This document shows positions 1-64,000 of a stretch of DNA of 64,000 bases, piece by piece (position 1 is the first letter of the stretch; the number at the start of each line of letters is the position of its first letter). The position numbers and the translations under genes were made by a program. The notes beneath the pieces were generated by a model. That model saw only the letters and a list, made by a program, of their open reading frames with translations, was not told the DNA's origin and ran no database searches. The DNA is taken from positions 1 through 64,000 of the IMG/VR virus record IMGVR_UViG_3300032282_002415; one strand, given 5' to 3'. This DNA is from a virus.

Positions 1-15
1 CACAAACATCTCGCG

Positions 16-45
16 TTATCCACATGTGTATGAAACTGTGGATAA
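16..45. promoter_or_regulatory. Palindrome of two DnaA-box-like sites (copy 1)
   Basis: TTATCCACA at 16-24 and its complement TGTGGATAA at 37-45 are separated by 12 bases, so the centres are 21 bases apart (two helical turns). The 9-mer equals the consensus bacterial DnaA box. A TATACA-like -10 element at 64-69 lies downstream, so the right half-site could sit near the -35 region of the promoter for the first gene. The same arrangement recurs at 1859-1888. Whether DnaA or a phage repressor binds is not known. Confidence 0.6.
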
Positions 46-131
46 GTATTTTCGTGCCGTTGCTATACATAAAGAGAGAGTGAGAGTAAAGTTCGTTATG
101 TAAGACCCACCCAAACGAAAGAGAGAGAACA

Positions 132-296
132 ATGGCTTGGCAAAAGCACACCTATATGTGTACCGAGTGTGACTCACAGATTGAAATGACCTCCTATATA
201 CCCGAGGCTGATTTTGATATCAAGTGTCCATGTGAACATCAGGCAATTAAAAAGATAAGTACATACGAACTACTAAACTGGGGGCAAATGAAATGA
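132..296 (+). CDS. Small zinc-ribbon-like protein, 54 aa
   Basis: The ORF starts at ATG 132 after a purine-rich AGAGAGAGAAC stretch and ends in TGA overlapping the next ATG (ATGA). It carries CTEC near residue 10 and CPC near residue 32, a spacing suited to one zinc site. It opens the plus-strand block of small, translationally coupled genes, probably expressed early. No family is recognised; the function is unknown. Confidence 0.7.
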   Translation: MAWQKHTYMCTECDSQIEMTSYIPEADFDIKCPCEHQAIKKISTYELLNWGQMK

Positions 297-538
297 GTCT
301 TAAAATCCGCGAAATCGCAGAGAAGTATCTACAGGGCGACCCTGACGCAATCGTGCTACTAGATGTGGCTATTGGCGTTGCTGTGGACTTAAACTATCTG
401 TTAAAGGCTGAGGCTAGAGATGAAGTTCATAACTACTACTCTGAACGTGCTAACTTAGATGAGGAGATAGACAATCTATCCCCCCAGATTTCTGAACTAG
501 GTTTATCATCACCGCTAGCACCATTGGGGGCAAAATAA
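293..538 (+). CDS. Small helical acidic protein, 81 aa
   Basis: The ATG at 293 overlaps the stop of the preceding gene, and the stop overlaps the next ATG (TAATG). The protein is predicted mostly helical, with a hydrophobic stretch around residues 20-37 (IVLLDVAIGVAVDLNYLL) that is broken by acidic residues and so is not a clear membrane segment. The C-terminal third is charged. No family is recognised. Confidence 0.7.
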   Translation: MSLKIREIAEKYLQGDPDAIVLLDVAIGVAVDLNYLLKAEARDEVHNYYSERANLDEEIDNLSPQISELGLSSPLAPLGAK

Positions 539-819
539 TGACCGAAGAGACAAAGCCCCATATGTATTACTGGGTCAATGACAATGGAGGCTTCGAGTGG
601 GAAATCCTGCTCGAAGGTGTCTATGAGTCTTACCCTGACGGCAATAACATTGTGGCTGACTTAGATGTTGCTCACTACTCTCAAAATAAGATTATTACAG
701 ACGCCAGTTTAGTTCCCGCCGAAATTATCGCCTTTGCTGAGGCTCTGTTAGACGATAAGGATACTTATCTAGAGATACAGAAAGACTATGAAGAGATATA
801 TCTGGAGGGGCAAAAATGA
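538..819 (+). CDS. Small acidic protein, 93 aa
   Basis: The gene overlaps its neighbours by 1 and 4 bases, which indicates translational coupling. The product is strongly acidic and aromatic-rich (YYWVND near the N-terminus) with a helical acidic C-terminus. No cysteines or catalytic motifs are visible. Small acidic proteins of this kind are common in early regions of large phages, where some bind host factors; that role is only inferred here. Confidence 0.7.
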   Translation: MTEETKPHMYYWVNDNGGFEWEILLEGVYESYPDGNNIVADLDVAHYSQNKIITDASLVPAEIIAFAEALLDDKDTYLEIQKDYEEIYLEGQK

Positions 820-980
820 GCATGACTGACGCTTGGAAGGTACTGGACTTAACTACGGCTTGGGCTATGGAAGTTGGGCTACCTGAAGATGAGGCTAAAT
901 ACTACGCACAAGAATACTTAACTAGACACGGCTTGTTAAAAGCGGGCGAAGATGTCGGATTGGATTTGTATGAAGATTAA
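816..980 (+). CDS. Small hypothetical protein, 54 aa
   Basis: The ATG at 816 overlaps the previous TGA (ATGA) and follows a GGAGGGG ribosome-binding site at about 803-810. The ORF ends with TAA at 978-980. The sequence is helical and acidic (DAWKVLDLTTAWAMEVG, then PEDEAKYYAQEYL). It overlaps the next gene by 11-29 bases depending on which start is used there. No family is recognised. Confidence 0.6.
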   Translation: MSMTDAWKVLDLTTAWAMEVGLPEDEAKYYAQEYLTRHGLLKAGEDVGLDLYED

Positions 981-1188
981 GAATAAGTACGAGCAGAACA
1001 TCTGTACTGAGACTAACATTGTGGTAGAGCATGAGGGTAAAGACTACCGCTGGTCAGGCTGGGTAACCGAGAACTCCAATGGAGAAGATTGGTTCTTAGA
1101 CGGCAAAATTATAGAGCCTCCAAAATGGGCTGAGGATATAGATATGTGGGATAGATACGAACTACTACAGGTTGGAGACGACCTATGA
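952..1188 (+). CDS. Small tryptophan-rich hypothetical protein, 72-78 aa
   Basis: Two in-frame ATGs exist, at 952 and 970. Neither has a strong ribosome-binding site, and the second reduces overlap with the upstream gene to 11 bases. The product is acidic and Trp-rich (YRWSGW, EDWFLDG, PKWAEDIDMWDR), consistent with a small beta-rich fold. The stop overlaps the next ATG (ATGA). The function is unknown. Confidence 0.65.
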   Translation: MSDWICMKIKNKYEQNICTETNIVVEHEGKDYRWSGWVTENSNGEDWFLDGKIIEPPKWAEDIDMWDRYELLQVGDDL

Positions 1189-1286
1189 CTACCTTTCACT
1201 TAGGTGATTGTTCAAACGGGTGTCCAATTTGCGCGAAAAATTGCGTATGTGATACCTGTATAGATAGAGAGAGGGAAGTAGCATAA
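1185..1286 (+). CDS. Tiny cysteine-rich protein, 33 aa
   Basis: The ATG at 1185 overlaps the preceding TGA and the ORF runs to TAA at 1284-1286. The 33-residue product has six cysteines (CSNGCPIC, then CVCDTC), enough to bind one or two zinc ions. It is the last gene before the 694-base non-coding region. Short but convincing because of the coupled start and cysteine spacing. Confidence 0.55.
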   Translation: MTTFHLGDCSNGCPICAKNCVCDTCIDREREVA

Positions 1287-1461
1287 CCCAGCTAATTCCA
1301 TAACTAACTTTCCTGGGTGGGAAAACACTAATAAACCTAGTTTAAACGCTGGGTTTATTGGTGTGCCCGCAATTTTTGGGCTCTAGCCTCAGTTTGTTTG
1401 TGTCGGTGCGTTGGCGTTCTCTGCCCAGCTTAGCAAAATAAGCATATAACTATAAAAAACC

Positions 1462-1484
1462 TTGGAATAGCTTTGCTATTCCAA
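1462..1484. terminator. Perfect 10-bp hairpin with three-base loop
   Basis: TTGGAATAGC at 1462-1471 pairs perfectly with GCTATTCCAA at 1475-1484. No clear T-run follows on the plus strand, while a TATAAAAAAC stretch precedes it. It could be a weak terminator for the first six-gene block or a structural element of the control region. Confidence 0.35.
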
Positions 1485-1515
1485 CACAAACTTTCCTGTG
1501 AGCCAGCTGAGAAAG

Positions 1516-1524
1516 TTATCCACA
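1516..1524 (+). promoter_or_regulatory. Single DnaA-box-like site
   Basis: A perfect TTATCCACA lies 10 bases upstream of a TTGACA -35-like hexamer (1535-1540). It is the only unpaired member of the five perfect copies in the first 2 kb. Its position close to a candidate promoter fits regulatory or origin function. Confidence 0.45.
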
Positions 1525-1858
1525 GGGCAAAAACTTGACAAAAGAGCCAAAAATTGCTAAAAGAGCCTGAACTCAGCTGAGGAGAGAGAGCCAGCGAAGC
1601 AAATTGTCGACAAATTGCTAAAGAGCTAAATCGACAGAGAGAGTTCGGCTACTGTCGCGCTCTAAACACAGCTGAGCACAGATAAGCCCAGATTATCTGC
1701 CTCTCTGGAAGAGTCCTATCGCATAAGTAACTGCCCTATCAAATACGGCACAGAAAGCCACTAGGAGAGAGAGCAAGAGTATTCCCTCCTTCTATCTATC
1801 CTCTCTCTCTTATATTGATACTGGAAGGGGAAATTGCCCCGCCCGAAATTTTAATAAG

Positions 1859-1888
1859 TTATCCACAAGCAGGGCTATCTGTGGATAA
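1859..1888. promoter_or_regulatory. Palindrome of two DnaA-box-like sites (copy 2)
   Basis: TTATCCACA at 1859-1867 and TGTGGATAA at 1880-1888 are separated by exactly 12 bases, the same geometry as at 16-45. Here too a gene block begins downstream (ATG 1981). Identical half-sites and spacing with unrelated spacers argue for a dimeric DNA-binding protein or an origin element rather than chance. Confidence 0.6.
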
Positions 1889-1980
1889 CTAGGAGGGAGT
1901 CGGTCATTGTGATATTGACCCTGCTGTATTACTCTGAGCACCTACCCGCTAGGAGGTAGCGGGAGATATGGGGATATTAA

Positions 1981-2121
1981 ATGAGCAATAAGAAGCTCGA
2001 TATACGGCTAGTTGATGTAGAGAGCCAAGAAGTCATAGCACAATACTTTGGCACTTTAGCTAGTGCTAAACGCATGATTAAGGAATACAAGATTTACGGG
2101 TATTTTTTGGAAGTCAAATAA
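1981..2121 (+). CDS. Small basic hypothetical protein, 46 aa
   Basis: The ORF starts at ATG 1981, after GGGAGATATGGGGATATTAA, and ends in TAA at 2119-2121, immediately overlapping an ATG. The N-terminus is a short beta-like segment (KKLDIRLVDVES), followed by an alanine/lysine helix. Its last codons are part of a 27-base tandem duplication that extends into the next gene. No family is recognised. Confidence 0.6.
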   Translation: MSNKKLDIRLVDVESQEVIAQYFGTLASAKRMIKEYKIYGYFLEVK

Positions 2122-2154
2122 TGCTTGTATCTTTTGGAAGTCAAATAATGCTTG
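2101..2154 (+). repeat. 27-base tandem duplication across a gene junction
   Basis: Positions 2101-2127 and 2128-2154 are identical except for one base (T at 2104, C at 2131). Each unit contains the end of the upstream gene, its TAA and the downstream ATG. The duplication therefore created a second, nearby start codon (2148) in frame with the first (2121). Confidence 0.85.
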
Positions 2155-2426
2155 CCGAGAACGCCTGTAACTGTAACGAGTGCGAGTGTAAGAACCAAGA
2201 TGATTACACCGCCGAAAAAGAAACCTGTGAGGATTGCTTTAGAGATTGCCTACCTACTGAGGGTGGCGAGTGCGATTGTACTGATGTCTGCGGTTGGACT
2301 AAGCCTCATATTGTAGTTGAGGGTAAGACCGATTGCCCTAACTGCGGAACTCCTACCCAATACGGCGAAGAAAGCTCGATTGAGTTTGATTGCGAAGTTC
2401 ATGGCGAGATTAGTTGGTCAAGATGA
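2148..2426 (+). CDS. Cysteine-rich multi-zinc-ribbon protein, about 92 aa
   Basis: ATG 2148 is chosen because the upstream in-frame ATG (2121) and the following eight codons arise from the 27-base tandem duplication; a 101-aa version from 2121 is also possible. The product carries many cysteines in CxC and CxxC pairs (CNCNEC, CEDCFRDC, CDCTDVC) and a C-terminal ribbon DCPNCG. At least two metal sites are likely. No family is recognised beyond the zinc-ribbon character. Confidence 0.7.
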   Translation: MLAENACNCNECECKNQDDYTAEKETCEDCFRDCLPTEGGECDCTDVCGWTKPHIVVEGKTDCPNCGTPTQYGEESSIEFDCEVHGEISWSR

Positions 2427-2617
2427 ATACCTACCGAATTAGCTTTTGGGAAGAGCAGGGTGGATTTATCTACTTTGAGGCAGAAAACCTAGAACAGGCT
2501 AAAGAGTTATTTGAGCAGTTAGAAAATGGGGAAATCTTTGATGAAGATTTGCCTAACGCGGTACGCAAGGTCAAGAACGGTCAATGTGAATACAGCTTAT
2601 TAGAGGAGGCAGAATAA
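2423..2617 (+). CDS. Small DpnD/PcfM-like protein, 64 aa
   Basis: ATG 2423 overlaps the preceding TGA; an upstream TTG at 2414 is less likely. The pattern YRISFWEEQGG followed by FEAENLEQAKELFEQL resembles small DpnD/PcfM-type proteins, in which a beta hairpin is followed by an 'A-x-eeA' helix. The gene at 5094 shows the same pattern, so they may be distant paralogues. The function is unknown. Confidence 0.65.
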   Translation: MNTYRISFWEEQGGFIYFEAENLEQAKELFEQLENGEIFDEDLPNAVRKVKNGQCEYSLLEEAE

Positions 2618-2618
2618 C

Positions 2619-3044
2619 ATGGGATATACACACTACTTTCAATTACATACTCAGCCTAGTGTTGAGGCTTGGGCTCACTTTATTAAAGGGGCTAACCAGT
2701 TACTAGAACAAGCTTGGGATATAGAGACAGAGCACGAATTAACTGACGAATTTATAGTTATAAATGGCATAGGTAAAGAAAGCCATGAAACCTTTGTCTT
2801 TAGTAAGTCTAATAGTGAGTGGGATTTTTGTAAGACCGCAAAAAAGCCATACGATAATGTGGTTACTGCTGTACTTATCTTAGCTAAGTACTTATTCCCT
2901 TCTATGTATCTTAGGTCTGACGGCAGTTGGGGAGATTGGATTGAGGGGCGCGAATTATTTGAGAGCGTATTTCACTTGACCCCTGCTGAGGGCACGGTCT
3001 TTGACAAGGTTGAAGCAATTTATCCAGTAAGGAGTCACGCATGA
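2619..3044 (+). CDS. Conserved phage hypothetical protein, MGYTHY family, 141 aa
   Basis: ATG 2619 follows a strong GAGGAGGC ribosome-binding site. The MGYTHYF N-terminus is typical of a widespread phage and bacterial family of unknown function with a conserved alpha/beta fold. A later segment (CKTAKKPYDNVVTAVLILAKY) also fits that family as I remember it. The stop overlaps the next ATG. The role is unknown. Confidence 0.7.
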   Translation: MGYTHYFQLHTQPSVEAWAHFIKGANQLLEQAWDIETEHELTDEFIVINGIGKESHETFVFSKSNSEWDFCKTAKKPYDNVVTAVLILAKYLFPSMYLRSDGSWGDWIEGRELFESVFHLTPAEGTVFDKVEAIYPVRSHA

Positions 3045-3469
3045 GTACTTGGGAATTGGTAGAGGGTCTAGGCGACACGATTACCTGCGATAGCTGTAAC
3101 GATATAACTACCTATTGGTTTAGTTCAGAGTCTCGGGCTATCTGCCGTGAGTGCCTAAGCCAAGAGCCTATGAGTTGGGGTGAACTCGCAGAGTTTACTC
3201 ATGCTAAGCAGTTACAAGTGTTTAACTGGTGCGCGTGTGAAGATATGGAAGATGAAGAGGGAGAGAAGCCTTATTCAGATTGCCCTGATGTCACCCCCGC
3301 AAAATCTGACACTATTGACGATAACTTAGAGGAGTTACTAGAACAAGCTAAGTCTAATCGCTTTAATGGATTAGGCACAGAGTTACATAGACTATATGTG
3401 GACTTAACTGAGGGCGTAGAAGATTTACGCAACACGATTGAACGACTTAAAAGATATGGACACGAATAA
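3041..3469 (+). CDS. Zinc-ribbon protein with acidic C-terminus, 142 aa
   Basis: Coupled to both neighbours by short overlaps. The N-terminal ribbon has CDSC at about residue 16 and CREC at about residue 36. A second pair (CACEDM, then DCP) follows around residues 65-80. The C-terminal half is a predicted coiled or helical region rich in Glu and Leu. No family is recognised; a protein- or nucleic-acid-binding adaptor role is possible. Confidence 0.65.
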   Translation: MSTWELVEGLGDTITCDSCNDITTYWFSSESRAICRECLSQEPMSWGELAEFTHAKQLQVFNWCACEDMEDEEGEKPYSDCPDVTPAKSDTIDDNLEELLEQAKSNRFNGLGTELHRLYVDLTEGVEDLRNTIERLKRYGHE

Positions 3470-3651
3470 TGAAAGCAATCGCAACAATTAGATTAACCAT
3501 AGATATAGAAGGAGCAAAAGCTATGGGGCTTGAAATCTCTGACCCCGAAGAATATGCGATAGAAGAAATGATTGAGTGGGTATATGAGATGAACAGGTTT
3601 AACTCTTTGGGCGATTGTATTCATGTTGAGTTAGTAGAAGGAGAAAAGTAA
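3469..3651 (+). CDS. Small acidic hypothetical protein, 60 aa
   Basis: The start overlaps the previous stop by one base (TAATG). The N-terminus forms a beta strand (KAIATIRLTIDIEG) followed by acidic helices (EEYAIEEMIEWVYEM). A GAAGGAG site near its end serves the next gene. No family is recognised. Confidence 0.6.
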   Translation: MKAIATIRLTIDIEGAKAMGLEISDPEEYAIEEMIEWVYEMNRFNSLGDCIHVELVEGEK

Positions 3652-3815
3652 TGTTGGGATATACCAAAACTGATTTAGATGAGATGTCTGCTTCAATAGA
3701 AGTAGCTATTAAACAATTATCACCTTACCTTTTATCAAGCCCGAAAACTGAGGCGGGGTTAAATAAAGCTAACGACTTTCTTCAAGGTCTTTGGGCAGAA
3801 GGGTACTTTGACTAA
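3651..3815 (+). CDS. Small hypothetical protein, 54 aa
   Basis: ATG 3651 follows GAAGGAGAAAAGTA, a strong ribosome-binding site, and overlaps the previous stop. The ORF ends at TAA 3813-3815, overlapping the next ATG. The product is helical (DLDEMSASIEVAIKQL) without recognisable motifs. The function is unknown. Confidence 0.65.
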   Translation: MLGYTKTDLDEMSASIEVAIKQLSPYLLSSPKTEAGLNKANDFLQGLWAEGYFD

Positions 3816-4141
3816 TGATTGAGTCACTAAACATCTTACTTGACGATAGAAAGCGTGTATGTGGGCTATGCGGGTCTAATAGCTGGAGAGTGCTACACGC
3901 TGGAGATGAAAGTAATTGCGAGTGCGAAGGCGAGTGCTTACGCGTATGTGATAATCCTGAGATAGAGCAAGGCTGTGACGGAATATCTCACCTCGTAATG
4001 TACAAGTGTGAGGAGTGTTGGGAAAGCTTAGCTATGTATAAAGATAGTTTAGATAAGAACTGCGAAAATCCTTATTGTGAATTAGCTGGACTTAATCAAG
4101 CAGGTAAAGAAATAGAGTGGGAGATGTACGAAAATGAGTGA
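3815..4141 (+). CDS. Cysteine-rich zinc-ribbon protein, 108 aa
   Basis: The protein contains at least ten cysteines: CGLCG near residue 17, CECEGEC near 35, CEEC near 70 and a terminal NPYCE. This pattern suggests two or more zinc sites. It resembles the protein at 2148-2426 in style, with acidic linkers between cysteine pairs. Overlaps tie it to both neighbours. The function is unknown. Confidence 0.65.
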   Translation: MIESLNILLDDRKRVCGLCGSNSWRVLHAGDESNCECEGECLRVCDNPEIEQGCDGISHLVMYKCEECWESLAMYKDSLDKNCENPYCELAGLNQAGKEIEWEMYENE

Positions 4142-4403
4142 TGTTAATTATTACGAGTACCGAGTTACTTTTGTAGGCGATTACTGGGATTTCAATATCA
4201 GAGTCCAAGTGTGCTTACCTGAGTATATGGGTAATTGCTCTGACGAAGCTAGAGAACAAGCTATAACTGAGTCTATGAGCCAAGAGTGGGTAGCCGATAT
4301 TGTCGCTATCTCACATGAAACTAATGTAGTTCTATTACTAGACGGAGAAGAAGTAGAAGTAGATGAGGATTATATGTCAATAAGAAAAGAGGTAAGCGCA
4401 TGA
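4134..4403 (+). CDS. Small acidic beta-rich protein, 89 aa
   Basis: The first strands (YYEYRVTFVGDYWDFNIRVQV) are followed by an acidic helix and a further strand pair ending in VVLLLDGEEVEV. There are two isolated cysteines but no metal-binding pattern. It overlaps the upstream gene by 8 bases and the downstream gene by 4. No family is recognised. Confidence 0.6.
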   Translation: MSDVNYYEYRVTFVGDYWDFNIRVQVCLPEYMGNCSDEAREQAITESMSQEWVADIVAISHETNVVLLLDGEEVEVDEDYMSIRKEVSA

Positions 4404-4696
4404 GTAATGACCCATGTTTAGAGTGTGGTACGCCCACACTTGGAGTTATGACTTTAAGTAACGGTTCAACCGTAGGTATTGGTATGAACCGACTTGGTTA
4501 CATAGATACTAATCAAAATATTGACGGCTGGTTATGCGGAGAGTGTGCTGGCTATGAGTGTGACGGTTGCGGTAAGAATATCTACTTAGATGAGGATATA
4601 ACCGTTACTGATGAGAACGGACATAACGAAAAATACCATGAGGAGTGTTTAACTCCTGAACTAAGACTATTAGCTATTGAACAGGAGGAACTCTAA
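4400..4696 (+). CDS. Zinc-ribbon protein, 98 aa
   Basis: An N-terminal CLEC pair (residues 6-9) and a central CGECAGYECDGC cluster give at least four metal ligands, with HEEC further along as a LIM/ribbon-like closing pair. The start overlaps the preceding stop (ATGA). The C-terminus is acidic. The function is unknown, and a structural zinc role is inferred from the cysteine spacing. Confidence 0.65.
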   Translation: MSNDPCLECGTPTLGVMTLSNGSTVGIGMNRLGYIDTNQNIDGWLCGECAGYECDGCGKNIYLDEDITVTDENGHNEKYHEECLTPELRLLAIEQEEL

Positions 4697-4882
4697 GTGC
4701 CTAAGTGTTTAGATTGCGGTAACGAAACATATTTTATCGTTGCTTATGTGGAGTTTGAGAAGGTCACCTATCAAGGCGACCAAATTATTGACCAGTACGC
4801 GGGAGATAGAGAACGCCTTGATGAAAAGTATGCGCCAGAGTGTTACGAGTGTAATAAAACTAATATAGAAGGAGATATATAA
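4697..4882 (+). CDS. Small zinc-ribbon protein with GTG start, 61 aa
   Basis: GTG 4697 follows a GGAGGAACTCTAA ribosome-binding site directly after the upstream stop. CLDCG (residues 4-8) and CYECN near the C-terminus form one zinc ribbon. The central segment is acidic and Tyr-rich. No family is recognised. Confidence 0.65.
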   Translation: MPKCLDCGNETYFIVAYVEFEKVTYQGDQIIDQYAGDRERLDEKYAPECYECNKTNIEGDI

Positions 4883-5101
4883 ATGATTAGCACAGTAAAA
4901 GAAATAATTGAAGATTTAATGAAGCTAAACCCTGATGAAGTACTGGTATATACATACTGGGGCGAAGAAGATTACAAGGATTACAAAGACCCTGAGCAAG
5001 CTTTAGGGTTAATTGAAGAAGGATTAGATACTTGTATCGGTCATGTAAACGATTATTTAGAGGGTCAATACCAAGATGAAGAGGAAGATGAAGATGAGTA
5101 A
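4883..5101 (+). CDS. Small acidic protein, 72 aa
   Basis: ATG 4883 follows AGAAGGAGATATATAA, a near-ideal ribosome-binding site. The N-terminal half (TVKEIIEDLMKLNPDEVLVY) resembles small proteins shared by phages and plasmids that begin with a helix followed by 'P-D-x-x-V' strands. The C-terminus is a run of Asp/Glu. The function is unknown. Confidence 0.65.
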   Translation: MISTVKEIIEDLMKLNPDEVLVYTYWGEEDYKDYKDPEQALGLIEEGLDTCIGHVNDYLEGQYQDEEEDEDE

Positions 5102-5270
5102 GTACAGAGTTAATCTAGGGTTACACACAGTATTTGTAACTGAGGTGGAAGCTGATACCCCACAAGAAGCACAAGACATAGCTAAGTATATGTATGGGGA
5201 GAGTGGAACTAAAAAATTCAAACACTTTGACACTACCGATATTTTATTTGACGCTTGGTTAGTTAAATGA
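5094..5270 (+). CDS. Small DpnD/PcfM-like protein, 58 aa
   Basis: ATG 5094 is preferred over in-frame ATGs at 5076 and 5088, because it gives the compact N-terminus MSKYRV and the smallest overlap. The segment VEADTPQEAQDIAKYMYG matches the helix of DpnD/PcfM-like proteins and the gene at 2423-2617. The function is unknown. Confidence 0.6.
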   Translation: MSKYRVNLGLHTVFVTEVEADTPQEAQDIAKYMYGESGTKKFKHFDTTDILFDAWLVK

Positions 5271-5485
5271 AAGCTAGATTGCGCAAAGACCTACGAGAAG
5301 TTGGAACTCTTATCCCCACTATTATTCCTGATGGTGGTTGGCTTGGAGAGGGCGATATAGATACCGCCGAATATATTGGCTATATTGAGAGTAGTAATGA
5401 AGAGTACAAAGGGCTTGAATTATTGCTGGTTGATACTCAGCTTATTGCCGTGTATTCAATAGACCTAGAAGTAACTAAGGAGTGA
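5267..5485 (+). CDS. Small hypothetical protein, 72 aa
   Basis: The start overlaps the preceding stop (ATGA). The product begins with a basic segment (KARLRKDLREVG) and continues as an alternating hydrophobic/acidic beta-rich sequence. No cysteines or catalytic residues stand out. It lies directly upstream of the small HTH gene. No family is recognised. Confidence 0.6.
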   Translation: MKARLRKDLREVGTLIPTIIPDGGWLGEGDIDTAEYIGYIESSNEEYKGLELLLVDTQLIAVYSIDLEVTKE

Positions 5486-5487
5486 GT

Positions 5488-5655
5488 ATGGAAACCTTTT
5501 ACACCCCCGCAGAAATAGCAGAAGGCTTATCTGTAACGAGAGAGACGGTATATAAACTGATTAAAGAGAAAAAGCTAGAAGCCTACAAGTTTGGTGGCGC
5601 AGTACGAATATCAGAAGAGCAGTTGAGAGCCTGCTTGGAGGCTATAAATGATTAA
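5488..5655 (+). CDS. Excisionase-like helix-turn-helix DNA-binding protein, 55 aa
   Basis: The ORF opens at ATG 5488, just after an AAGGAGTGAGT ribosome-binding site, and closes at TAA 5653-5655. The sequence follows the excisionase/AlpA-like winged-HTH pattern. 'YTPAEIAEGLSVTRETVYKLIK' positions form the HTH (residues 5-26), and 'KLEAYKFGGAVRISEEQL' forms the wing (29-46). Members are recombination directionality factors or small transcriptional regulators. No integrase is visible, so a regulator is more likely. It overlaps the next gene by 8 bases. Confidence 0.8.
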   Translation: METFYTPAEIAEGLSVTRETVYKLIKEKKLEAYKFGGAVRISEEQLRACLEAIND

Positions 5656-5887
5656 GCCTATTGGCGCAACAGTACTGCTACGCTGGGCAGATATGCCCGA
5701 GGATTTAACCTTTGAGGATTATGTATCCTTTGGTACTTATGATGAAGATGAAGAGACAGACGGACAGGGTATAAGTGACTTAGTTGTCTTTGCTTACCTT
5801 GACGATTTACAGCACCTTGAACGGTGTCGCACAGGAAACGATTTTGATTGGCGTCTAATAGAAATTTTACAGGTACATTATGAGTAA
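5648..5887 (+). CDS. Small acidic hypothetical protein, 79 aa
   Basis: ATG 5648 lies inside the end of the HTH gene and follows a TTGGAGG ribosome-binding site. The protein is rich in Asp/Glu (DEDEETD near residue 35) with hydrophobic strands on either side. Coupling to the HTH gene suggests co-expression. No family is recognised. Confidence 0.6.
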   Translation: MIKPIGATVLLRWADMPEDLTFEDYVSFGTYDEDEETDGQGISDLVVFAYLDDLQHLERCRTGNDFDWRLIEILQVHYE

Positions 5888-6062
5888 ATATTCAGAGATA
5901 CAGGCAGATAAAGAGACAGCTATTTTTATTTCACAAGTTGAGAGAGTGAGAGAGTTGCTTATACGCAAGAACGCTGAGGATTTAATAGATATGTTAATCG
6001 GCGGATTAGAAAACGGAACACTTTACGCTTCACTACCAGCCTCACTAAACGGGAGAAAATAA
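5880..6062 (+). CDS. Small helical hypothetical protein, 60 aa
   Basis: It starts within the last codons of the previous gene and ends directly before the protease gene. The sequence is amphipathic helix throughout (EIQADKETAIFISQVERVRELL). The final codons contain a GGGAGAAAATAA ribosome-binding site used by the protease gene. The function is unknown. Confidence 0.6.
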   Translation: MSKYSEIQADKETAIFISQVERVRELLIRKNAEDLIDMLIGGLENGTLYASLPASLNGRK

Positions 6063-6956
6063 ATGAAGAGAGTTATAGTAGTAATAAGCTTAGTACTAGC
6101 AGGACTAACACCTGCTCATGCTGACACAGCCCCGACCTTAGTTTTAATTGACACAGGTGTTAATACTAAGTTATTTAGTAATATCGTACATGAGGTCTGT
6201 GCGATAGAGAGTGGCGCAGGTATCTGCCCTAACAAGAAAGCCTTTATGGAAGGCACAGGCTCAGCTAATCTACCTACCACTACTAACGCTACCTTTAGTC
6301 ACGGTACTCAGATGTTGAGTATCATTACTAAGGTTAGTCCAAGCGCAAATGTTATACCTATCAGAATTGTGGGCATGACAGATAAAGGCAATCCATACCT
6401 ATACTCATTAGACAGCGTTAAGACCGCATTAGATTGGGTAGTTGCTAACCGAGTTAAGTTCAACATCTCTGTAGTTAGTTTAGCTCAAGGAAAAATCTTT
6501 GCTGGTTGCCGTATGCCCGCAGGCATGGCAGAAGATTTAGCTGTACTCAAAACAAACAATGTTCAAGTAATAGCCTCAACGGGCAACGACAGTAACAGAA
6601 CCTCTGTATTCTCCCCTGCCTGTTCTCCTGATGTAATCTCAGTAGGAGCAACGGATAACCCAGCGCAAAAAGCAGGTGTAGCATGGAACAAGACAGACAA
6701 GCCATACATAGCTCGATACAGCAACGGCAACGCACAGACTACGCTCTATGCCAATGGTCGCTGGTTTGTAACTAACTTAGACGGCAGTACTAAGTTTATG
6801 GTTGGCACATCTAACGCCACAGCTTCAATAGCAAGTTGGGTGTTCTCTCACAAATTAAGTGATTGGAACTCAACATATGCTAACCTAATCAGTAACGCAA
6901 CAGGCACAGCAAGTAACGAGTGGCTTACAGGTCGCTACCTATTTATTGAAAGTTAA
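6063..6956 (+). CDS. Secreted subtilisin-like serine protease (S8 family), 297 aa
   Basis: Residues 1-20 form a clear signal peptide: a basic start, a VIVVISLVLAGL core and an AHA cleavage site. The mature chain shows the S8 catalytic triad. Asp30 lies in LIDTG, His80 in FSHGT and Ser250 in GTSNATAS. Asn175 in STGND is the likely oxyanion residue. There is no propeptide between the signal and the catalytic Asp, and the chain is shorter than typical subtilases (about 270-380). Four or five cysteines could form disulphides in an exported protein. ATG 6063 follows GGGAGAAAATAA. It could degrade host surface proteins, process phage structural proteins outside the cell, or exclude competitors. The substrate is unknown. 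Confidence 0.85.
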   Translation: MKRVIVVISLVLAGLTPAHADTAPTLVLIDTGVNTKLFSNIVHEVCAIESGAGICPNKKAFMEGTGSANLPTTTNATFSHGTQMLSIITKVSPSANVIPIRIVGMTDKGNPYLYSLDSVKTALDWVVANRVKFNISVVSLAQGKIFAGCRMPAGMAEDLAVLKTNNVQVIASTGNDSNRTSVFSPACSPDVISVGATDNPAQKAGVAWNKTDKPYIARYSNGNAQTTLYANGRWFVTNLDGSTKFMVGTSNATASIASWVFSHKLSDWNSTYANLISNATGTASNEWLTGRYLFIES

Positions 6957-6989
6957 GCTAAACTACACAGACCTAAGAAGGAGATACAC

Positions 6990-7277
6990 ATGGCAAAGAA
7001 AGTAAACGCAGTATTTAAGGCAAGCGTTCAGTTGAACGCAGATAAAGGTGGCGGTTGGTTAGCCTCATATCAAGCTGGAGCAGTTGATACCGAAGGTAAC
7101 TCTATGGAAGTTATTGTGTACTCAGCATGGAAGAACGCCTCAGCAGCAAAGCGTTGGATTAAGGAGAGAGTTATATCTGAGACTCCGCGCAAATCTATTA
7201 AGTGGGAAGTTAAAGCCACTAGCAACGAAAAACCGTCACACTTTGCGGGTGAGTTAGCCTACAAGGTGGAAGCATGA
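6990..7277 (+). CDS. Small phage hypothetical protein, 95 aa
   Basis: ATG 6990 follows AAGAAGGAGATACAC, one of the strongest ribosome-binding sites in the window, so high expression is likely. The protein is basic at its start, has a beta-rich Gly/Ser/Ala middle (GGGWLASYQAG) and a basic helix (AAKRWIKERVI). It lies at the end of the plus-strand block. No family is recognised. Confidence 0.65.
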   Translation: MAKKVNAVFKASVQLNADKGGGWLASYQAGAVDTEGNSMEVIVYSAWKNASAAKRWIKERVISETPRKSIKWEVKATSNEKPSHFAGELAYKVEA

Positions 7278-7378
7278 GTGTAATTATCCCTAACCCCGAT
7301 TGGGGCACTATCGGAACTCCGAAGGGTAATGAAGACCTAGAAGAGTACGAGATTGAAGAAGAAGAAGAGTACGAGTAA
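7274..7378 (+). CDS. Tiny acidic protein, 34 aa
   Basis: ATG 7274 overlaps the previous TGA and the ORF ends at TAA 7376-7378, two bases before the terminator hairpin. The C-terminal half is nearly all Glu and Tyr. The coupled start and position before the terminator support a real gene. The function is unknown. Confidence 0.5.
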   Translation: MSVIIPNPDWGTIGTPKGNEDLEEYEIEEEEEYE

Positions 7379-7380
7379 TT

Positions 7381-7412
7381 AAAAAGCCCCAGCTAATTAG
7401 CTGGGGCTTTTT
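7381..7412. terminator. Bidirectional rho-independent terminator between convergent blocks
   Basis: The 32-base palindrome has a GCCCCAGCTA arm paired with TAGCTGGGGC and is flanked by A5 on the left and T5 on the right. It therefore works for both the plus-strand block ending at 7378 and the minus-strand ribonucleotide reductase ending at 7417. Confidence 0.92.
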
Positions 7413-7416
7413 AATT

Positions 7417-9450
7417 TTACTGATTATCTTTTATTAGTTTTACTTCACACGCGTCAGTTGTACAGTACGCCTCACCAACAGCGTCAGCAGCCATACCTTC
7501 ATAGACACCAGCAAAGTCAATAGGAAAGAGAGTCATCTTGTACTCTTCATATTCTTCTGCGTTAATCTGAGTGTAGGGCATCTGCGGATAAACATGGTTG
7601 CCCGAAGGTAAGAACGAAACAGTTTTTAATTGCCCATCGTACATATGGAGAGATGTACCAACATCTTTGCTCTCGGTCTCAGGGTCAAAAGAGATAGTTA
7701 CAGAGACAGAGTTATCAGACCAGTATCGCTGAGCTGTAGCAGCTAAAGCCATCTTTTCATAGATAGAGACTTCTTTCTCAGAGCGCACAGCGTTAGACTC
7801 AACAGGGAAGAACACTACTGAAGTAGTTTTAGGTGACTCACTCGCAGCTTCGACTCGGTACTGTGCCATCTTAAAGAGAGGAAGCATAGGGTCAGAGTTA
7901 GCAAAGCGAATAGCACGAAGGAAGTGCTTACCACCAACGGGCCAATGAACTCCTGGGCTCTCACCAGCTAAGATACTTACTGTGCCTGATGGTTTAACAG
8001 TTGTCATCTTGATTGACTCACGGATACCAAGCCACTCTGAGTAAGACTTATCATAAGAGAGAATAGTTGAGTAACCTTCATCCATCCACTTACGGAGAAC
8101 TGGTAGCCCTTTATTATCTGCGAAATTTGCCACGCCCGAAATTGATGTACCAATACGGCGGTTACGCTGCATGATGGCGTTAGTCTCTTCCCAGTGAGTA
8201 GGCAAGAGAGTAACAGTTTTAGCGTAGAGGTAAGCAAACTTGAGAGTGCGCTTGAAGTCATCAAGAGAGTCATGTCTATTAAGATAAGTTTCAACAAGAG
8301 TACAACACTCAAAGCTTTCAAGAGATTGTTCAGCGCAAGGGTTGTAGCCAGCAATACGCCAGTCCTTGTTGTTCTCAGGGTCAGCAAGTCGCCCGTACTT
8401 ACGAGACACATCCATCCAGATAACTCCTGGCTCACCGTTGCGAGCAATTCCATCTACAATTGCGGAGAGGTCATCTCCTACATTTACAGATACAGAGTTG
8501 TTAGACATCCAAGCCCAACCTGGACTTGCTGGGTCATAAGAGTTGCGCTCTGGGAACTTCTCAGCGTTTTTTAGGTTGAGAAAGTTCTCATCATCTAAGC
8601 GACCCATCAACAACTCAGCTGAGCGGCGAACATTACCGCTTACTACACAGACTCCAATTAGGTTGCCGATGTCAGCAATATCTACACGACTTAGCTTCTC
8701 TCCAGCACGACCACCAAAGATAGAGTGGATGTAGTTATGAAGCTTTAGAAGCGGTTCATGTCCCGCTGCTGTTCCTCCAAATGTCTTGATTGGTTCACCC
8801 GCTGGGCGGATTTCTTTGTAATCAAATACTGGAGCCTTTGTATCTGGCTTGAGGTAGGAATTGATGAGGGAGGCTGTTGACTCAACCCAGCCTTCTCTGG
8901 TGTCGGGGATGACATATGTTTCTCCTTGCTGTGGTTCATAGATAGTGAATTCTTTATCGGCGCCTTTATCATCAAAGCCCACACCCACGCCAAGCATGGA
9001 GGCTTCCATAAGGAAGGCAAAGGGTTTTGCTGGGTCGGTCTTTGTCATAGACCCAGTTGATACAAACGCGCAATTTTGTAGGGCAGCTGAGTTCTTTTGC
9101 TCATTAACTAAGGGCGTTCCCATTACCCACAGACCTCTACCTGGCGGTGTCCACTTTAACTGGAACAAACGGTCAAATGCTTCCTTAGCTGAGGCTTGAG
9201 CTTTGGCATCGTTCCAAGGTAGTCGGTTGGATTTGGCGTGGTCTTTTTGAAGGGAGTACATGCCGTTGATAACACGCTCACATACATCTACCCAAGTTTC
9301 TTTAGTTCCATCAGCTTTTAAACGTGAGTAGGTTCTAAGAAAGGTAATCTCTCCAACTGAATTGCCTGCCGCATCTTGATATCCCCACGGAACTTTCTTA
9401 TCTCTATAAGCGGTAAGAAATTCTTCTGCCAAACGAAACGACAAAGCCAT
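7417..9450 (-). CDS. nrdJ: Adenosylcobalamin-dependent (class II) ribonucleotide reductase, 677 aa
   Basis: The enzyme reduces ribonucleotides to deoxyribonucleotides by a B12-generated thiyl radical. The NPCAE motif (Asn370, Cys372, Glu374), the following ECC (382-383) and Cys127 in NCAFVST match the active site of monomeric Lactobacillus-type triphosphate reductases. The C-terminal pair Cys663-x4-Cys668 matches the re-reducing cysteines of that type. ATG 9450 follows AGCAGGAT; a longer 711-aa frame starts upstream but adds 34 poorly folded residues. It is followed by the 7381-7412 terminator. No cobalamin synthesis genes or clear cobalamin riboswitch are seen, so the host must supply B12. 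Confidence 0.93.
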   Translation of the reverse strand: MALSFRLAEEFLTAYRDKKVPWGYQDAAGNSVGEITFLRTYSRLKADGTKETWVDVCERVINGMYSLQKDHAKSNRLPWNDAKAQASAKEAFDRLFQLKWTPPGRGLWVMGTPLVNEQKNSAALQNCAFVSTGSMTKTDPAKPFAFLMEASMLGVGVGFDDKGADKEFTIYEPQQGETYVIPDTREGWVESTASLINSYLKPDTKAPVFDYKEIRPAGEPIKTFGGTAAGHEPLLKLHNYIHSIFGGRAGEKLSRVDIADIGNLIGVCVVSGNVRRSAELLMGRLDDENFLNLKNAEKFPERNSYDPASPGWAWMSNNSVSVNVGDDLSAIVDGIARNGEPGVIWMDVSRKYGRLADPENNKDWRIAGYNPCAEQSLESFECCTLVETYLNRHDSLDDFKRTLKFAYLYAKTVTLLPTHWEETNAIMQRNRRIGTSISGVANFADNKGLPVLRKWMDEGYSTILSYDKSYSEWLGIRESIKMTTVKPSGTVSILAGESPGVHWPVGGKHFLRAIRFANSDPMLPLFKMAQYRVEAASESPKTTSVVFFPVESNAVRSEKEVSIYEKMALAATAQRYWSDNSVSVTISFDPETESKDVGTSLHMYDGQLKTVSFLPSGNHVYPQMPYTQINAEEYEEYKMTLFPIDFAGVYEGMAADAVGEAYCTTDACEVKLIKDNQ

Positions 9451-9597
9451 GTAAATCCTGCTTTCTTTATTGCTCCTGATGGGGAGAGGTTGATAGTGTA
9501 GCAAACCTGACCCTAACCTACAGGGGCTGCGATGTCTAACTCTAGGAGACACACCGTTTCATACAATAAGACTGACTCTTATCGCATAAGAAAAAAA
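9451..9597 (-). promoter_or_regulatory. Intergenic region upstream of nrdJ
   Basis: This 147-base gap is large for the minus-strand block. It holds the near-palindrome CTTATCGCATAAG (9578-9590), which recurs with one mismatch at 1715-1727, and a TACACT -10-like element near 9500. I see no conserved B12 box, so a cobalamin riboswitch is not supported. It probably contains a promoter for nrdJ. Confidence 0.3.
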
Positions 9598-11079
9598 CTA
9601 TTTATCTTCCAATGACTCACTAATAATTCGTGTTGTCTGTACTTCATTTAGACCATTATCAGGGAGTTCTTTTAACGCTTGAGCCCTATCTCCGAAGATA
9701 GAACTCAACACTCCAGAAGCTCCTTGGCGTTCAACTGTCATACGAATAAACTCTCTTGAGTCATCCAATTCTTTAGTTGTTTTAATCAATTTAAATAGTC
9801 GGTCAATCTCTTGCGAAACATTTGGGTCTGCGTATCCACCGTTCATTTCTTCCGCAAAACGCATGAAAGCAACGCGTTGTCCCTGCATTTCAATGATGGA
9901 GTTAATCAAACTCTTTAGTTGGTCTTTAGTCTTTACCTCTATTGGCAATTTAAATGCGCACATGCTTTGAGGCTTGAAAGCTGGGCAATTAGTGGCAACA
10001 AAACATGTATCGCATTGACGTAAACTTGTATCTTGGGACTGAACAACAGGCACATCTTTAATGACATCGTGACCCTCTTCATCCTGCTCAACTATGCTTT
10101 TATAGGCATATCCAAAGACGGGTAAATTGCCCATTTCCTGTGGATTTCGCGGCTCAACTTTCCGCATGTAACCCCCCTTGTTATCGCTTACGACAGGGGT
10201 ACTTTCCGCTTCTTCTTCACCATACATATCATCACTGTTATCGTATAACAAGTTATCGTCTGACTTACCGTTCATTGTATTGAGCCTCACTTCTAGTTGT
10301 TCAAACGACCATACTGCTAGACGACATACCTCTTGTGGGTCATCTTCCATAATTAAATCAAAACTTAAACCAGCTTTATCATAGACCGCTTTATGTCTAG
10401 GGCGAGCCTGCTCTTTCATCTTCTTTGGGTATCTAACTAATCTAGTTCCATCCCAAATTATTGTCTCACCGTGGAGCATTGGAGCTATCCACGATAAAGT
10501 GCTGGCTGACTCTACCTTCACCTGTCTTAAGTTGTCTGGCTTTGCCGTGTTGATGGCATGGAATCTAGTGCCATTACGGTTGGAGTAGGTCTTGGTTAAG
10601 GTGGCTAATTGGGTCTCATGTTCTATGTCCTCGCCCAAAATTCCAATATCAAGGTAGGAATCAACCATGCTTCTCAAGCCTTCAGCGCCTGTCTGAGCCT
10701 GCCAGATAGGTTGAAACTTGCCTGGAGGTACCTCTGACCAACAAGTACGTCTCTGGTTGGCTATAAATTCTGGACTTAGTAATGGGTGTGTTACTTCGTT
10801 AAAAGTGGTCAACCTGTCGATGTTATTAGCTACAAATTCCTCATACCCAACCGCAAAATCTTCCAATTCATTTGCGGTTAATTTCTCAACTTTGGGGACA
10901 CCAGCATGTACATAGACATGGGTGTCTGAACTAAAGTAGTTATCAATTAAATACGCCTTGGTCTTTGGCAGCCCGCGCTTTACTAGACGCCAATAGCTCA
11001 CACCAACGTGGTTGGCTGTAGTGGTCTCTAAAAGGGTACGGTTGCTAGGGACTTCAGCACCTAAGTAGATGATTTTCAA
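9598..11079 (-). CDS. Large conserved unknown protein with a cysteine cluster; possible TIM-barrel domain, 493 aa
   Basis: TTG 11079 is chosen because it overlaps the TGA of the upstream gene (TTGA), giving translational coupling; an in-frame start at 11142 lies deep in that gene. The N-terminal 260 residues show alternating strands and helices (IIYLGAEV, FQPIWQAQ, YLDIGILG, SWIAPMLHG), weakly reminiscent of the barrel of tRNA-guanine transglycosylase/DpdA proteins. Around residue 370 there is a Cys cluster (CDTC-x5-C-x8-C) that could hold zinc or Fe-S. The C-terminal 130 residues are helical. Function is not established, and no 7-deazaguanine synthesis genes are in the window. Confidence 0.6.
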   Translation of the reverse strand: MKIIYLGAEVPSNRTLLETTTANHVGVSYWRLVKRGLPKTKAYLIDNYFSSDTHVYVHAGVPKVEKLTANELEDFAVGYEEFVANNIDRLTTFNEVTHPLLSPEFIANQRRTCWSEVPPGKFQPIWQAQTGAEGLRSMVDSYLDIGILGEDIEHETQLATLTKTYSNRNGTRFHAINTAKPDNLRQVKVESASTLSWIAPMLHGETIIWDGTRLVRYPKKMKEQARPRHKAVYDKAGLSFDLIMEDDPQEVCRLAVWSFEQLEVRLNTMNGKSDDNLLYDNSDDMYGEEEAESTPVVSDNKGGYMRKVEPRNPQEMGNLPVFGYAYKSIVEQDEEGHDVIKDVPVVQSQDTSLRQCDTCFVATNCPAFKPQSMCAFKLPIEVKTKDQLKSLINSIIEMQGQRVAFMRFAEEMNGGYADPNVSQEIDRLFKLIKTTKELDDSREFIRMTVERQGASGVLSSIFGDRAQALKELPDNGLNEVQTTRIISESLEDK

Positions 11080-11531
11080 ACGCGAGGGTCTTCCCGCAGC
11101 ATCTCCATCTGCTTGTCCATCTCTTCTTCCACGGCTTTCCAACTACGAATACCTTGGCGTCCATCTGGGCGGAATTCTGGGCGCAAATAATTTGGGTGCA
11201 GGAACAGCAGAGTATCTATGCCTTCTTCAAGTAATTTCTTAGCTAAATCAACATTGGCGGTTACTACTACTTCAATCTTTCCTTGAGAACGGCAGTATTT
11301 AACCTGCTCAAACTCTAAATCATCTACAACTCCTGGAACGGAGTTATCTACAAGGTCATCAAAGTTATTTATCTTATGTTCTAGTAACCAGCGGTGTGAC
11401 TTCTCTTTATTCTCTGACAATAGAACTACACGCATATCTTCACTAAACATGCGGTATAGCGCCATACCAGAATAGATAGGCGCGTTAGTGGTGTGACGCA
11501 GTACGCCATCTACAAACATTACAATTGCCAC
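11076..11531 (-). CDS. Possible HAD-like protein, 151 aa
   Basis: The N-terminus IVMFVDGVL resembles HAD motif I (hhhhDxDGxL) but lacks the first nucleophilic Asp. A later RVVLLSENKEKSHRWLLEH resembles HAD motif II, and VVVTANVDLAKKLLEEGI the following repeat. It may be a degenerate phosphatase or a fold without catalysis. It is coupled to the gene at 9598-11079, and a nucleotidyltransferase-like gene lies just upstream. The function is unknown. Confidence 0.5.
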   Translation of the reverse strand: MAIVMFVDGVLRHTTNAPIYSGMALYRMFSEDMRVVLLSENKEKSHRWLLEHKINNFDDLVDNSVPGVVDDLEFEQVKYCRSQGKIEVVVTANVDLAKKLLEEGIDTLLFLHPNYLRPEFRPDGRQGIRSWKAVEEEMDKQMEMLREDPRV

Positions 11532-11554
11532 GATTTATTTCTCCGATTAAATTG

Positions 11555-12484
11555 TTATTTAGGTGTTATTGCTCTGCGAATCAGAACCCTAGCATCTGGG
11601 AGTTCCATACCATAGGTTTGGGACTCAAATTCTTGACGTGTCTTTTTAGAAATATCTTTTAACTTTTTTAATGCTTGTACAACGCCAGTTTCTTTTCCAG
11701 ATTGCCAACGGAAGTTAGCGTAGTCTAAATAACCCTGTCCACTCTGGCTAAACGCAGCGCTTCTTCCGTGGTGTAAATCTTCAAATAAAGCTGCACCTTG
11801 TTCAACCGCCAATTTTAACGCGGTCTCTGCGTTGATACGAGCAGCTGAGGATGTGGCAGTGCCAATACTTCCTAGCGCATCTGCGTAACGAGCTAAGATT
11901 TCAACTGCCATATTCTTATCTCTAGTTACTCGGCGTTCCCAGTCTCTACCTACAGTTAAGGATAGTTGCTGTGGGGCAACTGTCCAGTCATCATCTGTTA
12001 GTGAATATGCGGCGTAAGGTTTGATGTTACGAATATCTGTTTGAACATTTACATAAAAGGTAAGCTCAAATGAATCTAAGTAATTCTCGGTAAGGGGTTG
12101 TAATTCCGCCCTAAAATTTTCGTTAAACATATCTGAAACTTCTTTATCGCTAAATCCTGAATATTTAGGGTTAGATTGCTTAAACTTTATATAGTCCACA
12201 CCTATTAAACAATCTAAATCTGCTGGGCTTCTATTGGCTGCCCATTGGTAGGACACGCCTGAGCCTGCCAACCACGCATGAATATAAGCTTGAGGGTTAT
12301 AATATTTGGCTTCTAAGTGTTCAAATAAAACTCTTAAAATCCCATTTCTAACAGCGCCAATTAACTGGTTATCACGAAATAAGCGAGGGTCTAATCCAGC
12401 TTGCGGATTACTAAAATATGATGTCTCTGATGGTTCTGGTGAGACGGGCACTGCGTTGGCAGATAACGCCTCATTTAAATTCAT
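11555..12484 (-). CDS. Nucleotidyltransferase-like protein, 309 aa
   Basis: Residues 71-95 show the hallmarks of the polymerase-beta-type nucleotidyltransferase fold: LAGSG (72-76) followed by PADLDCLIG with Asp89 and Asp91 as metal ligands. A later strand with acidic residues (ELTFYVNVQTD) could supply the third carboxylate. The C-terminal 120 residues are helical. Related actinophage proteins are annotated as nucleotidyltransferases. The substrate (tRNA, protein or small molecule) cannot be told from sequence. Confidence 0.65.
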   Translation of the reverse strand: MNLNEALSANAVPVSPEPSETSYFSNPQAGLDPRLFRDNQLIGAVRNGILRVLFEHLEAKYYNPQAYIHAWLAGSGVSYQWAANRSPADLDCLIGVDYIKFKQSNPKYSGFSDKEVSDMFNENFRAELQPLTENYLDSFELTFYVNVQTDIRNIKPYAAYSLTDDDWTVAPQQLSLTVGRDWERRVTRDKNMAVEILARYADALGSIGTATSSAARINAETALKLAVEQGAALFEDLHHGRSAAFSQSGQGYLDYANFRWQSGKETGVVQALKKLKDISKKTRQEFESQTYGMELPDARVLIRRAITPK

Positions 12485-12491
12485 TTAAGTA

Positions 12492-12698
12492 TTATAGTTC
12501 TTTTTCTTTCGGTTCTTTGTATGTAACATCATAACGCTGCAATTTTTCTTGCTCGTTGTTTGTATAAGATGTTCCCATATAGTTACACTCACGGTGCGCT
12601 GCACGAAATGCTTCACTTAAAACGTCCAAGCGCAACTCATTCGTTGTTTCATATTGAAATGAAGCTGTACAGTTACAAGTCATTTCTATAAACGCCAT
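12492..12698 (-). CDS. Small cysteine-containing hypothetical protein, 68 aa
   Basis: The N-terminus IEMTCNCTASFQYE and a central REC give three cysteines and a nearby His (AAHREC), a possible metal site. It ends with a Lys/Glu-rich tail and lies 7 bases upstream of the nucleotidyltransferase-like gene in the same direction. No family is recognised. Confidence 0.6.
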   Translation of the reverse strand: MAFIEMTCNCTASFQYETTNELRLDVLSEAFRAAHRECNYMGTSYTNNEQEKLQRYDVTYKEPKEKEL

Positions 12699-12719
12699 TG
12701 TGCGCCCCTTACTGTGTAG

Positions 12720-12983
12720 TTACAGTATACCCTTATCTGATAGGGCTTGGCGGATTGAACTCGCAGTTCTTTCTGACTCTGGGGCTGGCGCCTGGGGGAA
12801 CTTACTAATGACCAAATTGGCTAGGTCATCACTGTCAATTAACTCAAATATCTCTCTACAGCCCGCTTTTATATCATTACGGCTGGCAATACGGTTAATA
12901 TCCAACTCTAAACCAAAATCAGTATAGGCAAAAAACGACCCATCATCGCGTTTTACTACAATAAATGCGGTTTCCCCCTGCAT
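12720..12983 (-). CDS. Small hypothetical protein, 87 aa
   Basis: ATG 12983 overlaps the preceding stop (TAATG), which makes it more likely than the in-frame start at 13052 inside the upstream gene. The N-terminal half is a beta hairpin (TAFIVVKRDDGSFFAYTDF) followed by helices and a C-terminal segment rich in Ser, Glu and Ala. No family is recognised. Confidence 0.6.
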   Translation of the reverse strand: MQGETAFIVVKRDDGSFFAYTDFGLELDINRIASRNDIKAGCREIFELIDSDDLANLVISKFPQAPAPESERTASSIRQALSDKGIL

Positions 12984-13558
12984 TAGTTGTACAGACCCTT
13001 TTTCTTGTACGCCTTTTCCTGAATTACGGACTTTACTGGGCAGTAATCGCATAGGTAAACCTTTGGGCCATTACCAGCTTTATCCAAGCCAGCCTCTTTA
13101 CGTTCTTTGGCGGTGTCTGGAGTAAGCAATTTCTTTTCGCTCTTGTAATCGCCACAATCTTTAGTCTGTTTATGGGCAATCCAACAGGTCATAGCATCGC
13201 TTGTAAAGTTCTCTTTAGTTGCGTAGAACTGAGTGCCAAACACATCAAGTCCTTGTGAACCTGTCTGTAGCTGTTGAATAATGCTTTCTTTTACCTTTGG
13301 AATAACCCAATATTTTGTAGGTAAATGCCCTACACGGCGGTCATCAGCATTTGTACATTTGCGTTCAATATGTTGGTCAATAAAAAAGCGCAAGGAATGG
13401 TCATATTGAACAGTGTTCTCGCCACCTTCTGGCCCCTCATAAGCAGGGACTTCTTCAATGGTTTTACACTTAGCGCAGATGAGCAACCGCATCATAGGCT
13501 CATTTGGATTTACCTTGTTATCTTTTAACGTAGATAAATCAAAGGCATTAGAATTCAT
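12983..13558 (-). CDS. Cysteine-containing phage hypothetical protein, 191 aa
   Basis: CAKC near residue 28 and CDYC near residue 170 could form one or two zinc sites; further cysteines lie at about 68, 124 and 135 (ERKC, MTCW, KDCG). The middle is mixed alpha/beta. It is coupled to the gene at 12720. The pattern fits a conserved actinophage protein of unknown function, though I cannot name a family. Confidence 0.6.
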   Translation of the reverse strand: MNSNAFDLSTLKDNKVNPNEPMMRLLICAKCKTIEEVPAYEGPEGGENTVQYDHSLRFFIDQHIERKCTNADDRRVGHLPTKYWVIPKVKESIIQQLQTGSQGLDVFGTQFYATKENFTSDAMTCWIAHKQTKDCGDYKSEKKLLTPDTAKERKEAGLDKAGNGPKVYLCDYCPVKSVIQEKAYKKKGLYN

Positions 13559-13600
13559 TAGTGCTCCTTATTTTAGACCAAGTGAATGATACCAGTTTTA

Positions 13601-13987
13601 CTACAAATTGCCTTTAAGCCGCGCTTCTTTCTCAGCTAAACGTGCTCTTTCTAAGTTACTCATACGCTTTGGAGCAGGAGCAGGTGCCACAGCTTTTTTG
13701 CGTGGTGCTGCCTCTTCAACTTTAGGTGCTTCTTTTTTAGGCTCTACTGGTTTGTACTTTGGCTTTGTTTTCTTAGCTACTACTGGTTTTGGTTCAGATG
13801 ATGGATAACGAGTAGATGGCTTTGGCTCTTCTTCATTGCCTTCTTTAACTGGCATCCACATACGGTTATACATAACTTTAATCTTTGGGTTATTTTCACG
13901 ATTCGCCAAAATTCCAGCATGAATAGGGTTACCTTTATCTATATTGATACGTCTAACGCTATCGGGCCCACGGTCTTCAGGAAGCAT
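13601..13987 (-). CDS. Pro/Lys/Ala-rich protein with DRGxD N-terminal tag, 128 aa
   Basis: The N-terminus (MLPEDRGPDSVRRIN) is related to the MxxDRAxD...R tag of genes at 13987, 14404 and 16698. Residues 55-110 are a low-complexity Lys/Pro/Glu/Ala tract resembling histone H1-type tails (KPKYKPVEPKKEAP). The end is a short helix rich in Arg and Glu. It may bind DNA or be carried in the virion, both inferred. Confidence 0.6.
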   Translation of the reverse strand: MLPEDRGPDSVRRINIDKGNPIHAGILANRENNPKIKVMYNRMWMPVKEGNEEEPKPSTRYPSSEPKPVVAKKTKPKYKPVEPKKEAPKVEEAAPRKKAVAPAPAPKRMSNLERARLAEKEARLKGNL

Positions 13988-14199
13988 TACTTTTCCTTGC
14001 TGTAGTGCTGAGCCATTTCGTCTTGCGTCTCAGGAGTGTTGTACCAATGCTCTGGATAATCGCCTTGAGCTTTTTCTTCAGCAGCTTTATCGTTCATATC
14101 TGCTAGCTCAGCACCAAACTTCTTATGCAACCATTCAGTTGGGTCTTCGTGCTCAATGTTAGCCACGCGATTTGAATCGTTTGCTCTATCCTTTGTCAT
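13987..14199 (-). CDS. Small DRAND-tagged protein, 70 aa
   Basis: It begins MTKDRANDSNR, nearly the same N-terminal motif as genes at 14404 and 16698. The remainder is acidic and helical with a conserved-looking WLHKKFG segment. The stop overlaps the downstream start by one base and the start overlaps the upstream gene by 14 bases. The function is unknown. Confidence 0.65.
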   Translation of the reverse strand: MTKDRANDSNRVANIEHEDPTEWLHKKFGAELADMNDKAAEEKAQGDYPEHWYNTPETQDEMAQHYSKEK

Positions 14200-14404
14200 T
14201 GATTTCCTTATCGTACATATGTTCTAAATGTAGTTCTTCTATATGCTTATCAAATGCTTTTCCTGGGTCTTTAGGAAGTCTATCTTGTTCTTCCTGTGGA
14301 AGATGCCTTAGCCAATCAAATTGAACATTAGTATCCCATTCGTGTTTTACTGGCTCATCACCAGGAAGGGCGTACTCGTCAAATTGACCCGCTGTGGGCT
14401 TCAT
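14186..14404 (-). CDS. Small acidic hypothetical protein, 72 aa
   Basis: A polar, acidic protein containing DWLRHLPQEEQDRLPKDPG and several His residues near the C-terminus (HIEELHLEHMYDKE). It lacks the N-terminal tag of its neighbours. Overlaps couple it to both flanking genes. No family is recognised. Confidence 0.6.
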   Translation of the reverse strand: MKPTAGQFDEYALPGDEPVKHEWDTNVQFDWLRHLPQEEQDRLPKDPGKAFDKHIEELHLEHMYDKEINDKG

Positions 14405-14799
14405 TACTTACTGCTATCAATCTTTATAGTGCGCTTACGCCCTGTTGAGTTGCTTCTAGTAATTTCGGCTCGTTTTTTGGAGTCATAAAACTTTCTATCT
14501 TCATCTCTGTCCCCAAACGCATCTTTCTTTTCATAATAAGAAGAAGAATAGGCAGCAACTCCGCGTTCATTAGGAGTTTTTCTAGAAGGCCCAGGAATAA
14601 CTTTTACGTGAGGTTTTCCTGCCTCTACAGATAAAGGTTGTTTAACATAAGGTTTATAGGTTAAATTCCCATTAGAATCTACAGGAACACTCTCGTCTCG
14701 TATAAACCCTTGTCCTTTATAACCCATATTAATTCCAGATAAAGCTTTCCCCATATCAGGTAACCTGCGGGTTTCATCATTTGCGCGGTCTCTAGGCAT
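14404..14799 (-). CDS. DRAND-tagged basic, probably disordered protein, 131 aa
   Basis: It begins MPRDRANDETRR, the clearest form of the shared tag. The rest is polar and basic with few hydrophobic residues, suggesting disorder: a Pro/Lys segment (KPHVKVIPGPSRKTP), a Tyr/Ser stretch and a basic end (STGRKRTIKID). It lies in the run of small co-directional genes 13601-17499. The function is unknown. Confidence 0.6.
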   Translation of the reverse strand: MPRDRANDETRRLPDMGKALSGINMGYKGQGFIRDESVPVDSNGNLTYKPYVKQPLSVEAGKPHVKVIPGPSRKTPNERGVAAYSSSYYEKKDAFGDRDEDRKFYDSKKRAEITRSNSTGRKRTIKIDSSK

Positions 14800-14801
14800 G
14801 A

Positions 14802-15008
14802 TTATGCTCCTGGGTTTACCTTTGAAGGCTCTTCAGAATTAATAAAACCATAGTTCATATAAGGATGTAGTCCAGCGCGATTTTTAACAACTTCTTGGTC
14901 ACCCATACCTGGGATAACAGTTGTATTTGGACGGCGCTTACGATACTTACCGTCTGTTGCACCTTCTGCAAGGGAAGCGTTCTGTGAACGTGAATTATTT
15001 ACTGTCAT
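14802..15008 (-). CDS. Small basic hypothetical protein, 68 aa
   Basis: The N-terminus (MTVNNSRSQNAS) is distantly like the MGR-NN tag of nearby genes. The chain is basic and polar (GKYRKRRPNTTVIPG). It is separated by 2-4 bases from both neighbours. No family is recognised. Confidence 0.6.
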   Translation of the reverse strand: MTVNNSRSQNASLAEGATDGKYRKRRPNTTVIPGMGDQEVVKNRAGLHPYMNYGFINSEEPSKVNPGA

Positions 15009-15012
15009 TTTT

Positions 15013-15210
15013 TTACCAATCGCCTAGTCTGGTCACTGCGTCTTGTTCTGCTGTTTTTTGACCAGAGCTAGTGCTCCAATCAGAATTCTGTCCAGTCTTC
15101 CAAGCTTTTGCATCGTGTCCAGCTTGAATTTGAGACCCTTTATTATTTTCAGTAGCTTTTGCAGCACCTCTAGCAACGCGTCGGTCATTAAAAGATTTTA
15201 GTAGGTACAT
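15013..15210 (-). CDS. Small basic hypothetical protein, 65 aa
   Basis: Starts MYLLKSFNDRRVARGAAK and continues as a polar Gln/Ser/Thr/Gly-rich chain, probably disordered. The start overlaps the previous stop (TAATG). No cysteines and no recognisable motif. The function is unknown. Confidence 0.55.
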   Translation of the reverse strand: MYLLKSFNDRRVARGAAKATENNKGSQIQAGHDAKAWKTGQNSDWSTSSGQKTAEQDAVTRLGDW

Positions 15211-15440
15211 TATGCCATCCGTCCTTTAAGTAATTTAGCTTGCTTACGGCGTGTGCAGTGAGCGCAGGTATCTGTGTGTAATGATTGTACTGGGTTTAAT
15301 AGTAATCCGCATTCAATACAAGGCTTAGAACCGTTGTAATAAGTCTTACTTAAGTCTTTTTGGGTCTCAAGCTTAACGTCTGTAGCCCCAGACATACCCT
15401 CGCCTGTTGAGTCAGTTAGCAACCCTGGGTCTTTGTTCAT
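15210..15440 (-). CDS. Zinc-ribbon protein with basic tail, 76 aa
   Basis: CIECG (residues 41-45) and CAHC (59-62) form one zinc ribbon, followed by a basic helix (TRRKQAKLLKGR). The N-terminal 35 residues are polar. The combination suggests nucleic-acid binding. It overlaps the upstream gene by 4 bases. Confidence 0.65.
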   Translation of the reverse strand: MNKDPGLLTDSTGEGMSGATDVKLETQKDLSKTYYNGSKPCIECGLLLNPVQSLHTDTCAHCTRRKQAKLLKGRMA

Positions 15441-15697
15441 TCTTTATTAAACTCTACTTTTGCTGGTTTAGGTAAGCCAGATTGTATAGCGCCAGCAATT
15501 TTTTTGCCAACATCTTTTTTATCTTCTCCTGGTTTAACTCGAACAGTGTACGCCTCAACACCATGTTTTTCTTGGTCTTCAGCTGAAGGAGTAGCTTTAG
15601 CTAGTTCGTCAGGCCCTTGAATTTTGGGGCGAATACTTGGAAAATCAGGTAATCCACCAAAGATACCGCCATTAAAATCTGCGTTATTACGTCCCAT
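15437..15697 (-). CDS. MGRNN-tagged protein, 86 aa
   Basis: Begins MGRNNADFNGG, the same tag as the next two upstream genes. The C-terminal part (YTVRVKPGEDKKDVGKKIAGAI) resembles that of the protein at 16108 (VSVTTQAGDNVSIPVKKG and RQVGRAIEFHM), hinting at a shared small fold. The function is unknown. Confidence 0.65.
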   Translation of the reverse strand: MGRNNADFNGGIFGGLPDFPSIRPKIQGPDELAKATPSAEDQEKHGVEAYTVRVKPGEDKKDVGKKIAGAIQSGLPKPAKVEFNKE

Positions 15698-15903
15698 TAT
15701 TTATCGTCCTTTGAATCTAGGTATTGAGTTGTAATTGTTAACCCGCCGTTTTTACGTGCTTCGTCAAGCTTATCTGCGTGTGGGCCTTTTGGACGCGGGT
15801 TAAATTTATCATGGACTGCCTCAACTTGATAAGAGTCAGTGGCGAGTTCAAGAGCCTCGCTTAAAGTTTTAGCTTCGTGAAAATCATAATTATTACGCCC
15901 CAT
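15697..15903 (-). CDS. MGRNN-tagged protein, 68 aa
   Basis: Begins MGRNNYDFHEAK. The first helix (TLSEALELATDSYQVEAV) is followed by a basic linker and a beta-like C-terminus (GGLTITTQYLDS). The stop overlaps the downstream start. The shared tag with otherwise different sequence is the main feature. The function is unknown. Confidence 0.65.
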   Translation of the reverse strand: MGRNNYDFHEAKTLSEALELATDSYQVEAVHDKFNPRPKGPHADKLDEARKNGGLTITTQYLDSKDDK

Positions 15904-15919
15904 TATTTATCTCCTTAGC

Positions 15920-16105
15920 TTAAACTGGATGGTCTGCATCGCCCATACCATTTTTCCATGAAAACTTTGTTGCTGGGCCGCCACAAGTTTCACACTTATC
16001 GTCTTCCCCTATTCGTGAATCCCAACCGTCTTTAAGAGTCTCAGCATAACGAGGTCCTCGACTAGCAATATAAGCATCATTTAATTCTTTATTACTACGT
16101 CCCAT
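15920..16105 (-). CDS. MGRSN-tagged zinc-knuckle protein, 61 aa
   Basis: Begins MGRSNKELNDAY, the third MGR-[NS]N tag. A CETCGG pair lies near residue 38, and a His near the C-terminus (DADHPV) may help bind metal. The chain is polar. The function is unknown. Confidence 0.65.
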   Translation of the reverse strand: MGRSNKELNDAYIASRGPRYAETLKDGWDSRIGEDDKCETCGGPATKFSWKNGMGDADHPV

Positions 16106-16107
16106 TA

Positions 16108-16344
16108 TTAACCTTCTTTTGGATAGCGGATAGAGTGCTCTGAATAACTTGAATCTGGGCGGTCCCCCCGTGGAAATACAATGTCTTTAGGAGTGTCCCC
16201 TAATCTTGACATGTGAAATTCTATGGCACGACCAACTTGGCGACTATTGGAACCTTTTTTAACAGGAATTGAAACGTTATCCCCAGCTTGAGTAGTAACA
16301 GAAACTGTTTGAGCAGGAATTGGTGGTTTTTGTTTTTTGCTCAT
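16108..16344 (-). CDS. Small basic hypothetical protein, 78 aa
   Basis: A basic N-terminus (MSKKQKPPIPAQ) precedes two short strands and a helix (SRQVGRAIEFHMSRLG). The helix part resembles the C-terminal part of the 15437 protein, suggesting divergence from a common ancestor. It overlaps the upstream gene by 4 bases. Confidence 0.6.
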   Translation of the reverse strand: MSKKQKPPIPAQTVSVTTQAGDNVSIPVKKGSNSRQVGRAIEFHMSRLGDTPKDIVFPRGDRPDSSYSEHSIRYPKEG

Positions 16345-16697
16345 ACAGAACCTCCTAAAGTATTACGGCTAGTGCTTTGTGGCGTATTTGGACTCTGGCT
16401 AAAGTCAGACTCTACACGCTGTTGTGCTCGTCCTGGTAGTTCAATTATGTCCTCAATACTTATTTCAGTATCGGTGTAACCAAATCTTTCAGGAAATAGA
16501 TTAATTTGAGGCATTGGTGGGCGTACATGCTCTCGTAACTCGTCGCCTGACATCATATTAACAGCCAATGATTGGCTTAGTAAACGCTCTTGGTTAGAGG
16601 CAAAGGGGCCAATGTATGCCTGTGGAGGGTAGGCAGCTTCTGGTGGTGCTTGCCACGGTTTACGGGAGTAAACACCGTCTGCCATTCTTCCTGCCAT
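16341..16697 (-). CDS. Pro-rich hypothetical protein, 118 aa
   Basis: The N-terminal third is Pro/Ala/Tyr-rich, the middle contains a helix (NQERLLSQSLAVNMM) and the C-terminus is Ser/Thr/Asn-rich. The composition suggests a flexible protein, perhaps an adaptor or virion component. No family is recognised. Confidence 0.55.
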   Translation of the reverse strand: MAGRMADGVYSRKPWQAPPEAAYPPQAYIGPFASNQERLLSQSLAVNMMSGDELREHVRPPMPQINLFPERFGYTDTEISIEDIIELPGRAQQRVESDFSQSPNTPQSTSRNTLGGSV

Positions 16698-16958
16698 TTA
16701 TTTGCTTTCAATTCCTTTTGTAGCCTCAACTTTTCCAAATGTTTCTAAAGGAGACGCTAATTTATCGCGGTCATAATAATCAACACGACCAGTATTTACA
16801 TGACCATGACCAGGTTTAAATATGTTATTTGCTGTGTCTTTATCTGAAATGGCAAACCCTTGAGAGCTTTTCCAACCAGCCGCTCTACCCAAAGAACCCA
16901 ACATGCTTTGGTGTTTTGCTACAGAACGACGGGTATCTCTTGCTCTATCTTTTGGCAT
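16698..16958 (-). CDS. DRARD-tagged basic protein, 86 aa
   Basis: Begins MPKDRARDTRR, matching genes at 13987 and 14404; the coding DNA of the tag is also partly conserved (a GCTCTATC-TTTTG pattern on the plus strand here and at 14180). The rest is basic with SMLGSLGRAAGWKSSQGF. The function is unknown. Confidence 0.65.
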   Translation of the reverse strand: MPKDRARDTRRSVAKHQSMLGSLGRAAGWKSSQGFAISDKDTANNIFKPGHGHVNTGRVDYYDRDKLASPLETFGKVEATKGIESK

Positions 16959-16959
16959 A

Positions 16960-17499
16960 TTATTTCCAGTTCGGTGATAGGGAGCTAAGTCGCTTAGCTC
17001 GGTTTAGGTTTACACCCATAGGTGAATCACTTTTTGCTGCTGGCCCTGCTTTACCATCATTAGGTAAGTGTGGAGCTGGTGCTAAATGTTGTGCATCTGA
17101 ATTTCGACGTGAGATAAATACATTACCATCTTGAACAGACTTCATTTGACGCCGAATACCGCGAGCATTATCTAATCCATCTGGATAGTAATAACTTGAC
17201 TGGTCAATGCGCTCGCCTTTATGAACACCACGTTGGTAACCGCGTTGTCCAATGCGAATTTTAAGTGAGTCTAAAACATTTTCTGAGGCGCTGTTAGGAC
17301 GTCCACGGTCATCACGACGAGTACGAATTGTTCCTAAATAACCATCTGGATATTCGGCAGATGGTTGACGTCCTACACCTAAGCGAAGGAAATCTAATTC
17401 GGAACGGGCAACAGGAACACCACCGCCACCATAATTGGTGTTGGTTCCATACATCCCAGCTGCGCCGAGATTTTGGACATTTTGATGTGGACCTGGCAT
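16960..17499 (-). CDS. Basic Gly/Arg-rich protein, 179 aa
   Basis: The largest protein of the small-gene run. It is rich in Gly, Arg, Asn and Ser (TNTNYGGGGVPVAR, RTRRDDRGRPNS, QRGYQRGVHKG), looks disordered and has a strongly basic charge. It may bind nucleic acid or fill the capsid interior, both inferred. It is the first gene after the metallophosphoesterase in transcription order. Confidence 0.55.
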   Translation of the reverse strand: MPGPHQNVQNLGAAGMYGTNTNYGGGGVPVARSELDFLRLGVGRQPSAEYPDGYLGTIRTRRDDRGRPNSASENVLDSLKIRIGQRGYQRGVHKGERIDQSSYYYPDGLDNARGIRRQMKSVQDGNVFISRRNSDAQHLAPAPHLPNDGKAGPAAKSDSPMGVNLNRAKRLSSLSPNWK

Positions 17500-17513
17500 G
17501 GTTACATTATAGG

Positions 17514-18692
17514 TTAACGAAACCCACCAAGTACGGTTAATTCACGACGAGAATCAAACCCATCGCCAACTACCATAGAAACAATTCCTGGGGCACTTTC
17601 CATGCCCGATTTATCTCTATACCAAGCTGAACCGCCATCCATTGCTGGGTTTTGGATAAACAACCGTGGCCCCACACTTTGTGCGTGGTAGTGGTGTAAG
17701 TGACCTACATTTAAAATATCAGCATGGGCTACAGAACAACGACCCATAGATTGACCGTGCCACCATTTAACCATATCTCTGGCTTGATGACCATGAGCCA
17801 TACCATATAAAACTCCACTTAAATTAACAGCAAGGGTGCTGTCATCTAGGGCTGGGTAACGAAACTCAACGCGGTCTTTAAGGAACTCGTTTTCCATACA
17901 GGCATCTTCTACTGCCTTAACAATCTCTAACGCCCACGAATCTTCTGGACGACTTACTAAGAACCGCTGTACTTCATCGTGGTTTCCTGGAACTACTGGA
18001 ACAATAATCTTTGGCGCTAATTGTGCCATCTCTTTAATCTGTTTCATAAGTACTCGGCGCCCCACCTGTACTTGCTGAGATACTCCAATATCGTGACGCC
18101 CCATAACTTTACCCTTTTGGCTAGTCATACCTTCAATACAGTCGCCCAGTTGTGGCAGAGCAATCTGACCTATCTTGTACTTACTAGATAAAAATGCGTG
18201 GTGCTCTACTGACTCGTTGATAGCTCTTAACATATGGTTTACGATTGATGGCGTATCGTCTTTACCGTATTGTGTATCACCAACGCTATATACAGCGGTT
18301 AGTTCCCCCGCAAAATCATTGGACTTACTTGGTGTCCAAATTGCTATTTCTTCCATTAATTTTTCAGCATCAAAATCTTTTACATTTCCACGGGCGGGAA
18401 TGATATTAAGACGAATAGATGTTAGCCAAGTTTCATCCCATCGTTGCCAGCGCCCTTGGCGCATATTGACAACTTCCCACTCATCTGGGTTAAGGCCTGC
18501 CTCTATTAAAGCATCTCTAGCGCCTGGAATGTTCTCTCCTACTGCTGGAGTAGAAACAATAAATCCGCCCTCTGCGCCAATTTCAGAACGTGGTCGCCAT
18601 GAGTCTGGAACATCTTTTATGATGTTATCTGAACCTTCTTTGCCTGTTCGTACAAACTCATTGAACTCATCTTTTATCGACATGGGCACCAT
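17514..18692 (-). CDS. Metallophosphoesterase (calcineurin-like), 389-392 aa
   Basis: The calcineurin-like metal-binding motifs appear in order: a GDTQYG strand, LGDCIEG, the hallmark PGNHDE, a GHGHQARD-like His, and GHLHHYH near the C-terminus. The family hydrolyses phosphodiesters or monoesters using two metal ions; phage members act on nucleotides, DNA ends or RNA. The first ~130 residues are an extra N-terminal domain. Two starts, 18692 and 18683, are possible; both overlap the end of the upstream gene. Confidence 0.85.
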   Translation of the reverse strand: MVPMSIKDEFNEFVRTGKEGSDNIIKDVPDSWRPRSEIGAEGGFIVSTPAVGENIPGARDALIEAGLNPDEWEVVNMRQGRWQRWDETWLTSIRLNIIPARGNVKDFDAEKLMEEIAIWTPSKSNDFAGELTAVYSVGDTQYGKDDTPSIVNHMLRAINESVEHHAFLSSKYKIGQIALPQLGDCIEGMTSQKGKVMGRHDIGVSQQVQVGRRVLMKQIKEMAQLAPKIIVPVVPGNHDEVQRFLVSRPEDSWALEIVKAVEDACMENEFLKDRVEFRYPALDDSTLAVNLSGVLYGMAHGHQARDMVKWWHGQSMGRCSVAHADILNVGHLHHYHAQSVGPRLFIQNPAMDGGSAWYRDKSGMESAPGIVSMVVGDGFDSRRELTVLGGFR

Positions 18693-18880
18693 TTTTTTCT
18701 ATGACTTTTAAATGCGGTAAGTCCACAATTTAAGTTTGGGAAACGCGAGTTAAAAAATCTATGCAAACTTGCTGTAGATGCCCCGCTATTTAAAAGCTCA
18801 ACAATGTCGCTTCTCAGAGGCTCATCTTGTTCACTTATCCATAGACCCAACAGACAATAGTTCTTCTGATTTGAGAACAT
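18674..18880 (-). CDS. Small HTH-like protein, 68 aa
   Basis: ATG 18880 is preferred over an in-frame TTG at 18904. The central helices (LRSDIVELLNSGASTASLHRFF) resemble a helix-turn-helix as found in small terminase-like or regulatory proteins, and the end is basic with two cysteines (KSHRKKWCPCR). It lies downstream of a terminator, so it may have its own promoter. The DNA-binding role is inferred. Confidence 0.55.
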   Translation of the reverse strand: MFSNQKNYCLLGLWISEQDEPLRSDIVELLNSGASTASLHRFFNSRFPNLNCGLTAFKSHRKKWCPCR

Positions 18881-18937
18881 GAAATTCTTCACGCCGTAAT
18901 TCAACCATAGATATGTGTACTACGCAATAGTGACACA

Positions 18938-18966
18938 AAAACAAAACCCCCCAATTTCTTGGGGGG
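18938..18966 (-). terminator. Rho-independent terminator (minus strand)
   Basis: An 8-bp stem (CCCCCCAA at 18947-18954 with TTGGGGGG at 18959-18966) has a four-base loop and, on the minus strand, is followed by TTTTGTTTTTG. It ends the transcript carrying the basic gene at 18982. Confidence 0.88.
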
Positions 18967-18981
18967 CTAATGTTTATTTAA

Positions 18982-19311
18982 TTATTCAGACATACCAGAT
19001 TTGAAGTTTGGGGCTGAACGGTTGGTAGATGCAGGAAGCAAACGACCATTACCTTGAGTAGCACCAGCTTCTGGAGCAACTTGCTTTTGAAATCCAACTT
19101 TAATGCCGTAACGAGCGCCTGCGCGGTCAATCATAGTTTTAGTGCGAGATGGCTTTGCCATCTTTGTTGGGTCACCAGCAGCTGTGTTCTTCTTCTTCAT
19201 AAGTGTTCCCTTTTCAACAGGGGCAACACGTGGCTTAGAACCAGTAGCATTTTTTGGCTCTGCTGAAGTAGGAGCAATTGGTGCTGGGTTTTTCTTAGAA
19301 TCTGTTTTCAT
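18982..19311 (-). CDS. Basic low-complexity protein, 109 aa
   Basis: The chain is rich in Lys, Ala, Pro and Thr over its whole length (KKNPAPIAPTSAEPK, VEKGTLMKKKNTAAG, KPSRTKTMIDRAG), predicted disordered and positively charged. Its immediate downstream terminator suggests separate, possibly high expression. A DNA-binding or DNA-condensing role is an inference. Confidence 0.65.
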   Translation of the reverse strand: MKTDSKKNPAPIAPTSAEPKNATGSKPRVAPVEKGTLMKKKNTAAGDPTKMAKPSRTKTMIDRAGARYGIKVGFQKQVAPEAGATQGNGRLLPASTNRSAPNFKSGMSE

Positions 19312-19344
19312 TTTATTTCCTTTGCAAAGGGGTTTATTAAAGAT

Positions 19345-19372
19345 AAGGCATTTTTGCCTTAAAAAATGCCTT
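19345..19372. terminator. Hairpin at the end of the SpoVS gene
   Basis: AAGGCATTTTT (19345-19355) pairs perfectly with AAAAATGCCTT (19362-19372) around a six-base loop. It overlaps the stop codon of the SpoVS gene. The A/T-rich lower stem could supply a T-run in either direction, so it may be an intrinsic terminator. Confidence 0.55.
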
Positions 19373-19652
19373 AACCTGCTGCCGTTACAACAAATACTAT
19401 GGCAGATATTTCACCATCGTGACTTTTGATGCTGGCAAAACCAGGGATACAACTTAAATCTAAACCTCTGGGGGCGCAGTAACCACGGGCAATAGCAATG
19501 GCTTTAACGGCTTGATTTACCGCTCCAGCTCCTACAGCACGGATTTTGCACCCACGGGTCTCATAAATGCTGTGGGCAATTGCTGATGCTACGGCTTGTG
19601 GATTAGACCCCGCACTAACGCGCAGGATTTGTTCTTCTTGTGCTTCTGACAT
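19371..19652 (-). CDS. spoVS: SpoVS-family protein, 93 aa
   Basis: The sequence matches the SpoVS family almost end to end: a LRVSAGSNPQAVASAIA start, the hallmark GAGAVNQAVKAIAIARGY (residues 41-58), APRGLDLSCIPGF and a final AIVFVV strand. The usual length is about 86 aa. In Bacillus SpoVS affects sporulation and cell division; the fold is Alba-like, so it may bind nucleic acid. The gene is flanked by hairpins on both sides, suggesting separate regulation. Function in the phage is unknown, and most actinobacteria are not known for this family. Confidence 0.92.
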   Translation of the reverse strand: MSEAQEEQILRVSAGSNPQAVASAIAHSIYETRGCKIRAVGAGAVNQAVKAIAIARGYCAPRGLDLSCIPGFASIKSHDGEISAIVFVVTAAG

Positions 19653-19676
19653 GATTACCTCATTATGCTCGAATTA

Positions 19677-19703
19677 GTAGTACCCGTAAATTATGGGTAC
19701 TAC
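19677..19703. terminator. Stem-loop between a zinc-ribbon gene and spoVS
   Basis: GTAGTACCC (19677-19685) pairs perfectly with GGGTACTAC (19695-19703) around a nine-base AT-rich loop. The outer ATTACCTC near 19655 and GAGGTAAT near 19706 could extend the structure over the spoVS translation start region. It may be a terminator for the upstream gene or a leader controlling spoVS. Confidence 0.45.
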
Positions 19704-19719
19704 CAGAGGTAATGTCAGG

Positions 19720-19893
19720 TCAAACGTCTATAGGGGTTGGGGCTGTGGCTAGAGCACCGCAAAGGGCGCACTCCATATCTAACATATACATAGATATTTC
19801 GCCATCTTCAAAGGTGGCTTTTACATCCCAAAGTATGGAACCGCAAACACATACATGTAGCGGGTTTTCCCTGTCCCGTAAATCAAGAGGCAT
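19720..19893 (-). CDS. Small zinc-ribbon protein, 57 aa
   Basis: The ORF runs from ATG 19893 (overlapping the upstream stop) to TGA at 19722-19720. CVCG (residues 15-18) and CALCG (42-46) form a zinc ribbon with an acidic strand between them. The coding strand is the minus strand, as for all neighbours. The function is unknown. Confidence 0.65.
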   Translation of the reverse strand: MPLDLRDRENPLHVCVCGSILWDVKATFEDGEISMYMLDMECALCGALATAPTPIDV

Positions 19894-20125
19894 CTAGCTC
19901 AATCTTTCCTTCATTCTGAGCCACCATAATTTTAGGGGAAACGAAGAACAACACCTCGCGCCAATAACACGTCATACAGCCACAGTATGGTTGACCTGAA
20001 AGAACCTCTGGCTCTTCTAAATCTTCATCACCGTAAACATAAAAGTTTTGTAGGCTGTCAATATATTCGTCTAAATCTTGTTGTAATTTTTCTGCCCATT
20101 TTTCATCATTAATAAAAAAGCTCAT
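19883..20125 (-). CDS. Small cysteine-containing acidic protein, 80 aa
   Basis: The first half is a helical acidic segment (WAEKLQQDLDEYIDSLQNF). The motif YCGCMTCYWRE near residue 50 supplies three cysteines for metal binding. It overlaps the FmdB-like gene upstream and the zinc-ribbon gene downstream. No family is recognised. Confidence 0.6.
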   Translation of the reverse strand: MSFFINDEKWAEKLQQDLDEYIDSLQNFYVYGDEDLEEPEVLSGQPYCGCMTCYWREVLFFVSPKIMVAQNEGKIELDAS

Positions 20126-20292
20126 TTACTTCCTCCCCAACCGCCACCTTTAAAATGAATTGCTGGTGGAGTGAACACTTTGCTCATAGTTACATTACAT
20201 TTTTGGCATTTAGGAAACGGGTCGTCTCCCTCTACCATAACAATTTCTACTACTGAATCACACTCAATACATTTAAAATCAAACCGTGGCAT
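20122..20292 (-). CDS. FmdB-like zinc-ribbon protein, 56 aa
   Basis: The chain follows the FmdB pattern: an MPxFxFxC start, a ribbon formed by CIEC (residues 8-11) and CQKC (29-32), then VTMSKVFTPPAIHFKGGGW, where aromatic and Gly residues match the family's C-terminal FKGxGWY. The family consists of small putative regulators or zinc chaperones. It is coupled to both neighbours by short overlaps. Confidence 0.75.
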   Translation of the reverse strand: MPRFDFKCIECDSVVEIVMVEGDDPFPKCQKCNVTMSKVFTPPAIHFKGGGWGGSK

Positions 20293-20536
20293 ATTCGCCC
20301 ACTTTTTTATAAGTAGTTGTTGTCTGTGTAATTGTCATACTTTTATGATAAAAACGAGGTGTGTGATAAGAGCAAGTGTTCCCACCGTATGAGAACTCAA
20401 GATGATGCTGTGTTTTTTCTACAGCAGTTTTATCATTACACGAACATACGGCTCGGTAATCTGACTCTAGTTTCTTTACTAATTCTTGTGCAGCTCTTAA
20501 TTGTCCTAAAATTACATACGCTTCTTTTTTATTCAT
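20279..20536 (-). CDS. Small helical protein, 85 aa
   Basis: ATG 20536 (MNKKEAYVI) is preferred over an in-frame start at 20554 because it reduces overlap with the upstream nuclease gene. The first 30 residues form an amphipathic helix (LGQLRAAQELVKKLESDY), followed by CSCND and a His/Tyr/Thr-rich C-terminus. No family is recognised. Confidence 0.6.
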   Translation of the reverse strand: MNKKEAYVILGQLRAAQELVKKLESDYRAVCSCNDKTAVEKTQHHLEFSYGGNTCSYHTPRFYHKSMTITQTTTTYKKVGEYATV

Positions 20537-20876
20537 TGTCCCCATACCCTGCATCCCTTAGTAGTTTAACAAAATCCTCAAGGCGCAATAGTGTAACCCA
20601 TTCGCCAATGTTTACCTCACCTTGTCCGTTAAGACGCAGTACGGCAACTGGTAAGTCTTTACCATTATGTCGTTCCTTCAACTGTTTGATAGCAGCTGTT
20701 GGATTAAATCCCGTACGAGATTTTACTTCCCAATCTATGCCTACTGTACCTGTAACATCACTGCCGCTTCTACCTGCTCCAGCAGACTCAGCAAAAGGAA
20801 ACCCGTGCTCAGCTAAATACATAGCTAACACTTTTTGACTGCGGTAGCCCCTATGTTTGCGGGATTGACTAGGCAT
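20529..20876 (-). CDS. PD-(D/E)XK nuclease, Holliday-junction-resolvase-like, 115 aa
   Basis: The pattern of a short helical start (QKVLAMYLAEHG), a Gly/Ser loop (GAGRSGSDVTG with Asp40), then IDWEVKSRTG with Glu50-x-Lys52 is that of small archaeal-type Hjc/phage resolvases and related nucleases. A long helix (NPTAAIKQLKERH) follows. Such enzymes trim recombination intermediates or degrade DNA. It sits among RecA, a Cas4-like protein and a second nuclease. Confidence 0.75.
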   Translation of the reverse strand: MPSQSRKHRGYRSQKVLAMYLAEHGFPFAESAGAGRSGSDVTGTVGIDWEVKSRTGFNPTAAIKQLKERHNGKDLPVAVLRLNGQGEVNIGEWVTLLRLEDFVKLLRDAGYGDNE

Positions 20877-21373
20877 CAGGCGGTAAACTTATTGTTTCTC
20901 ATACGGTCAGCTGAAGTACGGCGGGTCAACTCACGGCTGGCTAAGTTGTAGTACCTTTCTAAATTATCTTGAGTAGTTTCAAGCAACTTACGATAGGCAT
21001 AGGCATAGTTCTTTATCTTTAACTTTGCCTGGATGTCTTCTCTTACCAATACAGCAGCCTTTAACAAGCCCGCTTTTTCAGTAGTCTTTCCAGTAGAAGT
21101 ATTTAGTAGCGCCATCGCTTCAGTAAAGTCGTAATCGTTCTCAGCCTCAAGCTCTGCTATTTGAGCACAGGATACTTGAGTACGAACCATGTTGTAATTC
21201 TCCATATATTTGGAGGCCAACACCATTAGGTCTTGGTCATCCATCAAAGTAACATCATCTGGAAAATTAGGAATAGCCATGTCTAAAGTTTGGCGAATAG
21301 GTAACCCTTGTCGCTCTAGTACTTTAATTATTTCTTCGCTAATGCCTGTAGTAACAAGGTTAAGCATTTTCAT
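20876..21373 (-). CDS. Helical hypothetical protein, 165 aa
   Basis: A largely helical chain with regularly spaced hydrophobics (DDQDLMVLASKYMENYNMVRTQ, NYAYAYRKLLETTQDNLERYYNL), likely a coiled-coil or helical bundle. ATG 21373 or 21367 are both possible, each overlapping the end of the upstream Cas4-like gene. Location between two nucleases suggests a partner in recombination; the function is unknown. Confidence 0.6.
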   Translation of the reverse strand: MKMLNLVTTGISEEIIKVLERQGLPIRQTLDMAIPNFPDDVTLMDDQDLMVLASKYMENYNMVRTQVSCAQIAELEAENDYDFTEAMALLNTSTGKTTEKAGLLKAAVLVREDIQAKLKIKNYAYAYRKLLETTQDNLERYYNLASRELTRRTSADRMRNNKFTA

Positions 21374-22241
21374 ACCCCTTACATTGATAGCAGCCTTCGT
21401 TAGGGCTTATATTACAAGTAGGGGGTGTACGGCTGTCAACTGCATCCACAATGGCTTGTGCGGCCTCCAAGATAGGTGTCACGCCAAAGTCACTCTTTTG
21501 TACTACAAACTCTTTTGCTTCCTGTGTAGCCTTATTCTCATATAGAAATAGTGCTTCTTGAGGTTGATGTTCTAGCCCAATTAACTCCGCCAATTTCATA
21601 TACATCTGAGCCTGCATAATGTGGCTCATAAATGGCGCTTGTAACGCTTTCCACATCTTGTCAATCTCACCGTTATGTTCATAGGTAAGTTCTGGTGCTT
21701 CAAATCTAAATGTTCCAGCTCCTACAGATTTAATTTCAAGCATTAAAGGCTCACCAAATCCAATAAGGATTCCATCTGCGTGACCAGATATACGAAGCTT
21801 GTCATACATTAATGACACTTCTCTATACTCAAAGTTAGTGCCATCACAGATAGGACAGGACTTATCTCCCATGCCCCATTCTTTTAACCCGCACTTTGTA
21901 CACTGGTAGATTCCGTACAGGGTTCCCATGTTTTGAAAAATAGTTTGCCAACCAGCATGAATGTCGTGGCCTGTTTGGAATACCCGTTTCTGGCGCAAAG
22001 TAACACGATACTTACTTGGCGGTGGAGCAAAGCCTAGTAATTGAAAGTAAGACGAGCGATGGCACCAATCAGACTTAACCATAGCTGAAGGGTGTAATAC
22101 GTCTGAGCGACGGTCTGAAGGCTCTGGTCGAGCAATTAAATCACGCTCTACAGAAGATAATACGCGGCTATCTTTTTTACCCGCATCAATAAACTTCTTT
22201 AATGCTCCTGTTGCTTTAAATCCGCTTGCCTTTGCTGTCAT
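21360..22241 (-). CDS. Cas4/AddB-like exonuclease with iron-sulphur cysteines, 293 aa
   Basis: RecB/Cas4-type nuclease motifs appear in order: His95 (GHDIHAGW), GHADG with Asp156, LEIKS with Glu169 and Lys171, and a QxxxY-like helix (MQAQMYM, 209-215). Cys60 (DWCHR) and the C-terminal Cys276, Cys284 and Cys287 (GCYQC) match the four cysteine ligands of the Cas4/AddB iron-sulphur cluster. An extra zinc ribbon (CTKC 114-117, CPIC 129-132) interrupts the domain. Likely roles are DNA end processing for recombination or replication. Confidence 0.85.
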   Translation of the reverse strand: MTAKASGFKATGALKKFIDAGKKDSRVLSSVERDLIARPEPSDRRSDVLHPSAMVKSDWCHRSSYFQLLGFAPPPSKYRVTLRQKRVFQTGHDIHAGWQTIFQNMGTLYGIYQCTKCGLKEWGMGDKSCPICDGTNFEYREVSLMYDKLRISGHADGILIGFGEPLMLEIKSVGAGTFRFEAPELTYEHNGEIDKMWKALQAPFMSHIMQAQMYMKLAELIGLEHQPQEALFLYENKATQEAKEFVVQKSDFGVTPILEAAQAIVDAVDSRTPPTCNISPNEGCYQCKGYENA

Positions 22242-22557
22242 TATTAACTACCCATTCTTCCAATGTAAGCCCTACCTTAGCAGCTTTTCTCTTAAGTGCA
22301 TTTCTCTCACGGTGTGAAAGGCCGCCCCAAATTCCATGTTGTTCATCCATCTTCTCTGAATAGAGTAAGCACTGAAGTCTAACTGGACACTCTGGTGCGC
22401 CATCTCGTCCAAAACAGACGGCTTTTGATTTATCTGCAATTGTTTTATATTTTGCTTTGTCTCGCGGTGGATACCAAATTTCAGTATCCATTCCGCGACA
22501 TTTCGCTGTGTAACGCCAGTCTTCTACGTTACCTGAGCCTTCGTATGACAAGTGCAC
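22216..22557 (-). CDS. whiB: WhiB-family iron-sulphur transcription regulator, about 113 aa
   Basis: The four Fe-S ligands are Cys20, Cys48, Cys57 and Cys63 (CPVRLQC) in the WhiB spacing. The GIWGG turn at 75-79 is followed by LSHRERNALKRK, the basic tail that binds DNA or contacts sigma factor. WhiB proteins are essentially confined to actinobacteria and their phages. The start is GTG 22557, or TTG 22551, which has a better-spaced AGGAG. It probably alters host or phage transcription, perhaps with dominant-negative effect as in other phage WhiBs. Confidence 0.95.
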   Translation of the reverse strand: MHLSYEGSGNVEDWRYTAKCRGMDTEIWYPPRDKAKYKTIADKSKAVCFGRDGAPECPVRLQCLLYSEKMDEQHGIWGGLSHRERNALKRKAAKVGLTLEEWVVNNDSKGKRI

Positions 22558-22868
22558 TCCTGAAGATTAAGGCGCAGTTCCAGGAAGTCGTCTTCTAAAA
22601 GCATAATGTAGTTCTCGTTGTTAAGACTTATGCCAAAGACAGGCATACGGCTATCAAGAATTGCTTCTTTGACAATTTTCTCCAGAACTGTCGCTTTGAC
22701 AGTAAAGGTAGCTTTGCCAGTCCACTTATGCTCTATAAGCAAATCGTCAGACCTAACATCGCCTTTACGACTCCAGAAGGCACCGCTCCCAGCGTTGCGC
22801 TTTCCATCTACCAACTTAGCGAGTCGTGCCTCATGCTTCTTAGACTGCTTTTGTCCTTCACTCCTCAT
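22524..22868 (-). CDS. PD-(D/E)XK nuclease, Holliday-junction-resolvase-like, about 114 aa
   Basis: The core GSGAFWSRKGDVRSDDLLIEHKWT carries Asp41/42 and Glu46-x-Lys48, as in phage resolvase-like nucleases, followed by a long helix (VLEKIVKEAIL) and strands. ATG 22868 or 22877 start within the last codons of recA, so expression is coupled. It ends in CTCH near the C-terminus. Likely a recombination nuclease acting with RecA. Confidence 0.7.
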   Translation of the reverse strand: MRSEGQKQSKKHEARLAKLVDGKRNAGSGAFWSRKGDVRSDDLLIEHKWTGKATFTVKATVLEKIVKEAILDSRMPVFGISLNNENYIMLLEDDFLELRLNLQECTCHTKAQVT

Positions 22869-23913
22869 CGGAGTCATCTGCTACGAACTTAGACCCAGCT
22901 TTAATTGAGTCCAATACATCGCGCTCTAAGGTTTCTTTCAGGTCTATTTCTTCCCGTATGGAGATAAGCATAGCATCTGCTCCCTGCCATTGTCTTTCGG
23001 CATACCGATAGTAAGCACCTGCTCGTACGATTACTTTATTGATGATTCCCATCGCCACAATTTCTTTAGCAAAGTCATAGTTTCCTCGGTCAACTGGCCC
23101 ACCTGGGGCAAAGTAAAAGTCCAAGAACGCTGTCTGTGAAGGAGGGGCAGATTTGTTCTTAAGTGTACGAATCTTAATGGTTTGCCCAATTCGGTGCTTA
23201 TCTTGACCAGTTCCAGCATCTATCCAATCATCTCTTTTAATTTCAACGCGAGTAAAAAACGCATAGTCCTTGCCTAGTCCACCTGGGGTAGTTCTAGGGT
23301 CACCGTACATTACGCCAATTTTTGAACGCCACTGGTTAATAATTAACCCAATAAATGGGCGCTCATCTTCGGTAAGGCTACGCTTTGAAGCTTTGCCTAC
23401 TTTTCTAAAAAACTTGTTAGTTAATAATGCGGAACGCCCTACAGTAGATTCTTCCATTTGCTTTTCGTCCTCTGAACTAGGGACAAGAGCAGGAAGGGAG
23501 TCAATAACAATGCAATCAACAACCTTGCTTTCAGTGAACTCAATAGCCGCTTCATAGGCTTCCTCCATAATATTAGATGAGATTACATAAATACGAGATA
23601 AATCTACCCCGCACATTTCTGCATAGGCAGGAACCCATTGCTCGGCAGCAATCCAAACAGTAGTGAACTCTGGGTCTCTCTTTTGATTAGCAGCAACAGT
23701 TTTTAAAGCGATTGCTGTTTTACCATTACTTGCTTCACCAATTAATTCATGCCACTGATTAACAGGCCACCCACCACCTAGCGCCACATCAAAAGATAAT
23801 GACCCTGTAGTAATACGACCCGTACCTTCTAATATATCTTCACCTAGAACAACGGTATCGGCGCCAAATTTCTTATTAATCTTGTTAATAACTTTTAATA
23901 GTTCTGCGTTCAT
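22858..23913 (-). CDS. recA: RecA-like recombinase, 351 aa
   Basis: Walker A is GEASNGKT (59-66) and Walker B is CIVIDSL near residue 136-141. The INQWRSKIGVMYGDPRTTPGG region (about 193-213) aligns with the RecA INQ motif and L2 loop. The length is typical. The C-terminus is acidic (DDSDEE), as in bacterial RecA. It drives homologous strand exchange and recombination-dependent replication. It is coupled to the nuclease gene downstream and abuts the zinc-finger gene upstream. Confidence 0.93.
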   Translation of the reverse strand: MNAELLKVINKINKKFGADTVVLGEDILEGTGRITTGSLSFDVALGGGWPVNQWHELIGEASNGKTAIALKTVAANQKRDPEFTTVWIAAEQWVPAYAEMCGVDLSRIYVISSNIMEEAYEAAIEFTESKVVDCIVIDSLPALVPSSEDEKQMEESTVGRSALLTNKFFRKVGKASKRSLTEDERPFIGLIINQWRSKIGVMYGDPRTTPGGLGKDYAFFTRVEIKRDDWIDAGTGQDKHRIGQTIKIRTLKNKSAPPSQTAFLDFYFAPGGPVDRGNYDFAKEIVAMGIINKVIVRAGAYYRYAERQWQGADAMLISIREEIDLKETLERDVLDSIKAGSKFVADDSDEE

Positions 23914-24272
23914 TAAATATGTCCAATGATTGTCTGTGGATTAAAGCCACCTGTTGCTACTTGTCTAGAAGCTTGAGCTGGGCCAGAAGCTTGCCCACCG
24001 CCTGCGATACCTTTGCCAACTCCAGAACCTGATTGAGTTAACGGATACCCGCAATCATAGCAACGTGGTCGTGCTTCAGGAGTTGCCCCGCCATAATTTC
24101 CGCTACCGCAACCTGGACATCTGGAAGCGTTAGTTGCTGATGCTGGAAGCGTATGTTGCCTAACATCTGGAGGAAGATACACGGGTTGCGGAGTTGTCGG
24201 AGGTGTTGATACCACTCGCTGTTGCGGTGCTGATTGAGGTGTTCCTAGTTTATCTGCCCACCAATTACTCAT
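23913..24272 (-). CDS. Zinc-ribbon protein with Pro/Gly-rich flanks, 119 aa
   Basis: CPGCG near residue 52 and CYDCG near 71 form a single zinc ribbon. Pro/Thr/Gln-rich sequence precedes it and a Gly/Ser/Ala-rich tail follows. The stop overlaps the recA start (TAATG). Such proteins recur beside RecA and polymerase genes in actinophages; the function is unknown. Confidence 0.65.
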   Translation of the reverse strand: MSNWWADKLGTPQSAPQQRVVSTPPTTPQPVYLPPDVRQHTLPASATNASRCPGCGSGNYGGATPEARPRCYDCGYPLTQSGSGVGKGIAGGGQASGPAQASRQVATGGFNPQTIIGHI

Positions 24273-24750
24273 CTTTTATCTCCTTAAAAAAAGACCCAAT
24301 GCTGGTTGCATTAGGGTACAAAATACCTAGTTCCATACCAGAAGAAAATGCTGACACTAAAGCTGAGAACCCAACTACATGATAAAGGTCTCTCATAATA
24401 GCAACATCGTTTTCTAAATCCTCTGTGCTACCTTCTTTTCCTAATTCTAATAACTGAGTAGTGGTAATAATCTTTGCGTTTAATTCGCTAATAATGTCAA
24501 GGTAGGGAAGTAGAGCGTCTAAACGTTCTAATCTAAGAGCACTATCTTCAGTTTCTTTTTCATCGCCTTCATCGCTTACTGGATTTAATCCAAGAGCAAC
24601 CGCTAACTCATTAGGGTCTTCAAGGCTTAAATCGTATAAATACCAACGCGTAAGTGTGCTAAAAGGTATTTCACTTTTAATAACTTTATACTCGTCATCT
24701 TCTCTGCGCTTAAAAAATTTACCGAGCCAGTTCACTTTGCTTCTCCCCAT
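24265..24750 (-). CDS. Helical hypothetical protein, 161 aa
   Basis: The N-terminus MGRSKVNWLGKFFKRRED is basic; the rest is acidic and helical (LSLEDPNELAVALG, LRLERLDALLPYLDIISELNAK). It overlaps polA by 19 bases and the zinc-ribbon gene by 8, so it is part of the replication operon. It may be an accessory to polymerase or RecA, inferred only from position. Confidence 0.6.
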   Translation of the reverse strand: MGRSKVNWLGKFFKRREDDEYKVIKSEIPFSTLTRWYLYDLSLEDPNELAVALGLNPVSDEGDEKETEDSALRLERLDALLPYLDIISELNAKIITTTQLLELGKEGSTEDLENDVAIMRDLYHVVGFSALVSAFSSGMELGILYPNATSIGSFFKEIKDE

Positions 24751-26705
24751 CTTTGTACGATTTTTACATCAGCAATAAGAGGTACCTCAAGAAGATGGAT
24801 GTCTTCCATAGCCGTTCTAATAGCCTCTGCAGTTTCTTCCGCAATACTATCTGGTGCCACTGTCACAATTTCATCGTGGATAGTAAGTATTAATCGTGAT
24901 TCACTAGGAATCATTTTGTGTGCCCGAATCATAGCAAGTTTAATGATGTCAGCTGCAGAGCCCTGAATACGCGTGTTGAACGCCTGTCGCTCCGCTGAGG
25001 ACTTAAACCCAAAGTCTCTTGAGTTAATATCAGGTAGGTATCTGCGTCGCCCAAGAATGGTGCTTACATACCCTTTAGCTCTGGTACCGCCTACTACGCG
25101 TAAACGGTAGCGATTAACAGCATTAAACTTAGCAGAGAAGTCATTAAGTAGTTTCTTAGCTTCGGTAACAGAGCAACCAATTTGACTAGCAATCTTGTCA
25201 GGGCCAACTCCGTATGCCATAGCCAACACTAAAACCTTGCCTGCCTTGCGGTCTACCCCCATAGTGTCACCTACGGTTGTATAAATATCTCCACCATCAA
25301 GGTAATTCTTCATCATAATTGGGTCTTGTGCCATAGACGCAATAACTCTAGGTTCAATTTGAGAATAGTCAGCAACAATTAGCTTGTATCCCTCTGGAGC
25401 GTAGAACAAGTTACGAATCGCTTTACCGTGAGCGGTGTGAGGCGCTGGAACATTTTGTAGGTTTGGGTTACGGCTAGAAAATCGACCTGTCTCAGCACCA
25501 TGCTGTACAAAGTCACAGTGAATCTTTCCATCAATCAACAGGCTTTCCTTATGCTCTACCTTCACCTTTCCATTACTGGTACGGGTTACATTTCCGCCCA
25601 AATAAGGGATTACATAGGTAGTCAACAACTTATTTAAGTCTGAATATTCAAGCATAGCTTTAACAAGGGGGTTAGTCTCTCGGTAAATTTCCAAAGCCTC
25701 GCCCGCTACTGAGTAGTCTGAGATAAGCAACGGCAATCCTTCTTCATCTTTCTTCTTACCATTGGTAGTCAATATCTTAGGTTTAATGCCTTGACCGCCA
25801 TCATCTTTCTTACCGTATAAAACTTCTTGTTTATCTGGATTAGAGTTAATGTTAAATACCTTGCCCGCAATTCTATAAATATCAGACCGCGCTTTTTCAA
25901 TGTCAATCTCTAGCTGAGTATGTAAAACCTCTAGCTGACTTGTATCTATAGGCGCACCCGACAACTTCATGGCGCAGAGAACCTCTAGCACTCCCATTTC
26001 TAAATTCATCACCTTAGTTAGCTGTCCTTCTTCTAACTTTGGAACTAATGACTTGTGTAAAAGGAATGTGTAACGGGCATCTAAATACGCGTACTTAGCT
26101 ACTTCTTCAAATGAATATTTCTCTACCTCTTTACCCACACCTTTAACCATGTGGTATCCAAATTCTCTAGCCAAGCAATCATCTAAACCGCACTTATTCT
26201 TGTTCCTATTGTCAGACAAAAAAGACGCAATCATTGTGTCAAAATATGGGCCTGTAGGAACTTTACCTTCGTAATATTTGGCAAGGGAAGTTAAGTCAAA
26301 TATTAAGTTATGCCCTACCAGTAAACGGTCAGGGGCAAACATCAAAGGCTTTAACGTTGCAAATACTTCGGCAGGGAAAAGCTGTGTAGGTGCTGGGCCA
26401 AAAGTAGTAGTGGCTTTCTTTTTATCCCTAGAGTAATCGCTCTCTCGGGCCGTTAATCCTGCTAGTACACGCTTCTCACCTTGACCAGTAAGTGGGTACT
26501 CCATAGATAAAAACGAACCGTTGGGATGACCCATAGGAATAACATCACCGCGACCATGAGTAGCAAATGAAATCCATAAAACTTCATTAACAACCGTTAT
26601 ACCACGTTGTGGGCCAACAGTTTCTACGTCATAGGCAAATGAATCTTGAGTTAAATAGAACGCAACCATCTCATCAAGTTGCTCTTTTGTTGTAATTATA
26701 TTCAT
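24732..26705 (-). CDS. polA: DNA polymerase I (family A) with 3'-5' exonuclease, 657 aa
   Basis: The exonuclease domain has DVET (Asp26, Glu28), GHNLIFDLTS (131-140) and YLDARY (Asp209 in the YxxxD motif). The polymerase domain has motif A VADYSQIEPR (Asp446), the O-helix region DRKAGKVLVLAMAYG (485-499) and motif C HDEIV (610-614). There is no 5'-3' exonuclease domain, as usual for phage replicative polymerases. It is the likely replicative polymerase, since no family B or C enzyme is present. Confidence 0.95.
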   Translation of the reverse strand: MNIITTKEQLDEMVAFYLTQDSFAYDVETVGPQRGITVVNEVLWISFATHGRGDVIPMGHPNGSFLSMEYPLTGQGEKRVLAGLTARESDYSRDKKKATTTFGPAPTQLFPAEVFATLKPLMFAPDRLLVGHNLIFDLTSLAKYYEGKVPTGPYFDTMIASFLSDNRNKNKCGLDDCLAREFGYHMVKGVGKEVEKYSFEEVAKYAYLDARYTFLLHKSLVPKLEEGQLTKVMNLEMGVLEVLCAMKLSGAPIDTSQLEVLHTQLEIDIEKARSDIYRIAGKVFNINSNPDKQEVLYGKKDDGGQGIKPKILTTNGKKKDEEGLPLLISDYSVAGEALEIYRETNPLVKAMLEYSDLNKLLTTYVIPYLGGNVTRTSNGKVKVEHKESLLIDGKIHCDFVQHGAETGRFSSRNPNLQNVPAPHTAHGKAIRNLFYAPEGYKLIVADYSQIEPRVIASMAQDPIMMKNYLDGGDIYTTVGDTMGVDRKAGKVLVLAMAYGVGPDKIASQIGCSVTEAKKLLNDFSAKFNAVNRYRLRVVGGTRAKGYVSTILGRRRYLPDINSRDFGFKSSAERQAFNTRIQGSAADIIKLAMIRAHKMIPSESRLILTIHDEIVTVAPDSIAEETAEAIRTAMEDIHLLEVPLIADVKIVQRWGEAK

Positions 26706-26720
26706 AGTTCCCCTAAAAGC

Positions 26721-26758
26721 AGAAGGGCTAAGTCAGGGGATGGCGACTTAGCCCTTCT
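26721..26758 (-). terminator. Strong hairpin between the SSB-like gene and polA
   Basis: AGAAGGGCTAAGTC (26721-26734) pairs perfectly with GACTTAGCCCTTCT (26745-26758), giving a 14-bp stem with a 10-base loop. On the minus strand it is followed by GCTTTTAGG. It may terminate or attenuate transcription between the abundant SSB-like protein and polA. Confidence 0.75.
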
Positions 26759-26769
26759 ACATCTGTTAG

Positions 26770-27441
26770 TTAGGCTAAGTCCTTAGCAATGTCTGCGAGC
26801 TCTGAGTGCGAGTTCTCATAGATTGCCGAACGTGGGAATGGCTCTAATGTTGTAATAAGAGTTTCCACCTTGGCCTCATCAATGCCCCAATCTTCATTAA
26901 GGTCACGACCTTTAATTGAATTTAGGGAGTAAACAGTTTGCTGCATCTTTCCTGTGCGACTAATTGCCCAGTAGTTCTTGGTTAGAGGCCCCTGTGGTGA
27001 GAAGTGCGCAGCATGAAGTGTCTTATACAGACGAGGTGTAGCAATAAGCATTTGTCGAACAGCAACATCGCCAGTAATAACAGCAACGGTAAACGCATGC
27101 TTGCTCTCTGGCTTGTGGCTAAGCGATACGCAAAGTGGGCAACCATTTCCTAAGCAAACGTATGAACGCTTGCCCTCAGTCTTTTGCTGTAGGAAGTGCT
27201 GCTTATAAATTGCAAATGGACCATCTTGGTCTAGGAACTTAATAACTTGGAATTCTTCGCCCAACTTTAATTCAGTTGGAAATTCCTTTGACTTCATAGT
27301 CATTTCATCGCCAGCTCCCCAACCTGATTTAACAGCGGTTGAGTCAGCGGCTAGTGGTCGTGCATCTACATCAGTAGTGTTTTCAATTGAGAACTCGTCA
27401 ACTGCTGGTACGAATTCATCGGTTGTATTCTGTATTGCCAT
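26770..27441 (-). CDS. Probable phage single-stranded DNA-binding protein, 223 aa
   Basis: The chain has a disordered acidic N-terminus (first 50 residues), a beta-rich core with a zinc-type CLGNGCPLC motif (residues 96-104), aromatic strands and an acidic C-terminus. The arrangement, position before polA, and following strong terminator fit the ssDNA-binding proteins of actinophages. No OB-fold signature can be proved by eye, so this is moderate confidence. Confidence 0.6.
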   Translation of the reverse strand: MAIQNTTDEFVPAVDEFSIENTTDVDARPLAADSTAVKSGWGAGDEMTMKSKEFPTELKLGEEFQVIKFLDQDGPFAIYKQHFLQQKTEGKRSYVCLGNGCPLCVSLSHKPESKHAFTVAVITGDVAVRQMLIATPRLYKTLHAAHFSPQGPLTKNYWAISRTGKMQQTVYSLNSIKGRDLNEDWGIDEAKVETLITTLEPFPRSAIYENSHSELADIAKDLA

Positions 27442-27444
27442 TTT

Positions 27445-27927
27445 TTATTCTCCTTGAGTTTCTTGGTTTTTAGTTTCTTCTGCGAGGATGTTAATCCAAG
27501 CCTCAGATATCTCTTTTACGAGCTTCTGGTGTGTAGACCATTCTATACGCTTTACATTTAGAAGTCCAGCCTTGTTAAACAGTTCTACAGCCACCTCAAT
27601 CATGGCTCGGCTATAAAGACGTCGGCCTTTATGGTCTTCCCCATTTTTGTCCTTCTTAGTAGGCAAACGATAGGGAGACGGTGGCAGGTACCCTGCCTCA
27701 TTCCATTTCCTGATAGAAACGAAAGGACGCCCTAACGCGTTAGCGAGTGCCCCAGCCGTAAACATCTCAATCTCTTTACCGTTAGGTAAGGTCTTAAAAT
27801 ATGGACGGGAATCCCAATCTTCTTTTGGTTGAATTTCGGGAGCTTTTGGTTCACGACGCTTTCTCTTACTTCCTGGATAAAACACATCCAAGTCAGCAAA
27901 AGAACTCTCAATAAAATCATCAGTCAT
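27445..27927 (-). CDS. MerR-like helix-turn-helix protein, 160 aa
   Basis: Residues 55-110 match the MerR-type winged helix: 'MFTAGALANALGRPFVSIRKW' spans the HTH, NEAGYLPPSP follows it, and the wing ends in GRRLYSRAMIEVAVELF. A basic and acidic N-terminal arm precedes it (SKRKRREPKAPE). It is probably a transcription regulator for the replication operon. It overlaps the upstream gene by 8 bases. Confidence 0.75.
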   Translation of the reverse strand: MTDDFIESSFADLDVFYPGSKRKRREPKAPEIQPKEDWDSRPYFKTLPNGKEIEMFTAGALANALGRPFVSIRKWNEAGYLPPSPYRLPTKKDKNGEDHKGRRLYSRAMIEVAVELFNKAGLLNVKRIEWSTHQKLVKEISEAWINILAEETKNQETQGE

Positions 27928-28318
27928 TTATGGGCTTCACCAAAAATGCGTATGAGATTTTTTCTGGGAACATAGAATCAATTTCTGCTTCAGTTAACTG
28001 GTCTTTATAAAAAGCCGCCATAATTGCATCTTGGTCAATCTGTCGCACCATAACAGTACACTCGTCAACAAGTTCTTTTTCTTCAAGGATACTCATTGCG
28101 GTTTCCATATCTAATGGTTTAGATACTTTTCGTTGTTTAATAAGTGTTGCGCCATCTGCGTCAAAAACAATATGACCTTTACCGTCTACTTCTCCGTAAG
28201 ATTCAACAGCTTCAGTTAAACGCTTTTTTAATTCTGTTTGTCGTTCTACTAATAAATCAATCTGGCCTTTTAAACCAAGATATTGTTGTACTGTGTTATT
28301 AATGTCTACGGTAGACAT
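27920..28318 (-). CDS. Small coiled-coil-containing protein, 132 aa
   Basis: ATG 28318 follows an AAGGGGG ribosome-binding site; the GTG two codons upstream is less likely. The first 45 residues form a coiled-coil (LGLKGQIDLLVERQTELKKRL), followed by a beta hairpin (GKGHIVFDADGATLIKQRK) and helices. The middle part resembles small phage recombination/replication accessory proteins, but no family is certain. Confidence 0.6.
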   Translation of the reverse strand: MSTVDINNTVQQYLGLKGQIDLLVERQTELKKRLTEAVESYGEVDGKGHIVFDADGATLIKQRKVSKPLDMETAMSILEEKELVDECTVMVRQIDQDAIMAAFYKDQLTEAEIDSMFPEKISYAFLVKPIND

Positions 28319-28346
28319 ACCCACCCCCTTAGTGTTGAGGGCAACG

Positions 28347-28505
28347 TTAGTCGGCTAAATAGTCCTTGTCAACATAACGCTCTAAGCCAGAAATAATTAT
28401 GCTGGTAACGGTCACGCCTTCGGAAGCCGCTTTCTTTTGCACGGATTTCCACAGCGTATCTGACACACGAATAGTGCGTGTAGGCGTTTTAGGTGCGTTA
28501 GGCAT
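28347..28505 (-). CDS. Ribbon-helix-helix (CopG/Arc-type) DNA-binding protein, 52 aa
   Basis: The ORF runs from ATG 28505 to TAA 28349-28347. The pattern is a short strand (TRTIRVSDTLW) followed by two helices with a GVTVTS turn and a hydrophobic second helix (IIISGLERYV). This is the classic RHH pattern of dimeric repressors. The palindrome AATAAGTACTTATT and a long inverted repeat lie just upstream and could be operators. Confidence 0.82.
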   Translation of the reverse strand: MPNAPKTPTRTIRVSDTLWKSVQKKAASEGVTVTSIIISGLERYVDKDYLAD

Positions 28506-28534
28506 TAGATAATTTTACCAGATTTTAAAAGTTA

Positions 28535-28607
28535 ATGGCTTAAAAGCCTGACGGATACAGCAAATAAGTACTTATTGTTCCCCATTTACTACAGGCTTTT
28601 AAGCCAT
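28535..28607. promoter_or_regulatory. 16-base inverted repeat enclosing a 14-base palindrome
   Basis: ATGGCTTAAAAGCCTG (28535-28550) pairs perfectly with CAGGCTTTTAAGCCAT (28592-28607). Inside lies the perfect palindrome AATAAGTACTTATT (28563-28576). It separates the SNF2 helicase gene from the RHH repressor gene. It may act as the helicase terminator, the operator/promoter region of the repressor, or both. Confidence 0.6.
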
Positions 28608-28608
28608 A

Positions 28609-30198
28609 TTAAACTGAGGATAGAGTCAAAAACTGTTTAAGTCCTCCCACGTTAAGAGGAACTCCGCCCTTGTCGTCTATACCTTCACCATCCATAATAG
28701 CATTTGCTATTGAAGATTTTTGTTGTAAGGCATCATGTTGTCGCTGTTCTATAGAGCCATTTATTAATAAATCTTGAATAACAATAGTTTTCCAAGTAGA
28801 TGAGGCGCGTTTTATTCGCCCGTTTCTTTGAGTTGCTGCTCCTGATGACCACGGCAAGTCGTAGTTAATAAGTAGGTTAGCTGCTGGTAAATCAACACCA
28901 TACCCGCCAGCATCGGAAGACACCAAAACACGAATATCAGGCTCATTGTTAAAAGCAATTTTGTTCTCCTCCTTGGTTTTAGCGTCCATCTGTCCAGAGT
29001 AAAGTCGACATTTATCAACGCCAATTTCTTCAGATATTTTAGTCAACATGTCGACATAGCCAGCAAAGATAACTACCTTGTTGTTGCTGTCTTGGTCTAA
29101 AAAGTCTTTTACATACTCTGTAAGTAAATCTAATTTGTTAGATGAAGTAACGCCATCTAAATCACCAGAGTCTAAAAGCTCAGCGGCATAAGCAGACCCG
29201 TGACCTTTATCCTGTCCAAACTTGTGTGCGCTAGTACGCAACAAGTCAGGATGCGAGCACAGCATTTTTAAACATCCAATCTTAGACATAATCTTTCCGC
29301 GCATCTCATCTTCACCATTATTGCGAGAGTTGTCGTACCCATAGTGAGACAAAATGTTAAACGAACTACCAAAAAGAGTTTGAGCTTCATCTAAATCTCG
29401 GCATAAATCATCTTGAATTTTTGAATATAGCTTTGCTGATTTTCTATCAAAGGTTACAAATATTGGGTCTTTATGAATAGCGTCAGGAAGATACGGAGCT
29501 ACATCAGCATCTTTTTGTGCTTTACGGACACACGCTTCTTTTAACTTATCGTGTAGTACGGGTAAGTTTTTGTATCGTTCTACTCCACCCCAAGTGTTTC
29601 TAACAATAAATGTGGCGTCAAATTTATCAAATTTTCTAAGTACCGTGTCATCTACAAACTGCATAATGCTAAATAGTTCTTCAGGCTTACCATTTTCAAT
29701 TGGGGTACCAGTTAAAGCAAATTTAAAGGGGGCATCAGCAAGGCGTTTAGTGTATTTAGCTCTCTTTGACCTAAAAGATTTTATTGCTGTGGCTTCGTCA
29801 AGAACTACAAATCCTCTTGGGAGTTTTTTGACAAACTCCCAGTCGTTAACAACTTGCTCATAGTTAAGAATGATGTAGTCCACTTTGGTGTTGCGCCAGT
29901 CCTGTGCTTTAGCGTATTGCTCTGCTCTTTTCTTTGGCGTTCCATCAATGACCAAAGCGTTTGAAGTACCATTAGTAAATTTCTCAATCTGGTTAGACCA
30001 TTGATATTTTAGACTGCTAAGACATATTACCAATCCTGGTTCTTTAATATCGCCTGAATCCATAAGTCTTTCAACAGCGGCAATAGTCAGAACAGTTTTG
30101 CCAAGCCCTAAGTCATAGGCTACCAACATCTTTTGGCGTTCGCACATGCGCTCTACCGCCTCTGGTTGGTAGGGCAAAAGAGTTCCTGTAAAGGTCAT
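28609..30198 (-). CDS. SNF2-type helicase, 529 aa
   Basis: Motif I is DLGLGKT (29-35), motif II LDEAT (133-137), motif III ALTGTPIEN and motif VI QRNGRIKRAS; a long C-terminal helicase domain with GGYGVDLPAA is present. These are the features of SNF2/RapA-type ATPases common in large phages. They translocate on DNA and may remodel protein-DNA complexes or resolve forks. The gene overlaps the kinase gene upstream. Confidence 0.88.
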   Translation of the reverse strand: MTFTGTLLPYQPEAVERMCERQKMLVAYDLGLGKTVLTIAAVERLMDSGDIKEPGLVICLSSLKYQWSNQIEKFTNGTSNALVIDGTPKKRAEQYAKAQDWRNTKVDYIILNYEQVVNDWEFVKKLPRGFVVLDEATAIKSFRSKRAKYTKRLADAPFKFALTGTPIENGKPEELFSIMQFVDDTVLRKFDKFDATFIVRNTWGGVERYKNLPVLHDKLKEACVRKAQKDADVAPYLPDAIHKDPIFVTFDRKSAKLYSKIQDDLCRDLDEAQTLFGSSFNILSHYGYDNSRNNGEDEMRGKIMSKIGCLKMLCSHPDLLRTSAHKFGQDKGHGSAYAAELLDSGDLDGVTSSNKLDLLTEYVKDFLDQDSNNKVVIFAGYVDMLTKISEEIGVDKCRLYSGQMDAKTKEENKIAFNNEPDIRVLVSSDAGGYGVDLPAANLLINYDLPWSSGAATQRNGRIKRASSTWKTIVIQDLLINGSIEQRQHDALQQKSSIANAIMDGEGIDDKGGVPLNVGGLKQFLTLSSV

Positions 30199-30725
30199 GC
30201 AAACTGTCTCATTCTTGTTTTTAACAAAGCCATAAGGTCTTCAACAGTGCCATTATTAATAAAGATTTGGTCTACTGGGTAGTCATCCATAGCTGTTTCG
30301 GATATATGCTCATTAACAGCATCAATTCCCAGTCTTTTAATACGCCAAACTTGTCCACCTAAACTTTTAATAGCCTCTGCTTCATTAGGAAACCGAACAT
30401 CGGTGATAACAACTTTGTCGCCGTTTTTTACTCCAGCCAAACCTTGTGTAACCCAAAACTGGTCGTTAAACAAAGTGCGAGCACCTACTCCTAAATTTTG
30501 AAGCAGGGCTCTGACTTCTGGAAACTTAACCTTTGCTTCATCCCAACCATAAGTATCAACAGCTTCTTTAACTCTGCAATCGTCTCTTACTTGCGGATTC
30601 ATTTCATATAGAAGATTACGAATTGGATTTGCAAAAGCGCGATTTTGATACCCGTAAAGGCCTATTAACATTCCAGCCAAAGTATCTTTACCGCTTCTGG
30701 CGTATCCAGATAATCCGATAATCAT
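30195..30725 (-). CDS. Deoxynucleoside monophosphate kinase, 176 aa
   Basis: ATG 30725 has a GGTGGAGTGG ribosome-binding site. The N-terminal P-loop GYARSGKDT and the RFPNEAEAI motif near residue 115 match phage T4 gp1-type dNMP kinases, which phosphorylate dNMPs for DNA synthesis. The length is normal (about 180). Together with nrdJ it supplies dNTPs. Confidence 0.85.
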   Translation of the reverse strand: MIIGLSGYARSGKDTLAGMLIGLYGYQNRAFANPIRNLLYEMNPQVRDDCRVKEAVDTYGWDEAKVKFPEVRALLQNLGVGARTLFNDQFWVTQGLAGVKNGDKVVITDVRFPNEAEAIKSLGGQVWRIKRLGIDAVNEHISETAMDDYPVDQIFINNGTVEDLMALLKTRMRQFA

Positions 30726-30865
30726 TACCACTCCACCGCAAAATAAAATGGGCCTAAGTCCATAGTCATAGAGTACTTATCTATAGAAAACCCAAGGCCA
30801 AAACGAAGTGCCCATCCAACAACAAATGTTAATTTGTGCTCTATGTGAAAACTTTTACTTGTCAT
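30725..30865 (-). CDS. Small hypothetical protein, 46 aa
   Basis: The ORF starts at ATG 30865, after AAGGGGAAAGAT, and stops at TAA overlapping the kinase start (TAATG). The product has a hydrophobic middle (KLTFVVGWALRFGLGF) flanked by polar ends, not long enough for certain membrane insertion. Coupled start and stop support translation. The function is unknown. Confidence 0.6.
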   Translation of the reverse strand: MTSKSFHIEHKLTFVVGWALRFGLGFSIDKYSMTMDLGPFYFAVEW

Positions 30866-31782
30866 ATCTTTCCCCTTATCAAATGGTTGGCGTTCTCAAG
30901 CCCATAGATTATCTCAGCTTTACTCATACCGCCAACATCTTTCATGTCTGTACTAGAATAATCAAAGAACCAACAGTCCATACGCATTTCTTTAGCGTAT
31001 GCCATTAGAGCCTTTGAAGATACGCGCCCAGCTTCATCATTATCCATAGCAAAAATAACCTTGTCGGCAGACCGTATTAGTTTTAATTGTGAATTAGATA
31101 CCGCAGAGCCGTAAGTGCTTACGCCACCTAAAATGCCAACTGAGGCTAACCTTGCTACATCTAGCGGAGACTCAACAACAATCATTTCATCCGCACTATT
31201 TTGCGTATAACCAAAGAGAGCAGTGCTTTTGTTCACCCCTACTGGATAGTTACGGAAGTACCTGCCCTTGTAACCTTTTTCTTGCCAGCCAAGTAAATGA
31301 TTTGTATACGGGTCTCTAATTACGGTAATCCAATTCTCATGCTGGGCATCCCATAAAATTTCATAATAATCTGCAGCAATTTCAGTAATCCCTCTAGAAG
31401 CCAGCGCTTCTTTAGGTGGGGCAACAAAAGCGCTAAGCATAGATTCCGTAATTGGATTGGATTCACTATTTATGGGAGTTGGCGTAATCAAACGCTCGTA
31501 TGCCCTGCTTAAGTTGCGCTCACCTGTATTAAGCCAAACTTTAGCCTCATCAAACCCCACACCTTGGCAGTACTCAACTAAGTACTGAAGGCTGCCTCTA
31601 AATTTACAAGAGAAACAGTTGTGCGCCCCAGTATCTGCGTTAATAGACCACGAAGGGTTGTTGTCTATCTTTCCAGTTCTACTAAGGTGAGCTGGACAGT
31701 GTGCTTTAATTTCATCGCCAGTAACGCTAATAATTTCTATACCTAAGCGGTCTAAAACATTTTCCATCTCTTCAATAGTCAT
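30862..31782 (-). CDS. DnaG-type primase, 306 aa
   Basis: A CHC2 zinc motif is formed by Cys29-x2-His32 and Cys56-x2-Cys59 (NCFSC). A Toprim core follows with VVESPLDVARL (near 193-203) and FAMDNDEAGR (239-248), which hold catalytic Glu and Asp residues. The protein is shorter than bacterial DnaG because it lacks the C-terminal helicase-binding domain. It makes RNA primers with the DnaB-type helicase next to it. Confidence 0.9.
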   Translation of the reverse strand: MTIEEMENVLDRLGIEIISVTGDEIKAHCPAHLSRTGKIDNNPSWSINADTGAHNCFSCKFRGSLQYLVEYCQGVGFDEAKVWLNTGERNLSRAYERLITPTPINSESNPITESMLSAFVAPPKEALASRGITEIAADYYEILWDAQHENWITVIRDPYTNHLLGWQEKGYKGRYFRNYPVGVNKSTALFGYTQNSADEMIVVESPLDVARLASVGILGGVSTYGSAVSNSQLKLIRSADKVIFAMDNDEAGRVSSKALMAYAKEMRMDCWFFDYSSTDMKDVGGMSKAEIIYGLENANHLIRGKI

Positions 31783-33008
31783 TAGTAGTCCGTCGCCTCA
31801 ATCTCTCTAAATTGCCCTGTGTTCCAATCCCAAAGTAACGATACTTCTGCTGGCCCAGAATTTCGACTAGCAATAATTTTTAACAAGCGAGTGTCATCAA
31901 CGTTCTCATCTTCACGTTGAAGGCCAAAAATAACATCCGCATCTTGATGAAATGAGGATGAGTAACCAATAGCGTCTGCGGTTACTTGACCGTTGCGCAT
32001 CTTGTTATTTAATACCTGGGTAGAGATAACAATTGGCTTGTTTACTCGTTGAGCTAATCGCTTTAAAGAACGAGTGATGTTAGTCAAAGCCTGTGGAGTG
32101 TTAGCTTCACCAGTCTGCTCATCAATCATTAAATAAGTACCGTCAATAAAAACAATGTCGGGCTGTAGCGTTTGAATCTTGCTGGCTATACCTGAAACAG
32201 TTGAGCCCTGTGCTGAATCAATCAACCAAAAGTTCTCTCGCATGCGTTCTATGCCTTGAAGAATTCTTTTGTACCGCGCTTCTTCTTCTGTAGTTAATGA
32301 ACCAGTCTGTAAACGAGTATGCGAAACTCTAGCTCGCATAGCATCGTAACGGGACAGCTGCTCGCTGTTGCTCATCTCAAATGATTGGAACATTGGAACT
32401 TTGCCAGACATATGTACATTCTGAGCAATCTGTAAAGCCAGTGTTGACTTACCAGTCTTTGGTGGAGCAACAATTACAACTAACTGACCGTTTTGTAATC
32501 CGCCAGTAGCAGCATCCATAGTAGGAAATCCTGTAGGAACTCCAAGTAACCCTGGATTATCTTTGCGCCATAAATAATCATCCCAACGTTTTAACGGGTC
32601 ATCTTTAACGTTTACATCGCTGGTCTTACTAAGGCCATCTTCATCTAACTTTACAATTCCGCGTTGTAATGAAAGCAACGCACCTTCGTGGTCTTGCTGT
32701 TTTTCAATAAGTTCAATTGCGTCACCAATCATGGCTACAGCGGATGAACGCCTACGACCTGCTACTAACGAATCTAAAATGTACTCAATGTTGTCGGTTG
32801 AGTCAGCAAGTTTGTATGAGGGGAAATTTTCTTTAACTACTTCAACACTTGGGCACTCGCCGTACTTTGTAAAGTGAGTGTGAAGCAAGCTCCATACTTT
32901 GCGGTCTTCATTATCTGGAAACCAACTGTCGTTTACTTTGCGGTTAAATAACGGAGTTAAGTCACGGTCAGATATGGCTTTACTTATAAGCAGCGTTTCT
33001 TTATTCAT
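31782..33008 (-). CDS. DnaB-type replicative helicase, 408 aa
   Basis: The C-terminal RecA-fold domain has Walker A APPKTGKST (181-189), Walker B-type DIVFIDGTY and a typical 'L-x-R-x-R-V-S' stretch. The N-terminal 140 residues form the helical domain that contacts primase. The stop overlaps the primase start (TAATG), which fits co-expression in a helicase-primase pair. Confidence 0.92.
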   Translation of the reverse strand: MNKETLLISKAISDRDLTPLFNRKVNDSWFPDNEDRKVWSLLHTHFTKYGECPSVEVVKENFPSYKLADSTDNIEYILDSLVAGRRRSSAVAMIGDAIELIEKQQDHEGALLSLQRGIVKLDEDGLSKTSDVNVKDDPLKRWDDYLWRKDNPGLLGVPTGFPTMDAATGGLQNGQLVVIVAPPKTGKSTLALQIAQNVHMSGKVPMFQSFEMSNSEQLSRYDAMRARVSHTRLQTGSLTTEEEARYKRILQGIERMRENFWLIDSAQGSTVSGIASKIQTLQPDIVFIDGTYLMIDEQTGEANTPQALTNITRSLKRLAQRVNKPIVISTQVLNNKMRNGQVTADAIGYSSSFHQDADVIFGLQREDENVDDTRLLKIIASRNSGPAEVSLLWDWNTGQFREIEATDY

Positions 33009-33412
33009 AACTGTTTAAAGTCCAATCCCCAGTGTCCGTAACGTAGCAATCTAGTCGGTAAATCTAACACGCCAACCACCTCTGGTCTATACGGCAACTC
33101 GTTAATCAAATGCTCTATAGATTCGTAAGCGGTAAAGTATCTGAAAGGGTTAGTACCCATGTGGTCTAAGTTATCTATAACTATACTTAGTTCTTCTTCG
33201 TTCATAGTAAACGAAGCTAATTCCATAGTGTAACCAACTCTTTGCGCAAATAAGTACAGTCTGCTTAACAAAGAACGATTTAACTTGGCGTCTTTTTTTA
33301 CTACTGGAAGTATCTTTAACTTCTTTTTAATAGAAATTTCGTAGTCAATAAACGTGTCGGCAATTACAACAACTCTCTTTGGTAACTCATTGCTTATATC
33401 CCCTTTTCGCAT
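33005..33412 (-). CDS. Hypothetical protein in replication operon, 135 aa
   Basis: The N-terminal half has strands and a basic helix (KRVVVIADTFIDYEISIKKKLK). The helix (LLSRLYLFAQRVGYTMELASF) and final strands are consistent with an alpha/beta fold, with a weak HAD-like ADTFID start. It overlaps the helicase start by 4 bases. No family can be named. Confidence 0.6.
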   Translation of the reverse strand: MRKGDISNELPKRVVVIADTFIDYEISIKKKLKILPVVKKDAKLNRSLLSRLYLFAQRVGYTMELASFTMNEEELSIVIDNLDHMGTNPFRYFTAYESIEHLINELPYRPEVVGVLDLPTRLLRYGHWGLDFKQL

Positions 33413-33415
33413 TTG

Positions 33416-33715
33416 CTACACGACCTCTATTTTTCCAAACTTCAGTACGAAGTCTCTAAAGTCTTTATTAGACTGTCTAGCCTTTGTAGCATCTTCAAGA
33501 GTTGCCTTGTAAGTAATTTCTAATGGGTAAACGCCATCGTTAGTTTCAATCCTAGCGCTAACAAACTTAACGTGTTTACAAGAACCACGTCCGCGATAAC
33601 CAGGACAAGTACAAACTAAAGTGTTGTCATTTGTTTGGCTGACTTCATAGACACTGGGCCCAGGAACAGAACCCTGAGTCAAGAAAACTTGAATCAGCTT
33701 TAACTGGTCATCCAT
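33416..33715 (-). CDS. SWIM-like zinc-finger protein, 99 aa
   Basis: ATG 33715 follows the strong site GGAGGAAGTA. The central CTCPGYRGRGSCKHVKFV (residues 35-52) matches the CxC-xn-CxH pattern of SWIM zinc fingers, found in recombination and DNA-associated proteins. The rest is alpha/beta with a C-terminal KDFRDFVLKFG. It is probably a DNA- or protein-binding factor in replication. Confidence 0.7.
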   Translation of the reverse strand: MDDQLKLIQVFLTQGSVPGPSVYEVSQTNDNTLVCTCPGYRGRGSCKHVKFVSARIETNDGVYPLEITYKATLEDATKARQSNKDFRDFVLKFGKIEVV

Positions 33716-33726
33716 TACTTCCTCCA

Positions 33727-34410
33727 TCATCGCAAATCTCTACCGTCATCAATTGGGGAGTAAACAAACGCTTCTTTGGCAAAGCTTCCAGTTGCGTCGC
33801 CATAAGTAGCAGCCCAATTATCTCTAGAGATATTAGTTGTGACAATAGTAGGCAACCCATTGTTAAACCGTGTGCGTAAAACATGATGAAGCATGTTTTT
33901 TTGCCAACCAGACAAACTTGAGTGCTCTTTACCCACGTCATCAATAATCAACACTCGGATGTTGTAAGCATCATCTGGGCACTCACCCAGCATCCCTGCG
34001 TAAAGAATTTCTTCGGCTTCACTGGGGTTATCCATTAAGGCGCCCTTTAAATCCAATACCTTGTTAAAAGTGGCAAAATAACAGGGGCGGATAAGAACCT
34101 TGCCCTCTGAAGGGGCAAATGCCTCTAGTGGGAACTCCAACATCATCTCTTGAATAGCGGCTAGGGCAAGGGTAGTTTTACCCCTTCCTGGCTGTCCGTA
34201 CAAAAGGATTCCACGCCCACAATGAGGACTGCCAGCCTTAAGGATAATCTTTCCATCCAAGGCGCCCTTAATCCACCGCCTAATGTCATCCAGTGCCTCT
34301 ACAGGGGCATCTGTACAGTCAGCTAAGACCCAACCAAGACGAGCTTTGGGAATAGCGGCTGCCTGAACCCACGCACGGCGCCTAATCTTCAAATCTGATA
34401 GTTGAAACAT
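33727..34410 (-). CDS. DnaC/IstB-like AAA+ helicase loader, 227 aa
   Basis: ATG 34410 overlaps the upstream stop (TAATG) and follows AAGGGGTTG. The Walker A motif is GQPGRGKTT (72-80) and Walker B is VLIIDDVGK. An arginine/sensor region TNISRD follows. The family loads DnaB helicase on single-stranded DNA. Location beside a DnaB-type helicase and a winged-helix protein supports this role. Confidence 0.85.
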   Translation of the reverse strand: MFQLSDLKIRRRAWVQAAAIPKARLGWVLADCTDAPVEALDDIRRWIKGALDGKIILKAGSPHCGRGILLYGQPGRGKTTLALAAIQEMMLEFPLEAFAPSEGKVLIRPCYFATFNKVLDLKGALMDNPSEAEEILYAGMLGECPDDAYNIRVLIIDDVGKEHSSLSGWQKNMLHHVLRTRFNNGLPTIVTTNISRDNWAATYGDATGSFAKEAFVYSPIDDGRDLR

Positions 34411-35243
34411 TACAACCCCTTCCAAGAATCCTTGGCCTGTACCTTAGCCGTGGCTATTTCCTCGGGCGTAGTCAACCGAACCTTGGCTTGAGACGCAAGT
34501 TCTGAGTATCGGCTAATAAAAATTTTCCATAGGGCATCCGCATCGCTGTACTTGGTAAAGTCCATTGAGGAAAAAAACAGGTTTAACATCTCAAGTTCAA
34601 TAGCGCCATCGGTCTCAAACTTTTTGCGGTTTTGACCTAAAGCCTGAGTAAACCTAGTACGGGTAACTTTCCAAGGCTTGATATGCCACAGAGAATGAAG
34701 GCGGTTAGCAAACTCAAAACTAACATCTGTGACAGTCCAATCTTTTGGGGCCCGATTTTTACGCTCGGTAAAACGCTTTTGCTGGTCAGCGGTTTTTAGA
34801 GACTCGTACTCCGCATTTTTTTCAGCCTGTGCTTTGGCGCGAGCTTGGCGCACTTCGTCATCTTCGCTTGAGGTCTTATCAAAGAATTCGTATCCCATTT
34901 CAAAACCTTCCTCACGAATGAAATTCGTGGATTCGTAATACTTCTTACTTGAATTAGCATATTGGGTTATATAGCTATTCTGTTGTAACAGGAGTGCTGT
35001 TTGGGGACTCCCGAGAAGGGACTCCCGAAACCCCTTTTCGGTAACATAAGAAACCGTAACCCAAGAGCTTCCTAGGCGTTCTTTGCGGGTAACAATGTAC
35101 CCAGCATCTCGTAGTTCTCGAAGGGCAGGCAAGATTGCTTTGCGACCTTCTTTAAATCTACGGGCAAGTTCTTCGGCGCTAATAGTTGCGTCGCTGTTCA
35201 CTAGATAAACCAGTGCTCCCCATGCTCTGAGGGATAGTGTCAC
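34410..35243 (-). CDS. Winged-helix replication initiation-like protein, 277 aa
   Basis: Residues 1-75 form a winged HTH: 'AWGALVYLVNSDATISAEELARRF' then LPALRELRDAGYIVTRK and a wing. A long basic/acidic coiled linker (about 130-175) and a C-terminal helical domain follow. The organisation resembles DnaD/replication-initiator-like phage proteins upstream of helicase loaders. It likely recruits the loader at the origin. Confidence 0.7.
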   Translation of the reverse strand: MTLSLRAWGALVYLVNSDATISAEELARRFKEGRKAILPALRELRDAGYIVTRKERLGSSWVTVSYVTEKGFRESLLGSPQTALLLQQNSYITQYANSSKKYYESTNFIREEGFEMGYEFFDKTSSEDDEVRQARAKAQAEKNAEYESLKTADQQKRFTERKNRAPKDWTVTDVSFEFANRLHSLWHIKPWKVTRTRFTQALGQNRKKFETDGAIELEMLNLFFSSMDFTKYSDADALWKIFISRYSELASQAKVRLTTPEEIATAKVQAKDSWKGL

Positions 35244-35923
35244 TTATCTTCCTTTAGCGCAATTTTTTCTTTCAACTGTTCATAAACTGATTCGGCAATA
35301 ATTTTAGATATCTCATAAATTGCGGCATACAAGACATCCTCGGTTTCCTCTAACGCTTCCTCATCATCTAGCTCTTCTTCATCCTCATCTTCGTACTCTT
35401 CTTCATCTTCCTCTGGTTCTACGGCCTTTAAAGTATCTTCTGAAGTAGTTGTTTCAATCTCTGGCATAACTGGCATTACAGGCTTTCCCACAGCTTCTAG
35501 TGGGGTATCTAAAGCAAGTAGTCCATCAGTTAAATCAAAGCAAGCAACGCTGTCTTGTTTTAACCAACCAATTGTTTGAAGTAAAGACTCATCTTCATCA
35601 TTCCATAAAAGAAATGCTGAAGAATTTTTACCGCTAATTAAAGTAATAGCGTTAGCAACAGGGTCGGCTGTCCTAGTAACTGTAGCCGTGTTAGTGATGG
35701 CGTTTGTTTCTGCGCCTTCATAGCAGAAAATAACAATTGCTTTGTTTTTATCTTTTGCAAACTGGGCTGCATAAATTTGTCCTTGGCTTGGCTTATTTTC
35801 AAACGGCAATACCAAAGTTCCATTAGCACCGTGTGCATAGTAGTGGTCGTCCATTAGAGCCTCTACATTTGCTCTACTGGTCTCTCCGCTACCCGCGACC
35901 AAAACAAAATATGGGTCGGTCAT
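35240..35923 (-). CDS. Acidic-tailed alpha/beta protein, 227 aa
   Basis: The first 150 residues form an alpha/beta domain (YFVLVAGSGETSRANVEAL, then KAIVIFCYEGAE), similar in style to a Rossmann-like small enzyme. A nearly pure Asp/Glu tract (about 165-195) and a short amphipathic C-terminal helix follow. It lies upstream of the replication block. No known family is recognised; an acidic DNA mimic role cannot be excluded. Confidence 0.6.
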   Translation of the reverse strand: MTDPYFVLVAGSGETSRANVEALMDDHYYAHGANGTLVLPFENKPSQGQIYAAQFAKDKNKAIVIFCYEGAETNAITNTATVTRTADPVANAITLISGKNSSAFLLWNDEDESLLQTIGWLKQDSVACFDLTDGLLALDTPLEAVGKPVMPVMPEIETTTSEDTLKAVEPEEDEEEYEDEDEEELDDEEALEETEDVLYAAIYEISKIIAESVYEQLKEKIALKEDK

Positions 35924-35962
35924 AGTTCCTCCTTATAGATGGAGGGTCATCTTATACAGACT

Positions 35963-36253
35963 TTACCGTTCTGTGCCAATTGCACGAATTACGGCGGGTT
36001 GATAGGTATTTAATCGTTCTGCAATTATTACCAAAAGAGAAGCCAAAAAAGCAGCACTAACGCTGTGAATAATAAAATCTTTCACCCCCAATACATTTGC
36101 TAAAGCAGTTCCAGAAGCGGAAATACCCAGACAAGTAATAGCACGAATTGCTCGTAGGTCAATAATAGCCTCAAACATAGAATAGATTTGATTTACCACC
36201 GCAAATAAAAACGCGGTGTAACAAGAGATAAGAACTAAGGTCAACATGACCAT
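35963..36253 (-). CDS. Small membrane protein, possibly holin-like, 96 aa
   Basis: Two or three hydrophobic segments are visible: residues 3-20 (LTLVLISCYTAFLFAVV), 37-56 (AITCLGISASGTALANVLG) and 63-78 (SVSAAFLASLLVIIAE). The C-terminus is short and basic. Size and topology fit a holin or another small phage membrane protein. No endolysin gene is adjacent, so holin function is uncertain. An alternative start is ATG 36247. Confidence 0.55.
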   Translation of the reverse strand: MVMLTLVLISCYTAFLFAVVNQIYSMFEAIIDLRAIRAITCLGISASGTALANVLGVKDFIIHSVSAAFLASLLVIIAERLNTYQPAVIRAIGTER

Positions 36254-36262
36254 ATCGTACTA

Positions 36263-38275
36263 CTAATCAGGTTGGGCTAGCAATAATTCAAAAGTAGTGC
36301 CGTGAGTAGTCCAGTTTGGGATAGTATCGACTAAGCGACTCTGCACGGCAAAACGGTTTTTATAATAATGGCTACGTCCTGCGTTGGGGGCGTTTCCTTC
36401 CCAAAATAAGTCAGTTATACGAGATACTCCGTTATAACCATCAAAAAAAGAGTTCACAAAAGAAGATTTTTCAAATAAAGCTGAATCTACCGCAATCTCA
36501 TCATTAATTGCAGTGGCTGTCCAAGACAGCGACACTTTAGCAGTTACGGCTTGAGTAGGTGCCGCCCCTGTTACATATGGGCGAGAAAAAGAAGTGGTTA
36601 TAGTGAATGGGTCAGATTCAACAGTACTAATAAGGTTGTTACTAGAGTCGTACCAAGTTATGCCAACAACAACATCGTAGGTAGTTGCCTGCGATGTAGC
36701 AACATATAAACTAAACGAATAATCATTATCCGCAAAAATATTCATAGAACTTGATGTCATTGTTACTTCGCCTACAGCGGAGGCGTACATCTCCAAAGCT
36801 CCACCACTAATTGGTACAGAAGGGTCTTCGTTAGGAAAATCTCCTTCCACAGTTGTTAGTAGAGTAGTAGAGTTAGTAAATACCCAATTATCTGAGGTAT
36901 CCTCAAAGTTTGGGTTCAGTAGTTCATTAATTCGAGTAGCTTTTAAAGTAAGCTCTAGTTGTCTAGCTTCTTGAAAATAAGTTGCTACCGTATTTTGTTC
37001 AAGCTGAACTGCATCAAAGTAGTGTATTTCTGCGGATGAAGTGCTAGTTATTTTAAAGTGAGGGGCCGCATAGTAAGCGTCAGCAGGAGCTACCGCATTT
37101 GTTTTAGACACTTTTGTCCAGCCAGTAGTTGAGTTAGTTACTCCAGTACCAAATGTAGTCGTTGAAATAAGTGTTCCATCTTTTGTATACCAAGAAATTG
37201 CTGCACTAACACTTCGTGTTGCCGTAGCTGCCCTTGAGTACCCGCTTAAACTGTACGCAAGCCCAGCAGTTATTGGAACTCCATATTGACGAGCATTAGC
37301 ACCACTTAATTTAATTTCTGTAGTGGCGCTAGCGGTAGCAGTTACTTTAAGAATTCCTGCTTGAAGATTTTGAAAATTAGATTGAGATAAAGGTTCATCA
37401 TAGGCAGGTACTGCGGCGTCGGGATTGGTTGCTACTTGCAATAGTGTTGCGTTTGAAACCGAAGCCCAAGAACCAATTGTCTCTTCAAAAGAAGAGTCGT
37501 TGTAATCAAGCATTAAATTACGACCCATAGTTACAGTGTTGTCATAACCGCCATATGCTTTTATGTATTCTTCAAGACCAATTTTGCTACCTTTAGTCTG
37601 GTATAAACGAATAGCGTTTCTTAAGTAAATTCTAGATTGTTTTAGACCTAGTTCTGGTTCGTATCTCAAACCAAATTGGTTCATAAAAGCAGGAATTAAC
37701 AACCCGTGTACTTTATTAATGTTGTACCTAGATAACACGTTTTCAGCATCTGTTTTATATATGTCTAAACTTAAACCAAACAAATCTAAAAATCGTTTTA
37801 AAACATCGTTATCTTGTTCTACAGATGAGTCGTATGGAACTTGTGAAGTTAAAATAGTTGGCAAGTAGTTGTACATTAAAGAAGACGCGTTAAAATTTTT
37901 AACGGAAGTACCAATAGCATACCCAGCTAACTGCCAACTATTGTAAAGGTTTTCTTTTACAAATAAACTATAATAATAGACTGAGCCTTCTTGTAAACCT
38001 ACAATATTTGGAACTTGTCCAGTATCTAAATATACAGAACGAGATGAATCAATCTCATCTTCAAATAGCACATCTCCATCATCAGCTGAAATAGGAAACC
38101 CGTAAAGGCTTCTTACAAGCCGCAGGTAACTCCAATCACCAGTTGGAGTACTCCAGCTTAATTGAATAGCTTGATGGTCAAACGGTTTGGCTACAAAAGG
38201 AGACGCGTCAAACTCTACAAGAGCTGAGGCCCCGTAGTACGCAGCACCATAGTAATCAATACCGTATTTAGACAA
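36263..38275 (-). CDS. Tail protein gpI-like with carbohydrate-binding-like modules, 670 aa
   Basis: The N-terminal 260 residues (LPTILTSQVPYDSS, DVLKRFLDLFG, LLIPAFMNQFGLRYEPELG, YLRNAIRLYQTKGSKIG) resemble the P2 gpI/tail-tip assembly family, which follows baseplate J. Two beta-sandwich modules follow, starting LMLDYNDSSFEETIGSW and ELLNPNFEDTSDNWVF, each resembling CBM4/9-type carbohydrate-binding modules. Together they suggest a baseplate-attached receptor-binding protein. Confidence 0.75.
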   Translation of the reverse strand: MSKYGIDYYGAAYYGASALVEFDASPFVAKPFDHQAIQLSWSTPTGDWSYLRLVRSLYGFPISADDGDVLFEDEIDSSRSVYLDTGQVPNIVGLQEGSVYYYSLFVKENLYNSWQLAGYAIGTSVKNFNASSLMYNYLPTILTSQVPYDSSVEQDNDVLKRFLDLFGLSLDIYKTDAENVLSRYNINKVHGLLIPAFMNQFGLRYEPELGLKQSRIYLRNAIRLYQTKGSKIGLEEYIKAYGGYDNTVTMGRNLMLDYNDSSFEETIGSWASVSNATLLQVATNPDAAVPAYDEPLSQSNFQNLQAGILKVTATASATTEIKLSGANARQYGVPITAGLAYSLSGYSRAATATRSVSAAISWYTKDGTLISTTTFGTGVTNSTTGWTKVSKTNAVAPADAYYAAPHFKITSTSSAEIHYFDAVQLEQNTVATYFQEARQLELTLKATRINELLNPNFEDTSDNWVFTNSTTLLTTVEGDFPNEDPSVPISGGALEMYASAVGEVTMTSSSMNIFADNDYSFSLYVATSQATTYDVVVGITWYDSSNNLISTVESDPFTITTSFSRPYVTGAAPTQAVTAKVSLSWTATAINDEIAVDSALFEKSSFVNSFFDGYNGVSRITDLFWEGNAPNAGRSHYYKNRFAVQSRLVDTIPNWTTHGTTFELLLAQPD

Positions 38276-38761
38276 TTACATTCCACCTAGCAACAAACTT
38301 GTGACAAAATCACGTTGTACTCCACCAACAACTTCTGCGTTATTAATTGAAATAACACCATTAGCAGTTACTCTACTAACTACGTTTCCAGAAGAGTCTT
38401 TCCACTGTTGTAAATCCGCAGTTTGACCAGAAACAGCTTCTACTTTTAGACCTACTACAGAAATTGCAGAAGGGGTAATAACACTTCCACCCGCTCTTTT
38501 AACATATTGAGTATGAGTATCGGCAACAATTCCAGTTTCAATATTTTCAAGGCGAGCTTTTATAGTAGAAAAGTTATTAATGGAGCTAATAAAAGTTCCA
38601 CTTGAAGAAGGTGCAGTAGAAGTTGCTGGGTTAAGCCCAATAACAGATTCAATAGCAACCACTTCATCTTGAATAGAGTTAGGGTCTGCCGCTTGAATAA
38701 GGTCTACTACGTTTACTTTTGGAATAAACGGAGCAATAGCGGATGGGTAATAGGCTGCCAT
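38276..38761 (-). CDS. Small tail-fibre-like protein, 161 aa
   Basis: The chain has a hydrophobic start, Ser/Thr-rich middle, a helical segment (STIKARLENIETGIVADTHTQY) and a repeated-beta C-terminus (GVISINNAEVVGG). Such N-terminal and collar-type modules occur in tail fibre and head-fibre proteins. It sits between baseplate J and gpI-like genes. Confidence 0.6.
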   Translation of the reverse strand: MAAYYPSAIAPFIPKVNVVDLIQAADPNSIQDEVVAIESVIGLNPATSTAPSSSGTFISSINNFSTIKARLENIETGIVADTHTQYVKRAGGSVITPSAISVVGLKVEAVSGQTADLQQWKDSSGNVVSRVTANGVISINNAEVVGGVQRDFVTSLLLGGM

Positions 38762-38769
38762 ATATGTCC

Positions 38770-40464
38770 TTACTGTGTAATTCCGCCAGAGGCAGTAATT
38801 GTTATTGTTCCAGCTTTTGGAATTTCATTTGTGTTACAGATAATTGAATTGACTCCAATTACTGATAATGCTGCCCCTGTGGTAGAAGAAGACCCGCCAC
38901 AATTTGCAGATAAAGTAATAGTACTTGCTCCACTATTTATTGCTGAAATAGTAGTACCAGCAGGAATAGTTACAGTTCCTCCAGTTACAGCAATTTGTTG
39001 ACCAACTTGAAGGCTAGTAAAATTTGAAACATTTGCAATAGTAGGGCTCCCAGAAGTTATATTTCCAGTAAACACTGAGCTAGAGCGACGTAATAAAGTA
39101 ACTTCTGAATACGAAATTCCATCTACTGTAGATAAGGCTGCTAATAAATATTGAATAACAAATTCTTCAGCAAACACTGTGCTATCAAAATCAAGAAGCG
39201 TTCTAACTACCGAATCGGCTGCTGTAGAAATTACAGGTTGACGATACTGTGGAAGAAGGTTTATTGTTACTGATACGTCAATTGGCACATAAGTTGGCTC
39301 AACAATAGTAATAGTAGTAGTTGCTGGAGCTTTATCTGTTAAAAAAGTAAGGAGGATATCAGCAACAGCATTAAATCTATCTGAAGGGTCTCCGTTACCA
39401 TCTACGCCAGGAGTTCCAAGCTGCGCATCTCCTGTAGGAGCCATATAGATAGTAATATTGTTAAAAGAAGTGGCGTCAGCAACCGCTTTTGCTACTTCGT
39501 TTAATTGAATTGCTAAAGCAGCGTAATCTTTTAAAGAAACTGCTCTGTTTAATGCGGTAAGGGCGTAAGGAGCGTTATAACGGATGCTGTCGGTAGACTC
39601 TGCATCATACCCGCCAAAAGCTGCGTTAAGGTTGTCACAGCGAACTGTTCCAACAACTGTGTCACTTAAAATATATCTTAGTGTTCCTGGACCAACATTT
39701 CCATAAGCGCCACCGCCAACACGATAAGTAACTACTATGGGACCAATTGGAGGGATACGACCACTGATATTGTCGCCAAAATTAATAGTAGAAATTCCAT
39801 CAGCATCAGTAGACACTGTATACACAGGGTCATTTGCATTTGAATCAATCAAGTACTCGACACGGGTATACACAACACCATTAGCAACAACATACGTACT
39901 GTCATTAATTAATGGGCTTCTAGATAAAGAAAATGATTGATAAGCATTTCCCGTAGAAGTTCCAACAGGTTCCTCAGCAACAGTTTCACCCTGTGTTGCA
40001 AATACTGTTGCAGGGCCTGGTGTAGCGCCTGTTGCAGCTGGAACTTCAATTTCCTCATCTGTTTCAAAGATTATCTGTGTAGTAATTCCGTTTACTGTGG
40101 TAGTAGTTGCCACTTCAGTTAAAGCAGGAACTACTACAGCTTCGTCTCCAAAATTTGAAAACGTTAACAAAGCTTTTGCTGGCCCACCCATGCTTGGTGA
40201 ATATCCTAATAATTCAGCGATAGAAAGCACAGAACTGCGTTGAGTTGCGGTACTTATAAAGCCTTCATTAGCGGCTCTGTCAATATAATAATTAAGCATG
40301 TCTCCCATATAGGCAAACAGTTCAATTAAAGTAATACCAAAGTCTGAAGCGTCTGTATTAGTCCATTCAGGCAAAAAAATGGGAATTAACGCCATAATGT
40401 CATCACGAATAGCCGAGTAATCTCGGGATGTAAAGTCTACTTGAGGAACATAGTTAGACGCCAT
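38770..40464 (-). CDS. Baseplate J-like protein, 564 aa
   Basis: The family fold is recognised from the N-terminal ALIPIFLPEWTNTDASDFG and LIELFAYMGDMLNYYIDRAANE, and from GGAYGNVGPG and YDAESTDSIRYNAP near the middle. Baseplate J joins the wedge in contractile tails (P2 gpJ, T4 gp6-like). An extra Ser/Thr/Gly-rich beta module near residues 465-540 (GNITSGSPTIANVSN) may be an inserted surface domain. Confidence 0.9.
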   Translation of the reverse strand: MASNYVPQVDFTSRDYSAIRDDIMALIPIFLPEWTNTDASDFGITLIELFAYMGDMLNYYIDRAANEGFISTATQRSSVLSIAELLGYSPSMGGPAKALLTFSNFGDEAVVVPALTEVATTTTVNGITTQIIFETDEEIEVPAATGATPGPATVFATQGETVAEEPVGTSTGNAYQSFSLSRSPLINDSTYVVANGVVYTRVEYLIDSNANDPVYTVSTDADGISTINFGDNISGRIPPIGPIVVTYRVGGGAYGNVGPGTLRYILSDTVVGTVRCDNLNAAFGGYDAESTDSIRYNAPYALTALNRAVSLKDYAALAIQLNEVAKAVADATSFNNITIYMAPTGDAQLGTPGVDGNGDPSDRFNAVADILLTFLTDKAPATTTITIVEPTYVPIDVSVTINLLPQYRQPVISTAADSVVRTLLDFDSTVFAEEFVIQYLLAALSTVDGISYSEVTLLRRSSSVFTGNITSGSPTIANVSNFTSLQVGQQIAVTGGTVTIPAGTTISAINSGASTITLSANCGGSSSTTGAALSVIGVNSIICNTNEIPKAGTITITASGGITQ

Positions 40465-40859
40465 TAGTACTCCTGAATAATATCGCCAGAACGGGAAATA
40501 TAGCCTGTTCTTAAGGTAACTTCGTCGTTATCCTGATTGGGCAACGCATAGTAAATTGTAACGTTTAGGGTACCTAATTGAGGGTCCATAACTACAGACA
40601 CTTTACCCAATTTTAATTCTGGCAAAAAAGACACAAATATGTTGCTTACTTGTCCTTGAATAATAGCGCCAGCCTCATCAGGGTTTTCAAATACAGCTGA
40701 TTTAACAGTGCCCCCGTATCTAGGTCTAAAAACTCGTTCGCCAAACTGAGTCATAACGGCTGCAATTACACGGCTCTGCCATATTTTTTTAGGGTCACTA
40801 GAAGAATATATAGACCCCGATTCGTCTATAGAAAACGGCAAAACTATTGCTCTTTCCAT
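40464..40859 (-). CDS. Baseplate wedge protein gp25/gpW-like, 131 aa
   Basis: The family signature is present: KIWQSRVIAAVMTQFGERVFRPRYG near the N-terminus and a C-terminal beta sheet (GKVSVVMDPQLGTLNVTI). It forms the wedge core that initiates sheath polymerisation in contractile tails. Overlap with the J-like gene (TAATG) fits co-assembly. Confidence 0.88.
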   Translation of the reverse strand: MERAIVLPFSIDESGSIYSSSDPKKIWQSRVIAAVMTQFGERVFRPRYGGTVKSAVFENPDEAGAIIQGQVSNIFVSFLPELKLGKVSVVMDPQLGTLNVTIYYALPNQDNDEVTLRTGYISRSGDIIQEY

Positions 40860-41213
40860 TTAATACACTCCTATCCATACTGGAAAATTAGGGTCTCCAC
40901 CCTCAAACATTACCCACACTCCTTGGTTTAAGTCTGGTATTTGTTTAGGCTTTTCATAAACTAATGCGTGGGTATGTGACATACCATGCGTATGTGCGGG
41001 CGTTCCCGAACTACTGGTATTACTAGATGAGCTTGCCTCAGTAACATTTTGTGCTCCATTAATTACCACAGGTAAACAAGGAGATGCCCAATTAGTTACA
41101 TTAGTATGTAATACTTGTGGGACTTTTAATCTAATTCTATTTTTACTTTGTGGGTCTGCGTTATCTACGCAGACTCCTCTGTAAATTCCGTAAAAAACAT
41201 GATTATCTGACAT
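40860..41213 (-). CDS. Baseplate spike protein with OB-fold (gpV/gp5-type), 117 aa
   Basis: ATG 41213 follows GGCGGC and avoids the long overlap of an upstream in-frame start. The OB-fold start (YRGVCVDNADPQSKNRIRLKVPQV) and ASPCLPV...GVWVMFEGGDPNFPVWIG match spike N-terminal domains. A Ser/His-rich insert (PAHTHGMSHTH) separates the strands. It sits at the tail tip and punctures the cell envelope. It is short, so a long beta-helix spike tip is absent here. Confidence 0.8.
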   Translation of the reverse strand: MSDNHVFYGIYRGVCVDNADPQSKNRIRLKVPQVLHTNVTNWASPCLPVVINGAQNVTEASSSSNTSSSGTPAHTHGMSHTHALVYEKPKQIPDLNQGVWVMFEGGDPNFPVWIGVY

Positions 41214-42522
41214 TTTGTGCCGCCAATTTATACAAAACATACGAAGGTCGTCTGGGGTCAACAGCCTCTGAAGTCTTTAAGTTTCTTCCAGAGCCTGTCC
41301 AATTATAACTAGCTTCTCCCTTTACTGGAACTTTAGTTATATTTTTTGCTTGAGAAAAATGAGCCGCGTTCCCCTTTTTTACTCCAGTTCCCTTTTTACT
41401 CAATGTTGTTTTTGGAGCAATATTTTTTTGCCGTACTCCAGGAGATATTACTCTAGTAACTTTTTCATCAGGAGCAGATACTGTTTTGTTATCAGTCCAA
41501 GTAGCAGCAAGTCCTAAAGAGTCTGTTCCTACAACCGCTTTTGTAGTAAACATTTGCTCTTCAACTGTGTGCTCTACCGACAAAATTGTCCAAAAACCAG
41601 AATAGTTAGGCCCTACTCCATCTAAAAATAATGGAGAATCTGGTAAAAGTTTAGGGTTTCCTGGCAAGTGCACTTCGCCACGATATGCGTATCTAGTTCT
41701 TTCTATAGCTGCTTTAGCCTCATATCTAGATGTTTGAAAAGTAGGCGCAACTGTTTTAGTGGCGTAAGAGTCAAATACTGGAGGGTTTGATTTTTTGCGA
41801 GTTGATTTTATAGGTGTTTGGTCTGCATTGACATGAGCAGCCCCTGTATTACCATCCACACCACCAATAGAAATTGTATTTTTTTGCGCATCAGCGAACG
41901 GAATAGATTCTCCAATTAACGGCTTAAATGAATAAATGCCAGTTGATTTAGACTCTAATCCACCTAACGCATAATAGTTAGCTTGTTGACGAGACTCTGT
42001 AAAGTCTTGAGTAAGCGGTTGAAATATTAAAGTTGTATTGTCTGCTTTAAAGGAGTAACCCGATTGCTTAGCTAATTTAACTAATAATTCCCAATCAGAC
42101 ATTCCAGCCTGAGAAATCTGTGGATAAACACGTGGATGAGGAGTAGCTATGTAAGAAAACTTATGCTTCTTAGCAATATCTGCGACAACAGCGTCTGCCG
42201 TTACATTTGTCCATACTTTTTGTCCTTGTTGCTTAAGGACATAAGAGGCGCCAATCACAGTTACTTCTACATAGTTTTTACTTGGTGATAAATCTGGCTG
42301 AATGTGATGTATGTAGCCATTAAATTCTCTAGAACTGTGTAGTCCACTTACTATAACGGAAATAGGAGTTCCAGAAGATACAGAATCTGAAGGGACGGCC
42401 CAGTTTAAAAAGTAAATGGTGGCTAATTCATGCTCGTACCTAGCATGGGTATGCGTGTATTCATACGCTCTATGTAAAGGCACATCAAGTGTAGGAAAAT
42501 TTATATCTAAATAACTAAACAC
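41203..42522 (-). CDS. Baseplate hub (gpD/gp27-like), 439 aa
   Basis: The domain order matches late control gene D/hub proteins: an N-terminal beta domain (LATIYFLNWAV, SVIVSGLHSSREFNGYI), then DAVVADIAKKHKFSYIATPH, the typical SDWELLVKLAKQSGYSF and TLIFQPL strands. The C-terminal 150 residues are basic and low in hydrophobicity (KKGTGVKKGNAAH). The hub holds the spike and joins the tube. Confidence 0.85.
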   Translation of the reverse strand: MFSYLDINFPTLDVPLHRAYEYTHTHARYEHELATIYFLNWAVPSDSVSSGTPISVIVSGLHSSREFNGYIHHIQPDLSPSKNYVEVTVIGASYVLKQQGQKVWTNVTADAVVADIAKKHKFSYIATPHPRVYPQISQAGMSDWELLVKLAKQSGYSFKADNTTLIFQPLTQDFTESRQQANYYALGGLESKSTGIYSFKPLIGESIPFADAQKNTISIGGVDGNTGAAHVNADQTPIKSTRKKSNPPVFDSYATKTVAPTFQTSRYEAKAAIERTRYAYRGEVHLPGNPKLLPDSPLFLDGVGPNYSGFWTILSVEHTVEEQMFTTKAVVGTDSLGLAATWTDNKTVSAPDEKVTRVISPGVRQKNIAPKTTLSKKGTGVKKGNAAHFSQAKNITKVPVKGEASYNWTGSGRNLKTSEAVDPRRPSYVLYKLAAQNVR

Positions 42523-42793
42523 GTGGGATTCTCAGCACAGTTCCTGGGACTATATTAGTAAAGTCAGATACTTCTGGGTTGTGCTCTACAATTAACCACC
42601 AAAGGTCTGAACGGTTATAGTATTTAAAAGACAGCGCATCTAACCGTTCCCCTTGAGAATACACATGGTCAGTCCAACTTCGTGTTCCAGGAGTAGCAAA
42701 CTCGTAGAATACAATAGGAAATTGACTGGTGTTAACATCAAAAGAAATATAATCAATAAGTTGAGTGTAATAACGAGAGTTTTGGTAAATCAT
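42515..42793 (-). CDS. LysM-domain tail tube initiator protein, 92 aa
   Basis: The C-terminal half shows a LysM motif: DHVYSQGERLDALSFKYYNRSDLWWLIVEHN followed by VPGTVLRIP. Phage proteins of this type (gp53-like or P2 gpX-like) bind the hub and initiate the tail tube. The N-terminal 40 residues are beta-rich. It overlaps neighbours by 4-8 bases. Confidence 0.88.
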   Translation of the reverse strand: MIYQNSRYYTQLIDYISFDVNTSQFPIVFYEFATPGTRSWTDHVYSQGERLDALSFKYYNRSDLWWLIVEHNPEVSDFTNIVPGTVLRIPRV

Positions 42794-44040
42794 GGGGTGG
42801 TTGCTCCCTTTGGTACTGTGCTACCTGCAACACCAGAAGTTGTGTATCCAGTTCCAGCGCGTAGGTCTATGGAGATGCTTACGTCTGTACGAATAGGTAT
42901 CATTTCTCTTGTAAAAGCAAGATGAGTAACGTCAACACTGCTAATAATTCCTAAATATTTTTGAGGCCCTAAATCCAAACGAACTAAGGTAGGTCGCAAG
43001 TATCCAATTTCAGAAGTATCTTGTCCTAATTTATTAAAACCATCTCCATTAATACTTCTATATAAATACTCTAAGTCTGCAGCGGTTCCGTATAGATATA
43101 AATCTCTAATTTTTGAGTTTATATTAGCGGCAAAATCTACTCCGCTAAATACTGGGCCACCAGAAGAGTAATAACTATAAAGAGAAGATACGTCAGCGTC
43201 TATATTTGCAAAAGATTTTTCATTTTGTACACCAAAACCAAAGTTATTAGCTTTAAAACTAGCAAAGTCATTTGTTCTATCTAATCTTAGAGTGAATCTA
43301 ATAGTAGAGTTAGCTGCAACAAAACCTGTTAAACCTGATGTAGCGTCAGTTTCACTTGGAGTAATGTTCGTGTTTACTGAGGTGTTTTGGCTAAATGTCT
43401 CAGGATTCCACATAAACTGAAACCCATAACGAGCTTTTGCAGCATTACCGCCTTTAACTTGTAAAGTTTTGTCGGTAGCATTTCCAGTTACTTGAACATC
43501 TGGACCAACGTAACCTTGTCCAAAAAATATTTTTCCACGACGAGACCCGTGTGAATTAGGCTTTACTTTTGAGTTTTCAGAGTTAACAACGCCTGGGTCT
43601 ATAGGAAGACTCCAAGTGTGGGGGGGAAGGTTCCACTTATAGGTTGAATCTGGCTCAATAACGACAGGAGTTGGGGGCTCAGCTGGTGGAGGCGGAGGCG
43701 TTGGTTTAGTTACATTTTTTGGCGGAGTTTTAATAACATCCCATAATTTTGGAAGGCCTTTAAAGTCTTTTGGTATAGGACGATTTATAAGCATAGTATA
43801 AAATTTACTGCTCATATAACTTTTGTTTACATCATTTTTACCTGGCTTTACACCTGGAAGTTTAGGAAATTTTTTATCGTAAACTAGGCCATCAGGAGTT
43901 TGAATAAAACGGTCTGAAGCAGCATTAACAGGGTGACCATACTTATCTGCAAGTTGCAGCGTGATTGTATTGTATCTAGTGGCAGTGTAAGAAGCGCTTC
44001 TGTTTGCTGCAGCGCTAGTAGTTGGTTTATTTACAGCCAT
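42790..44040 (-). CDS. Tail/baseplate structural protein, 416 aa
   Basis: A Pro-rich linker (about 105-130, KPTPPPPPAEPPTP) separates a basic N-terminus from a beta-rich C-terminal domain (SGLTGFVAANSTIRFTLRLDR, LRPTLVRLDLG). Position between the LysM and tape measure genes suggests a hub or tape-end protein, comparable to T4 gp48/gp54, though sequence identity is not established. Confidence 0.6.
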   Translation of the reverse strand: MAVNKPTTSAAANRSASYTATRYNTITLQLADKYGHPVNAASDRFIQTPDGLVYDKKFPKLPGVKPGKNDVNKSYMSSKFYTMLINRPIPKDFKGLPKLWDVIKTPPKNVTKPTPPPPPAEPPTPVVIEPDSTYKWNLPPHTWSLPIDPGVVNSENSKVKPNSHGSRRGKIFFGQGYVGPDVQVTGNATDKTLQVKGGNAAKARYGFQFMWNPETFSQNTSVNTNITPSETDATSGLTGFVAANSTIRFTLRLDRTNDFASFKANNFGFGVQNEKSFANIDADVSSLYSYYSSGGPVFSGVDFAANINSKIRDLYLYGTAADLEYLYRSINGDGFNKLGQDTSEIGYLRPTLVRLDLGPQKYLGIISSVDVTHLAFTREMIPIRTDVSISIDLRAGTGYTTSGVAGSTVPKGATTP

Positions 44041-46418
44041 TATTTGTTAACCACCTTTGATGATATACCAATTTTGCTAAGTTCTTCTTTGACTGCTTTA
44101 CCAATTTCTTTAGCAGATACTTGAGCGCCTTTAGTATCTACAGTAATTGTAACACCACCATAGTTAACAACATTTGGAGTAGATGAGGAATGAGTTTCTA
44201 ATTGGCCCGTTTTTTGATTGATAACTAAAAATTGTTGGGCAGAAGAGTTTGTGTTGGAGCTATAAGCAGAACCAGTAGATGCACCTTGTCCAAGACCAGA
44301 ACCAGATACGGCTCCGCCAGACATAGCTGACTCTGGGGAATATCCAACTAGGTCTCCAGCGGCAAAAAGGTTATTACCAGCGCCTAATGTGTTTGCGTTA
44401 ATCCCACCTCCATCAACACCACCTGTTTTGTTTTCAGTGCTTTGTGGGTCATTAAGGTTTGGAAGGCTGCTAGTTCCAGTAACACCATTAAGAACACGGG
44501 AACAGCTAGTTACATTTTCTAAGTTAACACCGACTCGTTGAACATTTCCACCAGTTCGTGGAGCTTCAATCATAATTCCGTTACCTACATAAAGGGCAAC
44601 GTGATGAGCAGGGTCTCCCCAAAATAATAAGTCTCCTGGTTGAGCGTCTTTTGGGTTAATTTTAATGCCGCATTTTTGTTGTTCGTGAGCAGTTCTAGGA
44701 AGAATAACACCAGATTTAGACATTACGTAACGAACAAATGAAGAGCAGTCAAAGCCTACAGTTTTAGCGCCTCTACCAGTACCGCTTGTAGGACCTTGGT
44801 TATTTCCACCGCCCCAAGAATAAGGAACACCTAATTGTGACTCAGCAGTAGCTAGTACAGAACCTGATGCTCGCCCAGTGCTTGGTGCAGGAGTACTTGA
44901 TGCTTCAGAGCCTTGAGTTCCGTATGCGTCACCACCACCAGAGATTAAGTCTCCGCCGTGAGTTATAAGCCCCCAGCCAGTACCAAGTAAAGCTCCAATA
45001 CCTGTACCAACTCCTGGAATAAAGCTTCCAAGAGCCGCCCCAGTTAAAGCACTTGAGCCAATACTAGCTGCAGCTTTACCTCTAGTTCTGGTAGAGGAAC
45101 CTACTTTATCGCCAAATAATTTATCTAATCCCATTGCAGCTAAAATTGCAGCAATTGACCCTAAGCCTAATTTTGCCCCTACTCCCATGCCAGGTTTAGC
45201 ACCAGCAACAGGCGCCTTGCCTCCAGCAACTGTAGTTCCGCCAGCACCGCCAAATTTACCTGCCATAAAACCAGCAAATTGACCAACAGCTTGTGCTACT
45301 AGAGCAGCCATTGCAATACCAGCTTGACCTAAATGGTCGGCGCTAATTGTTTCCGCTTTAGCAATTTGTTTCAAGGCATACGCGGCTTTATCTGAAGTTT
45401 TAATTAAATTAGCAAATCCGTCGTTTAATTTTGTAAGTAACTTAGCACCTTCAATAAAACCTTCTGACATGGCAGGGGCTGCAGCAGAAGTTAAACCAAA
45501 TTTAGATGCGTTTAACTCACTTTGAGCATTTGAGGCTGCAGTTATTTGACCAGATTTAGTTAAGCTAGCCTTACTTAAATCCCCACCACCAGAGTATTGA
45601 AGGGCAGCTCCTTGTAAAGCGCCTCTAAGGGTTGAATCTCCACCAGCAACAAAATCCATAAAGTTAGCAAGACCATTACCAGACTGCATACCAATAGCAA
45701 TATCTTGTTTAGTAAGCTTTTTACCAGATTGTTGTTGAGCAAAATTATAAATATCTTTAAAAATTTCAGATGGACTACGCATAGTACCTTGAGCGTTACG
45801 AACGTTGATACCAAACATACGAAGTCTATTTACAGAAGCACCGCTATTTAAAGCAGTAGTAGCCTGCATTGCGCTACTCATACTTCCAGTTAAGTTTGAT
45901 ACTTGAGCAACTCCACCTAAAACTCGATTATATCCAGGCATACCTGGAAGTAACCCAGCTTGAGTTCCTTGAGAGACTGCTTGAATAGCGTCGTATGGGC
46001 TATCTGTTGTTCCGCCCATCATTGCGCCACGAACAGCAGAGGTTACATTTCCTTGGAAACCAGAAAATCTAGCTTGAGAAGTAAGAAGTTGAGTGTTAAG
46101 AGTTTCTTGTAAACCAGGAGCTGCCTGAGCAGCAACACCTACAGCACCTAAAGCAAAAGATGCAACAGATTTAACACCTTGCACAAATCCACTAAAGCTG
46201 CCTTTAGTAGTTAGATTTCCACCACCGCCATTAGCAGTGGCATTACCTCCGCCAGCAGTCCCTCCACCAGCACCACCAATATTTAAACTTTTGGCAATTT
46301 CATTAGATAATTTTAAAGTTTTTTCTAAGGTGGCATTAAACTTTTCCATATAGGCAGTAGAGTTCAAAATATTTTGAGACACGGAAGAGCTAGTGTTGTT
46401 AGGGTCTTTAGTTACCAT
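44040..46418 (-). CDS. Tape measure protein with NlpC/P60 peptidase domain, 792 aa
   Basis: Residues 1-500 are helical and Gly/Ala-rich with hydrophobic stretches, as expected for a tape measure. Residues 518-646 form an NlpC/P60 domain: catalytic Cys558 (FDCSSF), His606 (HHVALYVG) and the SWGGG motif near 534. The domain cleaves peptidoglycan peptides during DNA entry. The tape part is short, consistent with a short tail, if length scales as usual. ATG 46418. Confidence 0.85.
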   Translation of the reverse strand: MVTKDPNNTSSSVSQNILNSTAYMEKFNATLEKTLKLSNEIAKSLNIGGAGGGTAGGGNATANGGGGNLTTKGSFSGFVQGVKSVASFALGAVGVAAQAAPGLQETLNTQLLTSQARFSGFQGNVTSAVRGAMMGGTTDSPYDAIQAVSQGTQAGLLPGMPGYNRVLGGVAQVSNLTGSMSSAMQATTALNSGASVNRLRMFGINVRNAQGTMRSPSEIFKDIYNFAQQQSGKKLTKQDIAIGMQSGNGLANFMDFVAGGDSTLRGALQGAALQYSGGGDLSKASLTKSGQITAASNAQSELNASKFGLTSAAAPAMSEGFIEGAKLLTKLNDGFANLIKTSDKAAYALKQIAKAETISADHLGQAGIAMAALVAQAVGQFAGFMAGKFGGAGGTTVAGGKAPVAGAKPGMGVGAKLGLGSIAAILAAMGLDKLFGDKVGSSTRTRGKAAASIGSSALTGAALGSFIPGVGTGIGALLGTGWGLITHGGDLISGGGDAYGTQGSEASSTPAPSTGRASGSVLATAESQLGVPYSWGGGNNQGPTSGTGRGAKTVGFDCSSFVRYVMSKSGVILPRTAHEQQKCGIKINPKDAQPGDLLFWGDPAHHVALYVGNGIMIEAPRTGGNVQRVGVNLENVTSCSRVLNGVTGTSSLPNLNDPQSTENKTGGVDGGGINANTLGAGNNLFAAGDLVGYSPESAMSGGAVSGSGLGQGASTGSAYSSNTNSSAQQFLVINQKTGQLETHSSSTPNVVNYGGVTITVDTKGAQVSAKEIGKAVKEELSKIGISSKVVNK

Positions 46419-46421
46419 ACG

Positions 46422-46577
46422 CTATCCCTTCGTTGGATATCTCAAGGCTCTTTCAAGCCAGTTACTTCGTTCTCTATAAGACATTGTGCGTATATCGTTC
46501 AATGTCCAACCTGAAAATGCTCGAGTTAATGCTTCGTATTGGTCCAATAAGTATTCGTAATCTGATTCGCTATAAGC
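46422..46577 (-). CDS. Frameshift extension of the tail assembly chaperone, 51 aa
   Basis: This reading frame has no ATG, GTG or credible TTG start and no ribosome-binding site, and it opens only after a TAA at about 46595. It continues beyond the stop of the chaperone gene. A +1 slip at UUU-C (46581-46578) would join ...SLF to AYSESDYEY... The extension is helical and charged (YRERSNWLERALRYP) and stops at 46424-46422, four bases before the tape measure start. Programmed frameshifting is general in tail chaperones; a +1 shift is less common than -1. Confidence 0.6.
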   Translation of the reverse strand, partial: AYSESDYEYLLDQYEALTRAFSGWTLNDIRTMSYRERSNWLERALRYPTKG

Positions 46578-47364
46578 GAAACAAAGACATAAGACTTAGC
46601 GGAGTAGGTACTGCCTCTCCACATGCCTCACAATCTTTAACCACCTCCCCAAGGCGTGGGCCTGGGTTCTTTTCTAAAATCTCATCTACAAGCTTTTCAC
46701 GGTCTCCCATGCCTAGCTTTAATACTGTTGACGCTCCCATAGAAGTGGTGCCGTTTACAGATACAACACATCCTGCTAAAAGTATGGTGTTCATTTCTGC
46801 GCTGGTCTTATCAATGTTTTCCATCAGCTTGCGCTGTACATCTCCAGTTGGAAGAGTCACATTTACCAAGCCCGCTTTTACTTCTATAGTCCAATTACGG
46901 TCTTCAATTGGATTAGTAAGTTCTTTTACAAGCACATCTTTAGTTAAATCAATTTTTACATCTTGAGTAGAATTGCAACTTTGGCATACCGCTGTGTAGT
47001 CAATAATTTCGCCAAAAGTTACTTTTCTAATACCAATCATAATTGCATCACGGTCTGCAGATAATAAATCATCAAACGCGTCTCTAGTAACAGGTTCACC
47101 ACCAATACTTGCTAGACCTTTTTGCAAAATAGTATTTAATGCTCTACCAATAGAACCAGACTTAGCAATTGCTTCTTCGTCTAATCCTGTTAGCTCTTTA
47201 ACCTCTGCATATTTAGCCAGCGAACCGCCTGGAGAGATATACCCTCCAGGCAAGTCCACATGGTTATTAGTTGGGGCTAAGGTCTTAATTTTTACTGGTT
47301 CTTCTTTTAGTGCTTCATTTATTGCAGCATTTACTAACTTTGGGTCAGTAGTTAATTCAGTCAC
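46570..47364 (-). CDS. Tail assembly chaperone/baseplate gp26-like protein, 264 aa
   Basis: The protein lies directly upstream of the tape measure, the chaperone position. It has a helical N-terminus, a zinc-type CQSCN near residue 132 and CEACG near 249. The sequence resembles T4 gp26-like baseplate/tail assembly proteins. The final residues (MSLFRL) contain the candidate frameshift site. It ends at TAG 46572-46570. Confidence 0.75.
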   Translation of the reverse strand: MTELTTDPKLVNAAINEALKEEPVKIKTLAPTNNHVDLPGGYISPGGSLAKYAEVKELTGLDEEAIAKSGSIGRALNTILQKGLASIGGEPVTRDAFDDLLSADRDAIMIGIRKVTFGEIIDYTAVCQSCNSTQDVKIDLTKDVLVKELTNPIEDRNWTIEVKAGLVNVTLPTGDVQRKLMENIDKTSAEMNTILLAGCVVSVNGTTSMGASTVLKLGMGDREKLVDEILEKNPGPRLGEVVKDCEACGEAVPTPLSLMSLFRL

Positions 47365-47397
47365 GATTTATTCTCCTTTAATTAATACGAGTAGGGT

Positions 47398-48000
47398 TTA
47401 AATTCCGCCTTCAGATTTGGTTAAGTCTTTTCCATTTGCCATAAAGCCAACTGATAGTCCTTCGTGTACCAAAGTCATTTGTTCAAATAAAATGTTTTGG
47501 TCACCAGCATTTAAGTCGGAGTATTGAAGTGTAGTAATCCATGCGTTATGGATGCGGAAGTGCATCTTGGCATAGGTTACTAAATCATCGGTATCTGCAA
47601 TATTGGCAGGGTGGTCGATAACGTAAATATCTACATCGCAGCGGAAGTCTTTTCCATTTGCATCAGATAAAGCAACTCCTTCGCCAGTTGCCGCAGCAAA
47701 TAGGCGACGCATCCACTTTAATCCTTGCTTATTTCCTACCAAAGTTCCACGCTGTAAAGTTACAGGAGAAAATGTAGTCATACCTGGAATTTGGTGAATA
47801 GTGGTGTTGTAGCCACCTTCACGATATGGAATTGACTGAGTATTAATAGCAAGACCAGTAACACTGGTAAAGCCACCAATTACTGTGGTCAAATCAGTTA
47901 CAGCGGTTCCTCCTTGTGATGTGCTAAAAACTACATAAAACTTAAAGTTACGTAGCGGGACTGTCGCAATTGACGAGAAACGGTCTATATTTGTTGCCTT
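47398..48000 (-). CDS. Tail tube protein, about 200 aa, without a canonical start codon
   Basis: The T4 gp19-like tail tube signature is split: the strand PLRNFKFYVVF with GGTAV lies upstream of a TTG (47892) where a simple ORF would start, while GGFTSVTGL, YREGG, IPG and LQRGT follow. The full domain therefore begins near 48000, right after a TAA. The first codon at the spacing expected from the GGAG ribosome-binding site is AAG (48000-47998) followed by GCA ACA; an ATA at 47988 is the other candidate. A sequencing error (ATG to AAG) is possible. Confidence 0.85.
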   Translation of the reverse strand, partial: KATNIDRFSSIATVPLRNFKFYVVFSTSQGGTAVTDLTTVIGGFTSVTGLAINTQSIPYREGGYNTTIHQIPGMTTFSPVTLQRGTLVGNKQGLKWMRRLFAAATGEGVALSDANGKDFRCDVDIYVIDHPANIADTDDLVTYAKMHFRIHNAWITTLQYSDLNAGDQNILFEQMTLVHEGLSVGFMANGKDLTKSEGGI

Positions 48001-48012
48001 TTATTGGGCTCC

Positions 48013-49509
48013 TTACGCCACTGTGACGGTTGCGCCGCCATCGAACTGACCGATATTGATTACAATAAACTCAGCTGGACGCTGTAAAGCAACACCCACC
48101 TGAATATTTACTTGGCCTGATTCAACAGTTGCCAATGTGTTATTGGTTTCATCACAAAGAACAAAAAATGCGTTCTCTGCAGATGCTCCACGAAGACCGC
48201 CTTCTGTCCAAAACTTAGTTAAGAAACCATTTAAAGTTGCGTTAATTCGGCGGTATAGAACTGAATCATTTGGTTCAAAGACAGCAAATTGAGTAAGTTC
48301 TACAAGAGCCTTTTCTAAATAGATAAGACTGCGACGCACTGGAATGTACATATCTGAGTAGCCACCCTTAAGTGTGCGAGCACCCATAATAACAATTCCA
48401 GAACCTGGGATAAAGCGAATTGCGTTCACTGGCGCAGCAGATGAGTTCATAGCATCTAAGTTAGCGTTTGTTAATGAAGGCACTGATACAGCACCTGCTA
48501 CACGAACACTTAAACCAGCTGGAGCTTTAAACACGCCACGTGATTTATCTGTAGATGCGTATTTTCCAACAATAGCTCCACCAGGGTTTGCATTTGCAAT
48601 AACTGTTCCTGGAGTTGTATTAGTTGGGTCATTAATAGTAATAGCTGGGTAATAAACCGCGCCGTAAGAAGTAGCGTTGTAGCTTTCTGCTAGAGTAAGT
48701 TGTGCTGCTACAGTTGTAGCACCTGGGTCAACAACAACAAATACGTCACCACGACTTTCAGCATAATCAAGAAGTAGGTTTACTGCAGTGTCTGTAGTAA
48801 CGCCTGGAGCATTAAGGATAAGTGACTGAGGAACAACATCAAATGCTGTTACTGCAGTTGCAATATTAGTTGCTGTTGGAGTAGTTCCATCAGAGCCAGA
48901 AGCAAGTGATTGACCAGTTACAGTGTCTGGATTTTTTTCGGCGCCAGTAGAAGCAGCAGCTTCATCAATAGCAGTAATCCATTTAGACTGTGAGTTGATA
49001 ACAGAAATTGCATAGCGGTTGTCTGTTGATGTCATTGTAAGATTTGGGAAAGTTTCAACCTTGTTACCAGCAGAAGTACCGCCATAGTAAACAATTAAAT
49101 CAAAGTAGTCTGGGGCACCTGGAGAAACTTGAGTAGTAATAGCAATGTTGCTACCCCATGTTCCAACGTTAGCGGCTTGAATTGTCAATGTGTCGTTATC
49201 ATCACCAGATGAGTCAACAAGAGTACGAGTTGCCTTAGTAGGAGAGCCAGCAACTACGCGTTGAACGTATGCTTGACTTCCACCATTAGCAAAGAATAGG
49301 AATACAGCAAGAGCTAGAGTGTTATTTGCACCCCAACCGCCATAATAGTTTAAGTACTCGCTCCATGAAGTAACGAGTGTAGGTGTAACAGGTCCACGGG
49401 CGTTAACGCCAATAAACGCTGCTACGGATGTTGAATTTGCTCCAACAACAGGGGCTACTGGATTCAGGGATTCCTGAACGTAGACTCCTGGGCGTAGATA
49501 TGCAGCCAT
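48013..49509 (-). CDS. Tail sheath protein, 498 aa
   Basis: The N-terminus (YLRPGVYVQESLNPVAPV, STSVAAFIGVNARGP), the NGGSQAYVQRVV motif and the C-terminal VLYRRINATLNGFL plus LQRPAEFIVINIGQFDGG are typical of contractile-tail sheath proteins (P2 FI/T4 gp18 type). The C-terminal arm extends as the donor strand that links neighbouring subunits. Its abundance makes it a main structural protein. Confidence 0.93.
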   Translation of the reverse strand: MAAYLRPGVYVQESLNPVAPVVGANSTSVAAFIGVNARGPVTPTLVTSWSEYLNYYGGWGANNTLALAVFLFFANGGSQAYVQRVVAGSPTKATRTLVDSSGDDNDTLTIQAANVGTWGSNIAITTQVSPGAPDYFDLIVYYGGTSAGNKVETFPNLTMTSTDNRYAISVINSQSKWITAIDEAAASTGAEKNPDTVTGQSLASGSDGTTPTATNIATAVTAFDVVPQSLILNAPGVTTDTAVNLLLDYAESRGDVFVVVDPGATTVAAQLTLAESYNATSYGAVYYPAITINDPTNTTPGTVIANANPGGAIVGKYASTDKSRGVFKAPAGLSVRVAGAVSVPSLTNANLDAMNSSAAPVNAIRFIPGSGIVIMGARTLKGGYSDMYIPVRRSLIYLEKALVELTQFAVFEPNDSVLYRRINATLNGFLTKFWTEGGLRGASAENAFFVLCDETNNTLATVESGQVNIQVGVALQRPAEFIVINIGQFDGGATVTVA

Positions 49510-49511
49510 TT

Positions 49512-50384
49512 TTAGTCTCCTTGAGTTAGGTATGCAACGGGTGTAAGACCATTTGGTATTTCATCTGTAATACGATTTATGTGAACGGTTTGTACGGCGG
49601 ATAGGGCATTATCAGCATCCATAGGGGTCATTTCGCTGACAACTCTTATTGTGAAGACATTCCTGAATAGGCGTCTTCCATCCTCAATCATGTCTCGTTT
49701 TACGAAACCATCGAGAAACATATGCCGCTTTGCGGTCTCTGTACCAAGCTCATTTGGAACGTCTAAGTTTCCGTATTGGCTAGGAAACTTCTTTTGTAGA
49801 AGCTGGTGAATAATAGCGCGGTCATGTCGTGGGTGACGGCTATACGAAGTTACTTGGTAAACTAAATCATAAGGAAGAGGAATTGAATACCGATAGGTAA
49901 TTCCTTGAACTGGGGTTATAGTGCCCCGATTATCAGAGTCATACATCATTCCTGAGCTTTGACGTTCTAAAGCAGGTTTAACATCTATTAAATCTATTGT
50001 CATATATGGGTATGTCTGAGCCCGTAATTCAACATCTGGGAATCCAAACCAGACTTGAACATTTCTAAAAGCGCCAATTGTGGCAGAGCCATTTGCGGCA
50101 GAAGAAGCAACGTTTGCATGTGTCTTTGCGTATTTAAAAGTAGTAGTGCTAGGAACTGCAATAATTTGATAAGTTCCGTTAAAAATAGGGTCTATGCCAG
50201 AGACAGTTACATTCTGCCCCACAACAAACCCATGTGCTCCTCTAGTAGTCAAAGTTATTCTATTAGAGGTTAGGGATTTTTTACTTACTACCTTTAATGG
50301 GTCAGTAAGAACTTTCTCATCAGTTACGGTAATACCTGCTAGCAAAGATTTGATTGCGGCGTCTTCCGCCAAAATAAAGGTCAT
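49512..50384 (-). CDS. Tail completion/sheath terminator-like protein with inserted beta domain, 290 aa
   Basis: The flanking parts (RNVQVWFGFPDVELRAQTYPYM, YRYSIPLPYDLVYQVTSYSRHPRHDRAI) match the tail-completion (gp15-like) position before the sheath gene. Residues 35-105 form an extra beta sandwich (RITLTTRGAHGFVVGQNVTVSG, FNGTYQIIAV, TTFKYAKTH), similar to surface insertion domains in phage structural proteins. The function of the insert is unknown. Confidence 0.65.
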   Translation of the reverse strand: MTFILAEDAAIKSLLAGITVTDEKVLTDPLKVVSKKSLTSNRITLTTRGAHGFVVGQNVTVSGIDPIFNGTYQIIAVPSTTTFKYAKTHANVASSAANGSATIGAFRNVQVWFGFPDVELRAQTYPYMTIDLIDVKPALERQSSGMMYDSDNRGTITPVQGITYRYSIPLPYDLVYQVTSYSRHPRHDRAIIHQLLQKKFPSQYGNLDVPNELGTETAKRHMFLDGFVKRDMIEDGRRLFRNVFTIRVVSEMTPMDADNALSAVQTVHINRITDEIPNGLTPVAYLTQGD

Positions 50385-50695
50385 GCAAACACCCCCATAG
50401 ATAAAAGAGCATCTGCGTAAACAAGGTCAGAAAAGCTTGTTGTATGTGCTTTATCTAAAAAAGTACGGATAACTGAATTTGGGGCGGCAGTCTGAGTTCC
50501 GTATTCTAAGTTATCAACTTGAAGAGATATAGCCTCTGGGTAGTCCACGTATAGTTCGCCATCTTTTTCTTGGATAGACATCTGACTAACTAAGTATGGA
50601 GGCCAACCAGCTTCTAAGGCTTTTTCTTGAAATATAACTGTGTATTCATCCGCCGCTTTTTCAGCAGCTTTAGCAATAACAGATAAAAGATTCAT
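50381..50695 (-). CDS. Neck/connector-like protein, 104 aa
   Basis: A helical start (LSVIAKAAEKAADEYTVIFQEKALEAGW) is followed by strands and a short acidic stretch. It overlaps the tail-completion gene by 4 bases. Position suggests a head-tail joining role; sequence similarity to a family is not clear. Confidence 0.55.
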   Translation of the reverse strand: MNLLSVIAKAAEKAADEYTVIFQEKALEAGWPPYLVSQMSIQEKDGELYVDYPEAISLQVDNLEYGTQTAAPNSVIRTFLDKAHTTSFSDLVYADALLSMGVFA

Positions 50696-50781
50696 CGGCT
50701 TACTTCCTGCCGAGCTGTTGCTGAAATACCTAGTGCCATGCGAGCAGAAGTAACTGCTTGAGCATTTGATTTAAAAATCAT
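50692..50781 (-). CDS. Tiny hypothetical protein, 29 aa
   Basis: ATG 50781 follows GGAG at a good distance and the TGA (50694-50692) overlaps the next ATG. The product (MIFKSNAQAVTSARMALG...) is basic and helical. It is short, so support comes mainly from the coupled start and ribosome-binding site. Confidence 0.45.
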   Translation of the reverse strand: MIFKSNAQAVTSARMALGISATARQEVSR

Positions 50782-50866
50782 GGCAGGCTCCAATGGAGTG
50801 TGGCAAGGTATAACGCAGGGGTACTACTGTGATTCCCGCATGGAATCTCTATAAGGATAAAGCAAA

Positions 50867-50886
50867 AGGCCCCCTTTCGGGGGCCT
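50867..50886 (-). terminator. Rho-independent terminator (minus strand)
   Basis: AGGCCCCC (50867-50874) and GGGGGCCT (50879-50886) form a perfect 8-bp stem with a four-base loop. On the minus strand it is followed by TTTTGC. It ends the transcript of the Lys-rich gene at 50892. Confidence 0.85.
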
Positions 50887-50891
50887 AAGCG

Positions 50892-51101
50892 TTACTTCTT
50901 TTTAATCTTCTTAGCTAATGCTTTATCTTTCTTTTCATCTTCTTTACGAGACATAGGCTTCTTGTCCATCTTAGCGTCAGCTTTACCAAAAGCTGCTTTC
51001 TGCTTTGAGCTCATGCCAGCCATTGCTTTAGCGTCTTGCTTTTCATCAGATTTTTTCTTTTTCATAGGTCCTTTTTTACCACATCCGCAGGTTGCGCACA
51101 T
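50892..51101 (-). CDS. Lys-rich protein with an N-terminal cysteine cluster, 69 aa
   Basis: The N-terminus CATCGCG gives three closely spaced cysteines, followed by a strongly basic, Lys/Asp/Met-rich chain. The composition suggests nucleic-acid binding. It has its own strong terminator, which fits separate and possibly high expression. The function is unknown. Confidence 0.6.
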   Translation of the reverse strand: MCATCGCGKKGPMKKKKSDEKQDAKAMAGMSSKQKAAFGKADAKMDKKPMSRKEDEKKDKALAKKIKKK

Positions 51102-51245
51102 TTACTTGCCTTTCGACTTGGGGGATTTCTTCTTAAGTTTAGCAGGTAGCTTTTTCCCTTTAGGGGTCTTATCTTCCCATTCTTTAGCCATCTCTGGATG
51201 TTGGGAATACATAAATTGCCGCTGAGCTTGGGACTTAAAAGGCAT
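51102..51245 (-). CDS. Conserved small phage protein, MPFKSQAQR family, 47 aa
   Basis: ATG 51245 overlaps the upstream stop (TAATG). The start MPFKSQAQRQFMYSQHPEMA and the continuation KEWEDKTPKGKKLP match a very common family of short phage proteins found near head and tail genes. The end is a Lys-rich tail. The role is unknown. Confidence 0.8.
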   Translation of the reverse strand: MPFKSQAQRQFMYSQHPEMAKEWEDKTPKGKKLPAKLKKKSPKSKGK

Positions 51246-51841
51246 TAAGGAGTTCCACCGTCTAGGAGGGTTCCAGGAATACCGTTAACTACGCTGTAGT
51301 CAGGAGTAATTGGATTGCTGATTGGAGGAATTCCGTCAATTGCTGTCAGGAACTGCCAATCGTTAACCATTTCTTCTGGGCTAACTTGCGTACAGTCAAC
51401 TACTACTAATGTAAAGCGTTCAGCAATAATACCTCTTTGCTGTACATAATATGGGCGGTAAACTTGGTTCTTCCATACAAGGCGACCACGGTTTTCAAGG
51501 TCTAAGTTATTAATTACATTAGGGTCAATATTATCAATATCGCGGGAATTGATAGTTAAGTGAAGAGTGTCAGTATTGTAGAAACCACGGTCAGATTGAG
51601 GAACTTGGCCTTGAGTAATTATCGCCCGAATAATAGGTAGCTTAAATGGGCCTCGCCAAGAACGCCCGTACTCTTCATTACCAGTGTCATAGATGGGGTC
51701 TTTAGTAGAGTTTTCTGGGTCAAATATATACCAATCAACCATAGTTCCAACAGGATTTTTTAAATCTTTATCGTAACCGTCTTGAACTAAGTCTGTTTCA
51801 AAGTCTGCACTAAAACGACCACCAGGAGTATATGAGCGCAT
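51245..51841 (-). CDS. Head-tail connector/neck-like protein, 198 aa
   Basis: A beta-rich protein (MVDWYIFDPENSTKDPIYDTG, RGRLVWKNQVYRPYYVQQRG, RFTLVVVDCTQV) with the look of neck or tail-terminator proteins found upstream of the sheath operon in actinophages. It has a Pro-rich C-terminus. Position supports a connector role; the family is not certain. Confidence 0.55.
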   Translation of the reverse strand: MRSYTPGGRFSADFETDLVQDGYDKDLKNPVGTMVDWYIFDPENSTKDPIYDTGNEEYGRSWRGPFKLPIIRAIITQGQVPQSDRGFYNTDTLHLTINSRDIDNIDPNVINNLDLENRGRLVWKNQVYRPYYVQQRGIIAERFTLVVVDCTQVSPEEMVNDWQFLTAIDGIPPISNPITPDYSVVNGIPGTLLDGGTP

Positions 51842-51850
51842 CGTTACCTC

Positions 51851-53332
51851 CTAGAAGTAAGGGTGTGTAAAGGTAATGGTTTGAGAACCACCACCGTTGT
51901 TGTAAGAACGAACATCAATTGTAACTGTGTATGATTGACCACCAATCATATTAACTAAGTTTCCAGGCCAACTTCCTGTATAAGTTCCATAGTTATATGG
52001 ATATGGGTAGTTAGTAGCGCTACCAGTAAATTGGTAAGCATCAATATAATTTCCAGACCAAGAAAGGGTACCTGTACTTGAACCAGTTCTTGTATAAGTT
52101 AAATTAGAAATAGTTGCGTACAGTAGTGGAGGAGAAACGTTTGGAGTTACGGCAAATGTTCCCGAACCTGAACTCTCTCCATTAGCATTTGTAGCTGTAA
52201 CTCTAAATGTATAAGCAGTATCTGCGGCAAAACTTCCTGTCACTGTTTTTGTTCCAGCAGAAGTAGCGGTATAGCTTAAAGCTATAGAAGGACTTGAAGT
52301 AATTGTGTACCCAGTAATTGTAGAGCCACCATCTGGGGGGGCGGTAATGTTTATAGATACACTTGTACTACTAAGCACGGTGGGTGTGGGACTAATAGTT
52401 GGGTTTTGAGGCGCGGTAGTAGCAAAGACTGCACCAAATGAACCTGAATCTGGGCCCGTGCCAATTGCGTTAGTAGCTTTTACTGTAAAGCTGTAGTAGG
52501 TACTAGAAGATAGTCCAGTAACCGTAATTGGAGAAGAAGACCCAGTAGCGACGTGGTTTCCGCTAGAAGTAACTGTGTAACTTGTAATAGGTGACCCGTT
52601 TGATGCAGGGGCTGAAAAAGTGACGCTCGCTGCTCCATTATTAAAACCTCTACCAGATGGAGTATTAGTAGCGGAGCCTGCACCTGGAGCACCAGGAACA
52701 GATGCAAATGTTACTGAGTTAGATGCGCTAGAGGCAGCCGAAACACCGTTTGCATTTGTGGCAGTAACAGAAAATGTGTAAGAAGAACCGCCACCAAAAG
52801 CGCCAGTTACTGTAATTGGACTAGAAGAACCTGTAGCACTAAATCCGCCAGTATTAGATGTAACTGTGTAACTTGTAATAGGCGAACCACCCGTTTGGTT
52901 TGATGTAAACGCTACAGAAGCAGAAGTGCTATTTATAGATGCAGCAGTTCCAATAGTTGGTGCTTGTGGCTTTGTACTTGCTGTAACAGCAGCAGAGGGC
53001 AGTGAAGAGCTAGATGTACCAAGAGCATTAGTAGCAGTAACGGTATAAGTGTAAGAAGTTCCAGAAGTAAGGCCTGTAACAACTACAGGACTAGCTGAAC
53101 CTGTTGCGGTTATTCCTCCAGGAAAAGATGTAACTGTGTAACTTGTAATAGGCGAACCACCATTTGAAGCAGGGGCTGAAAATGCCACCGAAGCCGAGGG
53201 TGCAGAGCCGTAATTTGTTCCAATTACATTTGTGGCAACCACATTAGTAGGTTCTCCTGAAATAATTATTGAAGTTCTACCAGCTAAAAAGTTTTCATAA
53301 GCGACACCATTACCAAAGCGCAAAATAGTCAT
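51851..53332 (-). CDS. Fibronectin type III repeat protein, 493 aa
   Basis: About four FN3 domains are recognisable by the recurring 'PTIGTAASINSTSASVAF', 'SPITSYTVTS', 'SGTSYTYTVTATNALG' pattern between residues 30 and 410. A final Tyr/Gly-rich domain follows (YAYQF... YPYPYNYG). FN3 domains in phages decorate capsids or tails and bind carbohydrates weakly. The N-terminus is shared with the gene at 53335. Repeated DNA segments encode the D-V-T-V-T-L-V core. Confidence 0.85.
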   Translation of the reverse strand: MTILRFGNGVAYENFLAGRTSIIISGEPTNVVATNVIGTNYGSAPSASVAFSAPASNGGSPITSYTVTSFPGGITATGSASPVVVTGLTSGTSYTYTVTATNALGTSSSSLPSAAVTASTKPQAPTIGTAASINSTSASVAFTSNQTGGSPITSYTVTSNTGGFSATGSSSPITVTGAFGGGSSYTFSVTATNANGVSAASSASNSVTFASVPGAPGAGSATNTPSGRGFNNGAASVTFSAPASNGSPITSYTVTSSGNHVATGSSSPITVTGLSSSTYYSFTVKATNAIGTGPDSGSFGAVFATTAPQNPTISPTPTVLSSTSVSINITAPPDGGSTITGYTITSSPSIALSYTATSAGTKTVTGSFAADTAYTFRVTATNANGESSGSGTFAVTPNVSPPLLYATISNLTYTRTGSSTGTLSWSGNYIDAYQFTGSATNYPYPYNYGTYTGSWPGNLVNMIGGQSYTVTIDVRSYNNGGGSQTITFTHPYF

Positions 53333-53334
53333 GG

Positions 53335-53673
53335 CTACACCGCTGTCGGGGTTATGCTGTTAGAGGCGGCACTTGAGGCAGAGAAGCCAATTGTGTTACT
53401 GCCCTTAACTGTAAATGTATAAGCAGTGTTATAGTTAAGACCAGTAACTACAATAGGGGAAGAGGAACCTGTAGCAGTTATTGCGCCAGGATTTGATGTA
53501 ACAGTAAATGAAGTTGCTAAAGCACCTGGGTCAGTAAACGCCACAGAAACAGTTTGAGTAGTTCCCACTTTTGTGGCTATGACATTCGTAGGGATTTCAG
53601 GCTCCTGTTGAGAAGTCCTACCAGCTAGAAAACTACCCCCACGGCTACGATTACTAAACCGTAGGACTGTCAT
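53335..53673 (-). CDS. Fibronectin type III protein, 112 aa
   Basis: One FN3 domain with the same MT[IV]LRF...FLAGRTS N-terminus as the upstream-located large FN3 protein at 51851-53332. The pair arose by duplication, with domains then added to the larger one. Likely a surface-exposed structural protein. Confidence 0.8.
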   Translation of the reverse strand: MTVLRFSNRSRGGSFLAGRTSQQEPEIPTNVIATKVGTTQTVSVAFTDPGALATSFTVTSNPGAITATGSSSPIVVTGLNYNTAYTFTVKGSNTIGFSASSAASNSITPTAV

Positions 53674-54005
53674 TAGGAGATTTCACTTCCAAAAGCAGTC
53701 ATAGAAATTGAAGATGCGGCTGAGGCATACCCCTGAATTTTATCTCCAGTAGCAAGAGTCAAACCTAAAGTAAGAGCGGTTGAGTCATTAGCACCGATAG
53801 TCACGTCGTAGGCAATATAAGATTTGGCGCCTACAGTATCTCCGCTTTTAATAACAGCAAGACGGTAGGTACGAGCACTAGCATTTGCGTTACAAATAAC
53901 GATGGTAGATACAACGGCTGAAGTATCAGCGGGTACGGTGTAAATAGACTCTAGAGTGGTCGCGGCATTAGCCAGCTGACCTAAAACTTTATACGCGGTT
54001 GCCAT
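53673..54005 (-). CDS. Small beta-rich phage structural protein, 110 aa
   Basis: The chain (LESIYTVPADTSAVVSTIVICN, ARTYRLAVIKSG, KSYIAYDVTIGANDSTALTLG) matches a family of small structural phage proteins that I recall from tail-fibre and capsid-decoration contexts. It has an Ala/Thr-rich composition. The stop overlaps the next start. Confidence 0.65.
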   Translation of the reverse strand: MATAYKVLGQLANAATTLESIYTVPADTSAVVSTIVICNANASARTYRLAVIKSGDTVGAKSYIAYDVTIGANDSTALTLGLTLATGDKIQGYASAASSISMTAFGSEIS

Positions 54006-54065
54006 AGAACTCCTTATGGATTGTTACTAAATTATGCCTTATAAATGAGCCCTTGTAGGGGTATA

Positions 54066-55319
54066 TTAGTTAAAACACTCAGGGTGTCTGATTACTAGCG
54101 CCTTATTGACCCATACTTGGTCTTCAATATTCCAGCCCCATTCGTATGAGGTGTCCACAAGGGCAAAGCCGCTGTCAAGCATAAACTGAGTAATCTTCTC
54201 AGTAGTAACGTGTTCATCGTGTACAGGGGTCCTTTCAGTCTCTAAGTGGAATAGGCGAACATCTTTGAGCCTATCTCCAAAACCTTGTAGGACTTGCCAG
54301 CTGTACCCTTCGGTATCTACCTTGATAACATCTATCTTATCGTTAAGCCCCAAATTTGATAAGAGGGTATCCATACGAATAGATGGCACCGTTACCTTCT
54401 GTATTTTATCCGCATAGTACTCTGGGGCGGGGCTGACGGATTTATCTTTATTAAAGACAGAGGAAGTACCAGAAGCCTCTTTATCCTTGCCATTAACAAT
54501 ATGAAATTCAGTTTGTCCGTTTTCATGGGTAATAGCACTGTAGATAGAGGTCATCCAAGGGTACTTAGTACGAGTAACTGAAATAGCGGAAGCATTAGCG
54601 TCAATAGCAATTACCTTAGTACTGTTTAATTTCTTATAAAGGTAATACGCATCATCACCATCTCTGGTACCAATGTCAATAATTACTGGGGCATCACTAT
54701 CAAAGTGCTTGCGGAAGTTAAGTACTACGGGTTCTAGTGGGTCGATGTACTCTCTGGTCTCAAATAACTTTAAGTTATTGATAATGGCAACTCTATATCC
54801 GTGCGCAATATCTTTCTTTAACAGCTCTTGGAATATTTCCCAAGACTCATCTTTGCGCCCTACCCACCAACCAGTAACGGCTTTCTCAAAATTCAAGGCG
54901 TACTCGCCTGGGTAGTCCACCCAGATAGGAAGTGGGGTGGCTTTAATTTTTGTATACATCAAGCCTGTCTCAGAGAATGTATAGGCCTCTTGCCAACGCT
55001 TTGCTCGCTCACAGTATCGGGCCAAAAGGAACCACGCCTCTGGTCGAGCAGGAAGGTGCGCGACAGCCTTTAAGAATAAGTTATGTACAGTGCTTTCGCG
55101 GTTCTTTTGATGTTCAAAGCATTGCGCAGATTTAAGCAAAGACGCGTATACATATTCGGGGTGAGTATAAAACCCATATTCAGCTGTGCGTAGGTAGAAA
55201 GAAACAGCAGCGGCTGTCTGGCCCACTTTTTCATACTCAACAGCAATGTTAAAGCTAAGCACTGGATTAAAGGGGTCTTTAGATAGTTCAATGATTAGGT
55301 CGTCAATAGCCTTAAACAT
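54066..55319 (-). CDS. FkbM-type methyltransferase fused to TPR-like repeats, 417 aa
   Basis: ATG 55319 follows GAGGAGGC. Residues 1-190 are helical with TPR-like spacing (SFNIAVEYEKVGQTAAAVSFYLRTAE, WFLLARYCERAKRWQEA). The C-terminal domain carries the SAM site IIDIGTRDGDD (near 213-223) and the FkbM signature DVIKVDTEGYSWQVLQG. FkbM enzymes O-methylate sugars or other small molecules; here a phage glycan is a possible substrate. Confidence 0.82.
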   Translation of the reverse strand: MFKAIDDLIIELSKDPFNPVLSFNIAVEYEKVGQTAAAVSFYLRTAEYGFYTHPEYVYASLLKSAQCFEHQKNRESTVHNLFLKAVAHLPARPEAWFLLARYCERAKRWQEAYTFSETGLMYTKIKATPLPIWVDYPGEYALNFEKAVTGWWVGRKDESWEIFQELLKKDIAHGYRVAIINNLKLFETREYIDPLEPVVLNFRKHFDSDAPVIIDIGTRDGDDAYYLYKKLNSTKVIAIDANASAISVTRTKYPWMTSIYSAITHENGQTEFHIVNGKDKEASGTSSVFNKDKSVSPAPEYYADKIQKVTVPSIRMDTLLSNLGLNDKIDVIKVDTEGYSWQVLQGFGDRLKDVRLFHLETERTPVHDEHVTTEKITQFMLDSGFALVDTSYEWGWNIEDQVWVNKALVIRHPECFN

Positions 55320-56310
55320 TAAGTGCCTCCTCAATCATTTCATCTACAACGGTCTTAGGCACTTGAAGGATAAAAGCTGCGTTGTCTTGGAAACCAAATG
55401 ATATTAATAGGTCGCCCTCGTACTCAGCGGCCCCTGCGCAGAATTCAATCTGCCCATCTAAGAACGCCCAGTTAGTTGGGGATATTCCTACCAACACAAA
55501 CTTGTCATCCCACACGCATAGACGGTGGCGGTAAGTGCCGTTCTTCTGTTTCATATAGTTTTTAAATAGAACTACTTCGTGGGTAATAGCAATGTAGTAC
55601 TCTCCCCACTTAATTAACTGGGAGCCACCACGCTGGTCAGCGTTAACTACTTTTCCTGGGGTTACTTGAACTTGTTCACACTTAGGCTCAGTAGGGTCAG
55701 CCTTTACTAATTCAGTTGGAGAAGTCCATTTAATGTAATGAAATGGCTTATCAAGAACTGGCATCCAGTTCTTCTCACAGTAAGAGGACTCATCTATTGG
55801 GGCTGGAATACGGATACGAGAGACTTCTTTAGCTGTCCAAGCTTTCTTGTCAATCTCAAGTTCTGAAAGCTCCATACGGCCTTGACCGTTGGTAGTGGTA
55901 TCTCTACGCACACCAGTGCCGTAGTACTTACCGTCCCACTTAACTAGCCGAGCATCTTCTTCGCCTACAAATGTCCAGATAGGCTTTACATCTAACTTGG
56001 TAGTATCAATTAAAGTGTGGTTAACAATGTTTAAGTCTTTATCTAAACGGCATAGATAATTGGCGGTTACTAACCGCTGGTCTTCCTCTGGATGTAGGTA
56101 GGATAACGGGCCCCAAATACTAGGGAATCGTTGGTCATTCTCAGAGTGGTAGAGCGTGTAGTTAATATGGCGCAAAATACATAACAAGTCACCATCATCA
56201 TCTATAAAGATAGAGGGGTTCATTAACCCAGTTCCACCAGTATCAGCAGCTGGAATAATGAGCGGCTTTAATTTTCCACCGTTTTGTACCGATTTTTGTA
56301 CCAAGTTCAT
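55312..56310 (-). CDS. GH130/GH43-like five-bladed beta-propeller protein, 332 aa
   Basis: The segments GTGLMNPSIFIDDDGD, GEEDARLVKWDGKYYGTG, GGSQLIKWGEYYIAITHE and FCAGAAEYEGDLLISFGFQD are spaced as in five-bladed beta-propeller glycosidase/phosphorylase families (GH43, GH130). These act on mannosides or related glycans by phosphorolysis or hydrolysis. Catalytic Asp/Glu placement is plausible but not proved. Part of the sugar island. Confidence 0.65.
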   Translation of the reverse strand: MNLVQKSVQNGGKLKPLIIPAADTGGTGLMNPSIFIDDDGDLLCILRHINYTLYHSENDQRFPSIWGPLSYLHPEEDQRLVTANYLCRLDKDLNIVNHTLIDTTKLDVKPIWTFVGEEDARLVKWDGKYYGTGVRRDTTTNGQGRMELSELEIDKKAWTAKEVSRIRIPAPIDESSYCEKNWMPVLDKPFHYIKWTSPTELVKADPTEPKCEQVQVTPGKVVNADQRGGSQLIKWGEYYIAITHEVVLFKNYMKQKNGTYRHRLCVWDDKFVLVGISPTNWAFLDGQIEFCAGAAEYEGDLLISFGFQDNAAFILQVPKTVVDEMIEEALNV

Positions 56311-56317
56311 GCGGTTA

Positions 56318-57121
56318 CTATACCAGTTCAGAAGAGACTATTTCCAAAAAAGAAAACACAGGGGCCCAATTTAATCTCTTTAAATTGTCTATTGTAGGAT
56401 AAATAGTCTTATCTTCTACGTTTCCAAACACATGGTTAATACTGACCCCGTTCTTTTTATACTCTGCAATGACTTCAAGGACTGAGTGTTGCGTATTAGA
56501 AAATACATCAGTCAAGAGCGGGGATTTAGAGGTTAGCGCGTATTCCAGTGCGCAGAGATTAGCGGCAGCTATATCTAAAACATGTATGTAGTCGCGTGTA
56601 GTTTTTGGGCTATTAACCGTAAAAGTTTGATTTTTACTATAGGCAGCGTTTAAAATAGCAAAGATGTTTTGACCAGTCTCGTCTACTATTCCCTCCGCTT
56701 TGCCTCCCACATTAAAATACCTAAGCACAACGGAGGACGCTACCTTTGAAATAATGCGTTCTTCTATTAGTTTACTTTTAGCGTAGGGGTTAGTTGGTTC
56801 GTATATTGACGCAGAAGAGGCAAACACAACTGGTAAGTTAAAGAGTTTACATAGAATAGCCACAGAGACCGTAGACGCAACGTTATTCCAGTAGTAGGCC
56901 CAGGGGCGTTTTTTAGACTCACTGATGCTCTTTTTAGCTGATAGGTGGATAATTCCTACAGGCTTTAAAGCATATATAAGGGCCCCAAGTTTAAAGATGT
57001 TCTCCGTAGATATGCCTGTTTTTTTATCGGTAAGGATAGGCAGGTAACCCTGTTCTTCTAATACTCTTGCCGTGGCTTTACCGATGTACCCTAGGCCTCC
57101 AGTAACAAGAACGGGTTTCAT
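56318..57121 (-). CDS. NAD-dependent sugar epimerase/dehydratase (GalE-like), 267 aa
   Basis: ATG 57121 is chosen because the Rossmann motif VTGGLGYIGKAT begins within ten residues; longer frames add unrelated sequence. The YxxxK catalytic pair lies in PYAKSK, with the Ser of SSASIY before it. DYIHVLDIAAANL is also typical. The chain is shorter than usual GalE (about 340), so the C-terminal substrate region may be trimmed. It probably makes a nucleotide sugar. Confidence 0.85.
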   Translation of the reverse strand: MKPVLVTGGLGYIGKATARVLEEQGYLPILTDKKTGISTENIFKLGALIYALKPVGIIHLSAKKSISESKKRPWAYYWNNVASTVSVAILCKLFNLPVVFASSASIYEPTNPYAKSKLIEERIISKVASSVVLRYFNVGGKAEGIVDETGQNIFAILNAAYSKNQTFTVNSPKTTRDYIHVLDIAAANLCALEYALTSKSPLLTDVFSNTQHSVLEVIAEYKKNGVSINHVFGNVEDKTIYPTIDNLKRLNWAPVFSFLEIVSSELV

Positions 57122-57139
57122 AAGGTGTATCATAGAGGC

Positions 57140-57283
57140 ATGAGCCCAAGATATTTTGCTAAAGCCCATGAAAACAGATGGTACAAAACGGCTCATTATG
57201 TAGAGACTGAAGAAGCAAAATTAGAACAAAAAGTTGAATCAACTGTGGCTTATCTTTGGAGGATGCTTTGGCGGAAGAGATAA
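57140..57283 (+). CDS. Small basic protein on the opposite strand, 47 aa
   Basis: ATG 57140 follows AGAGGC and the ORF ends at TAA 57281-57283, overlapping the next plus-strand gene by 16 bases. The chain is helical and basic (YFAKAHENRWYK, AKLEQKVESTVAYLWRMLWRKR). It and its neighbour are the only plus-strand genes between 7.4 and 64 kb. The function is unknown. Confidence 0.5.
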   Translation: MSPRYFAKAHENRWYKTAHYVETEEAKLEQKVESTVAYLWRMLWRKR

Positions 57284-57726
57284 ACCTACTTGCCATTTTA
57301 AACTCTAAATCTTGTGACGGCTGTACTAAATGTTGCGAGGGTTACCTAACCGCTAATATTAAGGGTCACAATATGGGCTCAGGAAACCCGTGCCCGTTTG
57401 TTATTAAAGATGTTGGTTGCGGTGAATACGCTACTCGCCCACAGAACCCGTGTGTATCTTTTGAGTGTGAATGGCGACGGAACCCTTATTTTGAAGAATG
57501 GCTGAGCCCAAATAACTCTAATGTAATTTTTACACGACAAGTTAAAGGGGCGTTTGAATACCTACAGATAGCTGAAGCTGGTAAGCCTTTAGAGCAAAAA
57601 ATTATTAATTGGGCAATTAGCTACGCTGAAAAAAATAAATTAAATTTAATTTGGGCTGTAAACGGTATAAGACACGCGGTAGGCGCAATTGAGTTTGTAG
57701 AGACAATGCGCAATGAGGCCCCTTAG
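57268..57726 (+). CDS. YkgJ-type cysteine cluster protein, 152 aa
   Basis: TTG 57268 is preferred because GGAGG lies five bases upstream; an in-frame TTG at 57256 is also possible. The CDGCTKCC motif, then NPCPFV, GCGEY and NPCVSFECEW match the YkgJ/UPF0153 family, which binds zinc or an iron-sulphur cluster. The family is often near oxygenases or modification genes. The role is unknown. It converges with the minus-strand gene at 57734. Confidence 0.75.
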   Translation: MAEEINLLAILNSKSCDGCTKCCEGYLTANIKGHNMGSGNPCPFVIKDVGCGEYATRPQNPCVSFECEWRRNPYFEEWLSPNNSNVIFTRQVKGAFEYLQIAEAGKPLEQKIINWAISYAEKNKLNLIWAVNGIRHAVGAIEFVETMRNEAP

Positions 57727-57733
57727 TTAGGGT

Positions 57734-57931
57734 TTACGCTACTGGCGGTGAGAACGAACCATTATCGTAAGTATAGCCCTCTGTAATGTTTGCTGCGTTT
57801 GGCTCATCAGTAACATCAATAATTGAGTTTTCTTGGAGGGTTTCCATAAAACCTGGCTCCGTATAAATTGTTTGAAGTACTATGTTGTCTTTTACAACAG
57901 CATACTTCTTAACTAAACCCGTATCTGACAT
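57734..57931 (-). CDS. Small tail-fibre-associated-like protein, 65 aa
   Basis: The pattern KYAVVKDNIVLQTIYTEPGF, IIDVTDEPNAANI and GYTYDNGSFSPP resembles short phage proteins beside fibre genes, usually an alternating beta/turn domain. No family name is certain. It lies immediately downstream of the oxygenase gene. Confidence 0.6.
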   Translation of the reverse strand: MSDTGLVKKYAVVKDNIVLQTIYTEPGFMETLQENSIIDVTDEPNAANITEGYTYDNGSFSPPVA

Positions 57932-57946
57932 GGTGCCTCCAAAAAA

Positions 57947-58552
57947 TTAGATTCTACGTGTCATTGTAGCAAGACTATGTATCACACCTGGGCTAAAGCC
58001 TGCTGGCATATCGTTCATCCAGCTTACCAAAATAAACTTTTCCCCCTCAGTGACTGGTAGAGCCGCATGCAGGTAGGCGTAATTAGCTGGAAATACCACT
58101 ATACAAGGCTCTTCTGGTTTAACTTTTATATCAAAGTGCTTAAAGAAGGTCTCTCCCCCAGAGTACTCAGTAGGGTTTAAGTACAACAAAATAGATGTAG
58201 TTCTGTACATAGACCAGCTAGAGTCTGCGTGAAAGTCGTACTTGTTACTAATTCCATAATGAAGCAGGTTAAACCCCTCATCTTGAGTGATAGGGGATTC
58301 ATACATTGAACCGTAGTGGTTTATAGCGGGCGTAGTTTGCTTACGAACTTCGTCATCCCAAAACGGAAGTATCTCTCTGAAAGAAAAACTTCTACTTGTA
58401 CGAATCTCTTGTTCGGGGTTTTCGTCATGCCCAACACTGCTTTTACTCCAAGTAGTACTTGGTATTTGCTTTGCCACTTCAACTATGCTTTTTGCTAAAT
58501 CTTTAGAAAAAGGATATTGGTTTACCCCAGTTGCTAATACAGTGTGCTCCAT
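57947..58552 (-). CDS. 2-oxoglutarate/Fe(II)-dependent prolyl hydroxylase-like dioxygenase, 201 aa
   Basis: The double-stranded beta-helix core shows HxD metal ligands His108 and Asp110 (YDFHADSSW), the distal His162 (AYLHAALP) and Lys172 as the likely 2-oxoglutarate-binding residue. YRTTSILLYLN and GGETFF are typical of prolyl 4-hydroxylase-like enzymes. It probably hydroxylates proline (or another residue) in a protein. It neighbours the Skp1-type GlcNAc-transferase and the repeated Pro-rich adhesin. Confidence 0.88.
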   Translation of the reverse strand: MEHTVLATGVNQYPFSKDLAKSIVEVAKQIPSTTWSKSSVGHDENPEQEIRTSRSFSFREILPFWDDEVRKQTTPAINHYGSMYESPITQDEGFNLLHYGISNKYDFHADSSWSMYRTTSILLYLNPTEYSGGETFFKHFDIKVKPEEPCIVVFPANYAYLHAALPVTEGEKFILVSWMNDMPAGFSPGVIHSLATMTRRI

Positions 58553-59283
58553 TAGTTGCCTTCTCTCTTAAATACTTTTCTAGTCCAAAGCTTTTTTTGA
58601 TAATGCTTATTTATAAACATAAGGTTTTCTTGCGTAGTTTGGTCTAACTGTTCATCTAACTTATTGTACTTAATTTTCCACTCTGACCTTACAAAAGGCA
58701 CCAATTGCGCAAGTGGGGTTCCCGCACTAATCTTAATATCTTTGGTAAAATCAACAGGTTTAATAGTAAACAACACGTTTAAAGGGCTATAAAACTTATC
58801 AGTGTCGATAATTCCTGGCATAACTTCAGTCTTTAGCTCAGGCCTATACGGAGGCTGTATCATCATTAAACTTGTTTTTTTACTGGTTTTCATTTTGTAC
58901 GGAAGGCCAACTTTTTCAACACCAAATTTTTGAGCAGACAAGTTGGCATCAGGGTAGTGACCTAATTGCAAGTGAGTGTGAGGGTGAAACAACCCTCTTT
59001 CAATCTCCATGTCATCTCTTCCAGTTTGTCTCATAAACAATTTATTGTTTTCATCTTTTGAAATTGTAACGTCTATAGGCCAAAACACAAGGTAACCTGA
59101 AGTCATTACATCGTAAATACCCCTACAGCTTTGAGCTGTTAAAAACTTAGAAGGCACCTCTACACTGTTAAGTTTTTTAAACCAATCAGGCAAGTGTTCA
59201 GCGGCTGGCGCTGGTTGGTATTCTACAAGATGGTGGTCTTTACCCAGTACAACTTGGTTAAAATCAATAGATAAAGTAAACAT
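58552..59283 (-). CDS. Unknown protein, paralogue of the next gene, 243 aa
   Basis: Shares a common plan with the gene at 59283: LPDWFK, then C-x4-DVMTSGYLVFWPIDV, a QPPYRPEL motif, PGIIDTDKF, ISAGTPLAQLVP and REW-type ends. The plan is reminiscent of DUF6065, but I cannot verify that name. It is coupled to the oxygenase (one-base overlap). Possibly an enzyme of modification or a binding protein. Confidence 0.65.
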   Translation of the reverse strand: MFTLSIDFNQVVLGKDHHLVEYQPAPAAEHLPDWFKKLNSVEVPSKFLTAQSCRGIYDVMTSGYLVFWPIDVTISKDENNKLFMRQTGRDDMEIERGLFHPHTHLQLGHYPDANLSAQKFGVEKVGLPYKMKTSKKTSLMMIQPPYRPELKTEVMPGIIDTDKFYSPLNVLFTIKPVDFTKDIKISAGTPLAQLVPFVRSEWKIKYNKLDEQLDQTTQENLMFINKHYQKKLWTRKVFKREGN

Positions 59284-60014
59284 TATTTATAAACCTTTCT
59301 GTTCCAAAAAGTACGCTTGTATCTATTTTCAAAATAAATAGAGTGTTCTTGAAGGTTTTTGTGCGAGGCGTCTACAGTAACAGATGAGTACAAGGCTTGC
59401 CACTCTTCTCTCTTTATAGGGATAACTTGAGCCATAGGAGTTCCCGCAGGAATTATGCCCTCAAAGCCTTTATTTAATAAAAAAGGAAACTGAACAGATA
59501 GCTTAAATTGGTCTGTGTCTACAATCCCAGGAAGAATTGTAAAAGGCAAGTCATCTCTGTGCATAGGTTGGGTGAATAAAACACTCCATCCTTCAGGAAC
59601 TTTTATTCTCCAAGGGTTGGACCATTTTAAAAGTTGAGGGGATTTATCCTCTGGCAGTTTTAAAGTCTCCGCTTGAGCTTTACTGTGCTCGTTTACCAGC
59701 TTATATTCAATAGGCCATTTAAATGCGGGTGACCCATCAATGTTTCTAGACACGTAAACATCACAAGGAAACAGTATTAGGTACCCAGCGCTCATGGCAT
59801 CAAAAACTGGCATACATTTTTTTATGGTACCCGAGGTACCTTCGGTATATTCTTTTTTACCATTTACATACGAAGGCATATCTTTGTACCATTGCGGTAA
59901 TAAAGTTACAGCAGGTATAGGTTTTGCTACAAAATCTAAACGTTCTTCATCACAAATAAACTCTATTGAGAGTGGGCGCGTACTTTTACGCTTGTGTTTC
60001 GTTCCTTTGAACAT
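59283..60014 (-). CDS. Unknown protein, paralogue of the previous gene, about 243 aa
   Basis: ATG 60014 or 60020 is favoured over a longer frame to 60101 lying inside the glycosyltransferase gene. Shared features with 58552-59283 include LPQWYK, KKCMPVFDAMSAGYLILFPCDV, QPMHRDDL, PGIVDTDQF and IPAGTPMAQVIPIKREEW. The two probably arose by tandem duplication. The conserved Asp/His/Cys/Trp residues suggest an enzyme rather than a scaffold; the family is unknown to me. Confidence 0.65.
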   Translation of the reverse strand: MFKGTKHKRKSTRPLSIEFICDEERLDFVAKPIPAVTLLPQWYKDMPSYVNGKKEYTEGTSGTIKKCMPVFDAMSAGYLILFPCDVYVSRNIDGSPAFKWPIEYKLVNEHSKAQAETLKLPEDKSPQLLKWSNPWRIKVPEGWSVLFTQPMHRDDLPFTILPGIVDTDQFKLSVQFPFLLNKGFEGIIPAGTPMAQVIPIKREEWQALYSSVTVDASHKNLQEHSIYFENRYKRTFWNRKVYK

Positions 60015-61218
60015 CTTCATACCAAGGGTAATCCGCATCGTACATCCAATCAATGTAGTCATTTGTAGAGTAAGTGTATAGCTCTGCTCCAAAATTAACA
60101 ACCTCGGTTATAGAGTTGTGAATCATTTTATTTACAGGAGAGTTAATACGCCTTGCTTCATAGTTAATTCCAGCAAAGTTCTCGTAATCAGAAAAGGAAC
60201 GTTTAGTGTTTTTTAACTTTTTAATTGGGTCAAACACCACTTTACAAGCGTCTTTAATTTGGTATTGCTCTGGGCCAAATACATCAGGGAAGTCATATTC
60301 TGGGTGTGGCCTATCTTGTCGGTTTAGTAAAACTTGACCTAAAGCCTCTGAATAAAAATGCATAATGCCTGTAACTCTTGGAACATAAAAATTATACCCT
60401 TTCATCCAACCAAGGATAGAATAATACTGTTCTTCTTCAAAAAACATAATTTTTCTATTTGCAGGCACATCTGTTACAAAAGAACCAGCTGTAAATATTT
60501 GCGCTGGGGAGACCGCAACAGATAAAGCAAGCGCCTCAAATCGAGTAAATATACGGTCACCGTGGCGTGGAAACCCAAATTCTTCAAAAAATCTTGCGGG
60601 CTTTAAACCGTGTCTAAAACAAGGTATGTTGTTATGACCGCGCCGTTGTCTAAAATAGTCTTCTTTTGATTTAGGGTTGTAGTAAGGATAATGACCTAAA
60701 ACGTTATCGTATGTGTTTGGGGCATATGAACGGGGGTAGCCTGTAATTAAAGGCTTTTCTTCACCCAAACCTTTTAAGATGTTATAGTGATGAATCAGCA
60801 AGTCATCCCAATACATATCAAAACGCATGTGAGCATCAAGTTGTAAATAAAAATCCTCTTTGTTGTAAAAAGAATTGGCATCGGCTCTTTGATTGCCTAA
60901 CCCAATATTTTTTACGTTGGCTTCTTTAACATCTAACTTAACTTGAGGGTTAGAGAGAAGCGGCTCCCACCATTTTTCATCCCCTTTTAAATATACCAAA
61001 CCTACGCCAAATACAAGTCTGTCTGGATTTTTTGCGTTTAAAATTGCGCTTTTTATTGTGTTTAAAACTTCAGGGTCTCTGTAACAAGGTATAGCAATAA
61101 AAATTGTTTTTGAATCCCGTAAGTTTTTAGACGTGTCAAAAACAGAGTCATAAAGGTACTCGGTATCAAGCTCTGTTAAAAAATCATTGTGGGCATTACG
61201 CATCATTCCATACGCCAT
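59986..61218 (-). CDS. GlcNAc-type glycosyltransferase, Skp1 GnT1-like family, 410 aa
   Basis: The GT-A-like start TIFIAIPCYRDPEVLNTIKSAI (38-59) and FYLQLDAHMRF with Asp128-x-His130 as the metal/sugar motif match the Pfam 'Glycosyltransferase (GlcNAc)' family. The eukaryotic founder of that family adds GlcNAc to hydroxyproline on Skp1. Further conserved parts are PCFRHGLKPARFF, SPAQIFTAGSFV and FFEEEQYYSILG. Likely cytoplasmic, using UDP-GlcNAc or a similar donor. Nearby oxygenase supports a hydroxylation-glycosylation pathway. Confidence 0.85.
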   Translation of the reverse strand: MAYGMMRNAHNDFLTELDTEYLYDSVFDTSKNLRDSKTIFIAIPCYRDPEVLNTIKSAILNAKNPDRLVFGVGLVYLKGDEKWWEPLLSNPQVKLDVKEANVKNIGLGNQRADANSFYNKEDFYLQLDAHMRFDMYWDDLLIHHYNILKGLGEEKPLITGYPRSYAPNTYDNVLGHYPYYNPKSKEDYFRQRRGHNNIPCFRHGLKPARFFEEFGFPRHGDRIFTRFEALALSVAVSPAQIFTAGSFVTDVPANRKIMFFEEEQYYSILGWMKGYNFYVPRVTGIMHFYSEALGQVLLNRQDRPHPEYDFPDVFGPEQYQIKDACKVVFDPIKKLKNTKRSFSDYENFAGINYEARRINSPVNKMIHNSITEVVNFGAELYTYSTNDYIDWMYDADYPWYEDVQRNETQA

Positions 61219-61227
61219 ATTTTACTC

Positions 61228-61893
61228 CTATACTATAAATTCCTTGGTAGTACCCGAAGCGTACCCTGAAACGTCTAAAGTTACATTGCTTGTTCTAGCT
61301 TTTTGAGAAACATAAATGATAACCCCACCACCTGTTACGGTGGTGTAGCCAGTCGCGTAGATTGTGCCATACCCAGTGACTGTACGAGCGCACACTACTA
61401 CTACGCCACCGCCGTAATTAGTGTTATTACCAGCGCCACCTCTCAAAAACAAAGGGGTTGTCTGGGAAGCGCTTAGCATGTAACCAGCCACAGCGTTCCT
61501 AGCCAAAGAGAAGTACTCCGCAGGGGAAGGTGCGGTAACCGTGTAGGAAGCGCTAGCGCCACCTAAAGCGTTAGTTACGGCAGCTAACCCACCTGAAGAA
61601 AGGCTACCTACAGCAGAAGACCCATTTTTTAACCCAATGCTAGTTGTAGATTGGTTGGCTGAGGCAGAAGATAAAGATAAAGAGTTACGAACAAAGACTC
61701 TGAAACCTGCGGTGTTTAAATGAACGCCATCAGAAATGGTTAAATTGTTGTAGTACATGTCTCTAGTAAGAGTTGTATTAGAAGAGACGGTCACATTGCC
61801 ATCGGCACCTGAGCCGTAAATCTCATCAGGAACGGCGGTAAAGCCCGCTACAGATGTAGAGGCTCCAATAGAAGAAATACCATACTTACCCAT
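61228..61893 (-). CDS. Glycine/serine-rich surface protein, 221 aa
   Basis: The module YGSGADGNVTVSSNTTLTRDMYYNNLTI (residues 26-53) and the following AGFRVFVRNSL are shared with the 636-aa neighbour. The remainder is Ser/Ala/Gly/Thr-rich beta structure (GGGVVVVCART, GGGVIIYVS). It is probably a fibre or adhesin component of the virion surface. Confidence 0.7.
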   Translation of the reverse strand: MGKYGISSIGASTSVAGFTAVPDEIYGSGADGNVTVSSNTTLTRDMYYNNLTISDGVHLNTAGFRVFVRNSLSLSSASANQSTTSIGLKNGSSAVGSLSSGGLAAVTNALGGASASYTVTAPSPAEYFSLARNAVAGYMLSASQTTPLFLRGGAGNNTNYGGGVVVVCARTVTGYGTIYATGYTTVTGGGVIIYVSQKARTSNVTLDVSGYASGTTKEFIV

Positions 61894-61907
61894 TTTACCT
61901 CAGTCCT

Positions 61908-63818
61908 TTACGCTGCAACACTATGGTTAATAACTACAACGGTACCTGCCGAAGATGTTCCTGCTTGACCAGAGGCGCCCGCGGATGCACTTGTTGTCAC
62001 GCTACCAATTCCGCTGGTAGACATAACAAAGAGAACGCCGCCTCCGCCAACAAATCCATCAGAGCCAGTTACACCAGTTCCACCAGAAGTTGCTGTTCCC
62101 CCAGCCCCTCCCGCGCCACCTGGATATAAAACAGAGGCGTTGTAAGTAGCAACCGTTCCAGCTGAGTACGAATAAGTCAAAGCCGTTCCCGCTGTATAGG
62201 TATAAGTAGGCGCACTATTAGCGTTAGTAGTAGAGCCAGAACCAGCAGAATACGTATAAGTAGGTGAGCTGTTAGCGTTAGTAGTAGAGCCTGAACCAGC
62301 TACATAGTTATAACCAGCTACTGGATAAGTAGGTGAGCTGTTAGGGTTAGTAGTAGAGCCAGAACCAGCTGAGTATGTCCACTTAGGTGAGTTATTAGGA
62401 TTTGCTGTTGCTCCGCTACCTGGTGTAATAGTGTAAGTAGGTGAGTTATTAGGATTTGCGGTAGAACCCGAGCCTGGTGTGGAACCTGCTACAGGATAAG
62501 CAGCGGAATTATATGCTGCATTAAAAGTACCAGGGACATATTGTATTTTGCCCGCTGTAAAAGTATATGTAGGAGTGTTGTTAGTTGCGGTGGTTCCAGC
62601 AGAATAAGTATATGTAGGGGAGTTATAACCTTGGAAAGCGCCTGGGTTGTAACCACCAGTAGCGGTTCCAGCTACATAATTATAGTTTGTAGTAGGCGCA
62701 TTATTAGGGTTATTAGTTGAACCACTACCTGCAGAATATGTATAGGTAGGAGCATTGTTAGGGTTATTAGTAGAGCCAGAACCTGCTGTGTAAGTATAAG
62801 TAGGCGCATTGTTAGGGTTAGATGTAGCGCCAGAACCAGCTACATAGTTATAACCAGCTACTGGATAAGACGGTGAACTGTTTGGATTAGATGTAGCACC
62901 TGAACCTGCTGTGTAAGTATAGGTTGGAGCATTGTTAGGGTTAGATGTAGCGCCAGAGCCCGCTGTGTAAGTATAAGTTGGAGTGTTATTGCTAGCTACT
63001 GGAGAAACTGGAGAGTTATATGTAGCTGCGGTGCTATCTACAAATAGAGAAGGGGCGGGTGAGCCGTAAGTTCCTGCAGTTCCCGCGTTTCCCGCAGAGC
63101 CTACAGAACCAGCAGAACCAGCCACACCGTTTACTTGAATTTTTCCAGAGCCAACAATTGTCTTAGCAAGAACTACAACAACTCCACCGCCTGGGCCGCC
63201 AGCTCCTCCCGCGCCACCCGCGCCACCAGTTCCCGCAGTTCCAGGGGTTCCTGTTCCGCCTTTTCCTCCTGGAGAACCTACAGTATTAGCGTTAGGAGTA
63301 TAGTTACCGACAGCGCCAGCGCTTCCAGCATTTGCTGTTCCAGCATTTCCTGTTGCACCAGCAGCACCTGCTGAACCACCCGCGCCACCAGCAATAAAAC
63401 TTGGTGTAGCAGTAGTAGCATCAATATAAAGTGTTGAAATTAATTTTGTAATGTCATAATAAAATTCTTTACCAGCCGCTAATTGAGTTGCTGTTTTATC
63501 TCCAGAGTTTCCACCCAATGAGTTAACGGCGTTTGCGCCAACAGCAGAGCCGCCACCAACAGTGCCAATGGCGGTGGTGTTTGTTAAACGTGAAATTGTA
63601 GATGTAGCGGATGCAAAAGTAAGCGTGTCTTTAACAAAGATGCGGTACCCAGCTGGGTCCAAGTTAATTCCAGAGTTAATAGTGAGATTGTTGTACTGCA
63701 TATCTCTTGTCAAAGTTGTATTGACTGAGATAGTTACATCACCATCTGCTCCAGACCCGTATACAAACAACCCGCCTAAGCGGGTGTTTAATACGATAGG
63801 CGCGGATGCAACAGGCAT
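61908..63818 (-). CDS. Repetitive Pro/Asn/Tyr/Thr/Gly-rich adhesin-like protein, 636 aa
   Basis: After an N-terminal module shared with the previous gene, residues 145-265 are a Gly/Ala collagen-like low-complexity tract (GGAGGSAGAAGATGNAG). Then some 17-20 copies of an 18-residue unit (NPNNAPTYTYTAGSGST-like) follow between residues 280 and 575. Each unit contributes Asn-Pro, Pro-Thr, Tyr and Ser. The repeats are the best local candidate target for the hydroxylase/glycosyltransferase pair (inferred). Confidence 0.8.
   Translation of the reverse strand: MPVASAPIVLNTRLGGLFVYGSGADGDVTISVNTTLTRDMQYNNLTINSGINLDPAGYRIFVKDTLTFASATSTISRLTNTTAIGTVGGGSAVGANAVNSLGGNSGDKTATQLAAGKEFYYDITKLISTLYIDATTATPSFIAGGAGGSAGAAGATGNAGTANAGSAGAVGNYTPNANTVGSPGGKGGTGTPGTAGTGGAGGAGGAGGPGGGVVVVLAKTIVGSGKIQVNGVAGSAGSVGSAGNAGTAGTYGSPAPSLFVDSTAATYNSPVSPVASNNTPTYTYTAGSGATSNPNNAPTYTYTAGSGATSNPNSSPSYPVAGYNYVAGSGATSNPNNAPTYTYTAGSGSTNNPNNAPTYTYSAGSGSTNNPNNAPTTNYNYVAGTATGGYNPGAFQGYNSPTYTYSAGTTATNNTPTYTFTAGKIQYVPGTFNAAYNSAAYPVAGSTPGSGSTANPNNSPTYTITPGSGATANPNNSPKWTYSAGSGSTTNPNSSPTYPVAGYNYVAGSGSTTNANSSPTYTYSAGSGSTTNANSAPTYTYTAGTALTYSYSAGTVATYNASVLYPGGAGGAGGTATSGGTGVTGSDGFVGGGGVLFVMSTSGIGSVTTSASAGASGQAGTSSAGTVVVINHSVAA
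62150..63010. repeat. Imperfect 54-base tandem repeats coding the Pro-rich units
   Basis: Within the 636-aa gene the DNA carries imperfect copies of about 54 bases (18 codons), recognisable by recurring 'GTTAG-GTAG-GCC-GAACC-GC' and TATAAGTAGG strings. Some units are longer (GYNYVAG variants) or shortened. Copies drift in sequence, suggesting older duplication with occasional recombination rather than recent expansion. Confidence 0.65.
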
Positions 63819-64000
63819 TAGCTAATCTCTACTCCCGATATGTGTACGTTGACTGATGTGGTTACTGAAGCAAGGCCAGAAAGGAAAGCTCCAGTAGGCA
63901 TAATGATAGCAGTATCAATCGTTGTTGTTGTATTTGCGGGAACGTTAACTTCGCCTAAAATCTTGTTTCCGTTAGCAGCAGTGCCACCGCTTGGTACTAA
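63818..64000 (-). CDS. C-terminal part of a virion protein, cut at window edge
   Basis: The last 60 codons of a minus-strand gene run to the right edge and stop at TAA 63820-63818, which overlaps the start of the 636-aa gene. The chain (LVPSGGTAANGNKILGEVNV, TTTTIDTAIIMPTGAFL) is beta-rich and Thr/Ser/Gly-rich. It may be a structural or fibre protein; the N-terminus lies outside the window. Confidence 0.75.
   Translation of the reverse strand, partial: LVPSGGTAANGNKILGEVNVPANTTTTIDTAIIMPTGAFLSGLASVTTSVNVHISGVEIS

Follow-up and report, generated by a model that had tools for sequence, protein, structure and literature searches.

Hydroxyproline-linked glycans are known from protists, algae and plants, and to our knowledge hydroxyproline-glycosylation pathways of the kind considered here are known only from eukaryotes. 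The closest described system is the Skp1 pathway of Dictyostelium, Toxoplasma and Pythium, in which the prolyl 4-hydroxylase (P4H) PhyA is paired with GnT1, a glycosyltransferase (GT) of family GT60. This family is not confined to hydroxyproline, as members from Trypanosoma cruzi and Dictyostelium use Thr/Ser (PMC8724618, PMC6939170). The polypeptide alpha-GlcNAc-transferase of T. cruzi shares its CAZy family (GT60), and its action on protein, with the presumed phage enzyme described below, but differs from the role proposed for that enzyme in serving mucin-type O-glycosylation (Thr/Ser) and not hydroxyproline. Among viruses, the chlorovirus PBCV-1 also encodes a 2-oxoglutarate (2OG)-dependent P4H; that virus infects a eukaryotic alga, and no report coupling its P4H to a GT60 was found in the literature searched. 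Marine phages commonly carry genes for 2OG-Fe(II) oxygenases of the phrog_61 type (PMC12774648, PMC9301287), and genes resembling prolyl hydroxylases count among the frequent 'auxiliary' genes of phages from aquatic habitats. The viral use of such genes "remains cryptic" (PMC9301287), and no description of a phage P4H-GT60 pair was found among open-access papers.

The window, by which we mean the whole stretch of DNA that was analysed, covers 64,000 bases of a virus record that is 64,624 bases long. Its virus is described as a freshwater bacterial virus, a phage with baseplate, tail-sheath and replication genes. Two tail-fibre-like genes are followed directly, on the minus strand, by a four-gene unit encoding the GT, two paralogous proteins and the oxygenase. 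The features concerned are:

61908-63818, minus strand: Gly-rich tail-fibre-like protein, 636 aa, candidate substrate (motif counts and spacing, 54-bp tandem repeats, kept beside the GT gene in relatives)
61228-61893, minus strand: related tail-fibre-like protein, 221 aa, directly upstream of the GT gene (cluster c4, also in L003, L004, L006 and L007)
59986-61218, minus strand: GT60-type glycosyltransferase (PF11397), 410 aa, GT-A fold, DxH motif (Pfam, invariant residues, AF2)
59283-60020, minus strand: DUF6065-like paralogue 1, predicted dUTPase-like beta-clip fold (phrog_7084, AF2)
58552-59283, minus strand: DUF6065-like paralogue 2 (phrog_7084 and alignment to paralogue 1)
57947-58552, minus strand: 2OG/Fe(II) oxygenase of prolyl-4-hydroxylase type, 201 aa (PF13640, similarity to Bacillus P4Hs, conserved residues)
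56318-57196, minus strand: NAD-dependent nucleotide-sugar epimerase, possibly supplying a sugar donor (PF01370, E=8e-24; phrog_540)

Here 'DUF6065-like' serves as a label, since paralogue 1 scores 20.4 bits where the PF19541 cut-off is 26.6, and paralogue 2 gives no match. Adjacent ORFs of the four-gene unit overlap by 35, 1 and 1 nt. The interval from GT to oxygenase, put at about 1.4 kb in an earlier note on this DNA, measures 1433 bp and is occupied by the two paralogues. No further P4H-like or GT60-like ORFs were found within the window. An epimerase homologue lies near the cassette in L003, L004 and L006. Beside the epimerase gene, a 332-aa protein without significant Pfam or PHROG match (window 55312-56310) is kept in L003 and L004, and a small CxxCxxCC-cluster protein (phrog_9155) encoded on the opposite strand at 57256-57726 is conserved in relatives. 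The window also contains a ribonucleotide reductase and a queuine tRNA-ribosyltransferase-like gene (7417-11142).

Like the Skp1 pathway, the cassette pairs a P4H with a GT of the same family. It differs in residing in phages, next to tail genes, with dUTPase-fold partners and without Skp1, in an oxygenase that is nearest to Bacillus P4Hs, and in that its substrate and sugar are putative. The oxygenase matches PF13640 (2OG-FeII_Oxy_3) at E=8.5e-11, and its nearest solved relatives are the Bacillus P4Hs (E~1e-10). Its top four PDB matches all bear the name of prolyl hydroxylase (E 9e-11 to 4.5e-4), with lysyl hydroxylases following at E values of at least 0.007; among the former is 5c5t ('Prolyl 4-hydroxylase', E=4.5e-4), which we take to be the PBCV-1 enzyme. 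The HxD...H iron site and the 2OG-binding lysine (His108, Asp110, His162 and Lys172), reported as intact in the earlier note, were all confirmed and are invariant in three homologues. A lysine at the 2OG site marks P4Hs of the collagen/Bacillus type, including the Bacillus enzyme in the PDB comparison, and an arginine marks the oxygenases of the EGLN, PKHD and lysyl-hydroxylase types. Since the Skp1 hydroxylase of Dictyostelium is EGLN-like, the phage oxygenase is not its closest counterpart. Lysine is present in GT60-adjacent oxygenases throughout group D (13/13; viruses in which a flanking protein bears a crAss-like muzzle domain), in 7/8 of group A, to which the window belongs, and in the one bacterial fusion protein described below (1/1). 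The single arginine in group A is taken to come from a second, non-adjacent oxygenase of L042, a contig that carries the P4H of the window at 100% identity; this extra gene (L042 2304-2891) has the epimerase gene on one side and the 332-aa gene on the other, and is missing from the window. The window oxygenase is itself a phrog_61 member, unlike those phrog_61 oxygenases that are linked to DUF6065-like genes, where arginine occupies the site in 39/42 readable sequences and a canonical GT60 is mostly not found alongside.

The family of the GT, which the earlier note had suggested checking by profile, is upheld by a PF11397 match at E=1.6e-24 (87.5 bits against a Pfam cut-off of 21). Among 18 to 21 GT60 homologues there is no variation at D128-x-H130 (the metal-binding DxH), E262-E263 or H287. 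The AF2 model is partly confident (mean pLDDT 69, with residues 172-228 poor), and the best structural match of its core is to polypeptide GalNAc-transferases. The modelled core is consistent with a protein-directed enzyme, without pointing to a particular acceptor.

Four further viral lineages (L003, L004/L005, L006 and L007), with GTs that are 54-67% identical, share the gene order of the cassette (tail protein, tail protein, GT, paralogue, paralogue, oxygenase). A WhiB-like gene of L006, on our reading of it, points to an actinobacterial host. The synteny search proposed in the earlier note thus found the pair together, as the full cassette in these four and as pairs in crAss-like viruses. 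A GT profile search gave 39 viral loci, and 36 records were scored, of which 18 carry a true P4H-type oxygenase domain (the C-terminal region of phrog_61) and one more a fragment at the contig edge. Most of the P4H genes share the strand of the GT60 gene and are separated from it by 1-2 nt or by about 1.4 kb, and in group D it is a two-domain oxygenase that lies 1-2 nt upstream. The structural proteins flanking the group D pair contain [STA]P tracts of 100-120 residues. P4H is missing from about half of the phage records with GT60, as in groups B and C, where there is none in the record. Searches of 50,697 phage records by tblastn gave no matches with the GT of the window or of group D, and cultured phages were matched solely by GT60 queries of the group B and fusion types. 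In cultured XacN1 no P4H is annotated near the GT60, and in RAS14 the GT60 neighbours are all annotated 'hypothetical'. Two of the 20 GT60 records matching phrog_61 (G012 and G018) proved not to hold oxygenases: the L017 gene is a PLOD-type glycosyltransferase and that of L023 falls in the same gene cluster, and neither record entered the count. L017 lacks P4H, and its PLOD-type gene (PF25342, 11239-11931) immediately follows GT60 on the downstream side.

A different arrangement is seen in L032/L033, where the order is P4H, GDSL, HPAT, GT60, and in the divergent virus L051, where it is P4H, GDSL, HPAT (the GDSL assignment was made by Pfam for L032 only). The HPAT-like (PF23452) viral genes are:

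L032 9168-10001: HPAT-like gene
L050 8001-8831: HPAT-like gene
L051 3105-3938: HPAT-like gene

HPAT is the hydroxyproline O-arabinosyltransferase family, and these genes therefore offer an independent pointer to hydroxyproline; a viral HPAT query had no matches in the 50,697 phage records. A Gammaproteobacteria MAG, L130, encodes a single 1200-aa protein (4382-7984) that joins HPAT (E=4e-8), GT60 (E=2.6e-49) and P4H (E=5e-16). It aligns with phage GT60 at 37% identity over 317 columns and with phage P4H at 30% over 394 columns. A Ser/Thr/Pro-repeat gene (7988-8455) is convergent with the fusion gene, 3 nt away. This was the sole bacterial locus from the genome scan; GT60 is rare in Gammaproteobacteria (4/369 genomes). 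A P4H/GnT1 fusion in Pythium is cited in PMC8724618, through its ref. 121. In the GT60 tree the P4H-linked GTs occur in three places, requiring three label changes, at least two of them forced by well-supported branches; long branches make the exact placement unsure, and the three changes may be gains or losses. The P4H-GT60 pairing recurs in unrelated viruses and in one bacterium, and on these sequence comparisons, with counts that are drawn from related genomes, accident appears unlikely.

The best candidate for the substrate, we infer, is the adjacent Gly-rich tail protein. Its 636 residues include 11 P-[TSK]-Y motifs, often at a spacing of 18 residues (the motif count is 16 in L006 and 8 in L004), and its gene contains 54-bp tandem repeats; an example of the repeat peptide is NPNNAPTYTYTAGSGS. 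Its proline content is just 6.4%. The collagen-like tail proteins of L004/L006 were rejected as substrates of the P4H, as their GXY triplets are nearly Pro-free (9 Pro in 571 triplets); Thr is found at Y in 328/571. From these counts, the PTY repeats would be the better candidate if the target is proline, and the collagen-like repeats if it is threonine.

Enzyme families, active-site residues, operon structure, recurrent pairing, fusion and paralogue fold were read from sequence or models, and on these we propose a substrate, a sugar and an order of steps. The single best explanation, which we hold tentatively at a little short of an even chance, is that the module builds a hydroxyproline-linked glycan on virion parts. 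The 2OG/Fe(II) enzyme would first hydroxylate prolines, the likeliest being those within the P-[TSK]-Y repeats that the neighbouring tail-fibre protein contains. The GT60 would then move HexNAc from a UDP-sugar onto the hydroxyproline, as Skp1 GnT1 does, the UDP-sugar possibly being supplied by the phage epimerase, and the two dUTPase-fold proteins may assist the oxygenase in some manner. In favour of such a pathway are the PF11397 score, the kinship with Bacillus P4Hs, the four cassette relatives, the fusion, the tree, the P4H-type lysine and the [STA]P tracts; against it are the Thr/Ser-directed GT60s, the P4H-less groups B and C, the Thr-rich and Pro-poor collagen-like tails, the 6.4% proline of the candidate substrate and the kinship of the genomes. 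The earlier note had suggested a viral hydroxyproline-glycosylation pathway acting on virion proteins. Its enzyme families are supported, and their functional pairing appears likely (PF11397, recurrence, fusion, lysine), whereas the transfer of GlcNAc to hydroxyproline of virion proteins is something we still only infer, given Thr-directed GT60s and P4H-less phages.

The main rival, less probable but a real one, is that two parallel modifications are made to the fibres, with GT60 acting on Thr/Ser in mucin-type fashion (e.g. in Gly-X-Thr or PTY repeats) and the oxygenase independently on proline or another residue; the two genes would then be neighbours because both act on fibres. Thr-directed enzymes do exist within GT60 (PMC8724618, PMC6939170), and P4H is missing from many GT60 phages. 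Threonine is also very abundant in the fibres of relatives, as the Y positions above illustrate, and the fold predicted for the GT most resembles polypeptide GalNAc-transferases, which act on Thr/Ser. However, the HPAT-GT60-P4H fusion, the group D pairs 1-2 nt apart and the at least two forced label changes fit sequential steps better. It is much less probable that the module targets a host protein or host surface glycan, in takeover or exclusion, and not the virion. PHROGs does class such oxygenases and GTs as moron/host-takeover genes, and the known Skp1 pathway acts on a regulatory cytoplasmic protein (PMC8724618), but the cassette is always directly downstream of tail-fibre genes in group A and between structural genes in group D.

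If the hydroxyproline-glycan pathway is real, such glycans would also occur in phages and bacteria, which would bear on how phages adsorb and on where the eukaryotic pathways came from. A broader proposition, of which we are less confident than of the pathway itself, is that unrelated phage lineages make Hyp-linked glycoproteins in tail-fibre repeats (through GT60, and in some through HPAT), by bacterial/viral versions of the pathway in which the dUTPase-fold accessories are new. With a GT conserved as partner, a fusion that occurs in nature and a candidate substrate, the cryptic role of viral P4Hs becomes directly testable.

The two proteins between the enzymes were described in the earlier note as unknown paralogues; their paralogy and position were correctly recognised, but a dUTPase-like fold and a tie to oxygenases were missed. 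They are about 27% identical in alignment, and match phrog_7084 at E=2e-60 (paralogue 1) and E=4e-33 (paralogue 2). The AF2 model of paralogue 1 (pLDDT 93) finds only dUTPases as its top PDB matches (prob 1.00, TMt up to 0.73), from which a dUTPase-like fold is predicted for both. The paralogue profile matches dUTPase motif-3/4 stretches at E 0.3 or worse, and motif 3-/4-like stretches are retained (D168, D170, G193 and Q198). On motifs 1 to 4 the paralogues are not classed as dUTPases, as the motif 1-like stretch reads GY[IL] against the canonical GYD, and no canonical PRSS/PRSG motif 2 was seen in the paralogues. No papers on DUF6065 were found in the open-access literature. The family is widespread in viruses, and its link to oxygenases extends further than that of the GT: in viruses 37 P4H-like genes lie within 3 kb of DUF6065-like genes (over 293 kb of sequence), compared with 1 at a distance of 3-8 kb (over 250 kb), and the pairs are on the same strand in 25/25 viral loci, 15 of them overlapping or abutting. 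Although this linkage, mostly without canonical GT60, and the predicted fold could mean that the oxygenase and paralogues form one system (perhaps acting on a nucleotide or nucleotide-sugar, or as an enzyme-adaptor pair) beside which GT60 was accidentally inserted in this phage lineage, such an account is improbable, given the arginine type of most oxygenases at DUF6065 loci against lysine in the GT60-adjacent ones, and given that group D and the fusion combine GT60 and P4H with no DUF6065 present.

DUF6065-like genes are also found near tail genes of haloviruses (e.g. HF1 and HRTV-5), without an annotated oxygenase. GT60-like genes of about 270-295 aa beside DUF6065-like and oxygenase genes (L074, L077, L093, L099 and L061) are mostly under the PF11397 cut-off and were left uncounted. 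A block of DUF6065, GT60-like, oxygenase and oxygenase genes, in that order, recurs in L074, L077, L079, L081, L093, L099 and L102.
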